A DNA stretch of 64,000 nt from Bradyrhizobium elkanii USDA 76 (GTDB lineage Bacteria; Pseudomonadota; Alphaproteobacteria; Rhizobiales; Xanthobacteraceae). Each line of letters starts with the position of its first letter. The first letter of the stretch is position 1. Positions 1-64,000 of the stretch are shown piece by piece. The DNA is taken from NCBI RefSeq assembly GCF_023278185.1, contig NZ_CP066356.1, positions 1,976,001 through 2,040,000 of the forward strand, in the 5' to 3' direction. The position numbers were made by a program, and so were the translations under genes. Under the pieces are notes generated by a model. That model was not told the DNA's origin, did not search any database, and was given only the letters and a program-made list of their open reading frames with translations.

Positions 1-72
1 CTCAGCGTCGGTGCCGCCACTGCGAAAGCGACGAAGTTGCCGCCGGCCGCGGTCGCGTCGACGCCGCCCTAG
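1..72 (+). CDS. C-terminal end of an unidentified gene (partial)
   Basis: The first frame is open from base 1 to a TAG at 70-72 and encodes a 23-residue Ala/Pro/Lys-rich tail ending ASTPP. It would converge with the minus-strand gene that ends at 91. Such tails are common at the ends of alphaproteobacterial secreted or envelope proteins, but the fragment is too short to name or to prove that it is coding. Sequence upstream of the window would settle it. Confidence 0.3.
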   Translation, partial: LSVGAATAKATKLPPAAVASTPP

Positions 73-90
73 GACCGGGCCGCCCGTACA

Positions 91-1647
91 TTACGGGAGG
101 TTGCGGCACTCGGTGAACCTGTCGCCGTCCGGCGTTTCCGCCCTCTCGAGGCAATGGGCCTTATCGGTAACCTTGCCGGCTACGACAAAGTCGTAGGCTT
201 GGTTTTTGAAGACCAGCACGTAACGGCCAGGTGAGAGGACGAGATCGGGGTTCACTGGCTGCAGCTCGACCATCTCGCGGCTTTCAGGGACCGGCGCTAC
301 GGTCAGGTCGACGGAAACGGACCGGATCGCCCAGGCATCGTTGGCCATAGCGACCGCCGGTGACGACGGTGTTCGTGCCACCTGGGCGAGAATGCGCAAT
401 TGTGCGTTGTCGGGCGCGCTTGTCATAAGCTCGCGCTGATACGCGACAAACGAAAGCGGGCCGTGCGGCACCACAACGGTGCGCGGCTTGGTGGTCAATA
501 CCGACACGGCGATCCGGCTGTCGGGAAGGCGGATGTTCATCGGCTCGAGCCGGATCATCCGCCCGTTGCTTGACGCAAAAATCCCATACGTCGTCGGCAG
601 TGAACGTGCGGGTGGTGCGCTTGCGGCTGCTTCGATCGGAGCACGATGTACGAACGTGGCAATTGCCGGTTTCAGCTTGCGTCTGCCTTGCGGCGGCGAC
701 TGAACGGGCGTCGCGTTCGAATGGCTGACAACCTGGGGTGTTGTATTGAACAGGGATGCAACGTTGCCCCGCATGAGCATTCCGGTCCCAATCGCAAGCA
801 GAACCGTTGCTGGAGCGAGGAACCATACAAAGTTGCGCACTTTCCATTCGCTGGTGACGGAACGTCGGTCTCGCGGCGAGCTCTGAAGTTCTTCGGCGAT
901 CAGCTTCTCGATGAGTATCGTCTGCTGTTCCTGCACCGCGACGCTCGCCTCGGCAGTGCTGGTGTGCACGGGCGGTTGCCGCGGCGGCGGCACTGCTGGA
1001 CCGGTTGACACCGGCGGCACCGAGTTCGGATCTGGGTCTCCGGCCGGACTAAATCCCTCTCCTTCATCTGCCTCAGGCGTGTACGAGGTTACGGCTGTGC
1101 GGGCATACGAGCCCGGTGGCGCTGGCTGCGTGCGGCTCTCGCATTCCTCCGCTGAAGCATCGTTTGGATCGGCCGCAGGGGAGACGGACCCGTCATCCGG
1201 TCCGGCATCAGGCCGAGCCACGTTCGTCCGGCGTCCGATGTCCTCCGCGGCCTCATTCAGGCGCCGACTGACCTCATCCTGCGGGAGTACAATCGGTTGC
1301 AGGGGATGTTCCAGGTCAAGGAGCGGATGAGCTTCATTGGTCGGCCCACCGTTCGGCAAGCTCGGATCGTCGCCAATGATCGTCGGTTGCTTGTCGGTCG
1401 GACTGTCTGGCGGCCCGGCGGGATCGCGCTCTGGATTTACGGGCTCGCGCAGGCGGGCTTCGACGAACTGCGTCCAGGCGCCACGCCGTCGCAGAGGTGC
1501 GGCAAGCCTGTCTGCCTGACGTGGCAAAGGCGGCGCATTCAGGATGGCCGCCTGAGCCGAGGGGAGCTGACTGGAGCGCTTCATGCCTGGATACGCAGCT
1601 TGACGTTTGTCCGCCGTTGCGGACGTTCGCGACACCGTGGCGATCAT
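91..1647 (-). CDS. Proline-rich single-pass membrane protein of unknown function
   Basis: The ORF encodes 518 residues. Residues 1-265 are low-complexity, rich in Pro, Asp, Glu and Ala, and look disordered. A single hydrophobic segment at about 272-292 (FVWFLAPATVLLAIGTGMLM) is followed by a folded-looking region of about 225 residues with beta-rich stretches. With no signal peptide and a long N-terminal tail, the likely topology is cytoplasmic N-terminus and periplasmic C-terminus. I recognise no family. ATG at 1647 is used; an in-frame ATG at 1584 is possible. It is divergent from nothing and sits downstream of a glycosyltransferase on the same strand, near an exopolysaccharide operon, so an envelope or polysaccharide role is a guess. 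An exact CtrA-like site lies about 45 bp upstream of the start. Confidence 0.6.
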   Translation of the reverse strand: MIATVSRTSATADKRQAAYPGMKRSSQLPSAQAAILNAPPLPRQADRLAAPLRRRGAWTQFVEARLREPVNPERDPAGPPDSPTDKQPTIIGDDPSLPNGGPTNEAHPLLDLEHPLQPIVLPQDEVSRRLNEAAEDIGRRTNVARPDAGPDDGSVSPAADPNDASAEECESRTQPAPPGSYARTAVTSYTPEADEGEGFSPAGDPDPNSVPPVSTGPAVPPPRQPPVHTSTAEASVAVQEQQTILIEKLIAEELQSSPRDRRSVTSEWKVRNFVWFLAPATVLLAIGTGMLMRGNVASLFNTTPQVVSHSNATPVQSPPQGRRKLKPAIATFVHRAPIEAAASAPPARSLPTTYGIFASSNGRMIRLEPMNIRLPDSRIAVSVLTTKPRTVVVPHGPLSFVAYQRELMTSAPDNAQLRILAQVARTPSSPAVAMANDAWAIRSVSVDLTVAPVPESREMVELQPVNPDLVLSPGRYVLVFKNQAYDFVVAGKVTDKAHCLERAETPDGDRFTECRNLP

Positions 1648-1689
1648 ATGAAAAGGATCGCCAACCTGCCGGGATGTAGCAGCCGCCGC

Positions 1690-1708
1690 TTAACAGGCCG
1701 TTAACCAT
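1690..1708 (-). promoter_or_regulatory. Candidate CtrA binding site
   Basis: TTAA (1690-1693), seven bases, then TTAACCAT (1701-1708) match the alphaproteobacterial CtrA consensus TTAA-N7-TTAAC exactly and also contain the TTAACCAT half-site form. The element lies 43-61 bp upstream of the ATG at 1647, where a response regulator would overlap the -35 region. The match is seen in the sequence; control by CtrA is inferred. Confidence 0.45.
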
Positions 1709-1756
1709 AAACCGGCGGAAACGCCGCATTGCTCCGCACCACGCGAGGTGACGATT

Positions 1757-2890
1757 TCAGGCAGCCGCTGGCAGCTCAAAGGATCCGGCGATCTGGCGCA
1801 GACGGTCGGCTCGTGCGCGCATTTGATCGGTATGAACAATACCGAGGATGTCGAATACCGCCTGTATGCGGTAGAGCCAATCGTGCCTCAGTGCGGCTTC
1901 CCGGACGTTTGCGCTCTGAACCGCTCGCAGTCGCGCCGGCTCTGCGTTCAGCGCTTCGAGGATCTGGCAAATGTCGGGCGAATCGAAGGGTACATGAATG
2001 ACGGCGTCGGGCCAGTCGAACTGCCGTGCAAACTCTTCGGTGCGCGGCGCTTCTCCAACCATCACCGCCCCGGCTGCAGCACCTTCATAATAGCGAGCGG
2101 AAATCTCGTCTCGGCCGGCCGTGAATTCCGGGTTGTTGACGTGACTGCGATTGGCGATGAAATAGCGGCTGCGCTGTAGGATATTCGCAATCATGATGCG
2201 GTGCTCTTCCGGATTGTCGACCCGGAACGTCCTTTCCTTTCGGTTCGAACCGCTCGCCGCCACGGTGTCGTAGTAGTAGAAGAAGCGCTCTCTCTCGGCG
2301 CCGGCCAGCAACGCGGCGTGGGTCGTCGCCGAACGACGCCCGATGTTGCACACGGCGATCGATCGCTGCTGCTCGGGTTTCGGCGCGAACCGCTCCACGT
2401 CGACCGCCAGCGGCAGATAGCTGCACGGTCGACCTGCTATTCGCGCGATCTGCGGTGCGCAGTGATGCAGGCCGACAAATATATGATCAAATCCGGATAG
2501 GAGCTCGACCAGATACTCCGGGATGTCATCTGCCCAGACTTCAGTGATGAAGCATGCTGCCTTGCGACACCGCTTGCGCCAGTCGGGAATCGCCGTGAGC
2601 GCGTGCAGTTGATACGCATTGCTGAAGATCGGAAAGAACAGTTCATAATCGCGTTGCAGCGGCAGCTGCGGCGGGGAGGGTGCCAGCACACCTGCCAGTT
2701 TGGTCGATCCTGATGCAAGGCGCGTCCACTTGTAGACACGTCGAGAGAACTCCAGTGCAGCGCGATCTTGAACATCGAACCGATCGGCGCGCGTCATCGC
2801 CGCCAAATTGTCCTCGAACTCATAGCTGAGGCAAAATGCGACAAGATCGGAAATCCGACGCTGCGAGAGGAGTAGAACCTTGCCTTCCAC
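1757..2890 (-). CDS. CgeB-like/family 1-type glycosyltransferase
   Basis: The C-terminal part has the pattern of the GT-B glycosyltransferase domain found in CgeB/SpsB-like proteins (PF13524 type). It has IANRSHVNNPEFTAGRDEIS, then RYYEGAAAGAVMVGEAPRTEEF, where the YEG-A-G-v segment is the nucleotide-sugar site, then FDSPDICQILEAL and a closing helix. The N-terminal half has a Rossmann-like core with ITEVWADDIPEYLVEL and FDHIFVG. The frame is open up to 3043 but begins there with TTG and Arg-rich non-conserved sequence. I therefore prefer GTG at 2890, which has GGAG 11 bases upstream and gives 377 residues; the start is uncertain. It transfers an unknown sugar, presumably to a surface glycan or lipid, and lies divergent from the wecB operon. 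Confidence 0.65.
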   Translation of the reverse strand: MEGKVLLLSQRRISDLVAFCLSYEFEDNLAAMTRADRFDVQDRAALEFSRRVYKWTRLASGSTKLAGVLAPSPPQLPLQRDYELFFPIFSNAYQLHALTAIPDWRKRCRKAACFITEVWADDIPEYLVELLSGFDHIFVGLHHCAPQIARIAGRPCSYLPLAVDVERFAPKPEQQRSIAVCNIGRRSATTHAALLAGAERERFFYYYDTVAASGSNRKERTFRVDNPEEHRIMIANILQRSRYFIANRSHVNNPEFTAGRDEISARYYEGAAAGAVMVGEAPRTEEFARQFDWPDAVIHVPFDSPDICQILEALNAEPARLRAVQSANVREAALRHDWLYRIQAVFDILGIVHTDQMRARADRLRQIAGSFELPAAA

Positions 2891-3168
2891 GAGGCGTTGT
2901 CTCCGACCTATCAAATGCCGGAAAGTGCCGGCCGCACGACTTCCGGAAGCCCTCGACCAGGAGCGAGTTGCGCGCTGATCGTTGTCAAGAACAGCGCCAA
3001 TCAACGCAAGTCCACATACGCTATTTAATCTTGTTTTGTCCAAATTTTACCGAAATTGGATAATGCGTGCCTGTCATTGGAGTTCGTTGCGCGTGTAACT
3101 GCATTCTCGCCGAGCTGTTGCGAATGAAGGCGCGAGGATGCGCCGACGATGATTGCGAACGGTACAGC

Positions 3169-3278
3169 GAATGCGCGTTAACCTGGAGAAGTTAAATCTG
3201 GAACTCGCTGGCGGCAGCGAAGAACGTCAGCGGACAACGACTGAGTGCGCGTTAACCCGAAAAAGTTAAATCTGGAAC
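3169..3278. repeat. Two-copy 36-bp direct repeat upstream of wecB
   Basis: Bases 3169-3204 and 3243-3278 match at 32 of 36 positions and are exactly 74 bp apart, close to seven helical turns. Each copy has TGCGCGTTAACC, a short variable part, then GTTAAATCTGGAAC. The variable bases cluster in the middle, as in an operator with two conserved half-sites. TTAA to TTAA spacing is 10, not the 7 expected for CtrA. Confidence 0.6.
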
Positions 3279-3425
3279 CGCCTGATAACAACTGGCATCG
3301 ATGATGCGCAACGCCCTCCGCGGCAACTCCGACAATTAGCTATAAATTTCATTTAACGTGCGCCGAGCCAACGTTGGCGATGAACGCGCCGGGAAAATCC
3401 GGTAGCGTGCCGCATCATTTCGATA

Positions 3426-3461
3426 CGGCAAGAATATTCAACACGGCAAAATTATTGAACA
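3426..3461 (+). repeat. 18-bp tandem repeat next to the wecB start
   Basis: Unit one at 3426-3443 and unit two at 3444-3461 abut directly and match at 15 of 18 bases (CGGCAA, A/T-rich core, AACA). The second unit ends 18 bp before the wecB ATG, so it lies in the untranslated leader or at the promoter. Confidence 0.5.
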
Positions 3462-3479
3462 CAGGCGGCGTCGGGCTTC

Positions 3480-4697
3480 ATGCGTATTCTTAGCGTATTT
3501 GGTACTCGTCCAGAGGCGATCAAAATGGCACCGCTTGTGCTGGCGCTGGGCGAAGCAGAGGGAATCGATTCGCGTGTCTGCGTGACGGGCCAGCATCGTC
3601 AGATGCTCGACGATGTGATGTCGGCCTTCTCGTTGAGAGCGGACTACGACCTGAACATCATGCGACCCAACCAGTCGTTGAGCGAAGTGTTCAGCGCGGT
3701 TATGACCGGAATCGATCCGATCATCGCCGACTACAACCCGGACTACGTTCTTGTACAGGGCGACACCGCAACCAGTACGGCGGCTGCACTTGCCGCGTTC
3801 TTCCGGTCGGTTAGTGTCGGGCATGTCGAGGCGGGATTGCGAACCGGCAATCTCATGAGTCCATGGCCGGAGGAGGCCAATCGGCGGGTTACTGCGGTCG
3901 TTACGACGAGGCATTATGCACCGACGTCGCGTGCGCGTTCAGCCCTGCTGAAGGAAGGGTATCCGTCAGACGCCGTCATTGTCACCGGCAATACCGTGAT
4001 CGACGGGCTGCTTCGTATGGCCGCAAATATCGCTCAACCGGGCGAGCTTCGCCGGTCGCTCGAGGTGAAATACTCATGGCTCGACACTTCGAAGCGACTT
4101 GTTCTCGTGACCGGACACCGGCGCGAGAGCTTTGGATCCGGGTTCCGGCAAATTTGCGAGGCATTGAAGACAATCGGCAGGCGGGACGACATTCAGATCG
4201 TGTATCCCGTTCATCTGAATCCGAACGTACGCGGGCCGGTATTCGATCATCTACGCGATGCGCCCAATGTCTTCCTGATCGAGCCCCTGAACTATCCCGA
4301 GTTCGTCTACCTGATGACGCGCTCGTATCTCATCCTTACCGATTCCGGTGGAATTCAGGAGGAGGCACCGGCGCTTCGCAAGCCCGTGCTCGTCATGCGA
4401 GATACCAGCGAGCGCATGGAGGCCGTTGACGCCGGCGTAGCTCGCCTGGTCACCACCGACCCGGCTCGTATCGTCGCGGGCGTCGAACGCCTGCTCGATG
4501 TGCCAGCGGAGCACGAAGCCATGTCTCTCGGTGCCAATCCATTCGGTGACGGACGTGCCAGCAAACTCATCGTGCATGATCTTCTGAATGTCCGTCGGCC
4601 GCAACGTCCAACTGATCACATCACGAGCGCCAATCTTTTGCCGACTCCCGAGATGCATTCGCGGCCGTCACCACCGCTCTCCCAACCGGCGTACTGA
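3480..4697 (+). CDS. wecB: UDP-N-acetylglucosamine 2-epimerase (non-hydrolysing)
   Basis: This cytoplasmic enzyme interconverts UDP-GlcNAc and UDP-ManNAc to supply ManNAc units for surface polysaccharide. The 405-residue product opens with the family hallmark VFGTRPEAIKMAPL. It has the QGDT-S segment, VEAGLRTG followed by PWPEEANRR, GHRRESFG, and near residue 285 DSGGIQEEAP, all part of the GT-B-like active site of WecB/MnaA enzymes. The length is slightly above the usual 370-380 because of a Pro/Ser-rich tail. It is the first gene of a tight operon (12 bp to the next gene). The Shine-Dalgarno sequence is weak. Confidence 0.95.
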   Translation: MRILSVFGTRPEAIKMAPLVLALGEAEGIDSRVCVTGQHRQMLDDVMSAFSLRADYDLNIMRPNQSLSEVFSAVMTGIDPIIADYNPDYVLVQGDTATSTAAALAAFFRSVSVGHVEAGLRTGNLMSPWPEEANRRVTAVVTTRHYAPTSRARSALLKEGYPSDAVIVTGNTVIDGLLRMAANIAQPGELRRSLEVKYSWLDTSKRLVLVTGHRRESFGSGFRQICEALKTIGRRDDIQIVYPVHLNPNVRGPVFDHLRDAPNVFLIEPLNYPEFVYLMTRSYLILTDSGGIQEEAPALRKPVLVMRDTSERMEAVDAGVARLVTTDPARIVAGVERLLDVPAEHEAMSLGANPFGDGRASKLIVHDLLNVRRPQRPTDHITSANLLPTPEMHSRPSPPLSQPAY

Positions 4698-4709
4698 TCA
4701 AACGAAGCC

Positions 4710-6917
4710 ATGGACACCAGAACCAATCAATTGGTCATTCAGGAATACGGCCAGCCGCTTGCGGAAGACTACGGTCCGCCAGCGGCGGCCCGGCCGACGT
4801 TCGGCTTGTGGGACATCATTGACGTTCTGCGCCGCGAATGGCGGTTACCCGTTATCGGACTGTTGATTGGGCTGGCGGCTGCTGTGGCTTCCGTTGTGGT
4901 CATGAAGGCGCCCTACAAGAGCAGTGCACGCATCCTCATCGATCGTAGTCTCAATCGTTATCTGCAGACCAACAAGATCGTGGATCAACCGACGATGGAC
5001 GAAGTGGAGGTCGGCAGTCAGCTTTACGTACTCTCATCCGACAGGGTAATGCTGCCGGTCATTCGTTCGCTGAATCTGACCAGTGATAGCGAGTTTGCCG
5101 GCCGATCTGCGCTTGCGAGCGCCACGGACGGGAGCGCCAGCACGGCGGCAGCCACAGCTGCGGCTGAACGAGCTGCTCTCGAAGCTCTGTTGAAGCGCGT
5201 AACAATTGCGCGAGAGGATGTCGCCAACGTTATCAATGTGACGGTCGAGTCGCAGAGTGCGGAGAAGGCTGCGAAGATCGCCAACGGCATCGTGGATAGC
5301 TATCTCGCGTCCCTGCAGGACACAAAATTGAGGTCGACGCAGAAGGTGAGCGGATGGCTGCAGGAGCGGCTCATTGAGCTGAAGAAGCAGGTAGCCGACG
5401 CGGACAAGGCGCTGCAGGACTTCAAGACGGCTAACAACCTCAGCAGCACTGGCGCGCAGGATACCGAGCTCCTGGCAAGTCTGAATACCCAGCTGATGAA
5501 CGCCAAGTTCGCGGCAGTCGAGGCAAAGGAGCGCCTCGACCGTATCAAGCGGACAGAGGCAAACGGGATTCCGTCAGCCGTGTCGACGGATGCGCTATTC
5601 AACGACAAGCGGGCGGCAGTCATCAACTTCGCGCTCAATAACAGCGAACTTGCACGTCTCCGCACGCAAAAGCGCGACCTTGCGTCTCGCCTTGCGGAAA
5701 TGGAAGCTCGCGTCGGTCGCAAGCACGCGGCTGTCGTCAAGCTTCGTGCGCAACTCAACAGCATTGACGCCGCCATTCGGTCCGACGAGGGTCGCATTAC
5801 CGATTCCTACGCCAGCGAGTACGAAGTCGCCAAGGCACGGCAGACCGAACTCGAAGACACGGCCGCAAAGCTTTCCGCGGAAACCGGAAGCCGGCTGCGC
5901 GAACTCGAGAGCGCCGCCGAGGCGCTGCGCAATCTTTATAGCGGATTCTTGCAAAAGCATAAGGAGATCGAGGCGGCACAGGCGGAGACGCTTCCGGCCC
6001 AGAGTGCGCAGATCATCACAAGAGCAGTTCCGCCGCTGACAAAGAGTTCCAAGAAGACCCTCATCGTGGCGGCAGGCAGCATTTTTCTTGGCCTGTTTCT
6101 CGGCATAGGCTCTGCCTTCGGACGTGAATGGATGGCGGACGTGTTCCGGACGCCCAAGGCCGTCGAACAGGTGACCGAAACACGGTGCATCGGACTGCCC
6201 TTCGTCTACGCTGGTCAATTGCCAATCGAGGAGCATGTCCTTGCTGCCCCCTTCTCGCGCTTCGCGGAAGGCCTTCGCAATGTGAAGGCGATGCTCGACC
6301 GTTCGTCCGCCTCGACCGGGGGCAAGGTCATCGGCGTCGTGTCGGCGGTTTCGAAAGAGGGAAAGACTGTCGTTGCCGCCAACCTTGCCGCGCTCATATT
6401 GTCGTCCTCTGGATCGCGCACGCTGTTGATCGATGCCGACCTTCATCTCCGGAATCTCACGACTGCGCTTTCCCCGGATGCGAAGGTCGGGCTTTTCGAC
6501 GCGCTAGAAGATCCCTCTCGTCTTGACGAGTTTGTTTGCAAGCGGCCGCATTCGGGGCTGGATGTCCTGCCAAATGCGTGCACGGTCAGGATTCCAAACG
6601 CCGCGGAGCTCCTGGGCTCGCAGGAAATGGAAAACCTGCTGGCCGTTGCACGGAAATCCTATGACTACATCGTGGTGGAGGTGGCGCCGATCATGTCGGT
6701 GGTCGACGCAAGGCTGATCGAGCGCTTCATCGATGAGTTCGTGTTCGTTGTGGAATGCGGTCAGACCAAGCGTACGAGTGTGCTCGAAGCGTTGTCGGTA
6801 ACGCAGCTCATCCGTGAGCGCGTGTCGACCATCGTGCTCAACCAGATTGACCCTCTTGAGCTCAGAACCATCGAGGCAAGAAACGGGGTCAGGTCCGAAG
6901 GATATTACCGGGAGTAG
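4710..6917 (+). CDS. Wzc/GumC-type polysaccharide chain-length regulator with tyrosine-kinase domain
   Basis: The 735-residue inner-membrane protein has the polysaccharide co-polymerase layout. There is a short cytoplasmic N-terminus, a membrane helix at about 47-66, a long periplasmic Wzz/GNVR region rich in coiled coil (about 180-440), a second helix at about 449-471, and a cytoplasmic P-loop domain. That domain has a Walker A-like SKEGKTVVAAN near 548-558 and a Walker A-prime LLIDADL. The last residues SEGYYRE carry two tyrosines, a short version of the usual C-terminal Tyr cluster. BY-kinases of this type control polymer length and export. It follows wecB by 12 bp, which fits export of the ManNAc-containing polymer made here. 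Confidence 0.9.
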   Translation: MDTRTNQLVIQEYGQPLAEDYGPPAAARPTFGLWDIIDVLRREWRLPVIGLLIGLAAAVASVVVMKAPYKSSARILIDRSLNRYLQTNKIVDQPTMDEVEVGSQLYVLSSDRVMLPVIRSLNLTSDSEFAGRSALASATDGSASTAAATAAAERAALEALLKRVTIAREDVANVINVTVESQSAEKAAKIANGIVDSYLASLQDTKLRSTQKVSGWLQERLIELKKQVADADKALQDFKTANNLSSTGAQDTELLASLNTQLMNAKFAAVEAKERLDRIKRTEANGIPSAVSTDALFNDKRAAVINFALNNSELARLRTQKRDLASRLAEMEARVGRKHAAVVKLRAQLNSIDAAIRSDEGRITDSYASEYEVAKARQTELEDTAAKLSAETGSRLRELESAAEALRNLYSGFLQKHKEIEAAQAETLPAQSAQIITRAVPPLTKSSKKTLIVAAGSIFLGLFLGIGSAFGREWMADVFRTPKAVEQVTETRCIGLPFVYAGQLPIEEHVLAAPFSRFAEGLRNVKAMLDRSSASTGGKVIGVVSAVSKEGKTVVAANLAALILSSSGSRTLLIDADLHLRNLTTALSPDAKVGLFDALEDPSRLDEFVCKRPHSGLDVLPNACTVRIPNAAELLGSQEMENLLAVARKSYDYIVVEVAPIMSVVDARLIERFIDEFVFVVECGQTKRTSVLEALSVTQLIRERVSTIVLNQIDPLELRTIEARNGVRSEGYYRE

Positions 6918-6921
6918 GGCT

Positions 6922-7908
6922 GTGGACGAGCTTAACAGTGCTTCAGGGTCTCCGCGCAACGCGGCGCCGCGCAGCTATGTGCTGATTTCGCCCTGCCGCG
7001 ATGAGGGAGCCTATCTCCGCCGCACGCTCGACAGCGTGGCTGCACAGTCGGTGCCGCCAGCACTGTGGATCGTCGTTGACGATGGATCCACCGACGAGAC
7101 GCCGCAGATCCTGGAAGAGTATGCGGCGCGGTTGCCTTATCTGCGTGTCGTGCGCCGCCAGGATCGAGGCCACCGGCGGGTGGGGCCCGGCGTGATTGAG
7201 GCGTTTTACGATGGTCTCGATCAAGTGTCCCTCGGCGACTTCGGCTATTTGTGCAAGCTTGATATGGATCTCGACCTGCCGCCTCGGTACTTCGAACTGC
7301 TGATGCAGCGAATGGAGGGCAATCCACGTATCGGGACGACCTCCGGCAAACCCTGGTTCGTTCATCCCCAAACCGGCGATCTCGTGCCCGAGGTCTGCGG
7401 CGATGAAATGTCGGTTGGAATGACGAAATTCTATCGCGTTGCGTGCTTCGAGCAGATCGGGGGATTCGTGCGACAGGTCATGTGGGATGGCATCGATTGC
7501 CACCGCGCCAGAATGCTGGGCTGGATCGCCGAGAGCGTCGATTCAGAACCAATCCGGTTCGTCCACCTTCGTCCACAAGGGGCCAGCCAGAACAGTATCT
7601 GGGCAGGCAGAATTCGCGCTGGCTTTGGTCAGTATTTCATGGGCACCTCGCCGTTTTACTATCTGGCGGTGGCGGCTTCCCGTCTTCGCGCGCATCCAAT
7701 GTTCATCGGAAGCGTCGCGATGCTTTGGGGATACTTCAGCAGCTGGGCAAAGGGGTTGCCGCGCTACAATGACCCCGAGTTCAGACGTTTTCTTCGTACG
7801 TATCAGCACGCATGCCTGAGACTGGGTAAACGAGCTGCCACAGCTCGCCTGGACGCCGAGCAAGTGGCTCGGTGGCAAGCCAACCGGCAATCGCCGCAGG
7901 GAAGTTGA
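6922..7908 (+). CDS. Family 2 glycosyltransferase
   Basis: The protein of about 328 residues has a GT-A nucleotide-sugar fold near its N-terminus: ISPCRDEGAYLRRTLDSVAAQ, then WIVVDDGSTDET, then a metal-binding KLDMDLDLP segment. The C-terminal third has hydrophobic stretches that may touch the membrane. The frame is open further upstream inside the kinase gene, but the GTG at 6922, with GGGAG about 8 bases upstream, is the credible start because it begins just after the preceding stop (6917) and just before the conserved fold. It probably adds a sugar to the lipid-linked repeat unit. The donor cannot be told. Confidence 0.85.
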   Translation: MDELNSASGSPRNAAPRSYVLISPCRDEGAYLRRTLDSVAAQSVPPALWIVVDDGSTDETPQILEEYAARLPYLRVVRRQDRGHRRVGPGVIEAFYDGLDQVSLGDFGYLCKLDMDLDLPPRYFELLMQRMEGNPRIGTTSGKPWFVHPQTGDLVPEVCGDEMSVGMTKFYRVACFEQIGGFVRQVMWDGIDCHRARMLGWIAESVDSEPIRFVHLRPQGASQNSIWAGRIRAGFGQYFMGTSPFYYLAVAASRLRAHPMFIGSVAMLWGYFSSWAKGLPRYNDPEFRRFLRTYQHACLRLGKRAATARLDAEQVARWQANRQSPQGS

Positions 7909-7912
7909 GCAG

Positions 7913-8893
7913 ATGACGGAACACGTAAGCCTATTGGGCGTCGAATTTGATGCGGTTACCCTCGATCAGGCGGCGCAGCGCTGTGTCGATATCTGTCGCC
8001 GCTCGAACAATTCCCACGTGGTGATGACGATCAATGCGTCGCATCTCTGCATGATGCGGCGAGACGTGGAGTTGGCGCACGCATGTTCCGCGGCCGATAT
8101 GACGGTCGCGGACGGTATGCCGGTGGTTTGGGCAATACGGGCGTCAGGTCAACACATGCCGGAGCGCGTGGCCGGCATCGATCTGATGGAAGGACTGTTA
8201 AGGGCTGCCGCATCCAACGGACTTTGTGTCTATTTTCTAGGGGCGCATCAGGACGTCGTCGAAAAGCTCGTGCGGGTCTGCGAGGCGCGCTTTCCGCAAC
8301 TGAAGATCGCTGGTTTCCGGAACGGCTACTTCGGTCCGGACGAGCATGACGTTATCGTCGATGAGATACGAGCCAGCGGCGCCCACATTCTCTTTATCGG
8401 CTTGCCGTCCCCGTTCAAGGAGGTGTGGAGCGAGCGCTATCGGGATCGGCTGCAAGTTCCCGTCATCCTGGGGGTGGGTGGCAGCTTCGACGTCTTGGCC
8501 GGCTTCATCAAGCGCGCTCCTCGGCTATTCCAATCGCTCGGTCTCGAGTGGTTCTGGCGGCTGATGATGGAGCCGCGCAAATTATGGCGGCGATATCTTT
8601 CCACCAACAGCGAGTTCATCTGGCTGGCGCTCCGCGAAGTGGTGGCGCGTCGGGCCTATGCTGTCCGCCGGGAGAGTGCTCTCGCCGGATCGGCAAACGC
8701 TGTGCGGAGAGACAACCGAATAGTGGTTTCGGAACGCAGGGTGGCTGATCGGAGAATTCTTGTCAGGCGAAGGAGCAACGTGCGGAATCCACAAGCTCCG
8801 ATACCCGATCGCCGGCGCAGCATAGAGCGACGTGTCTCAGAGCGTCGGGCACGGACAGTTAGTGCTCTCAAGGGTATCGAGGTGAGCGCCTGA
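7913..8893 (+). CDS. WecG/TagA/CpsF-family glycosyltransferase (GT26) with Arg-rich tail
   Basis: Residues 1-245 match the WecG/TagA/CpsF family. Signs are LLGVEFDAVTLDQA, the TINASHLCMMRRD segment, ADGMPVVWA with the catalytic-site Asp, RVAGIDLMEGLL, VYFLGAHQDVV and LFIGLPSPFKEVW. Family members transfer ManNAc or ManNAcA to undecaprenyl-PP-GlcNAc, which agrees with the wecB gene three places upstream. The last 65 or so residues are unusual: they contain repeated RRV-DRR/ERR motifs and more than a quarter Arg, probably for contact with acidic phospholipids. It begins 4 bp after the preceding gene and ends the operon. Confidence 0.88.
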   Translation: MTEHVSLLGVEFDAVTLDQAAQRCVDICRRSNNSHVVMTINASHLCMMRRDVELAHACSAADMTVADGMPVVWAIRASGQHMPERVAGIDLMEGLLRAAASNGLCVYFLGAHQDVVEKLVRVCEARFPQLKIAGFRNGYFGPDEHDVIVDEIRASGAHILFIGLPSPFKEVWSERYRDRLQVPVILGVGGSFDVLAGFIKRAPRLFQSLGLEWFWRLMMEPRKLWRRYLSTNSEFIWLALREVVARRAYAVRRESALAGSANAVRRDNRIVVSERRVADRRILVRRRSNVRNPQAPIPDRRRSIERRVSERRARTVSALKGIEVSA

Positions 8894-8983
8894 CGTATCG
8901 GCTGACCCACCAGGATCACTCATTCCGATCGGGCAGCTCAGCGATTCGCGTCATGGCGCAGGCGAAGGCATCAAGGTATCAAG

Positions 8984-9596
8984 GTGATTCGACCGCCAAG
9001 CAGCACAGATGCCTTCGGGTACGATAACGCAAACCAACCTATAGTCGTTAAGCTAAAGCCTGACTTGTACGTATTTGGGTATGAGTTTTGCCACGTTCTG
9101 CAAACGCTGATCAAACACGGCTGCGTGCCCGCTGAGCTCATCTATGAGGACGGAGGGGCGCTCATCTTTATTTTTGATCCCAATGAGAAGAAAGCGGAGC
9201 TATGGTCAGGATGGTGGAGGTGCGACAAGCCCGACATTTACTCCATCATCGAACCAGAGCATCGCGGGCTCGTGGATCAAATATTCGAAACCACGGACGC
9301 CTTCTTGGAGTTTTCCAATGCTCGATCTCCTCAGATTGAGCTGATCCCAGGCCAGATCCAAAAGATTCAAAGATCAGACGCTGCGTTTTTCCGCGGAGAC
9401 GCTCCCCATCGTCCTCGACCTCCATGAAGAACTGCTTCCGCACAGCGTGCATTGGAAGCGTTTGCGCTTCGATATTGGGCGAAAGATTGCAGAAGATCCC
9501 GTGGTTCTCTGGGTGTGGGGAAAGGCGGTAGCGCTCCCCCGCTACCACGGGCCTCGAATTGCTCCACGCCATATTCCGATCGGCTCAGCCCGATAG
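8984..9596 (+). pseudogene. Frameshifted hypothetical protein
   Basis: The frame from GTG 8984 reads a globular-looking protein (VVKLKPDLYVFGYEF, LIYEDGGALIFIFDP) and ends early at 9427. From about 9360 the next frame carries on convincingly (TLRFSAETLPIVLDLHEELL, then VVLWVWGKAVALPRY) to TAG 9594-9596, without any start codon of its own. Removing one A from the AAAA run at 9360-9363 joins the two into one protein of about 203 residues. Codon use is less GC-biased than in neighbouring genes, hinting at acquisition. I do not recognise the family. A sequencing error is possible. Confidence 0.5.
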
Positions 9597-11150
9597 GCCG
9601 GCCTTGCGCAAGCCGTCGAGGAAGTGCTCGCGATCGACTGAATTTCTGTACCTTTCGGCCCGTGCTCGAACGAGATCGAGGGTGTTCGCCGGCGGCGTTG
9701 CGCCGTTCGCGCTTATTTCACGACAACGTTCCGTGACGAACGCTTCGGCTTCGGATCGCGCTTCGCTGTGCCGACCCATCTGCGCATAACAGGCGGCAAG
9801 CAGACTGTGCGACCAGCGGTCGGGGGATCGCGCCTCCATCAGCGTCTTGACTGCTTCATCGTACCGGCGCCCCGAATAGAGCGCGAGCGCGTGGTACCAG
9901 TGGTACAGATTGGGCGGGAAAGGATTCAGTCGTTTGGCCGCACCGATCCAGGTGAGGGCCTCTCGCCACCGTCCCCAGTAGACCAGAATGTTCGCGAAAA
10001 CGGCGGCGACATCGGCGTCGTTTGGATTGAGCGCGAGAGCTCGGCTGAAATGGATTTCAGCCTTGGCATCCTCGCGACGCAGGAACAGCAATTGCGCGAA
10101 GACGCCATGGGCCCAGGCGTCGCCGCCGTCGATGTCGAGCGCGGTCTCGATCTCGCTCAGCGCATCGTCGAGCTTCGCCGTGCCAGGCGATTCGAGAAAC
10201 ACGTCGCAGACGATCGTCCAGGCAATGTTGACGTGAGCGCGGGCATATTGCGGATCGAGCGCGACGGCGTCCCGGAAAAACTGCCTGGCTTCCGCCATGC
10301 CCTTCACGGTCAATTGACGCCAGCGCTCGTTGCCCAGCAGAACCAGGTCATAGGCGGTAATGTTCGGGGTCGGCTTGCGTCTGGCGATCTCGCGGCCGGC
10401 GTCCTCGAGCCGGCCCGGAAGGGCTGCGACGATTGCGCGGACGATCTCGTCCTGCAGGGCGAAGATGTCTTCGAGTTCGCGGTCGTAGCGCTCGGTCCAG
10501 AGATTGTAACCGCTCGCGCCATCGAGAAGCTGGACGGTCACCCGCATCCGGCTGCCGATCTTGCGCACGCTTCCTTCGGCCACGTACCTGACGCCGAGTT
10601 CGCGGCCGACTTGTTTGATCTCGGGCGTCTTGCCCTTGTAGGCGAAGCTGGAGTGGCGGGCGACAACGAACAGCGAGCGGAAACGCGACAGTTCGGCGAT
10701 GATATCTCCCGTGATTCCGTCGGAAAAATATTCCTGCGCGGAATCGCCGCTGAGATTCGAGAACGGCAGCACTGCAAGCGACGGCCCATCGGGCACCGTT
10801 ATTGCCGGCGCGGTGGGCAGGCCGGCGCCGGATTCGGCGGCGACCAGTGGCCCGACATAGCGGTAGCCGCGGCGCGGGAGGGTCTCGATCCAGGTCGTAC
10901 CGCCCTCGACGTCGGCAAATACCCGCCGCAGAGCGGCGATCTGCACCGTCAGATTGCTCTCCTCGATCGCAAGCCCCGGCCACGCCGCCTGCATCAATGC
11001 GTCCTTGGAAACCGGCGTTCCGGCCTGCTCGACAAGCAGCCGAAGCAGCGTCACCGCGCGCCGCCCGAGCGCGACCGGTTCGGACTCTCGAAACAACATC
11101 ACGGCTTCCGCGTCGAGGCGGTAGGGGCCGAATTCGTGGATCGTCGCCAT
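9585..11150 (-). CDS. CadC-type winged-helix regulator with TolB-like and TPR domains
   Basis: Residues 1-105 form an OmpR/CadC-type winged helix (FGPYRLDAEAVMLFRESEPV, then ESNLTVQIAALRRVF and TLPRRGYRYVGP). Residues about 120-250 match the domain usually found with it (LAVLPFSNLSGDSAQEYFSD, IAELSRFRSLFVVAR, LWTERYDRELEDIFALQDEI). Residues about 260-500 are TPR-like helical repeats. There is no receiver domain and no membrane helix, unlike CadC itself, so it probably senses a cytoplasmic signal through the TPRs. It is divergent from the gamma-glutamyltranspeptidase-like gene across a 239-bp gap holding a shared operator, but the target genes are unknown. Confidence 0.8.
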   Translation of the reverse strand: MATIHEFGPYRLDAEAVMLFRESEPVALGRRAVTLLRLLVEQAGTPVSKDALMQAAWPGLAIEESNLTVQIAALRRVFADVEGGTTWIETLPRRGYRYVGPLVAAESGAGLPTAPAITVPDGPSLAVLPFSNLSGDSAQEYFSDGITGDIIAELSRFRSLFVVARHSSFAYKGKTPEIKQVGRELGVRYVAEGSVRKIGSRMRVTVQLLDGASGYNLWTERYDRELEDIFALQDEIVRAIVAALPGRLEDAGREIARRKPTPNITAYDLVLLGNERWRQLTVKGMAEARQFFRDAVALDPQYARAHVNIAWTIVCDVFLESPGTAKLDDALSEIETALDIDGGDAWAHGVFAQLLFLRREDAKAEIHFSRALALNPNDADVAAVFANILVYWGRWREALTWIGAAKRLNPFPPNLYHWYHALALYSGRRYDEAVKTLMEARSPDRWSHSLLAACYAQMGRHSEARSEAEAFVTERCREISANGATPPANTLDLVRARAERYRNSVDREHFLDGLRKAGLSG

Positions 11151-11334
11151 GGTTCGGGAGACTACATTTTTTGCATCTTTTTCGGAACAGATTCAGGACC
11201 TCCGGGAATCCGGCGACCCGGCCGCTGCCGCTGACGCGCAGCTTCGCGCGGCCGAGTTCGGCTTTCGCTTCGATCCACCACGCGCGGCACCTCCGCCAGC
11301 AGAGTTCGCGCCGCGGCGGCCAGGCGACGGCCGC

Positions 11335-11363
11335 TTGACAATGTAAGTAAGAACATTATTACA
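11335..11363 (+). promoter_or_regulatory. Promoter and operator of the transpeptidase-like gene
   Basis: A TTGACA box (11335-11340) and a TATTAC -10-like box (11357-11362, spacer 16) flank AGTAAGAACATTATTAC (11346-11362). The AGTAA-N8-TTAC pattern recurs in two other promoters of this locus, so it is probably the operator of the locus TetR regulator. Confidence 0.5.
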
Positions 11364-11389
11364 AACTGCAGTTTTCGGGGAACGCGTTC

Positions 11390-12982
11390 ATGCTGCAGAC
11401 CAAGCGAAGCTATAGCGGAATGGTGACCGCGCCGCATCACCTTGCGGCGCAGGCCGGGCTTGCCGTCCTTTCCGAGGGCGGCAATGCGGTCGAGGCGATG
11501 ATTGCGTCCGCCGCCACGATCGCGGTGGTCTATCCGCATATGAACGGCCTCGGCGGCGACAGCTTCTGGCTGGTCGGCCGGGCGGGCTCTGCGCCGGTCG
11601 GAATCCAGGCGTGCGGACGGTCGGCGAAGGCCGCCAGCCGCGCCTGGTATCGCGAGCATGGCTGCAGCACCATCCCAAGCCGCGGACCGCTCGCGGCACT
11701 CACCGCTGCCGGGACCGTCGATGGCTGGCAGAAGGCCTATGAGCTCAGCCGCGATCGCCATGGGGGGCGCATGCCGCTGTCGCGGCTGCTCGAACCTGCG
11801 ATCGGCTATGCCGCCGATGGCGTCGCCGTGACCCAGACCCTGCACGACAACTCCACGAAGAAGCGCGCTGAACTGCAGGATGTGCCGGGCTTTGCCGAGG
11901 TCTATCTGCCGCAGGGCGGTCCGCTTGCGGTCGGCACGCGGTTGCAGCAGCCGCGCGTGGCAGACACGTTGCGGCAGCTGGCGCGAGCCGGCCTTTCCGA
12001 TTTCTATCGCGGCGACCTGGCGCGTTCGATGGCGACTGATCTCGAACGGCTCGGCAGCCCGCTCCGCCTATCCGATCTGGAGCAGCATCAAGCCTCACTG
12101 GTGACGCCGCTGTCGGTCGATGTGGCGGGGCACAAGGTGTTCAACATGCCGCCGCCGACGCAGGGCCTGGCCTCGCTGTTGATTCTTGCGCTCTATGCCC
12201 GGCGCATGGCGAAGGAGGCGGATGGGGTCGATCATCTGCATCGGCTGGTCGAGAGCACCAAGGCGTCGTTCCGCATCCGCAATCGCTACGTGACCGACCC
12301 CGACTACATGGCGCGGGCGGCTGCCGGGTTTCTCACCGACGAGTCCATTGCGGCGCTCGAAAAGACCGTCGCCATCGATCATGCAGCGCGCTGGCCTGAC
12401 CCGCCGACCCAGGGCGATACGGTCTGGCTTGCTGCGACCGACCGGAACGGCCTCGGCGTCAGTTTCATTCAGAGCATCTATTGGGAGTTTGGCTCGGGCG
12501 TCATCCTCCCCCAAAGCGGGGTCACCTGGCAGAACCGTGGGACGAGCTTCGGTCTCGCCGAGACCGACATCAACCGCCTGGAACCTGGGCGGCTGCCGTT
12601 CCATACCATTCAGCCTGCAATGGCTGAACTCAGCGATGGCCGGCTGTTGTCCTACGGCACGATGGGCGGCGAAGGGCAGCCGCAAACCCAGGCCGCGATC
12701 TTCACGCGCTACGCCTTGCACGGTCAGGACCTTCAGTCGACAGTGACCGCGCCGCGCTGGTTGCTCGGTCGCACATGGGGCGAGGAGAACAACAATCTCA
12801 AGGTCGAATCGCGTTTCGATCCTGCCGTTGTCGACGCGCTGCGGGCGCTCGGCCACGACATCCAGGTGGTCGGCGCGTTCGAGGAATTCATGGGCCACGC
12901 CGGCGCAATCGTCTGGCATCCGGACGGACTGCTCGAGGGCGCCAGCGATCCCCGCAGCGACGGCGTCGTCGCTGCCCGGTGA
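11390..12982 (+). CDS. Gamma-glutamyltranspeptidase-family Ntn hydrolase
   Basis: The 530-residue product has the family start GMVTAPHHLAAQAGLAVLSE and GGNAVEAMIA, the NGLGGDSFW segment, and the processing site TQGDTVWLAATD. In that site the Thr near residue 344 should become the N-terminal nucleophile after autocleavage. Near the C-terminus GTMGGEGQPQTQ corresponds to the GGS-like oxyanion region. No signal peptide is evident, so the enzyme is likely cytoplasmic, unlike classical periplasmic GGT. The location beside ring and amide hydrolases suggests an amidase role on a small nitrogen compound rather than glutathione breakdown. GGGGAA 8 bp upstream supports the ATG at 11390. Confidence 0.85.
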   Translation: MLQTKRSYSGMVTAPHHLAAQAGLAVLSEGGNAVEAMIASAATIAVVYPHMNGLGGDSFWLVGRAGSAPVGIQACGRSAKAASRAWYREHGCSTIPSRGPLAALTAAGTVDGWQKAYELSRDRHGGRMPLSRLLEPAIGYAADGVAVTQTLHDNSTKKRAELQDVPGFAEVYLPQGGPLAVGTRLQQPRVADTLRQLARAGLSDFYRGDLARSMATDLERLGSPLRLSDLEQHQASLVTPLSVDVAGHKVFNMPPPTQGLASLLILALYARRMAKEADGVDHLHRLVESTKASFRIRNRYVTDPDYMARAAAGFLTDESIAALEKTVAIDHAARWPDPPTQGDTVWLAATDRNGLGVSFIQSIYWEFGSGVILPQSGVTWQNRGTSFGLAETDINRLEPGRLPFHTIQPAMAELSDGRLLSYGTMGGEGQPQTQAAIFTRYALHGQDLQSTVTAPRWLLGRTWGEENNNLKVESRFDPAVVDALRALGHDIQVVGAFEEFMGHAGAIVWHPDGLLEGASDPRSDGVVAAR

Positions 12983-12983
12983 A

Positions 12984-13002
12984 GCGAGCACCCTTAGCTC
13001 GC
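12984..13002. terminator. Possible hairpin between convergent genes
   Basis: GCGAGC and GCTCGC form a 6-bp stem with a 7-base loop right after the stop at 12982 and before the end of the convergent TetR gene. There is no T-run, so termination is only suggested by position. Confidence 0.3.
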
Positions 13003-13036
13003 ACCAGCAGGCTGTTCGAAATCTGCCGCGCGTGAG

Positions 13037-13831
13037 CTAGCGTGCGGCGCCGGCGGGTGTTCTGGCTGCCGACGGTTTCCGTTTTCCCTCGCTTGCGGCC
13101 GCCATCGCCGTCAACCAGGTCATGATCACGTCCAGCGCGTGGTGGCGACGTTTCTCCAGCCAGTCCGGCTCTCCCAGATCCTTGTCGAACATCGCCGACA
13201 GCGTGTAGCGGTTGGAGACATGAAAATAGCTCATGGCCGTGATCGTGACGTAGAGCTGAACCGGATCGACGTCGCTGCGGAATAGCCCGACCGCTAGGCC
13301 CCGGCGAAGGATGTTTTCGATGCTCGCGACCAAGGGCAGCGTGAGGTCGGCGATCTTGCGCGATTTGCGCAGGTTGCGCCCGCGCTGCAGGTTCTCATTG
13401 TTGATCAGGGCAATATAGTTCTGGTGCGCCCCGAAAAAGGTGAACGTGAAGTTGATCAGCTCGCGCATGGCCGCGACGGGATCGAGGTCGTCGAGCTTGA
13501 GTTGCTGTTCGGCCGCACGGATCTCGGTGTAGACGTGTTCGAGCACGGCGAGATAAAGGCCGTTCTTGTCGCCGAAATAGGCGTACAGCAACCGCATGTT
13601 GGCTTTGGCGCGCTTCGCGATGGCTTCAACCCGAGCCCCGCCAATGCCGTTGCGGCAGAACTCGAACGTCGCCGCGTGCAGGATCGCTTCCTTCGTCAAC
13701 GCGGAATCGCGGGCCCGTCTGCCCCGCGTGGCGCTGCGGGCCGGATTGGTCGATGCTGTCGTTTCAGTCACGGGACAAGCTTTTCTCAGGTTGTACGAGC
13801 CCAGCGCCGACAATATGTCCCCGCCCATCAT
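13037..13831 (-). CDS. TetR-family transcriptional regulator
   Basis: The N-terminal helix-turn-helix is typical of TetR proteins: LTKEAILHAATFEFCRNGIG, then VEAIAKRAKANMRLLYAYFG with DKNGLYLAV. The C-terminal ligand domain is all helical. ATG 13831 is used; a GTG at 13771 would place the helix-turn-helix closer to the N-terminus, so the start is uncertain. It sits between the transpeptidase-like gene and the amidohydrolase and is the only TetR protein in the locus. It is therefore the best candidate to bind the shared AGTAA-N8-TTAC operators at 11346, 16250 and 22091. The ligand would be a pathway substrate. Confidence 0.88.
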   Translation of the reverse strand: MMGGDILSALGSYNLRKACPVTETTASTNPARSATRGRRARDSALTKEAILHAATFEFCRNGIGGARVEAIAKRAKANMRLLYAYFGDKNGLYLAVLEHVYTEIRAAEQQLKLDDLDPVAAMRELINFTFTFFGAHQNYIALINNENLQRGRNLRKSRKIADLTLPLVASIENILRRGLAVGLFRSDVDPVQLYVTITAMSYFHVSNRYTLSAMFDKDLGEPDWLEKRRHHALDVIMTWLTAMAAASEGKRKPSAARTPAGAAR

Positions 13832-13939
13832 GTTCAACGGGATGCGGGGCCTTGCCGTGCAGGCTCGCGGGATTGAGATCGCTATTGCGGTGGCTCGTCA
13901 AGGGGTAACCTTCCCGATGTTCCGGTCTCTACATCCACA

Positions 13940-15151
13940 TCAGCGCGCTGCCGTCACGATCGTGCCGCCATGCGCGACGAGGCGCCCGTTCTTGTAGACG
14001 TCGCGCGGCCTGGGCCGGGCCACCACCGCCTCTTGCACGTGCTGCGCGTCGAGCACGACGAAGTCCGCCGCCGCGCCCTTGGCCACCCCATAGTCCCGGA
14101 GGCCGAGGGCCTGCGCGGCATTGGTGGTTACCATGTTGAAGGCCGCCGCTAGGTCGGCATCGGTGCTGAAGCCGGAGCGGTAGCCGACGATCATGGCGCG
14201 CTCCAGGAGGTCGCCATCGCCGTAGGGCCACCAGGAATCGCGGATGTTGTCATTGCCGGCGAACACATTGACGCCGGCATCGCGCAGCAGCAACACCGGC
14301 GGAAACGCATGCGCTCCGGGCGCGTTGGTCAAGATCGCGACTCCGGCCTCCGCGAGCAGCTGCGCGGTGCGCTGAACGGCATCACGCGGCACCTCGCCGA
14401 GCGCATAGGCATGGCTGATCGTGACCTTGCCGCCGAGCCCGAGGGCCTTCGTCCGGCGTGCAATGTTCTCGATCTCGAAGATACCGAGCAAGCCGCCGTC
14501 ATGCAGGTGAATGTCGATGCCGACCCCGCGCCGGTCGGCAATGCCGAAGATGACGTCGAGATGCCCGTCGATGTCGGCATCGTAACCCGCCGGATCGAGG
14601 CCGCCGACCAAGTCCGCGCCGGCGCGTACCGCCTCGTCGAGCAGTCCGGCTACGCCCGGCGATGTCACGATGCCGCTTTGCGGAAAGGCGACGATCTGGA
14701 CCGACACCTTGTTGCGGTGCGCGTCGCGCGCCGCCATGACCTGCTCGAGATTGCGCAACCCGACCTGAAGGTCGATATCGACGTGGCTGCGCATCTGGGT
14801 CGTGCCGTGCGCGACGCAGAGGTCGATCAGCGCCGCCGCCCGCACCGCAATCGGCCTGGCGCCGGCAAGTGCCTCCTTTTCGAACTTGACGCGCTCGCGC
14901 ACGCTGAAACCGGCGGTGCAGGGGCGGTGGGACTTCCAATCGTCGCCGACGAAGCCCTTGTCGAGGTGGATATGACCATCGACCAGCCCCGGCAACACAA
15001 GGCGTCCGGTCAGATCAAGGGTTTCGCGGGCCGCGACCGGGGATTGGGAGTGCGACGCGATCGAGATGATGCGGCCGTCGCATACGGCGACATCGACGGT
15101 GCGCCCATCGACCAGTCGGGCGTTTCGAAACAGCGTGTCGACAGTGCTCAC
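13940..15151 (-). CDS. Amidohydrolase of the cytosine deaminase (CodA/AtzC) group
   Basis: The protein has the metal-dependent amidohydrolase layout: LPGLVDGHIHLDKGFVGDDW, MRSHVDID, the IDIHLHDGG metal His, TISHAYALG and FAGNDNIRDSWWPYGDGDLL near the C-terminus. The HIHLDK and GNDNI-D-W features place it with cytosine deaminase and N-isopropylammelide hydrolase relatives, which hydrolyse C-N bonds of ring compounds. GTG 15151 is chosen because GGAG lies 7 bp upstream; the frame is open to an ATG at 15226, which would overlap the upstream gene. It follows the deacetylase-like gene on the same strand. The natural substrate is unknown. Confidence 0.85.
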   Translation of the reverse strand: MSTVDTLFRNARLVDGRTVDVAVCDGRIISIASHSQSPVAARETLDLTGRLVLPGLVDGHIHLDKGFVGDDWKSHRPCTAGFSVRERVKFEKEALAGARPIAVRAAALIDLCVAHGTTQMRSHVDIDLQVGLRNLEQVMAARDAHRNKVSVQIVAFPQSGIVTSPGVAGLLDEAVRAGADLVGGLDPAGYDADIDGHLDVIFGIADRRGVGIDIHLHDGGLLGIFEIENIARRTKALGLGGKVTISHAYALGEVPRDAVQRTAQLLAEAGVAILTNAPGAHAFPPVLLLRDAGVNVFAGNDNIRDSWWPYGDGDLLERAMIVGYRSGFSTDADLAAAFNMVTTNAAQALGLRDYGVAKGAAADFVVLDAQHVQEAVVARPRPRDVYKNGRLVAHGGTIVTAAR

Positions 15152-15206
15152 TGGTCGTCTCCGGTTCGTTGCAAAGGCGAGGCGATCGGGGCCCGATTTG
15201 TTTTCA

Positions 15207-16199
15207 TCATGTTGGGACGATGCCATCCGGTAGCGCGCGCGAGAACGCGGCTATGCCTCCCGCGGTGGTGATCCAGATCTCGTCACGCCGCGCCAGGATT
15301 GTCTGCAGAGCGCGGCGCAGCGGACGCAGGCGGTGCGGCTGGCCGACCAGATAGGGGTGCAGCGCAATTCCCATGACCAGCGATTGCCTTTTCGACTGTG
15401 CCAGCATCTCCTCGAACGCGTCGGTGATCATGGTGGCGAACTGCTCGCCGGAGTCCTTGCGACCGACGATCGAGGGGATATCGTTCAACTCCTGCGGATA
15501 GGGCACTGAAAGGATGCGGCCGCCGTTCCGCGTCGAGAACCACACCGGCTGATCGTCCATGCACCAGTCGAGCAGGTACTCGTAGCCTGCTTCGGCCAGC
15601 AGATCGGGTGTGACCTGTGATTGCGAAATCCAGGGTCCCAGCCAGCCGCGCGGCCGCCGCCCTTCGGCTCGCGCGATGACATCGGTCGCTTCCGCGATCA
15701 ATTGACGCTCCTCGTCGGGCGCAAGCACACCCTGGCGCTCGGAATTGGTGCGGCCGTGACCGACGACTTCGTCGCCGCGGGCGCGAAATGCCTCCATGAC
15801 TTCAGGGCAGTAGTGATAGATGCTGCTGTTTGCGAGCACCGACAGCTCCAACTCGTCGAACAGCTCGATCAGGCGCCACACGCCGACACGGTTGCCATAG
15901 TCACGCCAGGCGTAGTTGAGGACGTCCGGATGCGGACCGCCGGGGCAGAGCTCGGCACCGAGTCCGTCGCCGAATGCGAAATGCTCGAGGTTGAGACCGA
16001 CATAGACGGCGAGCCGCCGTCCTTGCGGCCAATTGAAATCCGGACGTTGCCCGATCGCGCTGTAGCGATAGCGCCCGTGGGCGGCGAGGGCGGGTCCGAC
16101 AGAATCCGAGCGCAGTACCGCTTCCCCGCGCGACAGGCGGTCGCCATCTTCCGCGATCGAGATCAACACGTCGCGGGCCTCGACATTCCTTGGGTCCAT
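15207..16199 (-). CDS. Polysaccharide deacetylase-fold hydrolase, PuuE (allantoinase)-like
   Basis: The 330-residue protein belongs to the NodB-fold branch that includes PuuE-type allantoinase. Signs are AVYVGLNLEHFAFGDG, RDYGNRVGVWRLIELFDE, EVVGHGRTNSERQG with the metal-site His, RGWLGPWISQSQVT, and MGIALHPYLVGQPHRL near the end. Such enzymes open amide rings rather than deacetylate sugars when, as here, they sit in nitrogen-compound loci. The frame runs up to 16343, but that part would cross the operator at 16250-16265. ATG 16199 has GGAG 9 bp upstream and is taken as the start. It is divergent from the transporter genes. Confidence 0.85.
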   Translation of the reverse strand: MDPRNVEARDVLISIAEDGDRLSRGEAVLRSDSVGPALAAHGRYRYSAIGQRPDFNWPQGRRLAVYVGLNLEHFAFGDGLGAELCPGGPHPDVLNYAWRDYGNRVGVWRLIELFDELELSVLANSSIYHYCPEVMEAFRARGDEVVGHGRTNSERQGVLAPDEERQLIAEATDVIARAEGRRPRGWLGPWISQSQVTPDLLAEAGYEYLLDWCMDDQPVWFSTRNGGRILSVPYPQELNDIPSIVGRKDSGEQFATMITDAFEEMLAQSKRQSLVMGIALHPYLVGQPHRLRPLRRALQTILARRDEIWITTAGGIAAFSRALPDGIVPT

Positions 16200-16243
16200 C
16201 GGAATTTTCTCCGCGCGGCTGATCGCTCGCTTGACATCGGAAT

Positions 16244-16273
16244 ATTTTTGAAGAAAGTTTTTACTTCCGTCAA
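16244..16273 (-). promoter_or_regulatory. Promoter and operator of the PuuE-like gene
   Basis: Read on the minus strand, TTGACG (16273-16268) is followed by AGTAAAAACTTTCTTC (16265-16250) and a weak AAAAAT -10. The 16-base operator is identical over 15 bases to the one at 22091 and has the same distance to its -35 box. It also lies between the divergent hydrolase (16199) and transporter (16349) starts and could control both. Confidence 0.55.
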
Positions 16274-16348
16274 GTCCGCGCATAAGCGGCAGCGGAGGAA
16301 CTGGCGGCTTCGATGCCGAGGCCGCCATCAGCGGGAGGAACACCGAAG

Positions 16349-17557
16349 ATGAACTTCAGGAGCATAGTTTCGTCCGGACCTGCGCGTCGTTGGCCGGCTT
16401 GGCACGCCGCAGCGACGATCCTGCTGGCCGCGTTGCCGTTCACGTCTGGCGCGCGCGCGGCCGAACCGATCAAGATCGGCCTGGTGACCGCCCTGTCGGG
16501 GCAGTCGGCGCGCGCCGGCGAGGCGCTGACCCGCGGAGCGACGATCGCCATCGAGGAAATCAATGCGAAGGGCGGCGTACTTGGACGTCCGCTCGAGCTC
16601 GTCCGCCGCGACGACGAGAGCAATCCGGCCAAAGGGCTGATTGCCGCGCGCGAGCTGATTCAGCGCGAGAAGGTCGCGGTCCTGGTCGGCGGCCTCGACA
16701 CGCCGGTCGAGCTCGCCATCGTGCCGTTCGTCAACAACGTCAAGGTGCCGTTCGTCGTGCCGTGGGCCGCCGGGACCAACATCACGCGGAACGGCGCGCC
16801 GTCCAACTACGTGTTCCGCGTCTCGGCCATGGACGATGAGGTCGACAAGGCGATCGTCCAGTTCTCGCGCAAGACCTACAATGCGAAGAAGCCCGGGCTC
16901 ATCCTCGTCAACAATCCCTGGGGCGAGTCGAACGAGCATGGCCTGAAGGCGGCATTGAAGGCCGCAGGAATTGAGCCTGCCGGCGTCGAGAAGTTCGAAG
17001 GCAACGACGTGGATGTCGTTTCCCAGCTATCGCGGCTGAAGCAGGCCGGCGCCGACACGCTCTACCTGGTCGGCAATGTCGGACCGTCCTCCCAGGTGGT
17101 GAAATCGCTCGACCGCATGGGCTGGGCGCCGCCGATCGTCTCGCATTGGGGGCCGGCCGGCGGCCGCTTCACCGAGCTCGCCGGGCCGAGCGCGGAGAAC
17201 GTGATCTTCGTCCAGACCTACAGCTTCTTCGGGAACCTGTCGCCGGTCGGCAAGCGGGTGATGTCGGCCCTGCAGGCGAAGTATTCGGATATCAAGGGGC
17301 CTGCGGACGTGACGCCGGCGGTTGGCGTCGCCAACGCCTACGACTCCATCCTGGTCATTGCGCGAGCAATCGAAAAGGCCGGTGGCACCGAACCGACCGC
17401 CGTCCGTGACGGTTTCTACGCCATCGACCGCGTGGACGGCTTGATCAAGACCTACGAGAAGCCGTTCGCGCAAGACAAGCACGATGCGCTGACGGCGGGG
17501 GACTACATCTGGGCGCGGTTCGAGGACAACCACATCATGCCGTTCGCGCGGAACTGA
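16349..17557 (+). CDS. Branched-chain amino acid-type ABC transporter, periplasmic binding protein
   Basis: The mature protein has the LivJ/UrtA-like type I periplasmic fold: IKIGLVTALSGQSARAGEAL, IEEINAKGGVLGRPLEL, RDDESNPAKGLIAAREL and VGGLDTPVELAIVPF. A signal peptide with an Arg-rich start and a hydrophobic core ends at about SGARA-AE (residues 37-38). ATG 16349 has GGGAGG upstream and begins the signal peptide; the upstream open frame is ignored. It is the first of a run with the two membrane/ATPase genes. The ligand is probably an amide or ureide-type compound, judging from the neighbours. Confidence 0.9.
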   Translation: MNFRSIVSSGPARRWPAWHAAATILLAALPFTSGARAAEPIKIGLVTALSGQSARAGEALTRGATIAIEEINAKGGVLGRPLELVRRDDESNPAKGLIAARELIQREKVAVLVGGLDTPVELAIVPFVNNVKVPFVVPWAAGTNITRNGAPSNYVFRVSAMDDEVDKAIVQFSRKTYNAKKPGLILVNNPWGESNEHGLKAALKAAGIEPAGVEKFEGNDVDVVSQLSRLKQAGADTLYLVGNVGPSSQVVKSLDRMGWAPPIVSHWGPAGGRFTELAGPSAENVIFVQTYSFFGNLSPVGKRVMSALQAKYSDIKGPADVTPAVGVANAYDSILVIARAIEKAGGTEPTAVRDGFYAIDRVDGLIKTYEKPFAQDKHDALTAGDYIWARFEDNHIMPFARN

Positions 17558-17597
17558 CCGCGCGCGATCGTCCGACAAACAAGCAGGGTAGTCATCG

Positions 17598-18473
17598 ATG
17601 TCATTTCTTCCCGCGGTGATAACAGGACTGGCGCTGGGGAGCATGTACGGGCTGCTTGCGCTTGGCTTCCACGTCACCTACGCCGTCTCCGGCACGGTCA
17701 ATTTCTCCCAAGGCAGCTCGATGACCCTGGGAGCCGTTGCCGGATACTTCTTCCTCGTGCTGTGGGGATGGCCGGCCGCGGCCGGCATTCCCGCCGTTCT
17801 GCTCGTCTGCGCGCTCTATGGCCTGCTGATTGAGCGCTTTGCCGTCCGGCCGTTCGTGCAGCGCGGCTCCGACAATTGGCTGATGGCGACCGTTGCGGTC
17901 GGCATCATCGTCGACAACGTGATGATGTTCGTCTTCGGCAAGGAGCCGCGCAGCTTTCCGTCCGTCCTGGCGGCCAAGCCGATCCAGATCGTCGAGGGCG
18001 CGGGGGTCTATCCGTTGCAGCTCCTGATTCCCGTGGTCGGATTGCTGCTGGCGCTGGCACTTCATCTGCTCAGTCGCCGGACGCGCCATGGCGTCGCCAT
18101 GCTCGCGGTGGTCCAGAATCCGAACGCTGCGCGGCTGATGGGCATCAACGTCAGCGGCGCCATCGCGGCAAGCTACGCGGTCTCGGCGATGCTGGCCGGG
18201 GTTGCGGCGCTGCTGATCGCGCCCCTGTTCAACGTGTCCTCCGAAATGGGCACGCTGTTCGGCATCAAGGCCTTCGCGGCGGCGATCATCGGCGGCCTCG
18301 GCAGCGCCTGGGGCGTGATGCTGGCCGGGCTCTGTCTCGGCCTGATCGAGGTGTTCGCGACCAATTACCTGGGATCGGTCTACACCCAGATCATCACATT
18401 CGCCTCGGTGATCGCGATCCTTGTCGTCCTCCCCCACGGGCTGCTCGGCCGAGCCGGAGTGAAAAAAGTATGA
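17598..18473 (+). CDS. LivH-type ABC transporter permease
   Basis: The 291-residue membrane protein has the LivH pattern with about eight hydrophobic segments, the opening ITGLALGSMYGLLALGFHVT, NFSQGSSMTLGAVAG, and the cytoplasmic loop RRTRHGVAMLAVVQNPNAAR that contacts the ATPase. IIGGLGSAWGVMLAGL sits near the C-terminus. Its stop overlaps the start of the next gene (ATGA at 18470-18473), so translation is coupled. It pairs with the LivM part of the fused protein downstream. Confidence 0.92.
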   Translation: MSFLPAVITGLALGSMYGLLALGFHVTYAVSGTVNFSQGSSMTLGAVAGYFFLVLWGWPAAAGIPAVLLVCALYGLLIERFAVRPFVQRGSDNWLMATVAVGIIVDNVMMFVFGKEPRSFPSVLAAKPIQIVEGAGVYPLQLLIPVVGLLLALALHLLSRRTRHGVAMLAVVQNPNAARLMGINVSGAIAASYAVSAMLAGVAALLIAPLFNVSSEMGTLFGIKAFAAAIIGGLGSAWGVMLAGLCLGLIEVFATNYLGSVYTQIITFASVIAILVVLPHGLLGRAGVKKV

Positions 18474-21004
18474 CCTCTCGCGTCTCCGTTCTCGCCGCCG
18501 TCGCGGCACTCGCGGTCGCCATCCTCTATGCCGCCGTTGCCGACAGCTACGGCGTGTTCCTGGTCGCGACCATCTCGCTGACGGCGATCGCCTGTATCGG
18601 CCTCAACGTACTGCTCGGTTTGGCGGGGCAGATCTCGCTCGGCCACATCGGCTTCATGGCGATCGGGGCCTACACGACCGTGCTCCTGATGGAGAAGGCG
18701 GGGTGGCCCTATCTTGCGGCGACGGCTGCCGCGATTGCCCTTGTCAGCGTCGTCGGTGGTCTGCTCGCCATGCCGGCCTTGCGCGTGCGAGGTCCATATC
18801 TCGCGATGGTGACGATCGCCTTCGGCTTCATCGTCGAGCACGGCACGATCGAGTGGCGCGACCTCACGGGCGGCGGCAACGGCCTGATCCTGACCGCGCC
18901 ACCAGAGGTGTTCGGCTTTCCGCTGTCGGAGCGGCATTTGGCGATCGCGGGCATCGTGCTGGTGTTCGCCGGCCTCATCCTGTTCGAGCGCTTGAAGCGG
19001 AGCGGCTGGGGCTACGCTATGCGTGCCGCCCGCGACACTGAAGTTGCGACGCGCTCGATCGGCATTGATCTCGTGCGGGTCCGCACCGTGGCGTTCATCA
19101 TCTCGGCCGCTGCGATGGCGTTGGCGGGGGCGCTGTTTGCACCTCTGCAGGGCTATATCAGCCCGAGTTCGTTCCCCTTTCTGCAATCGATCCTGCTGCT
19201 GTTCGGCGTCATGGTCGGCGGCGCCGGCTCGGCGCTGGGGCCGGTGATCGGGGCGGCGCTCGTCGTGCTGCTGCCGGAAATGCTGTCCGACCTCGCGGAG
19301 TATCGTCTGCTGGCCTTCGGCGTGCTGCTTTTCGCCGTGCTGCGAGTCGCGCCCTCAGGCATCATGGGGCTGATCGAGCAATTCGCGGCAAGGTTCCTGC
19401 CGACGGGATCGAAGGCCGATCCGGGCGCGGTGGGCGTCGAGCCGGTCGCCGACCTCGGCATCGGGACCAGCCGCGCGTCGCGTCTTGACGTCACAAGCCT
19501 CTCGATCTCGTTCGGCGGTGTCCGCGCCGTGCAGGATGTCTCGTTTACCGCCGAACCCGGCACGGTGACCAGCGTCATCGGCCCCAATGGTGCAGGGAAA
19601 ACCAGCGCGCTGAATCTGCTTTGCGGCTTCTATCGTCCGAAATCCGGCACCGTGAAGCTTGGCGACCGCGACGTCACCGGTTTGCCGTCGCACCAGCTTG
19701 CACGTGTCGGAGTGGCGCGGACGTTCCAGACGACGCAGCTATTCGGCTCGCTCTCGATCATCGAGAACGTCCTGCTGGCGGCGACGGCGGGCAAGCTCGG
19801 TAACATCGTGTCGGCGCTGCACAATGAGGCGCAGGAGCGCCTCGCGCGGTCGCTGTTGCGCTTTGCCGGTGTCGACGGCGATTTGAGCAGACGCGCGGAC
19901 TCGCTGCCCCATGGTGAGAAGCGACTGGTCGAGATCGCGAGGGCGCTCGCCTTGCGACCGAAGATCCTGCTGCTCGACGAGCCGGCCGCGGGTCTTTCGA
20001 AGGGCGACAAGCAACGGCTGACGGTTCTGCTCCGTCGCATCGCGGAGACCGGGATCGCGGTCATCATCGTCGAGCACGACATGCCGATGATCATGTCGCT
20101 GAGCGACCTCATCGTCGTTCTCGATGGCGGCAAGCGCATCGCGATCGGCGATGCGGCGGCGATCCGCAACGATCCGCTGGTCCGCAAGGCCTATCTCGGC
20201 GACGCGCCGTCGGGTGAGCGGCGCCGCGCGCCACGCCCGGCGAAACAAGGCACGGCGCTCGAAGTCCGCACGCTCGATGCCTTCTATGGCCTGTCGCGGG
20301 CGCTCGGTGGGATCGACCTTGCCGTCGCCCCCGGCGAGGCCATCGCCGTACTCGGTGCCAACGGAGCAGGGAAAACCACCCTGATGCGCTCGATTGCCGG
20401 CCTCGAACCACCGCGGTCGGTCGGAGAGATTCGGCTGTCCGGCGCCCGCGTCGACAAGATGCCGGCGCATATCCGCGCCAGGGCAGGCATCGTGCTGGTG
20501 CCCGAAGGACGGCAGGTGTTTCCCGAGCTGACGGTGCGGCAGAACCTGCGGCTCGGCGCTTTCGCACGCAAGGGCCTCGATCTCGACGCGGAGATCGACG
20601 CGATGTTTGCCCGCTTTCCGCGCCTGAAGGAGCGCATCAATCATCGCGCGGGCCTTTTATCGGGCGGCGAGCAGCAGATGCTCGCGGTCGCGCGTGGGCT
20701 CCTGACCGCGCCCAAGGTCTTCATGCTTGACGAGCCGTCGCTTGGACTGGCGCCCCTTGTCGTCGACGAGCTGTTCGCGTCGTTCGAGCAGCTTCGCGTC
20801 GAGGGGATGACCTTGATCGTGGTCGACCAGATGGCTGGGCAAGCCCTTGCGCTTGCCGACAGGGCCTATCTGCTCGAGACCGGCGCCATCCTGAAGAGCG
20901 GCGCGGCCGAAATCATCGCGGAAGATCCCTCGCTTGAAGCCGCCTATCTCGGCGGAGAGGCTCACGGGAGTAGTGTGCCGCGAACCGCAGTGCTCGCGTC
21001 CTGA
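18470..21004 (+). CDS. Fused ABC transporter protein: LivM permease, LivG ATPase and LivF ATPase
   Basis: One 844-residue frame carries three subunits that are normally separate. Residues 1-305 are a LivM-type permease (GLAGQISLGHIGFMAIGAYT, RAARDTEVATRSIGID). Residues about 335-580 are a LivG ATPase with Walker A GPNGAGKTS (371-379), a noncanonical signature LPHGEKRLVEIA and Walker B ILLLDEP. Residues about 595-830 are a LivF ATPase with Walker A GANGAGKTT (629-637), signature LSGGEQQMLAVAR and Walker B FMLDEP. No internal stop or shift is seen across either junction. The LivG signature lacks the second Ser/Gly of LSGG. The fusion fixes the ATPase pair to one permease half. Confidence 0.93.
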   Translation: MTSRVSVLAAVAALAVAILYAAVADSYGVFLVATISLTAIACIGLNVLLGLAGQISLGHIGFMAIGAYTTVLLMEKAGWPYLAATAAAIALVSVVGGLLAMPALRVRGPYLAMVTIAFGFIVEHGTIEWRDLTGGGNGLILTAPPEVFGFPLSERHLAIAGIVLVFAGLILFERLKRSGWGYAMRAARDTEVATRSIGIDLVRVRTVAFIISAAAMALAGALFAPLQGYISPSSFPFLQSILLLFGVMVGGAGSALGPVIGAALVVLLPEMLSDLAEYRLLAFGVLLFAVLRVAPSGIMGLIEQFAARFLPTGSKADPGAVGVEPVADLGIGTSRASRLDVTSLSISFGGVRAVQDVSFTAEPGTVTSVIGPNGAGKTSALNLLCGFYRPKSGTVKLGDRDVTGLPSHQLARVGVARTFQTTQLFGSLSIIENVLLAATAGKLGNIVSALHNEAQERLARSLLRFAGVDGDLSRRADSLPHGEKRLVEIARALALRPKILLLDEPAAGLSKGDKQRLTVLLRRIAETGIAVIIVEHDMPMIMSLSDLIVVLDGGKRIAIGDAAAIRNDPLVRKAYLGDAPSGERRRAPRPAKQGTALEVRTLDAFYGLSRALGGIDLAVAPGEAIAVLGANGAGKTTLMRSIAGLEPPRSVGEIRLSGARVDKMPAHIRARAGIVLVPEGRQVFPELTVRQNLRLGAFARKGLDLDAEIDAMFARFPRLKERINHRAGLLSGGEQQMLAVARGLLTAPKVFMLDEPSLGLAPLVVDELFASFEQLRVEGMTLIVVDQMAGQALALADRAYLLETGAILKSGAAEIIAEDPSLEAAYLGGEAHGSSVPRTAVLAS

Positions 21005-21008
21005 CGCC

Positions 21009-22037
21009 ATGGTTGCGCAGCGGGAGATCGGTGTGATGCGGCCAGGCAATACGTTTCGCGACCTGCCCGGCGCGCCCGTGTCTGAACGATTCGACGGCGG
21101 TGCCGTGATCGAGGTCGGCGTGCTGGCGCGCCGCGCGCTACGCAGCGGACGGCGCGGCCGCATTGCGGCGGTGTTCGAGCGCAGCCTTTATGCGGTGCTC
21201 GACGATTGCTGGATCTGCATCGGTGTCAAAGACCTCGGCTCCGGCCCGCTGCATCTTCTGTGCACCGGGATCGAACCGCGGCTGCTCGTTCCCGGACAAG
21301 AGGTTGCGATCGTCGACACGATGCTGCTCGTCGACGGTATGCGGTTTGCCGGTTTCGAGACGGCCTCCGTATGGGCGCCGCCGCCGTCGCCGGAATGGAC
21401 GCTCGACAGTTTGCGGGCAGGCCTTGCGATGGTCGATCGGGTCTGGCTTCGCTTGCCGGTCGAGCAGGGGCTGGCCGCGTCGGGTGGCGTGCAGCCTCCC
21501 GCAAGGCCGTCTCGGGTGCTCGCTGCCGCGGCGCCGGGGCTCGCCGCGCTTAGGCGATTGATCGAGGCCGGGCTTCGCGGAGAGCGATGTGTACCGCGCG
21601 ACTACCCGGAGATCGTCGAATTGATCGGCCTTGGTCCCGGGCTCACGCCATCCGGCGACGACCTGATCGGCGGTGCGCTGGTCGCGCTCGCCGGCCTCGG
21701 CCGTCTCGCGACGCGCGATGCGCTGTGGAAGACCTGTCGCGCGCATCTCGGTCGGACCAATGAGATCAGTGCTGCCCACCTGCACAGCGCCGTGCTCGGC
21801 TTCGCGGCGGCGGCGCTCCATGAGGCCATCGACGCGACGATTGGCGGACGGGTGGATCGTATCAAGTCCGCGGTCGCGGCGCTGTCGCGGATCGGGCAAA
21901 GCTCGGGACTGGATGCGTTTGCAGGTGCGCTGATGGTGTTGCGCGCGATCGAGTGCCGGCTGCTCAACGACAGCGCGCTGCATCATGCCGGCCTCGCCGG
22001 CAACGGCCCGCCGACGCGATCAATCGCAGGGGCCTAA
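21009..22037 (+). CDS. DUF2877 protein, AllH/YlbF-like carbamoyltransferase subunit
   Basis: The C-terminal half carries the family signature LIGLGPGLTPSGDDLIGGAL, followed by SAAHLHSAVLGFA. DUF2877 includes E. coli YlbF (AllH), reported as one part of the oxamate carbamoyltransferase that completes allantoin breakdown. ATG 21009 is preferred because it starts 4 bp after the transporter stop; the frame is open upstream inside that gene. The other two subunits follow after a promoter at 22084. The compound split in this organism is unknown, and the AllH role is inferred from family and context. Confidence 0.82.
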   Translation: MVAQREIGVMRPGNTFRDLPGAPVSERFDGGAVIEVGVLARRALRSGRRGRIAAVFERSLYAVLDDCWICIGVKDLGSGPLHLLCTGIEPRLLVPGQEVAIVDTMLLVDGMRFAGFETASVWAPPPSPEWTLDSLRAGLAMVDRVWLRLPVEQGLAASGGVQPPARPSRVLAAAAPGLAALRRLIEAGLRGERCVPRDYPEIVELIGLGPGLTPSGDDLIGGALVALAGLGRLATRDALWKTCRAHLGRTNEISAAHLHSAVLGFAAAALHEAIDATIGGRVDRIKSAVAALSRIGQSSGLDAFAGALMVLRAIECRLLNDSALHHAGLAGNGPPTRSIAGA

Positions 22038-22083
22038 ACGATCATGCGACGCAGCGGGAATTCGGACGACAGGTTGCGCGTGT

Positions 22084-22113
22084 TTGACAAAGTAAAAACT
22101 TTCTTACTAAGAT
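22084..22113 (+). promoter_or_regulatory. Promoter and operator of the FdrA/DUF1116/carbamate kinase operon
   Basis: TTGACA (22084-22089), an 18-bp spacer and TAAGAT (22108-22113) form a good sigma-70-like promoter. The spacer holds AGTAAAAACTTTCTTACT (22091-22108), an imperfect inverted repeat with AGTAA/TTACT arms. A repressor there would block RNA polymerase directly. Confidence 0.6.
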
Positions 22114-22141
22114 CGATGCATCGGATCTCGGGAGGCCGCGA

Positions 22142-22333
22142 GTGGTGACCAAGCAGGAAGATACGCCGAGCGGGCGTCTGTTGATGAGCAAGCCGAGCGT
22201 GGTGAATGTCGGGCTGGCAGGCTTTGTGAAGGACTTGCGGGATTGCGATATCGAGGTCGTGCAGGTCGATTGGACGCCGCCTGCCGACGGCGATCCCGAA
22301 ATGGCGGCACTGCTCGCCAAGCTCGGTACGTGA
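22142..22333 (+). CDS. Stand-alone FdrA C-terminal-domain-like small protein
   Basis: The 63-residue product contains VVNVGLAGFVKDLRDCDIEV and VQVDWTPPADGDPEMAALL. I recognise this pattern as the small domain that normally ends FdrA-type proteins. Here it is a separate gene upstream of DUF1116, while the FdrA gene at 23591 stops without it. The GTG at 22142 (or 22145) has GGAGG about 8 bases upstream. It is probably a complex subunit that docks on FdrA/DUF1116. The split is the observation; the function is inferred. Confidence 0.7.
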   Translation: MVTKQEDTPSGRLLMSKPSVVNVGLAGFVKDLRDCDIEVVQVDWTPPADGDPEMAALLAKLGT

Positions 22334-22343
22334 GAGGGCGGCC

Positions 22344-23594
22344 ATGAAGCTGATCGAAGACGCCAACAAGCAGGCGCTGGCACGCATCCTCGAGGGTGAG
22401 CCCCGGCTGATCGATATCGTTCCGGCGCGCGACGTGCTGGAACGGTTGAAGGAACGCATGATCCTTCATGCCGGGCCGCCGATCACCTGGGACCGAATGT
22501 GCGGTCCGATGCGTGGCGCGGTAGCCGGCGCCATCGTGTTCGAAGGCTGGGCTCCGGATCTTGAAGCCGCCTTCGAACTCGCGGCCGGCGGCGGCGTCGC
22601 ATTCCACCCCAACCATCATTTCGGCGCGGTCGGTCCGATGACCGGCATGACCACGGTCTCCATGCCGGTGTTCGTCGTCGAAAACGCCAAATACGGCAAC
22701 CGCGCCTACTGCGCCATCAACGAGGGCCTCGGCAAGGTCATGCGCTTCGGCGGCAACGACGATAGCGTGCTGGCCCGCCTCGCCTGGCTGCGTGACGTAT
22801 TCGGGCCGGTGCTCGCCAGGGCGATCCGCGCGCATGGCGGGATCGACCTGAAGGCGATCATCGCGCGCGGACTCTCGATGGGCGATGAAATGCACCAGCG
22901 CAACCTGGCCTGCTCCAGCGTGTTCCTGCGCGAGATCGGGTCGGCGCTGGCGCGCACCTCGAACGACAACGAAGTTCTCGCAAGCTGCATTGGCTTCATC
23001 GCGCAGAACGACCAGTTCTTTCTCAACATCGCGATGGCGATGGGCAAGGCGCTGACCGATCCCGCCAAGGGCATTCGCGGTTCGACGGTGGTAACCGCGA
23101 TGTGCCGCAATGGAACCGATTTCGGGGTCCGCGTCAGCGGATTGGGCGATCGCTGGTTCACGGCGCCGGTGGAGATGCCGGAAGGGCTCTATTTCCCGGG
23201 CTATTCGCGCAAGGATGCCAATCCCGACATGGGTGACTCCGCGATCGTCGAGACAGTCGGGCTTGGTGGCTTCGCGATGGCGGCAGCTCCAGCGGTTGCC
23301 GGCTTCATCGGCGCTGGCGCACCGTCGTCGGCGGGCAATTTCACGCGGGCAATGAGCGAAATCACTGTCGGGCAGAATCCGGAATGGACGATTCCCGCGC
23401 TCGATTTTGCCGGCGTGCCGACCGGCATCGACGTTCGCCTGGTGGTGGAGACCGGCCTCGCACCGGTCATCAACACCGGCATCGCGCATCGCGAGCCCGG
23501 CATCGGCCAGGTCGGCGCCGGCGTGGTGCGGGCGCCGATGGCCTGCTTCCGGCAGGCCGTCCTCGCCATTGCGGAAGATCTGGGGGTGTCATGA
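22344..23594 (+). CDS. DUF1116 protein, AllG/YlbE-like carbamoyltransferase subunit
   Basis: The 416-residue protein matches DUF1116: WDRMCGPMRGAVAGAIVFEG, the Gly/His-rich GGGVAFHPNHHFGAVGPMTG, YCAINEGLGKVMRFGGND, MGDEMHQRNLACSSVF, and NGTDFGVRVSGLG. E. coli YlbE (AllG) is the best-known relative and acts with FdrA and YlbF as oxamate carbamoyltransferase. The two His-rich glycine loops probably form part of the active site. Its stop overlaps the FdrA start (ATGA), so the two are coupled. No signal or membrane segment is seen, so it is cytoplasmic. Confidence 0.88.
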   Translation: MKLIEDANKQALARILEGEPRLIDIVPARDVLERLKERMILHAGPPITWDRMCGPMRGAVAGAIVFEGWAPDLEAAFELAAGGGVAFHPNHHFGAVGPMTGMTTVSMPVFVVENAKYGNRAYCAINEGLGKVMRFGGNDDSVLARLAWLRDVFGPVLARAIRAHGGIDLKAIIARGLSMGDEMHQRNLACSSVFLREIGSALARTSNDNEVLASCIGFIAQNDQFFLNIAMAMGKALTDPAKGIRGSTVVTAMCRNGTDFGVRVSGLGDRWFTAPVEMPEGLYFPGYSRKDANPDMGDSAIVETVGLGGFAMAAAPAVAGFIGAGAPSSAGNFTRAMSEITVGQNPEWTIPALDFAGVPTGIDVRLVVETGLAPVINTGIAHREPGIGQVGAGVVRAPMACFRQAVLAIAEDLGVS

Positions 23595-25132
23595 GCGCGT
23601 ATGTCCTGAACGAAATTCGCAAGGGCTTCTATCTCGACTCGGTGGCGTTGATGCGGTTGTCGCGCGAGGTCGCGTCGGCGGCGGGCGTCGTCGAAGCCGC
23701 GCTGATGATGGGCACGCCGTCCAACCAGGCGATCTTGCGCAACGCCGGATTGCTCGATGGCGAGGTGATCGCGCAGGGCAATGATCTGATCCTCGCGATC
23801 AAGGCCGAGAGCGAAGCGGCGGCACGCGCCGCGCTTGCCGAAGCGCAAAAGGCGCTCGACCGCCCCAAGACGAGCAGCAGCGGCGAAGCGGCGTGGCGGC
23901 CGCGCAGCATTGCCGCGGCCGTCAAGGCGGCGCCCGCCGCCAGCCTCGCCCTGATCTCCGTTCCCGGCGAGTTCGCCGCGGCGGAAGCGCGCAAGGCGCT
24001 GAACCGCGGACTTCATGTCCTGATGTTCAGCGACAATGTCTCGATCGCGGATGAATTGTCGCTGAAGCAGCAGGCGCGCGAAGCGGGCCTCTTGATGATG
24101 GGACCGGACTGCGGCACGGCGGTCATCGGCGGCGCGCCGCTCGCCTTCGCCAACCGGCTGAAGCGCGGCAGGATCGGGATCATCGGCGCATCCGGGACCG
24201 GGACGCAGGAGGTGTCGTGCCTGCTGTCCGAGGCGGGCGAAGGCATTTCCCACGCCATCGGCGTGGGCGGACGGGATTTGAAGAAGGAGATCGGCGGCAT
24301 CACGACATTGATGGCGATCGACGCCCTTGATGCCGATCCCGAGACCGATCGCGTCGTGCTCATCTCCAAGCCGCCGCACCCGGACGTCGCCCGGGCCGTG
24401 CTCGGCCGGATCGGAAGCAGCTCGAAGCCCTACACAGTGTGCTTCATCGGCGCCGCCTCGGCGGATCTGCCGCCAAATGCACGCTTTGCCGGTACGTTGA
24501 GGGAAGCGGCCGAGAAAACCCTCGGCAACGGCCGGAGCATTGGCGGCAAGTTCGACGCTGCCGCCGTCGCTGCGCGTTTGCCGCAGCGACGCAAGGCGGC
24601 GCAGCGCATCGAGGGGCTGTTCGCCGGCGGCACGCTCTGTGCCGAGGCGCAGGTGATCCTTGCCGCGGGCGGCCGCAAGGTGGCATCGAATGCCGCCATT
24701 CCCGGCGTCCCGCATTTCGGGGAGCCGGAGGCGCAGGGGAGGGACCGCATCGTCGACCTCGGCGCCGACGAATATACCCAAGGCCGGCCGCATCCGATGA
24801 TCGATCCCTCGGTGCGCGACGATGCGTTGCGGGCGGCGCTCGCCGATCCGGCGGTTGCCGTCATCCTGCTCGATCTCGTGATCGGATACGGCGCACACGA
24901 CAACCCGGCAGCGCATCTTGCGGCTGTCATGGCGGGCCGCGCGGATGACGCGCCGGTTCTGGTTGCGTCGGTGACCGGGACCGAACTCGATCGCCAGGTG
25001 CGTTCGGCGCAGATCAGGCTGCTCGAAGACGCCGGCATCGTGGTGGCGCCGTCGAATGCCCAGGCCTGTGATCTCGCTCTCGCTCTTTCCGTCAACGACG
25101 TCAGGATGCCGTGCTATGCGAACACTCAATGA
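23591..25132 (+). CDS. fdrA: FdrA-family protein (AllF-like), lacking the usual C-terminal domain
   Basis: FdrA proteins have two acyl-CoA-synthetase-like modules, and both are visible. Module one has GMSNQ-type MGTPSNQAILRNAGLL and later LMMGPDCGTAVIGGAPLAFA and GIIGASGTGTQEVSCLL. Module two has DLGADEYTQGRPHPMIDP and VILLDLVIGYGAHDNPA. ATG 23591 overlaps the DUF1116 stop and gives 513 residues. The product ends at about SVNDVRMPCYANTQ, without the small VGL-VDW-PP domain, which is encoded at 22142. Together with DUF1116 and DUF2877 it likely forms a carbamoyltransferase making carbamoyl phosphate. Confidence 0.88.
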   Translation: MSAYVLNEIRKGFYLDSVALMRLSREVASAAGVVEAALMMGTPSNQAILRNAGLLDGEVIAQGNDLILAIKAESEAAARAALAEAQKALDRPKTSSSGEAAWRPRSIAAAVKAAPAASLALISVPGEFAAAEARKALNRGLHVLMFSDNVSIADELSLKQQAREAGLLMMGPDCGTAVIGGAPLAFANRLKRGRIGIIGASGTGTQEVSCLLSEAGEGISHAIGVGGRDLKKEIGGITTLMAIDALDADPETDRVVLISKPPHPDVARAVLGRIGSSSKPYTVCFIGAASADLPPNARFAGTLREAAEKTLGNGRSIGGKFDAAAVAARLPQRRKAAQRIEGLFAGGTLCAEAQVILAAGGRKVASNAAIPGVPHFGEPEAQGRDRIVDLGADEYTQGRPHPMIDPSVRDDALRAALADPAVAVILLDLVIGYGAHDNPAAHLAAVMAGRADDAPVLVASVTGTELDRQVRSAQIRLLEDAGIVVAPSNAQACDLALALSVNDVRMPCYANTQ

Positions 25133-26075
25133 GGTCCCGCGCCGTCTCGTGATCGCGATCGGCGGCAATGCCGTCCACCCCGAAGACATCAGCGGTACCT
25201 CGGACGAGCAGAAGGCCGTCGCCCAGCAAACGGCCGAGGCGCTGCTGCCGCTGGCCGAGCTCGACAACGAGCTGGTGATCACCCACGGCAACGGACCGGT
25301 GGTGGGCAAGATCATGATGCGCCAGATGCTGACGATGAGCCGGATTCCGCCGATGTCAATGGACATCTGCGTCGCGCACAGCCAGGGCGGCATCGGCTAT
25401 CTTCTGATGCAGGCGATCGAGAACGTCTTGCGCGCGCATGGCAACGGCCGGCACGTCGCCAGCCTGCTGACCCAGGTCGAGGTCGACGCCAACGATCCCG
25501 CCTTCGCCAATCCGACCAAGTTCGTCGGACCGTTTTTCACCGAGCAGGAAGCCCAGCGCATCAGCGCCGAGTTGAACTGGAAAATGCGCGAGGACTCCGG
25601 ACGTGGCTGGCGCCATGTCGTGCCGTCTCCGAAACCGAAACATGTCTGCGACATTTCTCTGGTCGACGCATTGGTCAAACGCGGCACCATCGTCATCGCA
25701 GGCGGCGGCGGCGGTATGCCCGTGATCCGCGACGAACGGGGCGTGCGCACCGGCGTGCCGGCAGTGATCGACAAGGACCTGACCTCGGCCCATATCGCCA
25801 ACGTGCTTGGCATCGAGGAACTGCTGATCCTGACCGCGGTGCCCCGCGTCGCGATCAATTTCGGCAAGCCCGACAAGCGGGAGCTGGATCAGGTCAGCCT
25901 GGCGCAGATCAAGGCGTATCACCGCGAGGGCCATTTTCCGCCGGGAAGCATGGGGCCCAAGGTCGATGCCGCCATCCGCTTTCTCGAGGGTGGTGGAAAG
26001 CGCGCGATCATCAGCCATCTCAATTGCGCAATGGCCGCGCTGACCGGCGAGACCGGGACGCACATTGTTCCCTAG
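25116..26075 (+). CDS. arcC: Carbamate kinase
   Basis: This kinase uses carbamoyl phosphate and ADP to form ATP, ammonia and carbon dioxide, the energy-yielding end of the proposed pathway. The product has VIAIGGNAVHPED at the N-terminus, VITHGNGPVVGKIMMRQ, CVAHSQGGIGYLLMQ, VIAGGGGGMPVI and FPPGSMGPKVDAAIRFLEGG, all carbamate kinase hallmarks. ATG 25116 lies 17 bases inside the end of fdrA and is right before the conserved start of the fold; longer versions are unlikely. The 319-residue length is normal. It is the last gene of the operon. Confidence 0.95.
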   Translation: MRTLNEVPRRLVIAIGGNAVHPEDISGTSDEQKAVAQQTAEALLPLAELDNELVITHGNGPVVGKIMMRQMLTMSRIPPMSMDICVAHSQGGIGYLLMQAIENVLRAHGNGRHVASLLTQVEVDANDPAFANPTKFVGPFFTEQEAQRISAELNWKMREDSGRGWRHVVPSPKPKHVCDISLVDALVKRGTIVIAGGGGGMPVIRDERGVRTGVPAVIDKDLTSAHIANVLGIEELLILTAVPRVAINFGKPDKRELDQVSLAQIKAYHREGHFPPGSMGPKVDAAIRFLEGGGKRAIISHLNCAMAALTGETGTHIVP

Positions 26076-26112
26076 CGCTCGTCAAATGCGATGGCGGCGC
26101 CATTGATGATGG

Positions 26113-26133
26113 CCGCCGGGATCCGCCCGGCGG
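26113..26133 (+). terminator. Possible hairpin after carbamate kinase
   Basis: CCGCCGGG and CCCGGCGG form a perfect 8-bp stem with a 5-base loop 38 bp after the stop at 26075. No T-run follows, so it may act as a rho-dependent or processing hairpin. Confidence 0.35.
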
Positions 26134-26220
26134 GAACCGATGTCGGTCGGCCGCGAGCACAGGCCCGGCTCCATGCCGTTCCGCTCGGGCTGCCTGCGCG
26201 CTTATTTCAGCCGCAACGTT

Positions 26221-26337
26221 GCCGACCACTTCGCCGGGCGACAGGTCGACGCCATGCAACGCGCGAATGGCGCCGAACTCCTTGCCGATGCCCTTCACCT
26301 CCAGGACTGCTAGCCCGGCGTCGTGAGGGGTCACCAT
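26221..26337 (-). pseudogene. N-terminal stub of a sugar ABC transporter ATPase
   Basis: From ATG 26337 the minus strand reads 39 residues that are the clear start of an RbsA/MglA-type ATPase: AVLEVKGIGKEFGAIRALHG then VDLSPGEVVG. In intact proteins the P-loop follows directly, but here the frame changes into unrelated residues (NVAAEISAQ). The stub starts 37 bp after the porin stop, on the same strand. It marks a deletion or insertion boundary between the sugar locus and the nitrogen locus. Confidence 0.65.
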
Positions 26338-26373
26338 GGCTGGCTTCGCTCAGGCATGCTGGCCATCTCCGGC

Positions 26374-27726
26374 TCAGAAGTGCACCAGCGTGCGCAGACC
26401 GAGAATCCAGGCGTTGTCGGTCTTCACGCCGGCGGCGTTGTACCCGCGCCCGCCAGGATGCAGCACATACTGGGCGTCGAATTTCAGATTCATCCAGCCC
26501 GTCGCCTGCCACCCGTACCAGGCTTCGATCGGAACCTCGTTTCCTCCGGCATTGGGCGTGAGCGCAGCCGTATTCACATGGGTCGTGCCGACCGCAAAGC
26601 CGACTTCGTCCTCCGGGCGCGAGGCGAACGTTCCGGTGTGTCTGAAGCCGAAGGCGATCTGGTAATCCTGGTACGACGTGCGGTGGTCGGCGACGGTCGT
26701 ATTGAGGAAGGTGTACCAGCCCTGCGCCTTGGGCCCTTCAACCGTCAGCCGCTGCAGGATCGATTCATAGACGCCATAGCGGCCGCGCGAATCTCCGAGA
26801 TTCTGGTCCGAGACACCGCCGCTGCCCGGCGAGATCGCAATGATCCCCGGCAGACCGCCATCGATGGTCGATGCGCTGTCATACCAGCCGCCGAACCTCC
26901 AGGTCCCGTTCAACGGACCGCTCGGCGCCCAGACCACCTCGACCGGCACCAGCACGCCTGAGGCCGGGCTCGAGCCAGGGACACCGGGCAAGAAGTAAGT
27001 CGCGGAGTCCGACGTTGTCAGGTAGTTCGGGTTGGCGTCGTAGACGCCGACCGAGAGCTGCCATTCCTTGGCAAAGTTGTAGTGCACCACACCGGCCCAT
27101 TGGCTCACCGGCCAGTTGTAGATGTAGCCGCCTTGAATGTTGCCGGGCTGGCCGCCGCAGAAGGTCAGGTTGACGAACTCGCAGAGACCAAAGAAGAAGT
27201 CGGACCCGACCGGAAGACGGCCGCCCTTGAGTTCAAGGTGGTCATCGAACAGCTTCTGCGAATAATAGAGTTCTGTCAGGCGGAGAATACTGCCGCGGCC
27301 GAACACTTCGTTGGTCAGTTGCAGAGCCGGAATTCCCGCCTCGTCATTCAGGTTGCGGCCGAAGCGGTCGACCAGCGTGAGGCCTACCGTGCCGCCCTGG
27401 ATGCCGGCAAGCTTCGCCATGTCGAACTTGGCTTGAAAGAACAGCTGTCCGGCTTGGGTCGCGGTGTTCCTGTTGCCGCCCGACAAATTGCCGACAGCTT
27501 CGTCGCCCAGCGTCAGGGCCAGAGAGATGCCCTGTTCCTTCAATTTCGTCCTGCCGAGATCGCCGAACAGATACGGTCTTGTCCAGAAATCATCGGTCTC
27601 GGTGTAAGGCACCGGCGGAGCCTTCGTCATGAGATCGGCCGAATGCGCGCCGCCGCCGCTGAACAGAGATAACAACGCGATCCCCACGCCGCACGCCCGC
27701 GCGGTGTTTACAGACCTAAGTGACAT
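26374..27726 (-). CDS. OprB-type carbohydrate-selective porin
   Basis: The 450-residue protein has a signal peptide (core ACGVGIALLSLFSGGGAHSA) and then the OprB pattern: YLFGDLGRTKLKEQGISLAL, FDMAKLAGIQGG, LRLTELYYSQKLFDDHLELK, KGGRLPVGSDFFF and a C-terminal beta barrel ending in LRTLVHF with the outer-membrane Phe. OprB porins pass sugars across the outer membrane. ATG 27726 has GGAG 8 bases upstream; an in-frame GTG lies 9 bases before it. It fits the sugar transporter genes that follow upstream on the same strand. Confidence 0.9.
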   Translation of the reverse strand: MSLRSVNTARACGVGIALLSLFSGGGAHSADLMTKAPPVPYTETDDFWTRPYLFGDLGRTKLKEQGISLALTLGDEAVGNLSGGNRNTATQAGQLFFQAKFDMAKLAGIQGGTVGLTLVDRFGRNLNDEAGIPALQLTNEVFGRGSILRLTELYYSQKLFDDHLELKGGRLPVGSDFFFGLCEFVNLTFCGGQPGNIQGGYIYNWPVSQWAGVVHYNFAKEWQLSVGVYDANPNYLTTSDSATYFLPGVPGSSPASGVLVPVEVVWAPSGPLNGTWRFGGWYDSASTIDGGLPGIIAISPGSGGVSDQNLGDSRGRYGVYESILQRLTVEGPKAQGWYTFLNTTVADHRTSYQDYQIAFGFRHTGTFASRPEDEVGFAVGTTHVNTAALTPNAGGNEVPIEAWYGWQATGWMNLKFDAQYVLHPGGRGYNAAGVKTDNAWILGLRTLVHF

Positions 27727-28032
27727 TTTCTGCACTCCCAGCGTCCCCGGCTTTGTCTATTTTTGTGCCACGTTCCCGCCCAAAGCCCTTCAGCGGGGAA
27801 CGCGATAGTTTCAGTTCATCGATCTATCAATCAGAGATAGAATGTGCGCACGCAAAGCCCTTCGAGACGGTCGCGAGGGTCAACCTGCGGCTCACTGGGC
27901 AGGCTTGCTGCGCCAAATTGGATACGAGCGCCGCGAGCTTGATCGATCTTGCGCCTCGAACTCCTTCCCCTCGTTCCTTTACTCAAGCCGCCGCGACCAT
28001 ATTCCCGGTCCGGATTCTTCCTTTTCGAGTTG
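27727..28032. other. Intergenic region between the porin and the sugar permease
   Basis: No gene is convincing here. The only structure is CTATC-N7-GATAG at 27824-27840, a short inverted repeat about 100 bp upstream of the porin start that could be an operator or hairpin. The A+T content is locally higher, as expected of a promoter. Confidence 0.4.
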
Positions 28033-29091
28033 TCATGCCTGATCGCCCGTCGTCGGCAACGCAGCCCCGCTATGTGAAGCCGCGCCTTGCAGAATTGTGC
28101 CTTCCTTCGATCTTGGTGCAGTGCGGGCGAGGCCTGCGAGCGCGGCCTTGCGCCGTCGACGGGCCTGCAATTGCTGATCCGCCAGCACACCGATCAGGAT
28201 CACGGTCCCCATCACCGCGAAGTTCAGCGAATTGGGAATGCCGAGGATGTTCACAAGGTTCTGCAGCACCTGCAGCAACGCCGTCCCCAGCACGATGCCG
28301 AGAATGGAGCCCTCGCCGCCGCGCAGGCTGCAGCCGCCGAGAACGGCCGCCGCGATCGCATAGAGTTCGTAGAAGTTGCCGAAGGAACTCGGAGAGACCG
28401 AGTTGGTGTAGAACACGAACATCACGGTCGAGACGCCGGCGAGCCCGCCGCTGATGACATAGGCGGTCGCGATCACGAGGTTGGTTTTGATGCCGGAGAA
28501 GCGCGCCGCTTCCTCGTTCTTGCCCACGGCATAAAGCCAGCGCCCGTAGACCGAGCGGTGCAACAGCACGCCGAGGATCAGCGCAAGGATGATCAGGAAG
28601 ATGAAGGTGTTCGGGATGCCCGCAATATTCCCGGAGGCGATGCTGCTCAACGTGCTCGCCTCATCACCGTAGCCGAAGCCGCGCGTCGAATCGCTGGTGT
28701 AGTAGCGCGCGGCGCCGCGATAGATCAGCAGCCCGCACAGCGTCACGATGAAGGGCTGCATCTTCAGCCGCGTGATCAGGAAGCCCTGGATGCCGCCCAG
28801 CGCAAGCCCGCCCATCAGGACCAGCAGCAGCGCCAAAGGCCAGGGCACGTGATACGTCGTCAGCAAGTCGATGAAGATGACGCCAAGCAGCGCGAACATC
28901 GACCCGAGCGAAAGATCAATTCCTCCGGTGATGATGACGAGGCCTTCACCCAGCGCGAACACACCGAACAGGCCGATCAGATTGGCCATGTTCAGCAGAT
29001 TCACGAACGACAGGAAGGCCGGATTGATCGCACCCGTGATGGCGGAGATCACCGCCAGCAGCAAAAACAGGCCGAGTTCCTTCTTCATCAT
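28033..29091 (-). CDS. RbsC-type sugar ABC transporter permease
   Basis: The 352-residue membrane protein has the sugar permease pattern: NLIGLFGVFALGEGLVIITG followed by GIDLSLGSMFAL, FIVTLCGLLIYRG, RWLYAVGKNEEAARFSGI and AVLGGCSLRGGEGSILG. About nine hydrophobic segments fit the family. The tail of about 40 residues is basic and low-complexity. The start ATG overlaps the ATPase stop, so the genes are coupled. It forms the inner-membrane channel of the pentose or hexose importer of this operon. Confidence 0.92.
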   Translation of the reverse strand: MMKKELGLFLLLAVISAITGAINPAFLSFVNLLNMANLIGLFGVFALGEGLVIITGGIDLSLGSMFALLGVIFIDLLTTYHVPWPLALLLVLMGGLALGGIQGFLITRLKMQPFIVTLCGLLIYRGAARYYTSDSTRGFGYGDEASTLSSIASGNIAGIPNTFIFLIILALILGVLLHRSVYGRWLYAVGKNEEAARFSGIKTNLVIATAYVISGGLAGVSTVMFVFYTNSVSPSSFGNFYELYAIAAAVLGGCSLRGGEGSILGIVLGTALLQVLQNLVNILGIPNSLNFAVMGTVILIGVLADQQLQARRRRKAALAGLARTAPRSKEGTILQGAASHSGAALPTTGDQA

Positions 29092-30614
29092 GGCGCAGCG
29101 GCCTCCATGGTTTCGAGCGCTTGGCCGACCGCCAGTCTCAACACGTTGTATTCGCTGAACTGGTCGCGCTCGAGCACGCCGCTGACACTGCCCTCATGCA
29201 TCACCGCCACCCGGTCGGAGACGCCGATCACTTCCTCCATGTCCGAGGAGATCATCACGATCGCGACGCCCTGGTCGGCGAGGCTGCGCATCAGCGCGTA
29301 GATCTCGCTCTTGGCGCCGACATCGATGCCGCGGGTCGGCTCGTCGAAGAACATCACGCGCGGCTGCATGGAGAGCCACTTGCCCAGCACCACCTTTTGC
29401 TGGTTGCCGCCGGAGAGCGTCACGGCCTCGATGTCGATGTTGGGCGCCTTGATCGACAGCCGCCTGGTCTGGTCTTTGGCGATTCTGCGCTCGGCCGCGC
29501 CGTTGACCAGCCACATCCGCGCATGATCCAGCAGGCTCGCGAGCGTCACGTTCTCCCTGATCGGCAGTTCCAGCACCAGGCCGGATTTCTTGCGGTCCTC
29601 CGGCACCAGGTAGATTCCTTGCCTGATCGCGTCACGCGGCGAGGCGATGCCGACCGGGGCGTTGTCGATCCTGATCTCGCCGCCCAGCAACTGATCGACG
29701 CCGAACACCGCGCGAGCAAGCGAGGTGCGGCCGGCGCCGACGAGCCCGGCGAGGCCGAGGATCTCGCCGCGCCGCACCGACAGATTGATCTGCCGGTCGG
29801 GAAAGGCAGTGGTCACGACGCCGGCGATGTCGCAGCCGCCGGGCTGCGGCGCGCATGCCGGCGGCGTATACAGCGCCTTCAGATCGCGGCCGATCATCAG
29901 CCGGATCATGGCGGCATGGCTGAGCTCGTCGCGCACCAGCTCCCCCACGGTGCGTCCGTCGCGCAGCACCACGACGCGATCGGCGCAGCTCATGACCTCG
30001 CCGAGCCGGTGAGAGATGTAGATCACCGAGATGCCGTGCGTCTTCAGGTCGGCGATCACCTCCAGCAGCCGCTCCGTCTCCGAAATCGTCAGGCTGGAGG
30101 TCGGTTCGTCCATGATGATGACGCGGGCGTCGATCGAGAGCGCCTTGGCGATCTCCACCATCTGGCGCTCCGCGATCGACAAATTCTCGACCAGCGTGCC
30201 CGGCGTGAAATCGGCGCCCAGACGTTCCAGCAGCGGCATCACGCGGGCATGCATCTGCGCATTGTCCACCAGCTTCAGCGGGCCGCCGGCCAGCTTCTCG
30301 CGCCCGATGAAGACGTTGGCGGCGACGTCGAGATTCTCGAACAGGTTCAGCTCCTGGTGCACGAAGGCGATGCCGCATCGCGTCGCCTCGGTCACCGTCA
30401 TCCGGGCGTGCTCGGTGCTGCCGATGCGGATCACGCCGGTGCTCGGCGCGATCACGCCGGCCAGCACGCGCATCAGCGTCGATTTGCCGGCGCCGTTTTC
30501 GCCGATCAGGCCCAGGACCTCGCCGCGATTGACGCGCAAATTGACGTCGTCGAGCGCCCTGACGCCGGGATAGGTCTTGCTGATTCCGCGGAGCTCCAGC
30601 AGCGTTTCCGCCAT
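29088..30614 (-). CDS. RbsA-type sugar ABC transporter ATPase (two domains)
   Basis: Two tandem ATPase domains are seen in 508 residues. The first has Walker A GENGAGKST, an atypical signature LSIAERQMVEIA and Walker B IIMDEPTSSL. The second lacks the Walker A lysine (GLVGAGRTS), as is usual for this family, but keeps LSGGNQQKVVLGKWL and FFDEPTRGID. ATG 30614 follows AGGAGG by 11 bases and precedes the conserved LELRGISKTYPGVRAL; the upstream TTG frame is rejected. It energises uptake of the sugar bound by the protein encoded at 30679. Confidence 0.93.
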   Translation of the reverse strand: MAETLLELRGISKTYPGVRALDDVNLRVNRGEVLGLIGENGAGKSTLMRVLAGVIAPSTGVIRIGSTEHARMTVTEATRCGIAFVHQELNLFENLDVAANVFIGREKLAGGPLKLVDNAQMHARVMPLLERLGADFTPGTLVENLSIAERQMVEIAKALSIDARVIIMDEPTSSLTISETERLLEVIADLKTHGISVIYISHRLGEVMSCADRVVVLRDGRTVGELVRDELSHAAMIRLMIGRDLKALYTPPACAPQPGGCDIAGVVTTAFPDRQINLSVRRGEILGLAGLVGAGRTSLARAVFGVDQLLGGEIRIDNAPVGIASPRDAIRQGIYLVPEDRKKSGLVLELPIRENVTLASLLDHARMWLVNGAAERRIAKDQTRRLSIKAPNIDIEAVTLSGGNQQKVVLGKWLSMQPRVMFFDEPTRGIDVGAKSEIYALMRSLADQGVAIVMISSDMEEVIGVSDRVAVMHEGSVSGVLERDQFSEYNVLRLAVGQALETMEAAAP

Positions 30615-30678
30615 TCGGCATGTCCTCCTGCACAACGCCCGGCGGCTTGTGGTGGCCGGGCGTTGAAGCCGACTGACG

Positions 30679-31644
30679 TTACTTCTTCAGCAGTTCCTTC
30701 AGATGTGCGGCGAACTCCGCGACGTTGGTTTTGCTGATCACCTTGGTCGGCACGATCAGCTTGCTGTCCTTCGGAATCCAGGACTTGTCGCCGTTCAGCG
30801 TCTTGATGATGTTGCTGGCGGAGAGATAGCCGAACTCGTAGGGCTGCTGCACGACCGTGGACTCGATCGTCCCGTCGGAAATGCCGCGCAGCGTCCGCTG
30901 ATCCTCGTCGAAGCCGACGATCTTCACCTTGCCGGCCTTGCCTGCGGCCTTCACCGCGTCATAGATCAGCGGCGTCTCGTAGCTCCACAGGCCGGACAGC
31001 AGCGCGATGTCGGGATATTTGACGAGCACGTTCTCCATGTTCGCCTTGGCCTTGGCGAAGTCCACCTGATCGGTGAACACGTCGACCAGCTCGACCTTGG
31101 TGCCGGCGATCGCTTCCTTGATGCCCTGCACCCGCTCGCGGGCGTTGTCGGCGTCCATCGTTCCGACGAACAGGGCGATCTTGCCGCCGTTCGGCAGCGC
31201 CTTCTTGATCTCTTCGCCGGCCTGCCGCCCTGCCGCGACGTTGTCGGTGCCGATATAGGCGAGGCGATTGCTCTGCGGCGCGTCGCTGTCCGTGGTGATC
31301 AGCACGGTCTTGGCCGCAACCTTGTTGAGTTCTTCGGTTGCGTGCGGTGCATCGTCGACCGAGATCGAGATACCGGCGACGCCGCGCACCAGCAGGTCAT
31401 CCAGTTCGCGCCGCTGGCCGGCCGCCGTCCCTTCATTGGTGACGATCAATTCGATATTGTAGTCCGGGTGCTCCTTCTGCGCCTTCTTAAGCCCACGGCC
31501 CGCGATGGTCCAGAAGTCGGCCGCGACATTGGTCACCAGCGCGATGGTCTTTTTCTGCTGTGCCTGTGCTACCCCCGTCGCCATCGCGAGCGCGGCAGCG
31601 CCCGCCAAGAGCGGCACGATCAATTCTCTCGTTGAGACCTTCAT
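30679..31644 (-). CDS. Sugar-binding periplasmic protein (RbsB-like)
   Basis: The 321-residue product has a signal peptide ending near GVAQAQ-Q and the type I periplasmic sugar-binding fold. Signs are IALVTNVAADFWTIAGRGLK, then VRGVAGISISVDDAPHATEE, VLITTDSDAPQSNRLAYIGT (D-x-D-P-x-S-x-R-x-x-Y-I-G-T is typical) and LSGLWSYETPLIYDAV. ATG 31644 has GGGAGG 6 bases upstream. It is the first gene of the transport operon and is divergent from the ROK regulator. The sugar cannot be predicted from the sequence. Confidence 0.92.
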   Translation of the reverse strand: MKVSTRELIVPLLAGAAALAMATGVAQAQQKKTIALVTNVAADFWTIAGRGLKKAQKEHPDYNIELIVTNEGTAAGQRRELDDLLVRGVAGISISVDDAPHATEELNKVAAKTVLITTDSDAPQSNRLAYIGTDNVAAGRQAGEEIKKALPNGGKIALFVGTMDADNARERVQGIKEAIAGTKVELVDVFTDQVDFAKAKANMENVLVKYPDIALLSGLWSYETPLIYDAVKAAGKAGKVKIVGFDEDQRTLRGISDGTIESTVVQQPYEFGYLSASNIIKTLNGDKSWIPKDSKLIVPTKVISKTNVAEFAAHLKELLKK

Positions 31645-31720
31645 ATGCACCTCCCTGTCGACGCCCCCGGTGAGGGGATTTCACGTCCGGCGCTTTTCAC
31701 GCCTTATTTTATTCACGTAA

Positions 31721-31732
31721 CTAATAAATTAG
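31721..31732. promoter_or_regulatory. Candidate operator of the ROK regulator
   Basis: CTAATAAATTAG is a 12-bp palindrome (CTAAT/ATTAG) in the AT-rich gap between the divergent sugar-binding protein and ROK genes, 77 bp upstream of the former. Position and symmetry fit a repressor site controlling both promoters. Confidence 0.35.
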
Positions 31733-31885
31733 CGCGACAAATTGTCCAGTCAAGGATGTTTATGCGTGCGCGTTCAAGCGGTAATAGTATGAAGGTGATA
31801 TATTTCAGCCTCTATCAGCGCTTTTTGGCCCATATCTGAGTAGCTCGCGTTGAATAACTTCATTAAGAGAATTAAAAAAGCCAAT

Positions 31886-33151
31886 ATGAACGAACAGTCC
31901 GAGCCGTTGAGACGTGCTTCGAGCCTGGCCCGCGGATCGAACCCCGGCCGTCTCGTCGAGGTCTTGCGACGCCAGGGGCCGTTGCCGCGGGTCGAACTCG
32001 CACGCAGCACGGGCCTGAGCTTCCCGGCCATTTCGGCCATCACGTCGAAGCTGATGGCGGAAGACCTGCTGTGCGAAGCCGAGACAGATACGGCGACGCC
32101 GTGGTCCGACGATGCGGACGAAGAGGATGCGGATGGCGGCCGTCGCCGCGGCCGGCCGGCAGTCCTGCTGACCCTGAATCCCGAGTTTGGCCGCATCATC
32201 GCAGTCTCGCTGCGTATGAATCTGGTCGAGACACTGATCGCCGATTTCAGCGGCTCCGCCCTGGCGCAATCGCGACTTGAACTCGCGACGCGCGCACTCG
32301 ATGCAGGCGCATTATGCGATCTCGTGATCGCACAGATCGACACCATGCTTGAGGCGACCGTCACGCCGCGACATCGGTTGCTCGGAATCGGGATAGCGCT
32401 GCAGGGCATCGTCGACGGCGACACCGGCCGGCATCTGTGGAGCCCGGCGTTGTCGATCACCGACGTCGATCTTGCCAAGCCGATCCGCCAGGCGTTCGGT
32501 GTCGAGGTCGTGATGGCGAACGACGCGGTCGCGGTCGCGCTGTCCCTCGCAGCCGCCGAACCGGCACTGGCGCAGGGCCTCACGGCCACGATCATGGTGG
32601 GCCACGGCGTCGGCATGGGCATCATTGTCGACGGTGAAGCGCGCTGGGGTGCCGGCGCGGGCAGCGAGATCGGTCATGTCAAGTTGGGGCTGAACGGCCC
32701 GCAATGCCGCTGCGGTCAGCGCGGCTGCATCGAGGCCCACCTTGCGGACTATGCGCTTTACCGCGATGCCCGCACCTTTCTCGACCTGCCGCCGGCGGCG
32801 TCGCAGCAACCGTCCGAGGCGCAGATGGCTCTGTTGCACGATCGGGCACGGAGCGGCGATTCCCGTCTCGAGCACTTGTTCCAGCAGGCGGGCCACGCGC
32901 TTGCCGAGGCGGTCGCCACGACGATATCGGTGCTGCGCCCGCATCATGTCATCCTCGCAGGTCCCGGCCTGCAGGCATTTGACATGATGCGCAGTGCCTA
33001 TGAGGAGCGGCTCGACCAGGCGGTGCTGCCGTGGCTGCTCAAGTCCACGGCGATATATGTGCGTCCAAGCGAGTCGGCGACCATCGTCGACGGCATGGTG
33101 CGGCGGACGCTGCGGGTCGTGGACCGCAGCCTCATGGAGACGACCGAGTGA
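31886..33151 (+). CDS. ROK-family transcriptional regulator
   Basis: Residues about 15-60 form a winged-helix DNA-binding part (LVEVLRRQGPLPRVELARST, FPAISAITSKLMAEDL). The ROK sugar-kinase-like domain follows: GIGIALQGIVDGDTG, ANDAVAVALS, and GVGMGIIVDGEARWGAGAG. Its zinc-binding CRCGQRGCIEAHLADYAL keeps the C-x-C-G-x-x-G-C-x-E motif. Proteins of this type repress sugar transport genes until the sugar binds. ATG 31886 is chosen over an upstream TTG; it has no clear Shine-Dalgarno site. It likely controls the divergent transport operon and itself. Confidence 0.9.
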   Translation: MNEQSEPLRRASSLARGSNPGRLVEVLRRQGPLPRVELARSTGLSFPAISAITSKLMAEDLLCEAETDTATPWSDDADEEDADGGRRRGRPAVLLTLNPEFGRIIAVSLRMNLVETLIADFSGSALAQSRLELATRALDAGALCDLVIAQIDTMLEATVTPRHRLLGIGIALQGIVDGDTGRHLWSPALSITDVDLAKPIRQAFGVEVVMANDAVAVALSLAAAEPALAQGLTATIMVGHGVGMGIIVDGEARWGAGAGSEIGHVKLGLNGPQCRCGQRGCIEAHLADYALYRDARTFLDLPPAASQQPSEAQMALLHDRARSGDSRLEHLFQQAGHALAEAVATTISVLRPHHVILAGPGLQAFDMMRSAYEERLDQAVLPWLLKSTAIYVRPSESATIVDGMVRRTLRVVDRSLMETTE

Positions 33152-33225
33152 ACCTCGGGATCTGTGGCCCTTTTGCTTGAGTCGCAGCAACGCAACCGAC
33201 GCCTTCAGGCGCCAAAATCGAGAGG

Positions 33226-33990
33226 ATGCCAATGCAGGGCGCCATCTATCCAAGTCTCAAGGACCGGACCGTACTGGTCACCGGTGGCGGTTCCGGCATC
33301 GGCGAGGCGATCGTCCGCCAGTTCATCGGCCAGGGCGCGCGGGTCGGCTTCATCGATATCGACCTGACGGCCTCGGAGCAGCTACTGTCCGATCTCGGGG
33401 CACAAGCCCGCGTGCACTTCGAACATGCCGATCTGCGCGACATCGGCGCGCTGCGGCGCGCAGTCGCCGGCATCCGCGAGACGCTCGGGCCGGTCACCAT
33501 CCTGGTCAACAATGCGGCCCGCGACGACCGTCACGCGATCGAGGACGTCACACCGGAATTCTGGGACGAGCGGATCGCCGTCAACCTGAAGCACCAGTTC
33601 TTCAGCGCCCAGGCGGTCGCGCCGGACATGAAGCAGGCAGGCGGCGGTTCGATCGTCAACATCGGCTCGGTGAGCTGGGTGATCGGCCAGGGCAACATGC
33701 CGTGCTACACGACGGCCAAATCAGCCGTTCAGGGCCTCACCCGGGCGCTGGCCCGCGATCTCGGGCCGCACAACATACGGGTCAATTCCATCCTGCCCGG
33801 ATGGATCATGACCCGGCGGCAGCAGGATCTGTGGTTGACGCCTGAAGGCGTGGCCGAGCTGATGCAGCGCCAATGCCTCAAGCGCAAACTCCTGCCTGAT
33901 GACATCGCCCGCGTCGTGCTGTTCTTCGCCGCCGATGACAGCGGCGCCTGCACCAACCAGAGCCATATCGTCGATGGTGGCTGGGTCTAG
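33226..33990 (+). CDS. Short-chain dehydrogenase/reductase
   Basis: The 254-residue protein is a classical SDR. The cofactor loop TGGGSGIG is at residues 19-26, NNAA at 95-98, and the catalytic Ser148, Tyr161 and Lys165 (GSVSW and CYTTAKSAV). The Asp in FIDID after the second strand suggests NAD(H) rather than NADP(H). GGWV at the C-terminus is typical. It lies downstream of the ROK regulator, 74 bp away, and likely oxidises the imported sugar to a lactone. It is close to known sugar 1-dehydrogenases, but the substrate is not provable here. Its stop overlaps the stop of the convergent metQ-like gene. Confidence 0.88.
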   Translation: MPMQGAIYPSLKDRTVLVTGGGSGIGEAIVRQFIGQGARVGFIDIDLTASEQLLSDLGAQARVHFEHADLRDIGALRRAVAGIRETLGPVTILVNNAARDDRHAIEDVTPEFWDERIAVNLKHQFFSAQAVAPDMKQAGGGSIVNIGSVSWVIGQGNMPCYTTAKSAVQGLTRALARDLGPHNIRVNSILPGWIMTRRQQDLWLTPEGVAELMQRQCLKRKLLPDDIARVVLFFAADDSGACTNQSHIVDGGWV

Positions 33991-34808
33991 CGCTTCAGGT
34001 AATCCGGCAGGGTAAACCCGTCATAGAACCGGTCGGACAGGATCGCGGTCTTGAACGTCTGTGATTTGTAGCCGGCGACGATGTCTTGCGCCCACGGCGA
34101 GCCCGCATTGGCCTGCTTCACCGCGACCACATTGATATAGGGCGTCGTCATCTTCTCCAGGGCGAATGCGTTGGTCAGCTTCAGGCCGCTGTAGATCGCG
34201 AAGTTGCCCTGGATGGCGGCGAAATCAACGTCGTCGAGCGCGCGCGGCGCCTGTGCTGCTTCCAGCGGCACGATCTTGATGCCACCGGGGTTCTTGATCA
34301 CGTCGAGTTCGCTGACATCGACCGGCTTGGAGTCGCGAATCTCGACGAGGCCAAGATCGCGCAGGATCCAGAGCGCGCGCTGCAGATTGACGGGATCATT
34401 GGGCACGGCCACGGTCGAGCCGGGCTTGATCGGGGAGCCGACCGGGTGCTTCTTCGAGTAAAGCCCCATCGGGGGCGTCGGGACGTGGACGATGCCGACG
34501 AGGTCGGTCTGCTGCCGCTCGTTGTACGAGTTCAGGAAGATCGTGTGCTGCATGACATTGGCGTCAATCTCGCCCTTGAACACCGCGTTGTTGGCTTCCA
34601 GCCCGGTCGAGAACTCGACATAGCGGATACTGTAGCCCTTCTTCTCGAGTTCCGGCGCGACGCCAACCTTGAATTCGTCGATATAGGGGCCCGGTACGAA
34701 GCCGACTTTCAGATCGGATTTGGCTGATGTCTCCGCATGCAGCGCGGCGCCGGTAAGAGCACCGAGAATGAGCAGGGTCGAAAGGAACAGGACGCGCGCA
34801 GTGGTCAT
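33987..34808 (-). CDS. MetQ/NlpA-family binding protein
   Basis: The 273-residue product has a signal peptide (LFLSTLLILGALTGAALHAE) and the NlpA fold: KVGFVPGPYIDEFKV, DANVMQHTIFLNSYNE, TVAVPNDPVNLQRALWILRD, LEAAQAPRALDDVDFAAIQG and the basic C-terminus. Unlike classical MetQ lipoproteins, the signal has no lipobox Cys, so it is likely a soluble periplasmic protein. It follows an FMN monooxygenase gene by 70 bp on the same strand. The ligand is probably methionine or a related sulfur compound; the family also binds other ligands. Confidence 0.88.
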   Translation of the reverse strand: MTTARVLFLSTLLILGALTGAALHAETSAKSDLKVGFVPGPYIDEFKVGVAPELEKKGYSIRYVEFSTGLEANNAVFKGEIDANVMQHTIFLNSYNERQQTDLVGIVHVPTPPMGLYSKKHPVGSPIKPGSTVAVPNDPVNLQRALWILRDLGLVEIRDSKPVDVSELDVIKNPGGIKIVPLEAAQAPRALDDVDFAAIQGNFAIYSGLKLTNAFALEKMTTPYINVVAVKQANAGSPWAQDIVAGYKSQTFKTAILSDRFYDGFTLPDYLKR

Positions 34809-34878
34809 TAACTCTTAAATCCTTAGGCTGTGAGCAAACAGCGATCCGGCCGACGCGAGGTCGGCGGTTTCGAGCACA

Positions 34879-36219
34879 TCAGGCGATCGCCTTGATCGAT
34901 CCGGAAAACACGCTTTGCGGCCGGCTCAGTCCGTAATGGTCGCGCAGCGTCGTGCCGCTGTACTCGTCGCGGAACAGGCCGCGCTTGCGCAGGATCGGCA
35001 CGACCTGCTCGGCGAAGATATCGAACCCGCCAGATAGCCAGGGCGGCATCACGTTGAAGCCGTCGGCCGCGCCATTCTCGAACCAGGTCTGGATGTTGTC
35101 GGCGATTTTCTCCGGCGGGCCCGCGATCACCCAGTGGCCGCGCGCCCCGGCGAGACGCTGCACGAGCTGGCGGATAGTCGGTTGCTCGCGATCGACGATG
35201 TCGACCACGAGCTTGAAACGGCTGGCGACCCCGCGGGCGCTGCCGGTGTCGATCAGGTGGCGCGGGAAGGGACCGTCGAGGTCGAAGCCGGAGAGGTCGA
35301 GCCCGATCATCTGGCGAAGCTGGGTCAACGAGTATTCCGGCTGGATCAACTCGTTGAACTCGTCCTGCAACCGGTCGGCTTCGGCCTGCGTGCTGGCGAT
35401 GAACGGGCTGATGCCCGGCAGGACCTTGACCTGATCGGGGCTGCGATCGAAGCCGCGTGCCTGCCGCTTGATGTCTGCGTAAAACTCCTGGGCGCTCGCC
35501 AGCGTCTGATGCGCGGTGAAGATCGCTTCGGCAAAGCGCGCGGCAAAGGCGCGTCCGTCATCGGACGAGCCCGCCTGGACATAGACCGGCCGTCCCTGCG
35601 GCGTCCGCGAGATGTTGAGCGGGCCGCGCACCCGAAAGTGCTTTCCGACATGATCGATCGGATGGATCTTTCCCGTATCGGCGAAAATGCCGGATGCGGG
35701 ATCGTTCACCACCGCGTCGTCTTCCCAGCTGTCCCACAGCCGCGTGATGACATCGAGGTATTCCCGCGCCCGCTCGTAGCGTTCGTGGTGAGGCGGATGC
35801 TCGGGCAAGCCAAAGTTCTGCGCCGCCTGCGCCGTGCTGGTCGTGACGATGTTCCAGCCCGCCCGGCCGCCGCTGAGGTGATCGAGCGATGCGAACAGGC
35901 GGGCCAGGTTGTAGGGCTCGGTATAGGTCGTCGACGCGGTCGCGATCAGGCCGATCCGTTTCGTGGCGACGGCGATTGCGGCCAGCCAGGTGATCGGCTC
36001 GAACCGGAAGCGTTGTGCGTAGCGAACATTGTCGGCGAGCGCGGGGCCGTCGGCGAAAAAGATCGCGTCGAACTTCTGGGCCTCGGCGCGCTGCGCCAGC
36101 TCCTGATAGTAGGTAACGTCAAGGATGCGATCTGCCGCAGAGCCGTTGTAGCGCCATGCCGCCTCGTGATGGCCGCCGGGATAGATAAAGAGGTTGAGGG
36201 AAAGCTGCCGTTTGCTCAT
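34879..36219 (-). CDS. FMN-dependent monooxygenase, NtaA/SnaA/DszA family
   Basis: The 446-residue protein is a luciferase-like TIM-barrel monooxygenase of the NtaA/DszA branch: FDAIFFADGPALADN, TKRIGLIATASTTYTEPYNL, ASLDHLSGGRAGWNIVTTS and the late FNVMPPWLSGGFDIFAEQVV. It uses reduced FMN and oxygen to cleave C-S or C-N bonds. The flavin reductase encoded at 43710 could supply FMNH2. It begins 27 bp after the methyltransferase stop, so the two may be in one operon together with the MetQ-like gene. The substrate is unknown. Confidence 0.9.
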   Translation of the reverse strand: MSKRQLSLNLFIYPGGHHEAAWRYNGSAADRILDVTYYQELAQRAEAQKFDAIFFADGPALADNVRYAQRFRFEPITWLAAIAVATKRIGLIATASTTYTEPYNLARLFASLDHLSGGRAGWNIVTTSTAQAAQNFGLPEHPPHHERYERAREYLDVITRLWDSWEDDAVVNDPASGIFADTGKIHPIDHVGKHFRVRGPLNISRTPQGRPVYVQAGSSDDGRAFAARFAEAIFTAHQTLASAQEFYADIKRQARGFDRSPDQVKVLPGISPFIASTQAEADRLQDEFNELIQPEYSLTQLRQMIGLDLSGFDLDGPFPRHLIDTGSARGVASRFKLVVDIVDREQPTIRQLVQRLAGARGHWVIAGPPEKIADNIQTWFENGAADGFNVMPPWLSGGFDIFAEQVVPILRKRGLFRDEYSGTTLRDHYGLSRPQSVFSGSIKAIA

Positions 36220-36246
36220 CTCGGATCTCGTGAGTTCTGCTGATCG

Positions 36247-37071
36247 TTATTGGTGGGACGGCGCCTTGTCCGCAAATGCGAAGCGCAGGTACCGCTCCAG
36301 CTTCAAACCTTCGGGCACACGTTTTTCTTCGACAAGGCGCGCGAAGGTGCGTCGCACCAGGTCGCGCTCATGAGGGGTGAACGCTTCGAGGAAATTGCCG
36401 AATGCGCTCGCCTCCGACCATTGCAGCAGCGATGCGGCATCGTCGTGGATATCGATCAGCGCGCGCAGCTCGCTGCGGTAGCCGACGAAGCCGTGTGCCG
36501 CGAACAGCGATTTGAGCTCCTCGTCGGTCGATCCGAGTACCGGGTTGGAGTCCTGGCGATCGCCGGCGAGACCCGCCTCGACGATGGCGCGACGAAGCAG
36601 CAGGCGCGACTGGTGCGGCCTGGACGGATCCTGCACATTCAATCCGAGGCGGCCGCCGGGCTTGAGCACGCGCCGGATCTCCCGCAGCGCGCGATCCTTG
36701 TCGGAGATCCAATGGAAGACGCTGTTGAGATAGACCGCGTCGAACTGCGCGTCGTCGAAGCGCAACAGATCTTCGGCGCGCCCGGTGGCGAACTGGAGGT
36801 TATCCCCCTGTCGAAGGCGCGCAATTTCGATGCGGCCGGCAAGTGGGTCGATACCGATCACGCGGCCGTCCGGGCCGACCAGCCCGGCCACGAATTCCGC
36901 AAGCCGGCCGGTTCCCGTCCCGATGTCGAGCACGTGCTCGCCGGACTTGATGGCGAGCGGCCCGATCAGGAACTTGCCGTGGCGAAATTGAACAAGTCCT
37001 GCTTCATCATAGGAGCGGGCGAGCTCCGGAGTATCGTGTTCAAGGCTGATGTCGCCAGCAGTTCGCGGCAT
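36247..37071 (-). CDS. SAM-dependent methyltransferase
   Basis: The class I methyltransferase motifs are clear: HVLDIGTGTGRLAEFVAGLV (motif I), GIDPLAG (post-I), FDAVYLNSVFHWI (motif II) and VLKPGGRLGLNV (motif III). ATG 37071 gives 274 residues; the frame extends to 37299 with an Arg-rich non-conserved part that I reject. It is first in a probable three-gene operon with the FMN monooxygenase and MetQ-like genes. It could methylate or demethylate a sulfur compound, but family alone does not tell the acceptor. Confidence 0.8.
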   Translation of the reverse strand: MPRTAGDISLEHDTPELARSYDEAGLVQFRHGKFLIGPLAIKSGEHVLDIGTGTGRLAEFVAGLVGPDGRVIGIDPLAGRIEIARLRQGDNLQFATGRAEDLLRFDDAQFDAVYLNSVFHWISDKDRALREIRRVLKPGGRLGLNVQDPSRPHQSRLLLRRAIVEAGLAGDRQDSNPVLGSTDEELKSLFAAHGFVGYRSELRALIDIHDDAASLLQWSEASAFGNFLEAFTPHERDLVRRTFARLVEEKRVPEGLKLERYLRFAFADKAPSHQ

Positions 37072-37459
37072 TTCGAGAGACCCATCGTTGCTCGGCGCGC
37101 GTCGACGGCAGGCGCGTGCGTTACGGCAGACTCTATGTCGACGGCGATGAAATGAATTTGCGTTGTTGCACGGCAAGCGAGCATGAACGTGACGAGTTCG
37201 TCGTTCACCGGAGATGAGTGCGATCGCGTCGATCCGGGCGAGGCCTGATTTGGGAAGTTTTCCCAATCGATCGCACCGATCCCACTCGTCGCGATGCACA
37301 TGAGATGATCGGTCAGGCGGCGATCATCGCAAATATTTCAATGCCCGCGTTGTCCACGACGCGAACATTGCCTGCTATCGAAAACAAAGCTGGTTTCGTT
37401 TCATTGACTGAATGTCGATCGCTTTTACGATTTGCAACGTCAAAGCGAGGTGGTCATTC
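37072..37459. other. Divergent intergenic region, methyltransferase and FAD monooxygenase
   Basis: No gene is supported. It contains AAATATTTCAATGCCCGCG at 37331-37349, a weak member of the AT-tract/GC element described for the sulfur island. It also contains CGAAAAC-N7-GTTTCG near 37379-37398, a small inverted repeat about 65 bp before the next gene. Confidence 0.4.
37331..37349 (+). promoter_or_regulatory. Candidate sulfur-island promoter element (weak copy)
   Basis: AAATATTTCAATGCCCGCG lies 111 bp before the ATG at 37460 and points toward it. It resembles the stronger copies at 48515, 51217 and 56272 in having an ATATT core followed by a G/C tract. Confidence 0.25.
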
Positions 37460-38896
37460 ATGCCGCAATCCGATCCTGACAGCGTCGCCCGCGAGGCCCT
37501 CCGGCTGATCGGGGCCGACCCGCAGAACTGGGTGCCTGATCGCGACGGGATCGATCACAACGTCGTCGTGGTCGGCGGTGGCCAGTCCGGCGCGGCCTTC
37601 GCGTTTGCGTTTCGGCGCGCCGGGATCGGCGAGGTTTCGGTGATCGATGCCGCCGCCGACGCCAGCAAGGCCGGCGTGTGGCTCACGAGCGCGCGAATGC
37701 ACAAGCTTCGCACCCCGAAGACGCTTCCAGGTCCGGAACTCGGTCTGCCCGGTCTCGGTTTCCAGGCATGGTATGAAGCGCGCCATGGCACGGCGGCCTT
37801 TGACGCGCTCGATCGGATTCCGCGGCTCGACTGGGCGACCTATCTCGACTGGTATCGCCGCGTGACTGGCGTCGGCATTCGTTACGGTACGCGGCTGCTC
37901 CGCATCGAGCCTGCAGCCGATCATCTGCGGGTACATCTGGAGCGGAGCGGGGTCACGACCATCGAGACCACGCGCAAGCTGGTGCTCGCAACCGGTTTTG
38001 CGGGTAGCGGGGGCGCTTATGTCCCTGACGTGCTGCGGGCCCTGCCGAAGCGATTCCATGCGCATACTTCGGAGAAGATCGATTTCAGGACGCTGCGTGG
38101 TCTCTCCGTTGCGGTGCTCGGGAGTGCTGCGTCGGCGTTCGATGCGGCGGCCGCGGCCCTTGAGGCCGGAGCGCGCGACGTTCATCTGTTTGCGCGCCGG
38201 GAGAGCTTGGCCGCGTTGCCGGTCATTCGGATCCGCGGCTACCCGGGAGCCTATGACAATTATGGCAGCCTGCCCGACGCGGTGCGCTGGCATCAGGCGA
38301 GCCGATTCAGGCAGGCTGGATCGACCCCGCCGCCGGATGCGATCTCGCGCGCGGTCGCCTTTCCCAATTTTCATCTGCATCTGGGCGCGCCGTGGACCTC
38401 GGCACAATTGAAAGGGGTACGGCCGGTCGCCATCACTCCGCAGGGCGAGATCGCGTTCGATTTCGCGATTGCGGGGACCGGGTATTCCGTCGATTTGGGC
38501 GCGCAGTCAGAGCTCGGCGATTTCGCCGACGAAATCCTGCTGTGGCGAGATCGCTTCGTGCCGCCTGACGGCGAAAAGGACGATAGCTTGGCAGCCTATC
38601 CCTATCTCGGGTCCGGGCACGAGTATCTGGAGAAAGTTCCGGGCCGCGCGCCGTATCTGAAGGACATTCACGTCTTCAACCCTGCAGCATTTGTCAGCTT
38701 CGGCTTGCCGATCGGCGACGTTCCAAGCTTCAAGCGCGACATTCCGGGGATCACGGCCAGGATCAGCCGCGATCTGTTCCTGGCCGACCTCGCATCTCAC
38801 GAGGCGCGCATCAACGGAGAGATCGCGGAGGATTTCACCGCCGAGCTCTATGCGCCGGCTGTCTGGCGGCCGCCGCAGCCCGCCGCGGCGGAATAG
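37460..38896 (+). CDS. FAD/NAD(P)-binding flavoprotein monooxygenase
   Basis: The 478-residue protein has an FAD site VVVVGGGQSGAAFAFAFRRA and a later second nucleotide site VAVLGSAASAFDAAAAALEA, the two-dinucleotide layout of Baeyer-Villiger and N-hydroxylating flavin monooxygenases. ATGF-AGSGG and AIAGTGYSVDL complete the pattern. ATG 37460 follows GAGGTGG; the upstream frame from 37412 is rejected. It is followed by a TauD-type dioxygenase and a sulfonate-type transporter in the same direction, so it likely oxidises an imported organosulfur compound. Confidence 0.82.
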   Translation: MPQSDPDSVAREALRLIGADPQNWVPDRDGIDHNVVVVGGGQSGAAFAFAFRRAGIGEVSVIDAAADASKAGVWLTSARMHKLRTPKTLPGPELGLPGLGFQAWYEARHGTAAFDALDRIPRLDWATYLDWYRRVTGVGIRYGTRLLRIEPAADHLRVHLERSGVTTIETTRKLVLATGFAGSGGAYVPDVLRALPKRFHAHTSEKIDFRTLRGLSVAVLGSAASAFDAAAAALEAGARDVHLFARRESLAALPVIRIRGYPGAYDNYGSLPDAVRWHQASRFRQAGSTPPPDAISRAVAFPNFHLHLGAPWTSAQLKGVRPVAITPQGEIAFDFAIAGTGYSVDLGAQSELGDFADEILLWRDRFVPPDGEKDDSLAAYPYLGSGHEYLEKVPGRAPYLKDIHVFNPAAFVSFGLPIGDVPSFKRDIPGITARISRDLFLADLASHEARINGEIAEDFTAELYAPAVWRPPQPAAAE

Positions 38897-38992
38897 CGAG
38901 GATCACGACCCATCATTCATCTCCGCCGTCGTTTCCGCGACCGGCGCATGGCGGAGCCTTGTCCAGGGGATCGCGGCAACGAGACCAACATC

Positions 38993-39922
38993 ATGAGCAA
39001 CACGACCACCATCGACAACGTCATTCCGCGCGCCGACATCGTCAAGCGCGCTGCCCGGCTTGGTGCCGAGATCAAGAATGTGAAGCTGTCGGGTGACCTT
39101 CCCGGCGCGCTCATCCGTGCCATCAACCAGGTGTTGCTCGAGCACAAGGTGATCTTCTTTCGCGACCAGGAGCACCTCGACGACGCCGAGCAGGAGCGCT
39201 TCGCGGTCAGGCTCGGCAAACTGGTGCCGCATCCGACCATCGGCCCGAGCAAGGGCACGTCGTCGATCCTCGAGCTGGATTCGGGGCGTGGCGGCGGCCG
39301 CGCGGACCAATGGCATACCGACGTCACGTTCGTCGATGCCTATCCGAAAATCTCGGTGCTGCGCGGCGTGGTGATCCCGCCCTATGGCGGTGACACCGTC
39401 TGGTCGAACACGGCGGCCGCCTATCTCGATCTGCCGGCACCACTGCGCAAGCTCGCCGACGAGCTCTGGGCGATTCACAGCAATGCCTATGATTACGCGG
39501 TGAAGTCTCGCGCCACCGACGCCGACAGAAAGCATTTCGACGAGGTATTCACCGGGACGATCTATGAGACCGAGCATCCGGTCGTGCGCGTTCATCCCGA
39601 AACGGGCGAGCACACGCTGGTGCTCGGCAATTTCGTCCAGCGCTTTGTCGGCCTGCCGAAATATGACGGCCAGAAGCTGTTCGATCTGTTCCAGTCTCAC
39701 ATCACGGCTCCCGAGAACACCGTGCGCTGGAGCTGGCGGGCCGGAGACGTCGCGATCTGGGACAATCGCGCGACCCAGCATTACGCCGTCAATGACTACG
39801 GCGATCAGCATCGCGTGGTGCGCCGCGCCACCATCGATGGCGAGGTTCCAGTCAGCGTCGACGGCCGCCACAGCGTGACGCGGATCAAATCGCCGAAGCC
39901 GCACCCGGCGAAGGCAGCCTGA
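38993..39922 (+). CDS. TauD/TfdA-family 2-oxoglutarate-dependent dioxygenase
   Basis: The 309-residue protein has the Fe(II) triad of TauD-type enzymes: His108 and Asp110 in DQWHTDVTF and a distal His near 263 in ATQHYAVNDY. The 2-oxoglutarate-binding Arg lies a few residues later in HRVVRRATI. VIPPYGGDTVWSNT is also typical. Such enzymes oxidise the carbon next to a sulfonate so that sulfite is released. ATG 38993 begins the conserved region; an upstream ATG at 38948 is unlikely. It sits directly before the sulfonate-type ABC genes. Confidence 0.9.
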   Translation: MSNTTTIDNVIPRADIVKRAARLGAEIKNVKLSGDLPGALIRAINQVLLEHKVIFFRDQEHLDDAEQERFAVRLGKLVPHPTIGPSKGTSSILELDSGRGGGRADQWHTDVTFVDAYPKISVLRGVVIPPYGGDTVWSNTAAAYLDLPAPLRKLADELWAIHSNAYDYAVKSRATDADRKHFDEVFTGTIYETEHPVVRVHPETGEHTLVLGNFVQRFVGLPKYDGQKLFDLFQSHITAPENTVRWSWRAGDVAIWDNRATQHYAVNDYGDQHRVVRRATIDGEVPVSVDGRHSVTRIKSPKPHPAKAA

Positions 39923-39947
39923 GCATGTCGCCTATTGGAGCAACACC

Positions 39948-41003
39948 ATGAATGCCATCGTTCGAATTCTGCGCGCGCGGCGAGCCGCTGCGCGCCGGGC
40001 GGCGCGATTGCTGCTGGCCGGAGCCTTTGCGTTGGGCCTGATCGCTCCGGCCTTCGCCGAGCCACCGCTCGAGAAGACCGAGATCCGCTATCAAGGCTGG
40101 GCCGGGCAGGTGACGTTCACCGAGCTCGCCGAGGACCTCGGCTACCTCGCGCCCCTCAAGCTCAAATGGGTTGGCAACACCATCAGCGGACCGCAGGACA
40201 TCCAGACCGTCGTCACCGGCGACATCGACGTCGGCGGCGCTTTCTACGGCGCGATCATCAAGTTGATTGCGGCCAAGGCGCCGATCAAGGCGGTGGTCGG
40301 CTATTACGGTTCCGACGCGAACACCTATTACGGCTACTATGTGAAGGATGACAGTCCGATCAAGACTGCCCGCGACCTGATCGGCAAGAAGGTCGCGGTC
40401 AATACGCTTGGCGCCCATCTGGAGTTCGTGCTGCGAGAGTATCTGGCGCGGAACGGCCTTGGCGCCGGCGAGGCCAAGCAGGTGACATTGGTGGCGGTTC
40501 CACCCGTCACCGGCGAGCAGGCGCTGCGGCAAGGGCAGGTCGAGGTGAGCGCGCTCAGCGGCGTGTTGCGCGACAAGGCGCTGGAGCGTGGCGGGATCCG
40601 CTCGCTCTTCAACGATACCGATCTGTTCGGACAGTTCACCGGCGGTGCCTATGTGCTGCGGGAGAAGTTCATCAAGGACAATCCGAACACCGCCCGCAAG
40701 CTGGTTGACGGGATTTCGCGCGCCATCCAGTGGGCGCAGACGACGCCGCCCGATGAAGTGCGGGCCCGTTTCGACCGGATCATCACGGAACGCAAACGCA
40801 ACGAGGATGCCTCCTCGATCAAGTACTGGAAGAGCACCGGCGTCGCGTCCAGGGGTGGCGTGATCTCGGATGCCGAGCTGCAGGTCTGGATCGACTGGCT
40901 GGTCAAGGACGGCCTGCTCAAGCCGGGCCAGATCAAGGCTTCGGACACCTACACCAACGAGTTCAACTATTTCCGTCCCGGAAAGACGGCGGAGGCGCGA
41001 TGA
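39948..41003 (+). CDS. Sulfonate/taurine-type ABC transporter, binding protein (SsuA/TauA-like)
   Basis: The 351-residue product has an Arg-rich signal peptide (LLLAGAFALGLIAPAFAEPP) and the NMT1/SsuA fold: EIRYQGWAGQVTF, TELAEDLGYL, TVVTGDIDVGGAFYG, IGKKVAVNTLGAHLEFVLRE, and LFGQFTGGAYVLREKF. The stop overlaps the start of the ATPase gene. The order with ATPase and permease matches ssu/tau operons. The ligand is probably an alkanesulfonate or related anion. Confidence 0.9.
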   Translation: MNAIVRILRARRAAARRAARLLLAGAFALGLIAPAFAEPPLEKTEIRYQGWAGQVTFTELAEDLGYLAPLKLKWVGNTISGPQDIQTVVTGDIDVGGAFYGAIIKLIAAKAPIKAVVGYYGSDANTYYGYYVKDDSPIKTARDLIGKKVAVNTLGAHLEFVLREYLARNGLGAGEAKQVTLVAVPPVTGEQALRQGQVEVSALSGVLRDKALERGGIRSLFNDTDLFGQFTGGAYVLREKFIKDNPNTARKLVDGISRAIQWAQTTPPDEVRARFDRIITERKRNEDASSIKYWKSTGVASRGGVISDAELQVWIDWLVKDGLLKPGQIKASDTYTNEFNYFRPGKTAEAR

Positions 41004-41866
41004 CGTCGGTCAAGATCAGCTTTGACAAGGTCCGCAAGGAGTTCGTCACCCGAGGCGAGGGAAGCCGGCCGGCGGGCCGCTTCACCGCGCTCGAGGACAT
41101 TACGTTCGACGTGCGCGCCGGCGAATTCCTCGCCTTGGTCGGTCCAAGCGGTTGCGGCAAGTCGACATTGCTCGATCTGCTCGGCGGGCTTGCGACGCCG
41201 ACCAGCGGCCGCATCCTGCTCGACGGCCGGCCGATCGTCGGGCCCGGACGCGACCGCGGCGTCGTGTTCCAGCAGTATGCGCTGTTTCCATGGCGTACCG
41301 CCGCGCAGAATGTCGAGTTCGGGCTCGACATTGCCGGCCTCAAGCCGAAGCAGCGCGGGGAGATCGCGCGGCACTTTCTCGACCTGGTGGGGCTGTCCGG
41401 TTTTGCCGACCGTTATCCGCACGAGCTTTCCGGCGGCATGAAGCAGCGCGTCGCGATCGCGCGGAGCCTGGCCTACGATCCGGAAGTGCTGCTGATGGAC
41501 GAGCCGTTCGCCGCGCTCGACGCCCAGACGCGCGAAACGCTGCAGGGCGAGCTGCTGCGAATCTGGCGTGCCACCGGCAAGACCATCATCTTCATCACCC
41601 ATGGCATCGACGAGGCGGTCGTGCTCGGCCAGCGCGTGGCGGTCATGACGTCGCGTCCGGGCCGAATCAAAGAGATCGTCGACATCCCCGCGGCCTTGCG
41701 CAGCGAAGCCGAGGATGTGCGCTCGTTGCCGGAATTCGGCCGCGTGCGCCATGAAATCTGGAGCCTGCTCCGCAAGGAAGTGCAGAAGGCGCAGCAGGGG
41801 CAATCGGCGGGTAGGGTCAGCGCAGGCCGTGTCGAGCGTGAAGTAGAGGAAGTCGCTCATGTCTAG
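41000..41866 (+). CDS. Sulfonate/taurine-type ABC transporter ATPase (SsuB/TauB-like)
   Basis: The ATPase has Walker A VGPSGCGKST, Q-loop VFQQYALFPWRTAAQN, signature ELSGGMKQRVAIAR, Walker B LLMDEPFAALD and the switch ITHGIDEAV. The QQYALFPWRT segment is typical of the nitrate/sulfonate/taurine branch. A C-terminal tail of about 30 residues rich in Gln and Arg is extra. The start overlaps the binding protein stop and the stop overlaps the permease start, so the three are translated together. Confidence 0.93.
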   Translation: MTSVKISFDKVRKEFVTRGEGSRPAGRFTALEDITFDVRAGEFLALVGPSGCGKSTLLDLLGGLATPTSGRILLDGRPIVGPGRDRGVVFQQYALFPWRTAAQNVEFGLDIAGLKPKQRGEIARHFLDLVGLSGFADRYPHELSGGMKQRVAIARSLAYDPEVLLMDEPFAALDAQTRETLQGELLRIWRATGKTIIFITHGIDEAVVLGQRVAVMTSRPGRIKEIVDIPAALRSEAEDVRSLPEFGRVRHEIWSLLRKEVQKAQQGQSAGRVSAGRVEREVEEVAHV

Positions 41867-42728
41867 CCTGGAGATGCTGACGTTGCTGGAGCTCGCGCAT
41901 GGGCGGCGAGACGAGCACGCGCCGGCAGCGCGGTCACCGCTGGTGAGCGCGGTCCGCGCCGCGACCCGCGGTCTGGCAGCTTTCGGGCGCCGCTCCCTGC
42001 TGCTGATCGCCCTTCTGGCGATCTGGGAGGCCGCGCCCAGGCTCGGCTTGATCGACGCGGTGTTTCTGCCGCCCTTCTCTGATGTCAACGCCGCAGGCTG
42101 GCAGCTCGCGCAAACCGGCGAACTCTATGACGACGCCTCCGCGAGCCTGCTCCGCGCGCTGAGCGGGTTTCTGGTGTCGGTCGTGCTGTTCGTCCCGCTC
42201 GGGCTGGCCGTCGGCTGGCACACAAGGCTCGGCGATCTCCTAAACCAGTTCATCGAGGTTTGCCGCAATACCGCGCCGCTCGCGCTGTTGCCGGTGTTCA
42301 TCCTGCTGCTTGGCATCGGCGAGCTCTCGAAGGTCACGATGGTGGTCTATAGCTGCGCCTGGCCGCTGCTGCTCAACACCATCGCCGCGGTGAAGCAGGT
42401 CGATCCGCTCTTGATCAAGTCGGCGCGGACCATGGGCGCGACCCCTCAGCAGCTGTTCCGCAAGGTGATCCTTCCGGCGGCGCTGCCGACGATCTTTGTC
42501 GGCATTCGCCTCGCCAGTGCGTCAGCCATGCTGGTGCTGGTCGCATCCGAGATGGTCGGCGCCAAGGCCGGTCTCGGCTATCTCATCATCAACAGCCAGT
42601 ACAGCTTCCTGATCCCGCAGATGTATTTCGGCATAATCGGGATCACCGTGATCGGGCTGGCATTCAATGCCGTCCTGGAGGCGTTGGAACGGCGCTTGAT
42701 GCGATGGAAGGCACAGGTTGCGGTGTGA
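41859..42728 (+). CDS. Sulfonate/taurine-type ABC transporter permease (SsuC/TauC-like)
   Basis: The 289-residue protein has about six hydrophobic segments and the permease-ATPase contact loop KSARTMGATPQQLFRKVILP. ASEMVGAKAGLGYLI and YFGIIGITVIGLAFN near the C-terminus are typical of SsuC. The first 35 residues are hydrophilic, so a start inside that part is possible. It ends the operon and converges on the broken cysE, 9 bp away. Confidence 0.9.
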   Translation: MSSLEMLTLLELAHGRRDEHAPAARSPLVSAVRAATRGLAAFGRRSLLLIALLAIWEAAPRLGLIDAVFLPPFSDVNAAGWQLAQTGELYDDASASLLRALSGFLVSVVLFVPLGLAVGWHTRLGDLLNQFIEVCRNTAPLALLPVFILLLGIGELSKVTMVVYSCAWPLLLNTIAAVKQVDPLLIKSARTMGATPQQLFRKVILPAALPTIFVGIRLASASAMLVLVASEMVGAKAGLGYLIINSQYSFLIPQMYFGIIGITVIGLAFNAVLEALERRLMRWKAQVAV

Positions 42729-42737
42729 GGCCGTGGT

Positions 42738-43690
42738 TCAGGCGCCGCTCGGACTGTTTCGTGCGGTGGCCTGCGTCACAATGCTGTTCGGCGGCACGTC
42801 CTTGGTCAGCCAGACGTTGCCGCCGATGGTCGACCCGCGGCCGATCGTGATCCGGCCGAGTATGGTTGCGCCGGCGTAGATTACGACGTCATCCTCGACG
42901 ATCGGATGGCGGGCGTCGCCCTTGATCACATGGCCCTCGTCGTCGGTCGGGAAATGCCGCGCGCCGAGCGTGACCGCCTGATAGACCCGGACGTTGTTGC
43001 CGATGATTGCGGTTTCGCCGATCACGACGCCGGTGCCGTGATCGATGAAGAAGCCGGAGCCGATCCGAGCGCCGGGATGAATATCGATGCCGGTCCTTGT
43101 GTGGGCGATCTCCGACATCAGGCGCGCCACCAGCCGCGCGCCGATCTGTAAAGCAGATGCGCAAGGCGATGGTGGATGATGGCGGTCATCCCGGGATAGC
43201 CGATCAGGATCTCGGGAAAATTCCGCGCCGCCGGGTCTCCAACGAATGCCGCCCGCAGATCGTTGATCAGAAGTCCGCGGACCGACGGCAGTTGGGTGGC
43301 GAATGCGCGTGTCAGCTCGATCGCCTCTTCGTGCGCAAAGCCCGGCTCCAGCTCGTCGCCAACGAACAGCGCGCCGCGATGGATCTGCGCGCCGAGCGAA
43401 TCCAATGCTGTGCTCAGCGTATTGCCGACGAAATAGTCGATGTTCTCGCCGTCGAGGTCCGATTGGCCGTAGTGGCGCGGAAACAGCGCCTCGGTGAGGC
43501 CATCCAGGATCGCCTCCAACGCGTCGCGCGAGGGGGCACGGCGAGCCTCGCCGTCTTGCCGAATGCTGTGGGTCTCCTCCCGCGACGTGCGCAACTCGGC
43601 CACGATCCGGTCGAGCTGCCAGCGACCTGGTAGTCTGCTGACCGCGCCGGCCGTTGACGGAGGCGATGCTGGCGGCAATTCGCGTTTCAT
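42738..43690 (-). pseudogene. cysE: Serine O-acetyltransferase with a frameshift
   Basis: The ATG at 43690 reads a serine acetyltransferase N-terminal part ([24 protein letters not shown]) and stops early at 43118. The second frame continues without a start of its own as [49 protein letters not shown] and the hexapeptide-repeat domain to 42738. One missing base at about 43143-43147 would restore [12 protein letters not shown] in one protein of about 317 residues. The enzyme makes O-acetylserine for cysteine synthesis. It follows the flavin reductase by 20 bp in a sulfur operon. The shift could be a sequencing error or a true loss. Confidence 0.8.
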
Positions 43691-43709
43691 GCTGCACCCT
43701 TTGTCTGTC

Positions 43710-44282
43710 CTAACGGACATGCGCCAGAGGAATGCTGACTTCGGCCAAGAGGTCGAGATCGGCCTCGTGATCGATCTGGACATACTGTCCGTTCCAGTAG
43801 GTGAGGCCGGACAGCCGATGCGACAATTCCATGCTGGCAAGGCGGCCCACGATGATGCCGTGGGAATGCCGCTCGATGATCTCCTCGACCTGGCATTCGA
43901 TCATCGCAAGCGACCGCTGTAGCAACGGCACGCCCGAAGCTCCATGGGTCCAGTCGGTGCCTTCGAAGCGTTCCCTGCCGTTCAGCCAGCGATTGCTGAA
44001 GCGCTCGGCCAAGGCCTGCTGGTCGGAGCCGAGGATGTTGACGCCGAACAGCCGATGGCGGGCGATCGGTGCGAAGGACGATGCCTGCCGGTTGATGCTG
44101 ACCAACAATCGGGGTGGGCTGGCGCTGAGTGACGTCAGCGAGGTCACCGTCATGCCGGTGACCTCCTCACCCTGTCCTGCGGTGATGATGCAAACGCCGC
44201 CGGGGAGGCGGCGCATGACAAGGCGAAATTGACGCTCGATCTCGTGGTCGGCGTCCACAAGATGAATATCCGGCTTGCTCAT
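43710..44282 (-). CDS. Flavin reductase family protein (FMN reductase)
   Basis: The 190-residue protein has the flavin reductase-like fold: MRRLPGGVCIITAGQGEEVT, then GMTVTSLTSLSASPPRLLVS and FGVNILG, GVPLLQRSLAMIECQVEE and HGIIVGRL. It supplies reduced flavin to two-component monooxygenases, several of which are encoded in this island. ATG 44282 follows GGGAG. It stands downstream of the DszC-like gene and upstream of cysE on the same strand, though a repeat lies between it and the former. Confidence 0.88.
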   Translation of the reverse strand: MSKPDIHLVDADHEIERQFRLVMRRLPGGVCIITAGQGEEVTGMTVTSLTSLSASPPRLLVSINRQASSFAPIARHRLFGVNILGSDQQALAERFSNRWLNGRERFEGTDWTHGASGVPLLQRSLAMIECQVEEIIERHSHGIIVGRLASMELSHRLSGLTYWNGQYVQIDHEADLDLLAEVSIPLAHVR

Positions 44283-44324
44283 CGGGATTCTCCCTTGCAT
44301 TGCCTCGCCGGATTGGACCTCGCC

Positions 44325-44423
44325 AGAGCGCTTTCGAGCGAAGTGGATACCGGTTCGCGTGAAGAAAACGCATCAAAACAGCAATCCAGAGCTCCGTGCC
44401 GATTCGATCGGAACGGAGCCCTA
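44325..44423. repeat. Intergenic palindromic repeat, copy 1
   Basis: About 99 bp beginning AGAGCG and ending CCCTAG. It contains TACCGGTTCGCGTGAAGAAA and a terminal hairpin with GAGCTCCG/CGGAGC arms. A second copy is at 62081. The last CTAG supplies the stop codon (44421-44423) of the minus-strand DszC-like gene. I recall the same family as common in Bradyrhizobium genomes. Confidence 0.7.
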
Positions 44424-45650
44424 GAAGAAGCCCTTGGCGGGTAGCGGCGTGCCGCTGATCTCGTACTGTCCGATCGAGCGCGCCTTGAAGGTGTTTGGAT
44501 TGTGCGACGCCAGCGTGCGCGCGTTGCGCCAGTGGCGGTCGAAATTGGTCGCCTTCTTGGTGGCCGAGGCGCCGCCGACGTCGAACAGCAGGCTGCCGCT
44601 CCGGATCGCGAATTCGTCCGCAACGATCTTGGCCTTGGCCGACAGCAGCGCGGCCTTGTGCGCGGCATCGACTGCGTTTTCGTCGCCTGCATCGAAAGCG
44701 TCGGTGGCGGCATCGAGCGCCTCCGCGGCCGCAAGCACCACGGTCTCGGCGGCGAATGCGCCGCTGGCGATCTGGCCGATGGTCTGTTGCAGCAGCGGAT
44801 CGTCCGCTGGGACCTCACTCGGCGCGTAATAGAACGTCCGCTTGCGGGTCCGCACCAGGGCGCTGGCGTCGCGCAGCACGGCGCGCGCGATGCCGGCATT
44901 GATCGCGGTCAGGAACAGCTGGGCAAATGTGTTGGAGTAGGGAATGCCATAGCCGATGTCCGGTGCATCGAATACGACCTCCTGGCGCTTGACGCGCACG
45001 TTGCGGAAGTGAGTGGTGCCGGTCGCCGTCAGCCGCTGCCCGAGACCGTCCCAGTCGTCGATGAGCTCAACGCCGTCGCGGTTGATCGGAATCAGCACGG
45101 CGGCATTGGTGGCGGATGCGTCGGCGGTGCGAACGAGGACGTAGTCCGAATACAACGTGCCGGTGCTGTAGTATTTCGTGCCGTTGAGCAGGTAGTCGTC
45201 GCCGTCGGCAGTGAGTGCCGTGTTCGGCGTGACGTTGCCGACCTTCGGCGTGTCGAGCTCGGTCGCCGCAAGCCCGATGATTGCGCCGTCGGCGACTGCC
45301 TTCTGCCATTGCCTGTGCTGATCGTCCTTCGGCCGGCGCACCACGCGTTCGACGACGCTGAAATGGTTGCGCAGGATATGCGCGACATTGGCGTCGGCTT
45401 CGCCGAGACCGATGACGATCTCGAACAATGCGCGAATTGACAGGCCGGCACCGCCGGCTTCGATCGGTAGCCGCAACGCGCCGAGGCGGGCCTTGCGAAC
45501 AAGATCGACTTGCGCGAACGGCAGGACGCGCTCGCGTTCGCGGTCGGCGGCGCCTTCCGCGATGCAGCCAAGCAGCGCGTCGATATCGGGCGCGTGGCTG
45601 CGGAGGCGGTCGGAAGGTTCCAGCGAGGTAGCGGATAAGGGCTTGTTCAT
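44421..45650 (-). CDS. Acyl-CoA dehydrogenase-fold flavin monooxygenase (DszC/SfnC-like)
   Basis: The 409-residue protein has the acyl-CoA dehydrogenase fold but is of the monooxygenase branch: FEIVIGLGEADANVAHILRN, GAIIGLAATELDTP, YLLNGTKYYSTGTLYSDYVL, DWDGLGQRLTATGTTHFRNV and a late FDRHWRNARTLASHNPNTFK. DszC and SfnC relatives use reduced FMN to oxidise sulfur compounds. ATG 45650 is preferred to the one at 45659. The flavin reductase gene follows. Stop codon and 3' hairpin come from an inserted repeat. The substrate is not known. Confidence 0.85.
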   Translation of the reverse strand: MNKPLSATSLEPSDRLRSHAPDIDALLGCIAEGAADRERERVLPFAQVDLVRKARLGALRLPIEAGGAGLSIRALFEIVIGLGEADANVAHILRNHFSVVERVVRRPKDDQHRQWQKAVADGAIIGLAATELDTPKVGNVTPNTALTADGDDYLLNGTKYYSTGTLYSDYVLVRTADASATNAAVLIPINRDGVELIDDWDGLGQRLTATGTTHFRNVRVKRQEVVFDAPDIGYGIPYSNTFAQLFLTAINAGIARAVLRDASALVRTRKRTFYYAPSEVPADDPLLQQTIGQIASGAFAAETVVLAAAEALDAATDAFDAGDENAVDAAHKAALLSAKAKIVADEFAIRSGSLLFDVGGASATKKATNFDRHWRNARTLASHNPNTFKARSIGQYEISGTPLPAKGFF

Positions 45651-45692
45651 TGGTATCACCCGAATGGCGTTGATTGATAGGACGGCTGCTGA

Positions 45693-46697
45693 TCAGACCT
45701 GGGCCAAATGGTCGGTGACCTTGATCGGCTCCGGGAGCACCTTGCGCGCGACCAACCAGTCGGCGGCCCGTTGCAGTTCGGCGAGGAAGTTTTCGTCGTT
45801 GGCGGCGAAGTAGCGATACTGCCGGTTCAGCGCGATGAACTGGTCGCGGACCTGGTCGCTGTATTTGCCGGCCTTCTGCGCGATGTATTCGGCATCCTTG
45901 CTGTTCGCGGAGATCCACTTGCCTTCGGCGCGGAAGGCATCATTGACGGCCCGGACCAGCGCGGGATTGTCGGTCGCGAATTTTCGGGTGGTCAGGTAGG
46001 ACGTGTAGTCGATCTGGAACTCGAGATCGCGACCTTCCAGAAAGATGTCGTGCGCCTTGTATTCGAGCCGCGCAATGTCGACGCCCGGGCTCCACATCGA
46101 CCAGGCGTCGACCTTCCCGGAGGCCAGCGCCGGCGCTGCGTCCGGCGGGTTGAGATAGACGAACGTCACCTTGGAGCGGTCGACCTTGTGCTTCTCGAGC
46201 GCCGCAACCAGCAGGAATTCGCCGAGACCCGAACGGTTCACCGCCACCGACTTGCCGACGAGATCCTCGACTTTGTTTATGCCGGAGTCATCCCGCGCGA
46301 TGATCGCAGTGGTGCGCGGCTCGTAGACCACGAATTGCGTGAACACCAGCGGTGAGCCGGCGATGATCGCGGCGAGTGCCGGCGTCGTGCTGCCGCCGAA
46401 GCTGAAATCGGCGCTGCCGCCGGTCACAGCCTGCAGCGTCGGTGCATGATTGGGGAACGGCCCGAGCCAATCGACCTTGATGCCGTCCCTGGCCAGCAGC
46501 TTCTCGAACTCGCCGCGCTCCTTGGCGATCAGATTGAGGCCGCTCAAACCCCAGGTCAGACGCACCGTGTCGGTGACGCGGCCGGTCGCCGCATGTGCCG
46601 GCCCGGACAGGTCAAGGCCGGCAAGCGCGCCGATGCCGAAAGCGGCACCGCCAAGGAAACTGCGACGGGTGGGGTTGGTGAACCGTGGGATAGACAT
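45693..46697 (-). CDS. Sulfonate-type ABC transporter, binding protein with Tat-like signal
   Basis: The 334-residue product begins with a twin-arginine signal (TRRSFLGGAAFGIGALAGLD). The SsuA-like fold follows: LTWGLSGLNLIAKERGEFEK, VTGGSADFSFGGSTTPALAA, VGKSVAVNRSGLGEFLLVAA and LASGKVDAWSMWSPGVDIAR. A Tat signal on an SsuA-type protein suggests a metal or other cofactor folded in the cytoplasm, or simply lineage habit. It lies downstream of its ATPase and permease genes on the same strand. Confidence 0.88.
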   Translation of the reverse strand: MSIPRFTNPTRRSFLGGAAFGIGALAGLDLSGPAHAATGRVTDTVRLTWGLSGLNLIAKERGEFEKLLARDGIKVDWLGPFPNHAPTLQAVTGGSADFSFGGSTTPALAAIIAGSPLVFTQFVVYEPRTTAIIARDDSGINKVEDLVGKSVAVNRSGLGEFLLVAALEKHKVDRSKVTFVYLNPPDAAPALASGKVDAWSMWSPGVDIARLEYKAHDIFLEGRDLEFQIDYTSYLTTRKFATDNPALVRAVNDAFRAEGKWISANSKDAEYIAQKAGKYSDQVRDQFIALNRQYRYFAANDENFLAELQRAADWLVARKVLPEPIKVTDHLAQV

Positions 46698-46707
46698 CGA
46701 TTGGTCC

Positions 46708-47433
46708 TCAGGCAGGAATGGGGTGAGAGGTGCCGACGCCGAGCTCCGCCAGCAGCTCGGCGCGGCCGATCGGCGCTGCGCCGTTACGTTTCATGCGATG
46801 CTCGAACGCGATCCGGCCCTCGCGCATCACCAGGATGCGGTCGGCGAGCGCGATCGCCTCGTCGACGTCGTGGGTGACCAGAAGAACGCCGGGCCGATGG
46901 GCGGCGACCAGCTCGCGCACCAGATCGTGCATGCGAATGCGGGTCAGCGCGTCGAGCGCGGCAAAGGGCTCATCGAGCAAGAGCAGCTCGGGCTCCTGCA
47001 CCAGCGCGCGCGCCAGCGCCACGCGCTGCGCCTGGCCGCCCGAGAGGTTGCGCGGCCAGTCATCGAGACGGCCGCCGAGTCCGACCTCGGTTAGCGCGGT
47101 GGCGGCGCGCTGACGGGCGTCGCTCGCATCGAGGCCGAGCGCGACGTTGCGCCACAGACTGTCCCACGGTAGCAGCCGGTGCTCCTGGAAAACGACGGCC
47201 GGCCGCCGTGGTGCCGTGATGCGCCCGCCGTCGATCGCATCGAGGCCGGCCAGCGCCCGCAGCAGCGTGGTCTTGCCGCACCCGCTTTCGCCGAGCAGGA
47301 CGACGAACTCGCCGCGCTCGATGCGCAGGTTGAGGTTCTCGATCACCACGCGGCTGCCATAGGCGCGATGCAGTCCCGTCACCACGACGGCCGGCGCAAT
47401 CGCGGCCGGTGAGAGCACGGCGTGCAGCGTCAT
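46708..47433 (-). CDS. ssuB: Sulfonate-type ABC transporter ATPase (SsuB-like)
   Basis: ATG 47433 overlaps the permease stop and gives 241 residues with Walker A LGESGCGKTT, Q-loop VFQEHRLLPWDSLWRNVALG, signature NLSGGQAQRVALARAL, Walker B LLLLDEPFAALD and switch VTHDVDEAIALADR. The QEHRLLPW motif is a mark of SsuB. Longer upstream reading in this frame overlaps the permease and is not coding. It works with the permease upstream and the Tat-exported binding protein downstream. Confidence 0.93.
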   Translation of the reverse strand: MTLHAVLSPAAIAPAVVVTGLHRAYGSRVVIENLNLRIERGEFVVLLGESGCGKTTLLRALAGLDAIDGGRITAPRRPAVVFQEHRLLPWDSLWRNVALGLDASDARQRAATALTEVGLGGRLDDWPRNLSGGQAQRVALARALVQEPELLLLDEPFAALDALTRIRMHDLVRELVAAHRPGVLLVTHDVDEAIALADRILVMREGRIAFEHRMKRNGAAPIGRAELLAELGVGTSHPIPA

Positions 47434-48320
47434 CGCGCGCCTCCATAGTTGGGATGCCAGGCCAATAGCCGTCGCTCCAGAGCGCGCGCGATGCCGTCGG
47501 CGGCGACGCCGATCAGCGCATAGATCACGATCGTCGGCACGATCACGTCGGTGCGCAGGAATTCGCGCGCATCCATGGCGAGAAAGCCGATGCCGGACTG
47601 GGCGCCGATGGTCTCCGCGACCACCAGTGCCAGCCATGCGGTTGCCAGCGCATAGCGCACACCGGTCAGGATCGAGGGCAACGCGCCGGGCAGGATGACG
47701 CGCCGGATCAGCTCGAATGTCCCGAGGCCCTGGACGCGGCCGAGCTCGAGCAGCTTCGGGTCGACCTGCCGGATACCCAGCGTGGTGTTGATGTAGATCG
47801 GGAAGGCGACGCCGAGCGCGACCAGGAAGATCTTCTGGGCTTCGCCGACGCCGAGCCAGACGATCACCAGCGGCAGCGCGGCGAGAAACGGGATCGCGCG
47901 GATCATCTGGATGCTGCGGTCGATCGCGGCCTCCGCGATCCGCGAGAAACCCACGAGGATGCCGAGCGCGAATCCAACGCTGCCGCCGATCGCAAAGCCG
48001 GCCGTTGCGCGCAGCAGGCTGACGCCGAGATCGTTCAGCAGGCTTCCGTACGTCGCCAGCCTGAATGCCGTCCGGACCACCTTGCTCGGTGCCGGCAGCA
48101 CCTGCGGCGAGAGCCAACCGGCCTGCGCCAGCAATTCCCAGACGATCAGAAGTACGACCGGGGCGAGCCACGACAGCAGCAGCATGCCACGCCGGCCGAT
48201 CTCCACTCGTGCCTTCCGGGACGGCGATGCGGTTTGATCGCTGCGCGGCGTTGAATCAAACGCGATTGATGACGCAGCCTGTTCGAGGTTGCTCAAGTTT
48301 GTTCTGTCCTCGTCCAACAT
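47430..48320 (-). CDS. ssuC: Sulfonate-type ABC transporter permease (SsuC-like)
   Basis: The 296-residue protein has a basic N-terminal tail of about 45 residues followed by six hydrophobic segments and LAPVVLLIVWELLAQAGWLS, IQMIRAIPFLAALPLVIVWL, KIFLVALGVAFPIYINTTLG, and AWLALVVAETIGAQSGIG, all typical of SsuC. It is first in the run that ends with the DszC-like, flavin reductase and cysE genes. It is divergent from the SsuD-like gene. Confidence 0.92.
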   Translation of the reverse strand: MLDEDRTNLSNLEQAASSIAFDSTPRSDQTASPSRKARVEIGRRGMLLLSWLAPVVLLIVWELLAQAGWLSPQVLPAPSKVVRTAFRLATYGSLLNDLGVSLLRATAGFAIGGSVGFALGILVGFSRIAEAAIDRSIQMIRAIPFLAALPLVIVWLGVGEAQKIFLVALGVAFPIYINTTLGIRQVDPKLLELGRVQGLGTFELIRRVILPGALPSILTGVRYALATAWLALVVAETIGAQSGIGFLAMDAREFLRTDVIVPTIVIYALIGVAADGIARALERRLLAWHPNYGGAR

Positions 48321-48514
48321 TGCGCGCGAGCCTCATTGATCGCGCGCGGCATAGTCCGCCGTTCTCTCGATCGACGGTTCGTCGTCGTTCGAAAAGGCGC
48401 GCGGCTCATGCGACGCAAACTGTCCCACGAATTTTCTCGAACAGAAATAGAGCCGTATTCCAATTGTCGCTGCGTCCGGAGTTTTCTGGTTTATCGGCGC
48501 GCGCGGCGCGGCAA

Positions 48515-48534
48515 GGATAATCTTTTGATGCGCC
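48515..48534 (+). promoter_or_regulatory. Candidate sulfur-island promoter element
   Basis: GGATAATCTTTTGATGCGCC lies 72 bp before the ATG at 48606, pointing toward it. It follows a GC-rich run. It resembles the elements at 51116, 51217 and 56272. Confidence 0.35.
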
Positions 48535-48605
48535 GCGGCTTGATCTGCCGCCGTGCTTCTTTGAAAACACGCCGACGTAACGTCAGGGAAATCGGAGACA
48601 CCGGC

Positions 48606-49697
48606 ATGTCGACACGACCGCTTCGCTTTGGCATCTGGGCGCTGGTCCATGGTTCGCGCGCGGCCTATCAGGATCCGGAGGAGCCGTATGACGCATCGTG
48701 GGAGCGCAATCGCGACCTCGTGCTTGCCGCCGAAGCGCTGGGCTACGATTCCACCTTGATCGCGCAGCACACCATCAATCCGCATCAGGAGGATCTCGAT
48801 CAGCTCGAGGCCTGGAGCGCGGCGGCGGCCGTTGCGGCATTGACCAGCCGGATCGAGATCATCGCGGCCATCAAGCCCTATCTCTATCACCCGGTGGTTC
48901 TGGCCAAGCTCGCGCTCGGGATCGAGAACATCAGCCGCGGACGCTTCGCGATCAACCTGGTCAATGCCTGGAACCGGCCCGAGCTCGACAAGGCCGGCAT
49001 CGGCTTTGCCGAGCACGATGCCCGTTACGCTTATGGCCGCGAGTGGATCACGATTGTCTCGCGCCTGATGCAGGGCGAGCGGTTGACCTACAAGGGCGAG
49101 CATTTCGACGTCCGCGATTATCTGCTGCGGCCGACGAGCCTCCACCGACCGCGACCGTTGGTCTATGTCGGCGGCGAGTCCGAACCGGCGCGCGCTTTGG
49201 TCGCCGACCACGGCGACGTCTGGTTCATCAACGGTCAGCCGCTCGAGGATGTCGCGGGCCTCATTGCCGACGTGGCGGCGCGGCCGCGGAGTTCGGCGCC
49301 GCTTCGCTTCGGGCTGTCCGCCTTCGTCATCGCGCGCCGGACGCAGGCCGAGGCCCAGGCCGCCTATGAGCGGCTGCTGGAGCTGTCGCGGAAGGACGCC
49401 TCGATGAAGGCGATCCAGCGGCAGAACACCGATCCGAAGGTGGTGATGATGCAGACCATGCAGAAGTCGGAGCGGGTCGGCAGCAACGGCGGCACCGCTG
49501 CCGGGCTGGTCGGCAGTTATGATGACGTGGCCGCCCGGATCCGGGCGTTCCATGCCGCGGGCATCGAGTTGTTCATGCTGCAGTTCCAGCCTTTCGAGGC
49601 CGAGATGGAGCGCTTTGCGAAGGAGATCATCCCGCGCGTCCGCGCAGCGTCATCTGTTGCGAATGATACGCGAGCACTGCTGGCGGGTTCGCAGTAG
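48606..49697 (+). CDS. Luciferase-like FMN monooxygenase (SsuD/SfnG-type)
   Basis: The 363-residue protein is a luciferase-like TIM barrel of the alkanesulfonate or sulfone monooxygenase branch: LRFGIWALVHGSRAAYQDPE, AAEALGYDSTLIAQHTINP, RIEIIAAIKPYLYHPVVLAK, and ISRGRFAINLVNAWNRPELD. ATG 48606 begins the fold; the frame upstream to 48336 is not coding. It is divergent from the ssuCBA-type genes with an element between. It likely releases sulfite or sulfinate from an imported compound using FMNH2. Length and motifs fit SsuD or SfnG about equally. Confidence 0.87.
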   Translation: MSTRPLRFGIWALVHGSRAAYQDPEEPYDASWERNRDLVLAAEALGYDSTLIAQHTINPHQEDLDQLEAWSAAAAVAALTSRIEIIAAIKPYLYHPVVLAKLALGIENISRGRFAINLVNAWNRPELDKAGIGFAEHDARYAYGREWITIVSRLMQGERLTYKGEHFDVRDYLLRPTSLHRPRPLVYVGGESEPARALVADHGDVWFINGQPLEDVAGLIADVAARPRSSAPLRFGLSAFVIARRTQAEAQAAYERLLELSRKDASMKAIQRQNTDPKVVMMQTMQKSERVGSNGGTAAGLVGSYDDVAARIRAFHAAGIELFMLQFQPFEAEMERFAKEIIPRVRAASSVANDTRALLAGSQ

Positions 49698-49702
49698 CTG
49701 CG

Positions 49703-51043
49703 TCACGCGGTTGCGGCGGCTTCCGTCTGACGCGCAAAGCGGCTGATCGGCCGAGGCAAGCCAAAATGCTCACGCAAGGTGGTGCCGGCGTAATTGGTTC
49801 GGAACAGACCGCGGCGCTGCAGGATCGGCACCACGCTGTCGACGAAGATTTCGAGCCCCGTCGGCAACACGTCGGGCATCAGATTGAATCCGTCGGCCGC
49901 GCCAGCCCTGAACCAGGCCTCGATGTCGGTGGCGATCTGCTCGGGCGTGCCGACGATGATGCGGTGTCCGACCCCACCGCCGAGTGCCCGCAACAACTGC
50001 CGGACGGTGAGGTTGCCGCGGCGCGCAATGTTCACCGTGCCCTGGAACATGGTGTGGTTGGCGTTGGACGGCAGTGGCAGTGGATCGGGTAGCGGCTTGT
50101 CGAGCTCTAGAATCGCAGAATCGACCTGCAAGGTGCCCGCGAGACGCGCCAGGCTGTACTCGATCGGAACCAGCTCCCACAGCTCATCCTGCCGCCGTTT
50201 CGCCTCGGCTTCGGTGCTGCCGATCACGGTGGCAAGGCCCGGCAGGATGACGATGGAGTCGCCGGCGCGGCCGTAGGCCGCAGCGCGGGCGCGCAGGTCG
50301 CGCGCATAGGCGACGCCTTCCTCGATCGTCTGGGCCAGCGTGAACACGGCTTCGGCCTGCGCGGCAGCGAGGTCACGGCCGTCGCTCGAGCCGCCGGCCT
50401 GCACGGTCACCGGGCGGCCCTGCGGCGAACGCGGCACGTTGAGCGGACCGGCCACGGAGTAATGGGCGCCGCGATGCCCGATCGGATGAACCTTCGACGT
50501 ATCGACAAATCGCGCCGACGACTTGTCGCCGACAAAGGCGTCGTCCTCCCAACTGTCCCACAGTGCATGGACGACCTCGGCGAACTCCTTGGCGCGCTCG
50601 TAGCGGGCCTTGTGCTCCAGCACGTGGCTGAGGCCGAAATTTCGGCTGGCCGACGCGTCGGCCGTGGTTACGGCATTCCAGCCGGCGCGGCCGCCGCTCG
50701 CCAGGTCCAGGGTCGCGAAGCGGCGCGCGATGTTGTAGGGCTCGTTGTAGGTGGTCGAGGCGGTCGCGATCAACCCGACATGGCTGGTCGCCGCGGCCAC
50801 CGATGCCAGCACGATCGTCGGTTCCATCGACATGAAGGAACGGTAGTCGATGCGGTCAGTGATCGCCGGCGTGTCGGCAAGGAAGATCGCATCGAGCTTG
50901 CCGCGCTCGGCGATCTCAGCCACGCGCACATAATGGCTGACGTCGAAGCAGGCGCGAGGATCGCTTTCGGGCAGCCGCCACGCCGACGCATAGACGCCGG
51001 AGTGCAACAGGTTGACATTGAGGTGAAGCTGACGATCGGACAT
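49703..51043 (-). CDS. FMN-dependent monooxygenase, NtaA/SnaA/DszA family
   Basis: The 446-residue product has HLNVNLLHSGVYASAWRLPE, KLDAIFLADTPAITD, VGLIATASTTYNEPYNIARR, DLASGGRAGWNAVTTADASA and FNLMPDVLPTGLEIFVDSVV, the same pattern as the enzyme at 34879. It ends 5 bp from the stop of the SsuD-like gene (convergent). ATG 51043 is used; GTG at 51052 is less likely. It is divergent from the flavoprotein/ferredoxin operon. The substrate is unknown. Confidence 0.9.
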   Translation of the reverse strand: MSDRQLHLNVNLLHSGVYASAWRLPESDPRACFDVSHYVRVAEIAERGKLDAIFLADTPAITDRIDYRSFMSMEPTIVLASVAAATSHVGLIATASTTYNEPYNIARRFATLDLASGGRAGWNAVTTADASASRNFGLSHVLEHKARYERAKEFAEVVHALWDSWEDDAFVGDKSSARFVDTSKVHPIGHRGAHYSVAGPLNVPRSPQGRPVTVQAGGSSDGRDLAAAQAEAVFTLAQTIEEGVAYARDLRARAAAYGRAGDSIVILPGLATVIGSTEAEAKRRQDELWELVPIEYSLARLAGTLQVDSAILELDKPLPDPLPLPSNANHTMFQGTVNIARRGNLTVRQLLRALGGGVGHRIIVGTPEQIATDIEAWFRAGAADGFNLMPDVLPTGLEIFVDSVVPILQRRGLFRTNYAGTTLREHFGLPRPISRFARQTEAAATA

Positions 51044-51115
51044 GGCTGCCACGCATTGAGGTGAGACGATTCACGAAATATCGCCTGTCTGGCCGCATGA
51101 AAACGAGCGGCCGGC

Positions 51116-51139
51116 GCGCGCATGCAAAAAGAAATATCC
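51116..51139 (-). promoter_or_regulatory. Candidate sulfur-island promoter element
   Basis: Read on the minus strand, GGATATTTCTTTTTGCAT is followed by GCGCGC, 73 bp upstream of the ATG at 51043. It is the mirror partner of the element at 51217 in the same divergent region, and each points toward its own gene. Confidence 0.4.
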
Positions 51140-51216
51140 GTCTCCGCTGCGCGATCTCCGGACAAATTCGGTGTCGATCTTCTGCAATGAACGGAACGTC
51201 CTGTCCGTCGCCGCAT

Positions 51217-51234
51217 GAATATTCTTTTGCGCGC
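51217..51234 (+). promoter_or_regulatory. Candidate sulfur-island promoter element
   Basis: GAATATTCTTTTGCGCGC lies 123 bp upstream of the ATG at 51357 and points toward it. GAATATTC is itself a palindrome. Confidence 0.4.
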
Positions 51235-51356
51235 AGCGGCGGGGGAAGCTTCGTCCAAGTCTGCGCAAATATCTGACATTGCCAGGGAAGCCTACGCGCG
51301 TAACGATGCTGTTGCGGCGCATTGCAAGCAATCGGTGCCCCCCGGAGAACTGAACC

Positions 51357-52985
51357 ATGACAGTCCACGAGCGACGCGCCGAACAGCGAACCGTGCCAGG
51401 CGGCTCGGTCGAATTCGACGCTGATGTGCTGGTGATCGGCGGCGGACCGGCGGGCACGTGGGCCGCGGTGAGCGCCGCGGAGCGCGGCGCGCGCGTCGTG
51501 CTCGCCGACAAGGGATTTTGCGGCACGTCGGGTGCCACCGCGGCTGCCGGCACCGGCGTCTGGTATGTCGATCCCAATCCGGCGCTGCGCGAGGCCGCGA
51601 TGGCCAATCGCGAAAAGATGGGCGGGCACCTGCAGGATCGCCGCTGGATGGCGCGCGTGCTCGACCAGACTTACGAGGACAGCAATCGTCTGGCAGCCTG
51701 GGGTTACCCTTACCCGGTCGACGACAGTGGCAAGTCGCAGCGCAACTCGCTGCAGGGGCCGGAATACATGCGCCTGATGCGCAAGCGCACCAAGCAGGCC
51801 GGTGTCACCATCCTCGATCACAGCCCGGCGCTTGAGCTGCTGGTGGAGGACGACGGCTCGGTTGCGGGAGCCAGTGGCGTTCGCCGCCAGAAGCACGATC
51901 GCTGGATCGTGCGCGCCAAGGCCGTCGTCATCGCGACCGGCGGCTGTGCGTTCCTGAGCAAGACGCTGGGATCGAATGTGCTGACCGGAGACGGCTATCT
52001 GATGGCCGCGGAGGTCGGGGCCGAGTTCAGCAGCATGGAGTTCTCCAACCCTTACGCGATCTCGCCGGCGTTCGGCTCTGTGACCAAGACGCTGTTCTAT
52101 GGCTGGGCGACCTTCAGCTATGAGGACGGCAGTGTCGTTCCCGGTGCGGCATCCAAGGGCGGGCGATCGGCGATTGCGCGCGCGCTGCTTCAGGGACCGG
52201 TCTATGCCCGCCTCGACAAGGCCGACGACGACGTGCAGCGTCACATGCGCGCGTCGCAGCCGAATTTCTTCCTGCCGTTCGATCGCACCGGCATCGATCC
52301 CTTCAGGGAGCGTTTTCCCGTCACCTTGCGGCTCGAAGGCACCGTGCGCGGCACCGGCGGCCTTCGCATTGTCGACGACAGCTGCGCCACCAGCGTCCCG
52401 GGACTCTATGCCGCCGGCGATGCAGCGACGCGCGAATTGATCTGCGGCGGCTTCACCGGCGGCGGCAGCCACAACGCCGCCTGGGCGATGTCATCGGGGA
52501 CCTGGGCCGGATCGGGCGCTGCCGGCTATGCAAGGCAGCTGGGCCCGGCACGTCAGCGACGCCTCGTCTCCGCCGGCACCGTTGCGTTTCGAAGCAGAGC
52601 GGGTCGCGCGTTTGAGCCGGCCGCGCTGGCAAAGGCAGTCCAGGACGAGGTCTATCCGTATGAGTTGAACTATTTCCGGCACGCCTCGCGTCTCGAAGGA
52701 GCGCTGGCGCGGCTCGATGCGGAATGGTCCGACGCCTCGGCGGCCGATGCGGCGAGCAAGGACGATCTGCTGCGCGCCCGTGAGAGTGCGGCCATGCTGG
52801 CGACGTCGCGCTGGATGTACCGCAGCGCGCTGGCGCGGAACGAAAGCCGCGGCATGCATCGCCGCGACGACTATCCCGATCAGGACGACCGCCAACGCCA
52901 TTACGTGACGAGCGGCGGCCTCGATGAGGTCTGGACCACGGTGCGGCCGCATGCCGATGCCAGCTATGCAGAGGCCGCGGAATGA
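51357..52985 (+). CDS. FAD-dependent fumarate reductase/APS reductase-like flavoprotein
   Basis: The 542-residue protein has an N-terminal FAD site VLVIGGGPAGTWAAVSAAER, the flavin loop KGFCGTSGATAAAGTG, VIATGGCAF, and GLYAAGDAATRELICGG at the second half of the FAD site. It is of the succinate dehydrogenase/AprA superfamily. The HPT motif of succinate and fumarate enzymes is replaced near residue 223 by EFSSMEFSNPYAI, so the substrate differs. The next gene is a two-cluster ferredoxin whose start overlaps its stop, as in AprAB-like pairs. The setting in line with metNI points to a sulfur substrate. No signal peptide is seen. Confidence 0.82.
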   Translation: MTVHERRAEQRTVPGGSVEFDADVLVIGGGPAGTWAAVSAAERGARVVLADKGFCGTSGATAAAGTGVWYVDPNPALREAAMANREKMGGHLQDRRWMARVLDQTYEDSNRLAAWGYPYPVDDSGKSQRNSLQGPEYMRLMRKRTKQAGVTILDHSPALELLVEDDGSVAGASGVRRQKHDRWIVRAKAVVIATGGCAFLSKTLGSNVLTGDGYLMAAEVGAEFSSMEFSNPYAISPAFGSVTKTLFYGWATFSYEDGSVVPGAASKGGRSAIARALLQGPVYARLDKADDDVQRHMRASQPNFFLPFDRTGIDPFRERFPVTLRLEGTVRGTGGLRIVDDSCATSVPGLYAAGDAATRELICGGFTGGGSHNAAWAMSSGTWAGSGAAGYARQLGPARQRRLVSAGTVAFRSRAGRAFEPAALAKAVQDEVYPYELNYFRHASRLEGALARLDAEWSDASAADAASKDDLLRARESAAMLATSRWMYRSALARNESRGMHRRDDYPDQDDRQRHYVTSGGLDEVWTTVRPHADASYAEAAE

Positions 52986-53302
52986 TCGAGGTGATCGACG
53001 CCGAGCGCTGCACGTCCTGCGACATCTGCGTGAATGTCTGCCCCACCAATGTCTTCGACAAGACGGAGGGGATTCCGGTGATCGCCCGTCAGGGCGATTG
53101 CCAGACCTGTTTCCTCTGCGAACTGTATTGTCCCGAGGACGCGCTTTACGTGTCGCCTTATGCGGAGGAGCCTCGCCCGACCGATGTGGTAGCGCTGCGG
53201 CAGACTGCCGCGTTGGGTAGCTACCGCCGCGCGGTCGGCTGGACCGACGAGACGCGCGATCTCCGCGGCATCGACCGCAGCTATCTGCTCTTTGGTCATT
53301 GA
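52982..53302 (+). CDS. 2[4Fe-4S] ferredoxin, AprB-like partner of the flavoprotein
   Basis: The 106-residue protein has two full C-x2-C-x2-C-x3-C motifs: C10, C13, C16, C20 (CTSCDICVNVC) and C40, C43, C46, C50 (CQTCFLCELYC). Each is followed by Pro, as in bacterial ferredoxins. The C-terminal 45 residues are Arg-rich and may dock on the flavoprotein. ATG 52982 overlaps the flavoprotein stop, so the two are coupled. It should pass electrons to or from the flavoprotein. The known AprB subunit is longer, so this is a related, not identical, arrangement. Confidence 0.88.
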   Translation: MIEVIDAERCTSCDICVNVCPTNVFDKTEGIPVIARQGDCQTCFLCELYCPEDALYVSPYAEEPRPTDVVALRQTAALGSYRRAVGWTDETRDLRGIDRSYLLFGH

Positions 53303-53352
53303 GCCCGGGCTGTGCCCGGCGACCGAAGCCATTTCGCAATTGGACCGACCGA

Positions 53353-54477
53353 ATGAATGTACATCAATCCCTGACGACGGCGCAGCCTGTTGCGCCGCTG
53401 CCACCCATTCCGCTCGCATCAAGCGCCGGCGATGCCATGATCCGCTTCGAGGCGGTCTCGAAGGTCTACCCGGCCTATCGTGACAAGCCGAGCGTCCATG
53501 CCTTGCAGGCGATCGACTTCGCGATTCCGCGCGGCTCGATCACCGGCGTGATCGGCCGCTCCGGCGCCGGCAAATCGAGCCTCGTCCGCCTCATCAACGG
53601 GCTTGAGAAACCGTCGAGCGGCAGCGTCGTCGTCGATAACAGCGAGATCTCGGCGCTTGCCGGCCGCGAGTTGCGCCTGGCGCAGCGTTCGATCGGCATG
53701 ATCTTCCAGCACTTCAACCTGTTGTCGTCGCGGACGGCGGCGGACAATATTGCCTTGCCGCTCGAGATCGCCGGCTGGTCCAGGGCTGACATTGCCGTCC
53801 GTGTGGCCGAGCTGCTCGAGCTCGTCGGCATTGCCGACAAGTACGATCGCTATCCGTCCGAATTGTCCGGCGGCCAGAAACAGCGCATCGGCATCGCCCG
53901 TGCGCTAGCGACACGGCCGAATGTGCTGCTGTCCGACGAGGCGACGTCGGCGCTCGATCCGCAGACTACGCGCGCGATTCTGGACCTGCTGGCCAACATC
54001 AATCGCGAGCTCGGGGTCACGATCGTGCTGATCACCCACGAGATGTCGGTTGTCCGCCAGCTCGCCAAGGAGGTTGCGGTGATCGACGGCGGCCATGTCG
54101 TCGAGCGAGGTCATGTCGCGGAGATCTTCACGCATCCCCGGCATCCGGTCACGCAGGCGTTCCTTTCCGAGGTGATCGGGGACAGTGTTCCGGTCTCGCT
54201 GGCGAGCCGCCTTTCGCCGCAACCGGTTGCAGGCGGGCAGGCGGTCCTTCGCGTCCAGGTGCGCGGCACCGAAGCCGGCGACACCGTGGTGGCGCGGCTT
54301 TCGCGCGAGTTGTCCCATGACGTGGCGCTGCTGTCGGCACGCATCGATGAGATCGGCGGCCAGCACGTGGGTTCGCTGATCCTCGGCATTCCCGGCGGTG
54401 AAGCCGCGGCCAGCCGGGCCCTGGCCTATCTTTCTCAGCATGACATTCTGGTGGAGCGTCTCGGCTATGTCGCGTGA
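53353..54477 (+). CDS. metN: Methionine-type ABC transporter ATPase
   Basis: The product has MetN motifs: VIGRSGAGKSSLVRLINGLE (Walker A), FQHFNLLSSRTAADNIALPL, ELSGGQKQRIGIARALA, VLLSDEATSALD and ITHEMSVVRQLAKEVAVIDG. A NIL substrate-sensing domain ends the protein (about residues 295-374). The first 27 residues before MIRFEAVSKVYP are extra and low-complexity, so ATG 53437 is an alternative start. It overlaps the permease gene. As the only MetN in the window it probably serves several binding proteins. Confidence 0.95.
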   Translation: MNVHQSLTTAQPVAPLPPIPLASSAGDAMIRFEAVSKVYPAYRDKPSVHALQAIDFAIPRGSITGVIGRSGAGKSSLVRLINGLEKPSSGSVVVDNSEISALAGRELRLAQRSIGMIFQHFNLLSSRTAADNIALPLEIAGWSRADIAVRVAELLELVGIADKYDRYPSELSGGQKQRIGIARALATRPNVLLSDEATSALDPQTTRAILDLLANINRELGVTIVLITHEMSVVRQLAKEVAVIDGGHVVERGHVAEIFTHPRHPVTQAFLSEVIGDSVPVSLASRLSPQPVAGGQAVLRVQVRGTEAGDTVVARLSRELSHDVALLSARIDEIGGQHVGSLILGIPGGEAAASRALAYLSQHDILVERLGYVA

Positions 54478-55132
54478 ACTCATCAACCTGATCGTTCAGG
54501 CCACCGGCGAGAGCCTCTTCATGGTCTCGGTGGCCGCGCTGGTTGCGACCGCGCTGGGCCTTCCGCTTGGCGTCTTCCTGGCGACCAGCCGGAAAGGCGA
54601 GCTGTTCGCCGCACCGTCAGCCAATGGCGTGCTCGGCGTCATCGTCAATGCGGCCCGCTCGACGCCGTTCATCATCCTGGTGGTTGCGATCATTCCTTTC
54701 ACGCGGCTGATTGCCGGCACCTCGATCGGATCGGGCGCGGCAATTGTGCCGCTCACCATCGCGGCGACGCCGTTCATCGCCCGTCTGGTCGAGGCGGCGA
54801 TCCGCGAGGTCGATGCCGGTCTGATCGAGACGGCGTCCTCGTTCGGTGCGAGCCCGCTGCAGATTGTGTTCAAGGTGCTGATCCCGGAGGCCTTGCCGGG
54901 GGTGGTGCTGGCCCTGACGCTCGCGGTGGTCAGCCTGCTCGGCTACTCCGCAATGGTCGGGGCCGTCGGAGGCGGCGGCCTCGGCGACCTCGGCATTCGC
55001 TACGGCTATCAGCGCTTCATGCCCGAAATGATGTTGGCGGTCGTCGTCGTTTTGATCGCGCTGGTTCAGACCGTGCAGACCGCCGGCGACTACCTGGCGC
55101 GCCGCGTCAATCGCCGCCTGCGTCATCGCTAA
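54467..55132 (+). CDS. metI: Methionine-type ABC transporter permease
   Basis: The 221-residue protein has five hydrophobic segments, SRELINLIVQATGESLFMVS, VNAARSTPFIILVVAIIPFT and the ATPase contact loop VDAGLIETASSFGASPLQIV, then AVVSLLGYSAMVGAVGGGG. ATG 54467 lies within the last codons of metN and gives the normal length; the frame upstream to 54398 is rejected. It is the last gene of the flavoprotein-ferredoxin-metNI run. A binding protein gene does not follow; MetQ-type genes lie further on. Confidence 0.95.
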   Translation: MSRELINLIVQATGESLFMVSVAALVATALGLPLGVFLATSRKGELFAAPSANGVLGVIVNAARSTPFIILVVAIIPFTRLIAGTSIGSGAAIVPLTIAATPFIARLVEAAIREVDAGLIETASSFGASPLQIVFKVLIPEALPGVVLALTLAVVSLLGYSAMVGAVGGGGLGDLGIRYGYQRFMPEMMLAVVVVLIALVQTVQTAGDYLARRVNRRLRHR

Positions 55133-55145
55133 AGAGGCAGCGCCG

Positions 55146-56153
55146 TCACGATCCCTTCGGCGCCCAGATCTTGACGTCGCCGGTATCGACCTTGCGTGGC
55201 AGCAGACCTTCGGCCGTGAAGGTATCGGCGATCCGCTGCTGCTCGGAAAGGCCGGCCGCGCTGACCACGCCGACCTTGTAGGAGCGGTGGCTGTTGGCCT
55301 CCTCCACCGTGGCGGCGTCGATGCCCCACAGGCCGGCGAGCAGAGCCGCGGCCTCGTTCGGGTTGGCTTTGACCCAGGTGCCGGTTTCGACCAGCCTGGC
55401 AAAGATGGCATTCAGTGCATCGGCCCGCTTTTCGGCGAACGCGGCCGACGCGAGATAGTAGCGCTTGTAGCTTGCGAGCCCGCCGCTGCCGTCGGTCAGG
55501 ATGCGCGCGCCGGACTGGCGTTGCGCGCTGCTGAGGAACGGATCCCAGGCGACCCAGGCATCGACATTGCCGCTGACGAACGCCGCGCGGCCATCGGCCG
55601 GCGTCAGATAGGCCGGCGTGATGTCCTTGAAGGACAGTCCGGCCTTGGCAAGTACCGCAAGCAGCAGGAAGTGGCTGCCCGCGCCCTTGGTGACCGCGAC
55701 CTTCTTGCCCTTGAGATCGGCCGGCGACCTGATCGCGGACTCCTTCGGCACCAGGATCGCCTGCGCCGATGGAGAAGCAGCTTCCTCGGCGACGTAAGCG
55801 AGCTTGGCGCCGGCGGCCTGGGCGAAGATCGGCACGGTATCGGCGACGTCGGCCCCGAAATCGATGCTGCCGACATTGATGGCCTCGAGCAGCGGCAGGC
55901 CGCTGGTGAACTCATGCCATGACACGGTGATGCCGAGCGGCGCCAACGCCTTCTCCAGCGCGCCGTTGGTTTTCAGGATCGCGGTCAGCGTCGACGATTT
56001 CTGGTAGCCGATCCGCATTTCTTCGGCGGCCGCAGGCCGAATCAGCGAGGTCATCGCAAGCAGCCCGATGGCGGCGACAGCAAGACGGCGCGACATCGCA
56101 ACCGCCGATGATGCGGCCTGTGCTGGCGAGACGGGGCGGGCAAAGATGGGCAT
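55146..56153 (-). CDS. ssuA: Aliphatic sulfonate-type binding protein (SsuA-like)
   Basis: The product has MRIGYQKSSTLTAILKTNGA, the SsuA opening, then FTSGLPLLEAINVGSIDFGA, VAEEAASPSAQAILVPKESA, LKGKKVAVTKGAGSHFLLLA and GRAAFVSGNVDAWVAWDPFL. ATG 56153 follows AGGAC; it gives 335 residues with the hydrophobic signal core (AVAAIGLLAMTSLIRPAAAE) starting about 19 residues in, so 56096 is another possible start. It has no own permease next to it and may use the ssuBC-type pair at 46708-48320. Confidence 0.88.
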   Translation of the reverse strand: MPIFARPVSPAQAASSAVAMSRRLAVAAIGLLAMTSLIRPAAAEEMRIGYQKSSTLTAILKTNGALEKALAPLGITVSWHEFTSGLPLLEAINVGSIDFGADVADTVPIFAQAAGAKLAYVAEEAASPSAQAILVPKESAIRSPADLKGKKVAVTKGAGSHFLLLAVLAKAGLSFKDITPAYLTPADGRAAFVSGNVDAWVAWDPFLSSAQRQSGARILTDGSGGLASYKRYYLASAAFAEKRADALNAIFARLVETGTWVKANPNEAAALLAGLWGIDAATVEEANSHRSYKVGVVSAAGLSEQQRIADTFTAEGLLPRKVDTGDVKIWAPKGS

Positions 56154-56480
56154 GGCAAGTCGTCCTGAGCCGGTTCGATCTGTTGCCATTTGTGTGCAAT
56201 CGGAGCACCGGAGGCAATCGCGGAGAAATCGTCCGAACGAGTGCAATTTTCTCTGCAAGCGAAGTCCGCGAGAATAGTATTTTTGGCGCGCGCGGTGCGG
56301 CCGGCATCAGCAGATAAGCCGCTCGCTGCGCCAAAGTGCCCAGCCGGCTCCATTCTCTTTTCATCGCGGCCACAGCAGCGGCGACTCGTCATGCGGAAAA
56401 ATTTGGATTCTCATTTCATTGATTTCGTCCCCGGAGCGGGCGATGAGCTTGATAACGATTTCAGTTCCATGGAGACCGGG
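56154..56480. other. Divergent intergenic region, SsuA-like and MetQ-like genes
   Basis: No gene is supported. It holds the element at 56272-56291 and otherwise ordinary GC-rich sequence. An in-frame extension of the MetQ-like gene through this area is not credible because the signal peptide begins at 56481. Confidence 0.4.
56272..56291 (+). promoter_or_regulatory. Candidate sulfur-island promoter element
   Basis: GAATAGTATTTTTGGCGCGC lies 189 bp upstream of the MetQ-like start (56481) in a divergent region. It aligns with GAATATTCTTTTGCGCGC at 51217. Confidence 0.4.
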
Positions 56481-57263
56481 ATGTTGCTTCGATCCATTTT
56501 CGCACTTGCAGGCGTTGTTGCGATCTGGTCGCCCGCCGCCGCGGCAGAAACGATCAAGATCGGCGTGACGCCCGGCCCGCATGCACAAATCCTCGAGGCC
56601 GTGAAACCGATCGCGGCGAAGAGCGGGCTCGAGCTTCAGCTCATCGAGTTCTCCGACTATGTCGTTCCGAACGCCGCGCTCGACGCCGGCGACATCCAGG
56701 CCAACTCGTTTCAGAATCAGCCCTATCTGGACAACCAGAAGGCCGATCGTGGCTACAAGATCGAGCAGGTGGGACTGACGGTCAATTTTCCGATCGGTGT
56801 CTATTCGCGCAAGCACAAGAGCTGGGCCGACGTTCCTGACGGAGCCAAGGTCTCAATTCCCAATGATCCGACCAATGGCGGCCGGGCGCTGCTCCTGTTG
56901 CGCGACAAGGGCGCGATCAAGCTGAAGAGCGACGTCGGCTTCAAGCCGACCGTTATCGACATCACCGACAATCCCAGGAAGCTGAAATTCGTAGAGGTCG
57001 ACGCGGCTCAGGCGCCCCGGGCGCTCGACGATGTCGATGCGGCGGTCATCAACACCAACTATGCGACGCAGGCCGGTCTCGATCCGGTCAAGGATCCGAT
57101 CCTGCGCGAGGATCCGAAAGGGCCATACGTCAATCTGATTGCGGTTCGCTCCGCCGACAAGGACAAGCCGTGGGTCAAGATCCTGGTCGATAGCTACCAC
57201 ACGCCGGAGATCAAGGAATTCGTCCAGACCAAGTTCAAGGGCGCGGTGCTGCCCGGCTGGTAG
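56481..57263 (+). CDS. MetQ/NlpA-family binding protein
   Basis: ATG 56481 follows GGAG and gives a 260-residue protein with signal MLLRSIFALAGVVAIWSPAA and the NlpA fold: IKIGVTPGPHAQILEAVKPI, LIEFSDYVVPNAALDAGDIQ, NSFQNQPYLDNQKADRGYKI, VSIPNDPTNGGRALLLLRDK and DVDAAVINTNYATQAGLDPV. There is no lipobox Cys. It is about half identical by eye to the next gene, so the two are a tandem duplication that diverged. They lie beside an FMN monooxygenase. Confidence 0.92.
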   Translation: MLLRSIFALAGVVAIWSPAAAAETIKIGVTPGPHAQILEAVKPIAAKSGLELQLIEFSDYVVPNAALDAGDIQANSFQNQPYLDNQKADRGYKIEQVGLTVNFPIGVYSRKHKSWADVPDGAKVSIPNDPTNGGRALLLLRDKGAIKLKSDVGFKPTVIDITDNPRKLKFVEVDAAQAPRALDDVDAAVINTNYATQAGLDPVKDPILREDPKGPYVNLIAVRSADKDKPWVKILVDSYHTPEIKEFVQTKFKGAVLPGW

Positions 57264-57288
57264 TTGCCGATCCAATCGCTGAGGGAAG

Positions 57289-58068
57289 ATGATGCGTATT
57301 CTGATGACGGCGGTTGCCGCGGTAACGCTCCTGGTCGGCACCGCGAGGGCCGAAACGGTCCGGGTCGGCGTCACGGCCGGACCACACGCCGAGATCCTCG
57401 AAGTCGTCAAGAAGGTGGCCGCGGGCCATGGGTTCGACATCAAGGTGGTCGAATTCACCGACTACGTGATCCCGAACCATGCGCTCGCGCTCGGGGATCT
57501 CGAGGCCAATTCGTTCCAGCACGAGCCTTATTTGAAGAACCAGATATCGAAGACCGGCTGGAAGATCGTCAAGGTCGCCACCACGATTGCGTCGCCGCAG
57601 GGTGTCTACTCGTTGAAGTACAAGAAGCTGGCCGATCTTCCGGATGGCGCCCGGGTGGCGATCGCCAACGATCCTTCCAATGGCGCGCGCGGCCTGATGA
57701 TCCTCGCGCTGCACGGCGTGATCAAGCTCAAGGATCCCAACAACGTCGCGTCGACCATTGCCGACATCACTGACAATCCGAAGCATCTGCGCTTCGTCGA
57801 GCTTGATGCCGCGCAGTTGCCGCGTTCCCTGCAAGATGTCGATCTGGTCTCGATCAACAACAATTATGCGGTTCAGGCCGGGCTCAATCCCGCCACCGAT
57901 GCAATTGCCCGCGAGGCGGCCGATGGCCCGTGGGTCAACATCATTGCCGTGCGCGAGGCGGACAAGGACAAGCCCTGGGTCAAGCAGCTGATCGATGCCT
58001 ATCATTCCGAGGAGGTCAAGGCATTCCTCGAGAAGCGCTTCAAGGGCACCTACATCGCAACCTGGTGA
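57289..58068 (+). CDS. MetQ/NlpA-family binding protein (tandem paralogue)
   Basis: The 259-residue protein has signal MMRILMTAVAAVTLLVGTAR-A and the fold VRVGVTAGPHAEILEVVKKV, VVEFTDYVIPNHALALGDLE, ANSFQHEPYLKNQISKTGWK, VAIANDPSNGARGLMILALH and DVDLVSINNNYAVQAGLNPA. It starts 25 bp after the preceding paralogue with GAGGGAAG upstream. As with the others, no lipobox Cys is seen. It is presumably cotranscribed with 56481. Confidence 0.92.
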   Translation: MMRILMTAVAAVTLLVGTARAETVRVGVTAGPHAEILEVVKKVAAGHGFDIKVVEFTDYVIPNHALALGDLEANSFQHEPYLKNQISKTGWKIVKVATTIASPQGVYSLKYKKLADLPDGARVAIANDPSNGARGLMILALHGVIKLKDPNNVASTIADITDNPKHLRFVELDAAQLPRSLQDVDLVSINNNYAVQAGLNPATDAIAREAADGPWVNIIAVREADKDKPWVKQLIDAYHSEEVKAFLEKRFKGTYIATW

Positions 58069-58109
58069 CGGGCGTTGATCGCCCATCGCCGGGAGGTTTC
58101 CAGGCTGAT

Positions 58110-59510
58110 CTATTCGGCGGCCTCGGTGCGCGCTGCCGCCGAAGCGCGGCGGAAGCCGGCGCCGGGATGCGTGGGGTCAAGATAGGGACCGCGTCCGGGG
58201 AACAGCTTCTCGCGCAGCGTGCCTTCGCGATAGGCTGTCTTGTAGACTCCGCGTGACTGCAACTCCGGCACGACGAGGTCGACGAATGACGTCAGCGATT
58301 CCGGCGCGACGAGGCGGAACAGGTTGAAGCCGTCGACGTCGGTTTCGTCGACCCAGGCGATCAGCTCGTCCGCCACGTCCTGCGGTGAGCCGACCACGAA
58401 TGGCGAGCGTGCGCCGACCCGGCTCAGCGTCGCGAGATCACCGACCTTGACCGGCCGGTCGCTCCGCAACGTGAAATTCTCGACCATCGACTGGATCGCG
58501 TTGCTCTCGACATACTGCACCGCCTGATCGGGACGATAGTTCGAGAAATCGATGCCGGTCCAGCCCGAGAGCAGGGCCAGCTGGCCGGCTTGATCGACAT
58601 ACCCTGCGTACTCCTCGAGCAGATCGTTCGCCTCCGCGCGTGTCGGGGCGACGATTACGGTCGCGCCGGCGAACAGGCGGATATCATAGGGATCGCGTCC
58701 GAGCGCCTTGGCCGCCTCCCTGATCTCGCGTACGGCGCGGGCCAGAATGGGCTTGGTCTGGCCGTTGAGGAAGATCGCCTCCGCGTGCCTCGCCGCGAGG
58801 GCGCGGCCGCGCTTCGAGGTTCCCGCCTGATACAGCAACGGTGTGCGCTGTGGCGAGGGTTCGGCGAGGTGGATGCCGTCGACCTGGTAATGAAGTCCCT
58901 GGTGCCGCACATTGTGGATCCTTGCCGGATCAGTGAACACGCGCGCTGTCCGGTCACGGCGGACCGCGCCGTCCTCCCAGCTGCCTTCCCACAGCTTGTA
59001 GCTTGCGGTGAGGAATTCCTCGGCCGCCTCGTAGCGTTCATCATGCGCGCGGTTGGCCTCAAGACCCATTCCGCGGGCGCCGCTATCGAGATAGCCGGTG
59101 ACGATGTTCCAGCCGATCCGTCCGCGAGTGAGATGATCGAGCGTCGAGAAGCGGCGCGCGAACTGATAGGGATGTTCGTAGGAGAGGTTGGACGTGATGC
59201 CGAAGCCGAGATGCTTCGTTGCGTAAGCCATGGCGGAGACGAGCAGGGTCGGCTCGGCGTTCGGCAACTGAACGGCGTGGCGCAGCGCGGTCTCAGGACT
59301 GCCGCCGTAGACGTCATAGATGCCAAAGACGTCGGCCAGGAAGATGCCGTCGAGCAGGCCGCGTTCGGCCGTTCTGGCGTAGTCCACCCAATAGTCGAGC
59401 GAGTTGTAGTTAAGTGAAGTGTCGCGCGGATGCGACCAGAGGCCGGCCCAGTTGTGGCTCGGCGCCATCATGTTGAACGCGTTGAAGCGAAGTTCCTTCG
59501 GTCTGGTCAT
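58110..59510 (-). CDS. FMN-dependent monooxygenase, NtaA/SnaA/DszA family
   Basis: The 466-residue protein has LRFNAFNMMAPSHNWAGLWS, YARTAERGLLDGIFLADVFG, TKHLGFGITSNLSYEHPYQF, RRFSTLDHLTRGRIGWNIVT, and FNLFRLVAPESLTSFVDLVV near the end. The start MTRPKELRFNAF is conserved in this branch. It is convergent with the two MetQ-type genes and divergent from the sulfhydrylase gene. An element at 59560 lies 50 bp before its start. The substrate is unknown. Confidence 0.9.
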   Translation of the reverse strand: MTRPKELRFNAFNMMAPSHNWAGLWSHPRDTSLNYNSLDYWVDYARTAERGLLDGIFLADVFGIYDVYGGSPETALRHAVQLPNAEPTLLVSAMAYATKHLGFGITSNLSYEHPYQFARRFSTLDHLTRGRIGWNIVTGYLDSGARGMGLEANRAHDERYEAAEEFLTASYKLWEGSWEDGAVRRDRTARVFTDPARIHNVRHQGLHYQVDGIHLAEPSPQRTPLLYQAGTSKRGRALAARHAEAIFLNGQTKPILARAVREIREAAKALGRDPYDIRLFAGATVIVAPTRAEANDLLEEYAGYVDQAGQLALLSGWTGIDFSNYRPDQAVQYVESNAIQSMVENFTLRSDRPVKVGDLATLSRVGARSPFVVGSPQDVADELIAWVDETDVDGFNLFRLVAPESLTSFVDLVVPELQSRGVYKTAYREGTLREKLFPGRGPYLDPTHPGAGFRRASAAARTEAAE

Positions 59511-59927
59511 CGCGCGAATCCGCCAATTGAGGACTTAGAGGTAATTTATCACGCCGGCTGCGCGGCTTTATTTTCTATTCGGAGAAACAGGATCAAAATC
59601 GTGCTCCGTCTCCGACCCGGCGGAGCAGAGATTCGTTTGTTCGACTTCGTCGTGCTGTTCGAACTGACGGTATGCACGACATTGCGCACTGATTTGCAGG
59701 TGCGATCAGCAGACGACTCATCAGCTCCACTGATCCTTTCAACGCGACGGCGCAGTGAAACAAATGTTACGCGATCGGCGCAGCGGCTGAAAAATTAGCG
59801 ACGCCATCAGACGCGCGGCCAGCACGCTCATCGCTATTTTCGCCGACGTCTCGACAGTCGCGGACGCGGCTGCGCATCATTCTTTGCCTTTTGATGCTGG
59901 GTCCACGGATTTCAGGAGATTTTCGAG
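59511..59927. other. Divergent intergenic region upstream of the sulfhydrylase-type gene
   Basis: No gene is supported in these 417 bp. Apart from the element at 59560-59580, the part near 59760-59860 is A/T-richer with a GAAAAATTAGCG stretch, a possible promoter for the gene at 59928. A clear -35/-10 pair is not evident. Confidence 0.35.
59560..59580 (-). promoter_or_regulatory. Candidate sulfur-island promoter element
   Basis: Read on the minus strand GAATAGAAAATAAAGCCGCG lies 50 bp before the ATG at 59510, pointing toward it. It shares GAATA, a 7-10 base A/T tract and GCGC with the other elements. Confidence 0.35.
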
Positions 59928-61253
59928 ATGCCGATCGAAACCAAGAATGTCGAGACGCTCGCCTTGCATGGCGGATCGTACCGGTCCGACCCGGCGACCG
60001 GCGCCGTCGCTGTTCCGATCTACCAAACGACGTCCTTTCAATTCGAGAATACCGATCACGCATCGCGGCTGTTCGCCCTGGAGGCGATCGGACAGATCTA
60101 CACCAGGATCAAGAACCCGACGGCTGACGCGTTCGAGGAGCGCTTGGCTGCGCTGGAAGGCGGCGTTGGCGCGCTGGCCGTGGCGTCGGGCCAGTCGGCG
60201 ACGGCCTACGCGATCTTCAACATCGCGCAAGCGGGGGACAACATTGTCTCATCGACCGATCTGTACGGCGGCACCTGGACGCTGCTGTCGCAGACGCTGA
60301 AGCAGTTCGGTATCGAGGTTCGCTTCGTCGATCCGGCCGATCCGGAGAACTTCCGCCGCGCGACCGACGCAAAGACCCGCGCCTACTTCGCCGAGACGCT
60401 ACCGAACCCCAAGCTCAATGTATTCCCGATCAGGGAAGTCGCGGATATCGGCCGTTCGCTCGGCGTGCCGCTGATTCTCGATAATACCGCCGTCCCGCTC
60501 ATTGCGCGCCCGTTCGAGCACGGCGCGGCGATCGTCGTCTATTCCGCGACAAAGTATATCGGCGGCCACGGCACGTCGATTGGCGGTGCGATCATCGATG
60601 GCGGCAATTTCGACTGGGCGGCGCACGCCGAGCGCTTCCCGCTGCTGACGCAGCCGGACGATGCCTATCACGGCGCGATCTGGACTGAGGCAGCCAAGCC
60701 GCTCGGTCCGATCGCCTACATCCTGCGTGCACGCGTGAAGCTGCTGCGCGATCTCGGCGCCGCGGTCGCGCCCCAGAACGCATTTCAGTTCATCCAGGGA
60801 CTCGAGACCTTGCCGCTGCGGTTGCGTCAGCACAACGAGAACGCGATCAAGGTCGCAAACTTCCTGGCACGGCATCCCGCCGTTTCGCATGTGATCTTTC
60901 CCGGACTGCAGAGCGGGGAGGACCGGCGCCGCGCCGATCTCTATCTGAAGGGCGGCTATGGCGGGCTGGTCGGCTTCGAGCTGAAAGGAGGCGTCGAGGC
61001 CGGCCGTCGGTTCATCGATGCGCTGAAACTGTTTTATCACGTTGCCAACATCGGCGATGCGCGCTCGCTAGCGATCCACCCGGCATCGACCACCCATCAG
61101 CAGCTGAGCGCCGCAGAGCAGCTCGCGGCAGGCGTGACGCCCGGCTACATCAGGCTTTCGGTCGGCGTCGAGCATCCGGACGACATTCTCGCCGACCTCA
61201 CCCAGGCATTGGCCGAGGCTGAGGCGGGAAGCAGCGGCCGCAAGGCGGCCTGA
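59928..61253 (+). CDS. O-acetylhomoserine sulfhydrylase-type PLP enzyme
   Basis: The 441-residue protein is of the Cys/Met metabolism PLP family: VPIYQTTSFQFENTDHA, FALEAIGQIYTRIKNPTADA, GALAVASGQSATAYAIF, VSSTDLYGGTWTLL, LGVPLILDNT and the PLP lysine near 209 in VVYSATKYIGGHGTSIGGAI. The R-I-x-N-P-T motif and length fit O-acetylhomoserine sulfhydrylase (MetY), which adds sulfide or methanethiol to O-acetylhomoserine. Gamma-lyase activity is the main alternative. A MetQ-type gene follows 33 bp later. Confidence 0.9.
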   Translation: MPIETKNVETLALHGGSYRSDPATGAVAVPIYQTTSFQFENTDHASRLFALEAIGQIYTRIKNPTADAFEERLAALEGGVGALAVASGQSATAYAIFNIAQAGDNIVSSTDLYGGTWTLLSQTLKQFGIEVRFVDPADPENFRRATDAKTRAYFAETLPNPKLNVFPIREVADIGRSLGVPLILDNTAVPLIARPFEHGAAIVVYSATKYIGGHGTSIGGAIIDGGNFDWAAHAERFPLLTQPDDAYHGAIWTEAAKPLGPIAYILRARVKLLRDLGAAVAPQNAFQFIQGLETLPLRLRQHNENAIKVANFLARHPAVSHVIFPGLQSGEDRRRADLYLKGGYGGLVGFELKGGVEAGRRFIDALKLFYHVANIGDARSLAIHPASTTHQQLSAAEQLAAGVTPGYIRLSVGVEHPDDILADLTQALAEAEAGSSGRKAA

Positions 61254-61286
61254 TCGATCCCTGATGACGGAGTTGAAACCGAGACC

Positions 61287-62084
61287 ATGAAGACATTGTT
61301 GCGCCTGGCGCAGGCAGCTGGCGTGCTGCTTGCCATGACTGCGGCCGCCGTTGCGGATGAACCTCTCAAGATCGCGACCAGCGCCGGCCCGGTCGGTCAG
61401 CTGGCTGCCTTTGCCGCCAAGCTCGCCAGGGACAAGGGGCAGGACGTCAAGATCGTCGAGCTGTCGGACTGGGTCGCGTTGAACGAGGTGGTGAACAGCG
61501 GCGACGTCGACGCCAATCTGTTCCAGCACGCCACCTATCTCGCGATCCAGAACAAGCAGCGCGGCTTCAACCTGATCCAGGTCGACAAGGTCGGCGTGAT
61601 CGCGCCCGTCGGGCTGTTCTCGAAGAAGATCAAGTCGCTCGACGAGATTAAGTCCGGCGACAGCGTTGCGATCCCGAACGAGCCGCTCAACGGCGCGCGC
61701 GGCTTGATCCTGCTCGAACGCGCCGGACTGATCAAGCTGGCGCCGGGCAAGGGTTTTTCGGTGAGCCGGTTTGATATCATCGAAAATCCCAAGAACCTGA
61801 AGGTCGTCGAGCTCGATCCGGCGCAGACCTACCGGTCGCTCGATGACGTCACGCTTGCGCTCGTCAATATCACCTATCTGATACCGGCCGGCGGTGATCC
61901 AAAATCGGCGCTGGTGATCGACCGCACGGTCGATGACGGTCTCGTGCTGCGCTTTACCGCGCGGCCGGACAAGAAGGACGATCCGCGCCTGAAGGCCTTC
62001 ATCCAGGTCTTCAACTCGCCGGAGGTCAAGCACTTCATCGAGGAGAAGCTGCCGGCGTTCATTCCGGCCGGCTTCGGCAGCTAG
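61287..62084 (+). CDS. MetQ/NlpA-family binding protein
   Basis: The 265-residue product has signal MKTLLRLAQAAGVLLAMTAA-AVA and fold LKIATSAGPVGQLAAFAAKL, VVNSGDVDANLFQHATYLAI, DSVAIPNEPLNGARGLILLE and the basic C-terminus. It differs more from the others (TSAGP in place of TPGPH). It follows the sulfhydrylase gene by 33 bp and shares its orientation, which suggests a role in uptake of methionine or a thiol precursor. Its stop codon is the first TAG of an intergenic repeat. Confidence 0.92.
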   Translation: MKTLLRLAQAAGVLLAMTAAAVADEPLKIATSAGPVGQLAAFAAKLARDKGQDVKIVELSDWVALNEVVNSGDVDANLFQHATYLAIQNKQRGFNLIQVDKVGVIAPVGLFSKKIKSLDEIKSGDSVAIPNEPLNGARGLILLERAGLIKLAPGKGFSVSRFDIIENPKNLKVVELDPAQTYRSLDDVTLALVNITYLIPAGGDPKSALVIDRTVDDGLVLRFTARPDKKDDPRLKAFIQVFNSPEVKHFIEEKLPAFIPAGFGS

Positions 62085-62183
62085 AGCGTTGTCGAGCGAG
62101 GTGGACACCGGCTCGCGCGAAGAAAGCGCGTCAGAGCAAAAGGCTGGAGTTTCGGTTCTGATTCAATCAGAGCCGAAGCCCTA
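62081..62183. repeat. Intergenic palindromic repeat, copy 2
   Basis: About 103 bp from CTAGAGCG to CCCTAG, matching copy 1 at 44325. Both ends supply stop codons: TAG 62082-62084 for the MetQ-type gene and CTA 62181-62183 (TAG on the minus strand) for the FAD protein. The hairpin GGTTCTGATTC/GAATC-AGAGCC near the end may stop both transcripts. Confidence 0.7.
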
Positions 62184-63569
62184 GATGCGCGCGGGGGATG
62201 CGATTCGCCGCTCCTCGTCGGAACGAACCAGCAGAGCGGCAAGCTCGGCGCATTGGTTGCGGATGTCGGGAATTGCGCTGATTTCCCAGAACGCGGCGCG
62301 CGTGAGCGGGCCGACGGCATACAGGCGGCGTGACGGGACGCCGTCGCGATCGATGATTGCGCAATTGCGATCGGTTTCTATGCCGAGGCGGAGCGGATCG
62401 ACGCGCGCCAGGCCAAGCTCGAGCAGGCTGCGCACCGCGGGATTGGCGGTTGCGCGCGGATCCTTGACGATGCAGGTGCAGTCGACGATGGCGCCGACAT
62501 GCATGTGATGGAGCCTGGTCTCGCCGCGCCGCCGGTAATTCACGGTCGCGCCTGTCCGGTCGGGCTCGGCCGAGATCAGCTTCGCGGCCATCGGGGTGAG
62601 CCGGCCTCCATAGATCGCTTCGGTGATCCGGACCTCCACTTCCGGCGCCATCCGATGCCGATGCACGTCCCACCAGGCGCGTGCGTGCTCGAGGAACCGG
62701 CGCTTGGACGAAAGCGGGAGCTCACGCCACAGCCGCTGGGTGTGGGGGCGAAGCCCGTCGATGACGCTGCGCCAGTCGCCGCCCGCTGCGATGTGCCGGT
62801 CGATGCGGCCGCGAAGCCAGCGAAGCAGGCTGCCGATTCCGGAGCCGAAGGGGACCTCCGCCTCCTCGATGCGCACGGCGTCGACCCGGCGGTGCGGTTT
62901 CGCTAGAAGGCCCCGGCGCGACATCGCAACGATCGGCCCGCGATGTCCGTCGCGCAGCAACGACAGCACGTAATCGACCATCGTCAAGCCCGTGCCGAGG
63001 ATCAGGACGGTCGCGTCGTCGGCGATCGCGGCGGCAGACGGTGCTGCCCAGGGATCGGCATGATCCGGACTGTTCGCGCGTGGATCGTGCCCGGTTGCGA
63101 GAACGACGGTGTCGCCGATCAGCTGCCGGCCGTCGTCGAGGCTGGCGGTGACGTCGCCTCGCCGTTCGCGGATGGCGATGCACCTGCCGTGCACGATCGA
63201 CAGGCGTTGGATGTCGGCCCGATCGGACGCATGTTGCTCGAGCAGGCTGGCAATGTAGTCGCCAATGATGCGCCGCGGCACGAAGCAATAGGGATCAGGG
63301 CAGAGCGGCGCGTCCGCCCCGCGCGAGACCAGCCAGTGCCAGAAATGATCCGGCTGGTCGGGCAGCGCGCTCATATTCGCGACGCGTACATTGAGCAAAT
63401 GATCCGGATTGCCGGTATGATAGGCGATGCCGCGCCCGATGTCGGGGCGCTGCTCGATCAGGCTGACGCGGACATCGTCCGTCGGTTGACGCAGTAGCTG
63501 GTGCGCCAGCAGGACGCCGCTCGCGCCCCCGCCGACGATGATGACGTGACGCGCTCGAGGAGCTGTCAT
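62181..63569 (-). CDS. FAD/NAD(P)-binding oxidoreductase
   Basis: The 462-residue protein has an N-terminal dinucleotide site HVIIVGGGASGVLLAHQLLR and the FAD-NAD(P)-binding domain of the NAD_binding_9 type: RGIAYHTGNPDHLLNVRVAN (typical for this family), VVLATGHDPRA and the second site VLILGTGLTMVDYVLSLLRD. The C-terminal third has YAVGPLTRAAFWEISAIPDI. Such proteins are often hydroxylases or redox partners near nutrient-acquisition genes. The stop codon comes from the repeat. The role here is unknown, and it may be the end of the sulfur island. Confidence 0.85.
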   Translation of the reverse strand: MTAPRARHVIIVGGGASGVLLAHQLLRQPTDDVRVSLIEQRPDIGRGIAYHTGNPDHLLNVRVANMSALPDQPDHFWHWLVSRGADAPLCPDPYCFVPRRIIGDYIASLLEQHASDRADIQRLSIVHGRCIAIRERRGDVTASLDDGRQLIGDTVVLATGHDPRANSPDHADPWAAPSAAAIADDATVLILGTGLTMVDYVLSLLRDGHRGPIVAMSRRGLLAKPHRRVDAVRIEEAEVPFGSGIGSLLRWLRGRIDRHIAAGGDWRSVIDGLRPHTQRLWRELPLSSKRRFLEHARAWWDVHRHRMAPEVEVRITEAIYGGRLTPMAAKLISAEPDRTGATVNYRRRGETRLHHMHVGAIVDCTCIVKDPRATANPAVRSLLELGLARVDPLRLGIETDRNCAIIDRDGVPSRRLYAVGPLTRAAFWEISAIPDIRNQCAELAALLVRSDEERRIASPARI

Positions 63570-64000
63570 GTTATCGCTCTGTGCGTGATCCGGGCGCGCG
63601 ACATGCGCGGCGTGGGCAGACTGACGTCAGGGTGGCGATGGATCATATCTGCCGCGGTCTCGATTGGGCATGCGTCGAGGCAACCCGCAAATCAGCCGTG
63701 AGGACCAAACAGAAAGAGTTCGTGCATGTCCTTGCCGTCCGGGTTGGCAGCTCGGGCCAACCGCCGCTGCCATCTCTTCAGCCGGCGGGCCGCGCGACGA
63801 AGGACGTGGAGCCAAGAGGATGTCCGCACCCAGAGCCTCCTTCGCATTCCGAGCCGTTCGACGAACGATAACACGCCCCTGTTCGGGACGCGCGCGAAAC
63901 TCGGCGGCGCCACGAAGTTTGCAATCAGACGCGCATGGCGAGGCGTTTTGCAGCAGAGAGATGCTCTCGCGACGCGGCGCCAGGAAAATTCATTCCGGGC
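63570..64000. other. Region without a recognised gene at the right end
   Basis: I see no credible gene here. The open frames on either strand are short, Arg/Pro-rich and lack recognisable motifs. It may hold the promoter of the minus-strand FAD protein. Confidence 0.4.

Follow-up and report, generated by a model that had tools for sequence, protein, structure and literature searches.

The window, that is, the whole 64-kb stretch of Bradyrhizobium DNA that was analysed, contains a cluster of genes probably concerned with oxalurate/oxamate-type nitrogen use and flanking a TetR-family regulator. The genes of the locus are the following.

11390-12982, plus strand: gamma-glutamyltranspeptidase-family Ntn hydrolase (GGT), probable oxamate amidohydrolase (HpxW-like); best solved match 5hft, both chains
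13037-13771, minus strand: TetR-family regulator, TetR_N and TetR_C_29, 244 aa; recognition helix A-N58-M59-R60-L
13940-15151, minus strand: amidohydrolase of the cytosine deaminase / N-isopropylammelide amidohydrolase type; NF004636 above cut-off
15207-16199, minus strand: PuuE-like protein of the polysaccharide-deacetylase type; TIGR03212 below cut-off, best solved match the PuuE allantoinase 3cl6
16349-17557, plus strand: periplasmic binding protein of a branched-chain/urea-type ABC transporter
17598-18473, plus strand: ABC permease
18470-21004, plus strand: ABC transporter permease-ATPase-ATPase fusion, 844 aa
21036-22037, plus strand: AllH, oxamate carbamoyltransferase subunit; PF11392, 72.1 bits (cut-off 25)
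22142-22333, plus strand: small 63-aa ORF before allG; a relative in 30 of the 30 allG-bearing loci among 35 loci searched
22344-23594, plus strand: AllG, oxamate carbamoyltransferase subunit; PF06545, 306.8 bits (cut-off 27)
23591-25132, plus strand: FdrA/AllF; NF004760, 484.7 bits (cut-off 433)
25116-26075, plus strand: carbamate kinase (ArcC/AllK); TIGR00746, 361.3 bits (cut-off 358.25)

All three AllFGH subunits and the kinase thus score above their family cut-offs. Among solved GGT-family members, 5hft_A ranks first and 5hft_B second for the window GGT, and its T344 aligns with residue 1 of 5hft_B. The protein is therefore closest to 5hft, which we take to be Klebsiella HpxW, with a small chain starting with Thr, and it is probably an oxamate amidohydrolase. 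The PuuE-like protein gives a partial match of 118.1 bits to TIGR03212, below the cut-off of 424.6 for PuuE allantoinases; it is possibly a ring opener for a cyclic imide or ureide. The regulator matches PF00440 with 36.5 bits (cut-off 24) and PF17938 (TetR_C_29) with 139.4 bits (cut-off 26.2), as expected for a TetR-family protein. Its start, originally put at 13831, is corrected here to the GTG at 13771 that is common to the orthologues.

The original prediction held that three promoters of the locus share one operator placed between the -35 and -10 boxes. The candidate operators and promoter elements are as follows.

11335-11340, plus strand: -35 box of the GGT promoter, TTGACA; TTGAC in all 20 orthologous promoters found through homology of their genes
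11346-11363, plus strand: operator 1, AGTAAGAACATTATTACA, before GGT
16231-16236, plus strand: -35-like box TTGACA, oriented towards the ABC transporter operon that diverges from puuE
16249-16244, minus strand: -10 of the puuE promoter, AAAAAT, 18 nt from TTGACG, 9/12 to consensus (consensus scan)
16265-16248, minus strand: operator 2, AGTAAAAACTTTCTTCAA, within the shared puuE/ABC divergent promoter
16273-16268, minus strand: -35 box of the puuE promoter, TTGACG (sequence and consensus scan)
22084-22089, plus strand: -35 box of the allG operon, TTGACA (sequence and consensus scan)
22091-22108, plus strand: operator 3, AGTAAAAACTTTCTTACT, filling the 18-nt spacer of the allG promoter
22108-22113, plus strand: -10 box of the allG operon, TAAGAT, 18 nt from TTGACA, 10/12 to consensus (consensus scan)

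Direct reading of the window confirmed the letters and places of the three elements, each with a TTGAC box on its 5' side (TTGACA for GGT and allG, TTGACG for puuE). The location between -35 and -10 boxes is borne out by the consensus scan for puuE and allG and is presumed for GGT, where the scan recognised no -35/18 nt/-10 arrangement; in the stretch scanned it returned 3 promoter-like sites against 1.3 expected. Operators 2 and 3 have 15 bases in common, as predicted, but the spacing described as identical is not, the gap from TTGAC to AGTAA being 6, 3 and 2 nt at GGT, puuE and allG, respectively. Likewise, the AGTAA-N8-TTAC description does not extend to the puuE site, which ends in CTTCAA and lacks the right TTAC half, as was already visible in the letters given with the prediction. 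Complementary pairs number 7/9 at the allG site, 6/9 at GGT and 4/9 at puuE, a value that a third of shuffles equalled or exceeded. The elements thus overlap the promoters as palindromic TetR-family operators do, with a weak palindrome at puuE. The puuE site is also flanked by two facing TTGAC boxes, which had been overlooked, so that it can serve the divergent ABC operon too; GTCAAG is kept at the ABC-facing -35-like position in 21/21 puuE-type sites listed.

The motif is rare. With up to two mismatches, AGTAANNNNNTTNTTACT has 4 matches in the window (0.19 expected), namely two places that match on either strand, and none of 100 shuffles reached this number. The strict 15-mer AGTAANAACNTTNTT matches the 9.52-Mb genome three times, at the three sites only (reversed control, 0), and TTGAC-N1-9-GTAA-N8-TTAC revealed no further site in this genome. 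Allowing up to three mismatches, AGTAARAANNTTYTTACT was found at 11 places in the genome against 23 for its control. Eight of these lie outside the window, all with 3 mismatches; the one examined resembles the puuE site and precedes GGT2, a GGT paralogue located 1.5 Mb away. The GGT2 site is the only place outside the locus matched by the TTGAC-containing pattern in this genome.

Conservation before orthologous genes, the lack of which had been named originally as a refutation, was observed in Bradyrhizobium. When promoters were located by gene homology alone, the motif preceded GGT in 20/20 Bradyrhizobium loci and allG in all 19 that reach this gene. Across 20 loci GGT, puuE and allG are again preceded by the sites, and the flanks diverge: in the 20 GGT promoters the mean column identity is 0.99 in the operator versus 0.55-0.61 in the flanks, values computed on sites chosen by TTGAC and AGTAA, for which the promoter set located by homology is the unbiased check. 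The pattern TTGAC-N2-6-AGTAA yielded 62 sites in 21 loci, three per locus except in one incomplete contig. Three of the 20 genus loci yielded no puuE, and in these the site persists before the amidohydrolase gene.

The TetR orthologue is present in 22 of 195 genus genomes, and the identical 22 carry the sites. TTGAC-N2-6-AGTAA-N5-TTNTT has 69 matches in the 195 genomes, 66 of them in the 22 TetR-positive genomes. The remaining 173 genomes have 3, which does not exceed the level of the reversed control (10 matches in 195 genomes). The three TetR-negative genomes concerned (G050, G103 and G140) show no gene of the locus in the 3 kb covered, except for a weak ABC match in one. The strict 15-mer matches once each in eight TetR-negative genomes (G033, G035, G036, G081, G085, G093, G167 and G172); these were dropped as stray because the printed letters contain no TTGAC within a few bases 5'. 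Since the TetR gene is physically linked to the three sites, co-occurrence alone could reflect inheritance of the cluster.

Outside Bradyrhizobium, all 12 loci retrieved have at least one site before a gene of the set, which together with the genus counts supports the prediction that the locus forms one regulon. With genes located by homology, a site precedes allG in 8/8 and GGT in 6/6 loci, puuE within 330 bp in 9/10 (about 560 bp away in the tenth), the amidohydrolase gene in both loci without puuE, and allH in 8/10. In the rearranged clusters of other genera the sites thus travel with the genes, with exceptions for allH, which in L074 and L077 follows tetR and has no separate site. Looser-pattern matches inside genes (e.g. 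L072:607, L073:10371) were set aside as stray, and the count was repeated with the strict pattern next to genes. Loci L054-L081 were retrieved with the peptides AATFEFC[HR] and RAKANMRL, which impose the recognition helix, so its conservation there is not evidence; the order- and class-level searches used no peptide filter. Most of L054-L069 come from the same or near genomes as L034-L053 and were not counted twice.

A related site precedes GGT2 in 5/5 genomes having this gene, all TetR-positive. Like the puuE sites, the GGT2 sites have only one good half; three of the five have the changed core TTCCTTCA and are missed by TTGAC-N2-6-AGTAA-N5-TTNTT. The GGT2 promoter also contains a conserved TTGGTATACCAA-like palindrome. 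The protein resembles 2nlz ('cephalosporin acylase') more than 5hft, and its substrate is therefore less clear than that of the window GGT.

Distant relatives of the regulator also point to a link between protein and motif. Among relatives at 46-50% identity, 6/9 carry the palindrome in front of their own gene, and these are exactly the ones whose recognition helix reads N-(I/M)-R. None of 20 Bradyrhizobium paralogues, which are 40-48% identical and have an N-K-Q or N-K-R helix, shows it within 400 bp. In L134, the relative adjoins an ABC transporter of the Bmp type, and weak ABC similarity was the only trace of the query set. No operator lies directly before tetR in the close orthologues. GTAA-N8-TTAC is present in 20/24 loci of the I/M type; none occurs within 1.5 kb of tetR in L070, L160, L163 and L165, the last three having none even when one mismatch and 5/8 pairs are allowed. 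At class level only 3/6 I/M-type loci have it, two of these three being half C-type.

Relatives with Lys at this position (K-type) are homologous alphaproteobacterial proteins whose identity to the query, the L134 TetR, is 39-50%. They have in common with the window type the GTAA...TTAC outer half-sites and the 16-bp core length, but differ by Lys for Met/Ile in the recognition helix and by C after GTAA, which is found in 41/42 half-sites of K-type versus 2/56 of I/M-type regulators. GTAA-N8-TTAC is absent from 27/44 K-type loci, comprising 20 Bradyrhizobium paralogues, for each of which about 1.2-1.4 kb was fetched, and L131, L133, L170, L173, L185, L187 and L188; a GTAACC-N4-GGTTAC-like palindrome lies near the gene in 17/22 class-level K-type loci. 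All K-type rows form one clade in the tree, so the correlation between helix and operator amounts to one evolutionary change, and the Fisher value of 5e-24 is not a usable probability, because of this single clade and the many half-sites from related genomes.

Taken together, we consider it likely (probability about 0.85) that the motif is the operator of the resident TetR, probably a repressor, which would control nitrogen use of the oxalurate/oxamate type through the local operons and a single distant gene. The choice of this TetR, already proposed originally, is backed by the co-occurrence in 22/195 genomes and by the palindrome upstream of its distant relatives. The comparisons also support a regulon larger than was first claimed, which would include the divergent ABC transporter/allH operon and the unlinked GGT2. 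An unlikely alternative is a genuine operator recognised by some other, unlinked regulator (GntR, LysR or another TetR), the resident TetR having a different role. All tests were comparative, and the asymmetric puuE-type site and the extra palindrome at GGT2 suggest that other factors may act nearby. Yet the query set included two regulators, of which the TetR occurs in all orthologous loci and the TPR regulator (9585-11150) in L054 only; the 173 genus genomes without this TetR stay at control level; and the distant relatives have the palindrome upstream of themselves, in L134 beside a Bmp-type transporter.

It is very improbable that the element is a core promoter part, an alternative sigma-factor signature or AT-rich spacer, instead of a repressor operator. 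It does stand next to TTGAC in all sites counted, where RNA polymerase binds, but the gap to TTGAC varies by gene (2, 3 or 4-6 nt, and up to 8 in Afipia) with the element kept, a variation that a sigma factor would hardly tolerate. Moreover, the element forms a palindrome at GGT and allG and is restricted, within 9.5 Mb, to one set of genes, and the palindrome beside the distant TetR relatives has no TTGAC at a matching distance. The shortness of the motif and the bases common to operators 2 and 3 might suggest a chance likeness or a recently duplicated promoter region, but the shuffle and whole-genome counts and the separate conservation of each site across genera contradict this reading, leaving it a negligible probability.

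For the resident TetR as regulator, we infer binding, repression, ligand and pathway as follows. The protein encoded at 13037-13771 would recognise an 18-bp operator with the ideal form AGTAAGAA-NN-TTCTTACT. Without ligand, a TetR dimer would sit between the -35 and -10 of the GGT, puuE, allG and puuE-facing ABC promoters and block RNA polymerase, and a compound of the pathway would release it. A single protein would thus control uptake by the ABC transporter, the amidohydrolase, the PuuE-like hydrolase, AllFGH with carbamate kinase, the GGT-type probable oxamate amidohydrolase and GGT2, 1.5 Mb away. The likely chemistry would lead from a cyclic or linear ureide to oxalurate, then to oxamate and carbamoyl phosphate, and finally to oxalate, ammonia and ATP.

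The window TetR is reminiscent of E. coli RutR, the TetR-family regulator of pyrimidine utilisation, which is its best NCBIfam match (E 3.5e-13) and is also among its solved relatives. The operator of RutR is TTGACCANNTGGTCAA, which differs from AGTAAGAANNTTCTTACT, predicted for the window TetR. RutR regulates a nucleobase nitrogen pathway, and its DNA binding is impaired by uracil. The window protein scores 49.9 bits against a cut-off of 368 for TIGR03613, and is thus no RutR equivalog. Its M59 aligns with K52 of RutR, which has been modelled as contacting guanine, as K36 of QacR does (PMC10891134, PMC4709262), so that RutR's guanine-reading Lys is here a Met. The E. coli allantoin regulon likewise governs oxalurate breakdown through allFGH and carbamate kinase (allK); its allF operon is activated by AllS (LysR-type) and ArcA, with AllR acting elsewhere, whereas the window has a TetR-type operator within the promoter. 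In the Klebsiella hpx pathway, HpxW has oxamate amidohydrolase activity according to PMC5270733. The window GGT, most similar to 5hft, would take oxamate to oxalate and ammonia in the same way, but is joined with AllFGH, carbamate kinase and the PuuE-like hydrolase under one operator. In the open-licence PMC literature we found no paper combining Bradyrhizobium, TetR and oxamate, no description of this regulon or operator among the matches listed, and, for a GTAACC/GGTTAC TetR operator, only irrelevant matches among the best 15 of 429.

These comparisons define sharply a probable regulon by which Bradyrhizobium and related bacteria would use oxamate/carbamoyl nitrogen, made up of an operator, its regulator, four operons of the locus and one gene far away. 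The operator links the distant GGT2 to the pathway, and the gene set is probably switched on and off together. They also provide a single-residue hypothesis, Met59 or Ile versus Lys, for the operator difference of a TetR subfamily. Tentatively, and at somewhat less than even odds, the TetR clade with Met/Ile in place of the guanine-reading Lys may use GTAAGAA-NN-TTCTTAC-type operators, not GTAACC-N4-GGTTAC, and Bradyrhizobium and its relatives may thereby have built a private, partly unlinked regulon for an undescribed ureide pathway, perhaps one that runs from parabanate, or a cyclic imide related to it, through oxalurate and oxamate to oxalate.

The TetR-family protein encoded within the cluster is predicted from sequence to regulate, probably as a repressor, the GGT, puuE, ABC transporter and allG promoters, together with a distant second GGT gene (GGT2), with a probability of roughly 0.85. 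The genes and putative operators are as follows.

11346-11363 (+), putative operator before GGT
11390-12982, gamma-glutamyltranspeptidase-family (GGT) Ntn hydrolase, closest solved relative 5hft, both chains
13037-13771 (-), TetR-family regulator by domain content
13940-15151, cytosine-deaminase-like amidohydrolase
15207-16199, PuuE-like protein
16248-16265 (-), putative operator before puuE
16349-21004, branched-chain/urea-type ABC transporter
22091-22108 (+), putative operator before allG
Downstream of the ABC transporter, AllH, AllG, FdrA/AllF and carbamate kinase, each over its family cut-off

Re-reading of the sequence bore out the positions of the three elements in the original prediction. 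The identical spacing described there was not found, the gap from TTGAC to AGTAA being 6, 3 and 2 nt at GGT, puuE and allG, respectively, and the AGTAA-N8-TTAC type ascribed to all three does not extend to the puuE site, which lacks the right TTAC half. Placement between -35 and -10 boxes holds for allG and puuE, where a consensus scan found a pair whose 18-nt spacer is filled by the operator; no pair was found at GGT. Across the whole 9.52 Mb genome the strict pattern AGTAANAACNTTNTT matches three times, always in the locus. Two facing TTGAC boxes flank the puuE site, which can thus serve the ABC transporter operon too. Since the operator lies in space that RNA polymerase needs, the natural model would be a repressor that occludes the promoter until a pathway compound releases it. 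No operator was found just before tetR in close orthologues; this absence and the gene order suggest that tetR, at the end of the puuE operon, would be transcribed with it and that TetR would thereby regulate itself indirectly.

Besides the window's own, 21 genus genomes have a puuE-type site, and loci were retrieved from 20 of them, 20 kb apiece except one shorter contig (L041). Among all genomes compared in this analysis, the nearest named relative is Bradyrhizobium pachyrhizi (L054), whose TetR is 99% identical. The cluster is present in all 20 loci with two exceptions: the L041 contig stops short of allG, and no puuE was found in L034, L039 and L053, in which the site before the amidohydrolase is kept. 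The motif proved to be conserved before orthologous genes, preceding GGT in 20/20 loci (a variant in L037) and allG in all 19 that reach it, with promoters placed by gene homology alone. Scanning these 20 loci and the window for TTGAC-N2-6-AGTAA gave 62 sites, three per locus except L041. Identity per alignment column is 0.95-0.99 within operators versus 0.55-0.82 in the flanks. A winged-helix plus TPR regulator (9585-11150) adjoins the locus; among the searched loci it was found only in L054, and it is probably outside the regulon.

A TetR alignment search yielded 28 loci, including 12 from outside Bradyrhizobium (Afipia, Pseudolabrys, other Rhizobiales); each of the 12 has one or more sites preceding a gene of the set. 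The site precedes allG (8/8), GGT (6/6), puuE within 330 bp (9/10; about 560 bp away in the tenth, L080) and, where puuE is lacking, the amidohydrolase (2/2). In ten loci allH follows tetR; eight of these have a separate site for it, and none was found there in L074 and L077.

At E 7.6e-119 or better, the TetR is matched in 22 of 195 genus genomes. In 163 of the remaining 173 the best match is a paralogue at most, with best E values from 1e-42 to 1e-56, and no match at E 1e-30 was found in the last 10. The pattern TTGAC-N2-6-AGTAA-N5-TTNTT gave 69 matches, against 10 for its reversed control. The 22 TetR-positive genomes account for 66 of the 69, including a duplicate count where contig ends of G148 overlap, and by their coordinates all of these map to the locus or to GGT2; three other genomes have a single match each.

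GGT2 lies 1.5 Mb away and shares 41% identity over 525 residues with the window GGT; among solved proteins, 2nlz rather than 5hft matches it best. Directly 5' of it is a related site with the TTGAC layout of the locus, the only place outside the locus matched by the TTGAC pattern in the B. elkanii genome. This site was the one examined, as the most like the puuE site, of eight additional genomic places with 3 mismatches. GGT2 occurs in 5/195 genus genomes (E 1e-180), all five TetR-positive, and CTTGACCGAAGTAAGA stands at its promoter in all five, with the second half changed in three. In three Afipia loci GGT2 is inside the cluster itself. Across Bradyrhizobium, Afipia and Pseudolabrys, the puuE (window 16248-16265) and GGT2 (own-genome locus L033:2952-2969) operators keep the same imperfect right half (CTTCA). 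A second conserved element, TTGGTAT(A/G)CCAAAT, directly 3' of the GGT2 operator (L033:2952-3010; G000:C1:3491451 onward; also L113-L116), suggests a further regulator, presumably GntR-type.

A test less dependent on the cluster comes from nine TetR homologues in other families of the order, at 46-50% identity. In six of them GTAA-N8-TTAC lies no more than 400 bp upstream of the homologue's gene, against 0-0.07 expected per whole locus; in three it was not found there. The recognition helix reads N-I-R or N-M-R in the six, like that of the window TetR, and N-K-R or N-V-Q in the other three. Within the same distance, the palindrome was found for 0/20 Bradyrhizobium paralogues (N-K-Q or N-K-R). 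A class-level search of 385 genomes gave a match in 40 and yielded 30 loci, among them the window's own. A GTAAC-N6-GTTAC-like palindrome lies near the gene in 17 of 22 such loci with lysine in the helix (K-type; L161 has T in one half), and GTAA-N8-TTAC in three of six with Ile or Met (I/M-type). Counting all loci, C follows GTAA in 41/42 K-type versus 2/56 I/M-type half-sites. Met59 of the window TetR aligns with K52 of RutR (peptide in PMC4709262), for which modelling predicts a guanine contact like that of QacR K36 (PMC10891134). All K-type rows form one clade, so the correlation between helix and operator is a single change seen many times; other residues also changed between the types, and the code fits poorly for the more distant I/M rows L163, L165, L178 and L186. 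Identity of the window TetR as RutR was rejected by NCBIfam comparison.

Two side observations concern these relatives. GTAAC(C/T)-N4-(G/A)GTTAC-like palindromes lie near the gene in a widespread alphaproteobacterial N-K-R subfamily (L161, L164, L166, L168, L169, L171, L172, L174-L177, L179-L184). In L134 (10451-15270), and similarly in L136, an I-type relative is divergent to a Bmp-type ABC transporter (Pfam PF02608 in L134) with the palindrome between; no other pathway gene was found in 16 kb of L134. In nitrifiers, BmpA-NupABC transporters have been reported next to allFGHK (PMC12625717).

As for the pathway, 5hft is, we assume, Klebsiella HpxW, the oxamate amidohydrolase. That activity is reported for HpxW (PMC5270733), and AllFGH is the oxamic transcarbamylase of E. 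coli (PMC11326118, which cites a 1965 report of a Streptococcus oxamate transcarbamylase induced by parabanic acid). Cyclic imide hydrolases occur among PuuE relatives (PMC9304392). Taken together, the genes and these reports make a route from ureide through oxalurate and oxamate to oxalate plausible. A 63-aa ORF (22142-22333) between promoter and allG, with a relative in 30/30 allG-bearing loci searched, is possibly an overlooked subunit.

In E. coli the AllFGH function is described as controlled by the activators AllS and ArcA (PMC12535856), whereas the window has a putative TetR repressor. No description of the regulon, the operator or the proposed specificity difference was found in the literature searched; the system is of a known kind, a putative TetR repressor regulon. 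The two loci with no allH site, the altered cores of three GGT2 sites and the class-level I/M misfit slightly lowered our confidence, both in the regulon and in a broader reading that we hold as tentative, at somewhat under even odds: that the I/M-type TetRs may be a clade with its own operator type, serving a private, partly unlinked regulon for a novel ureide pathway.
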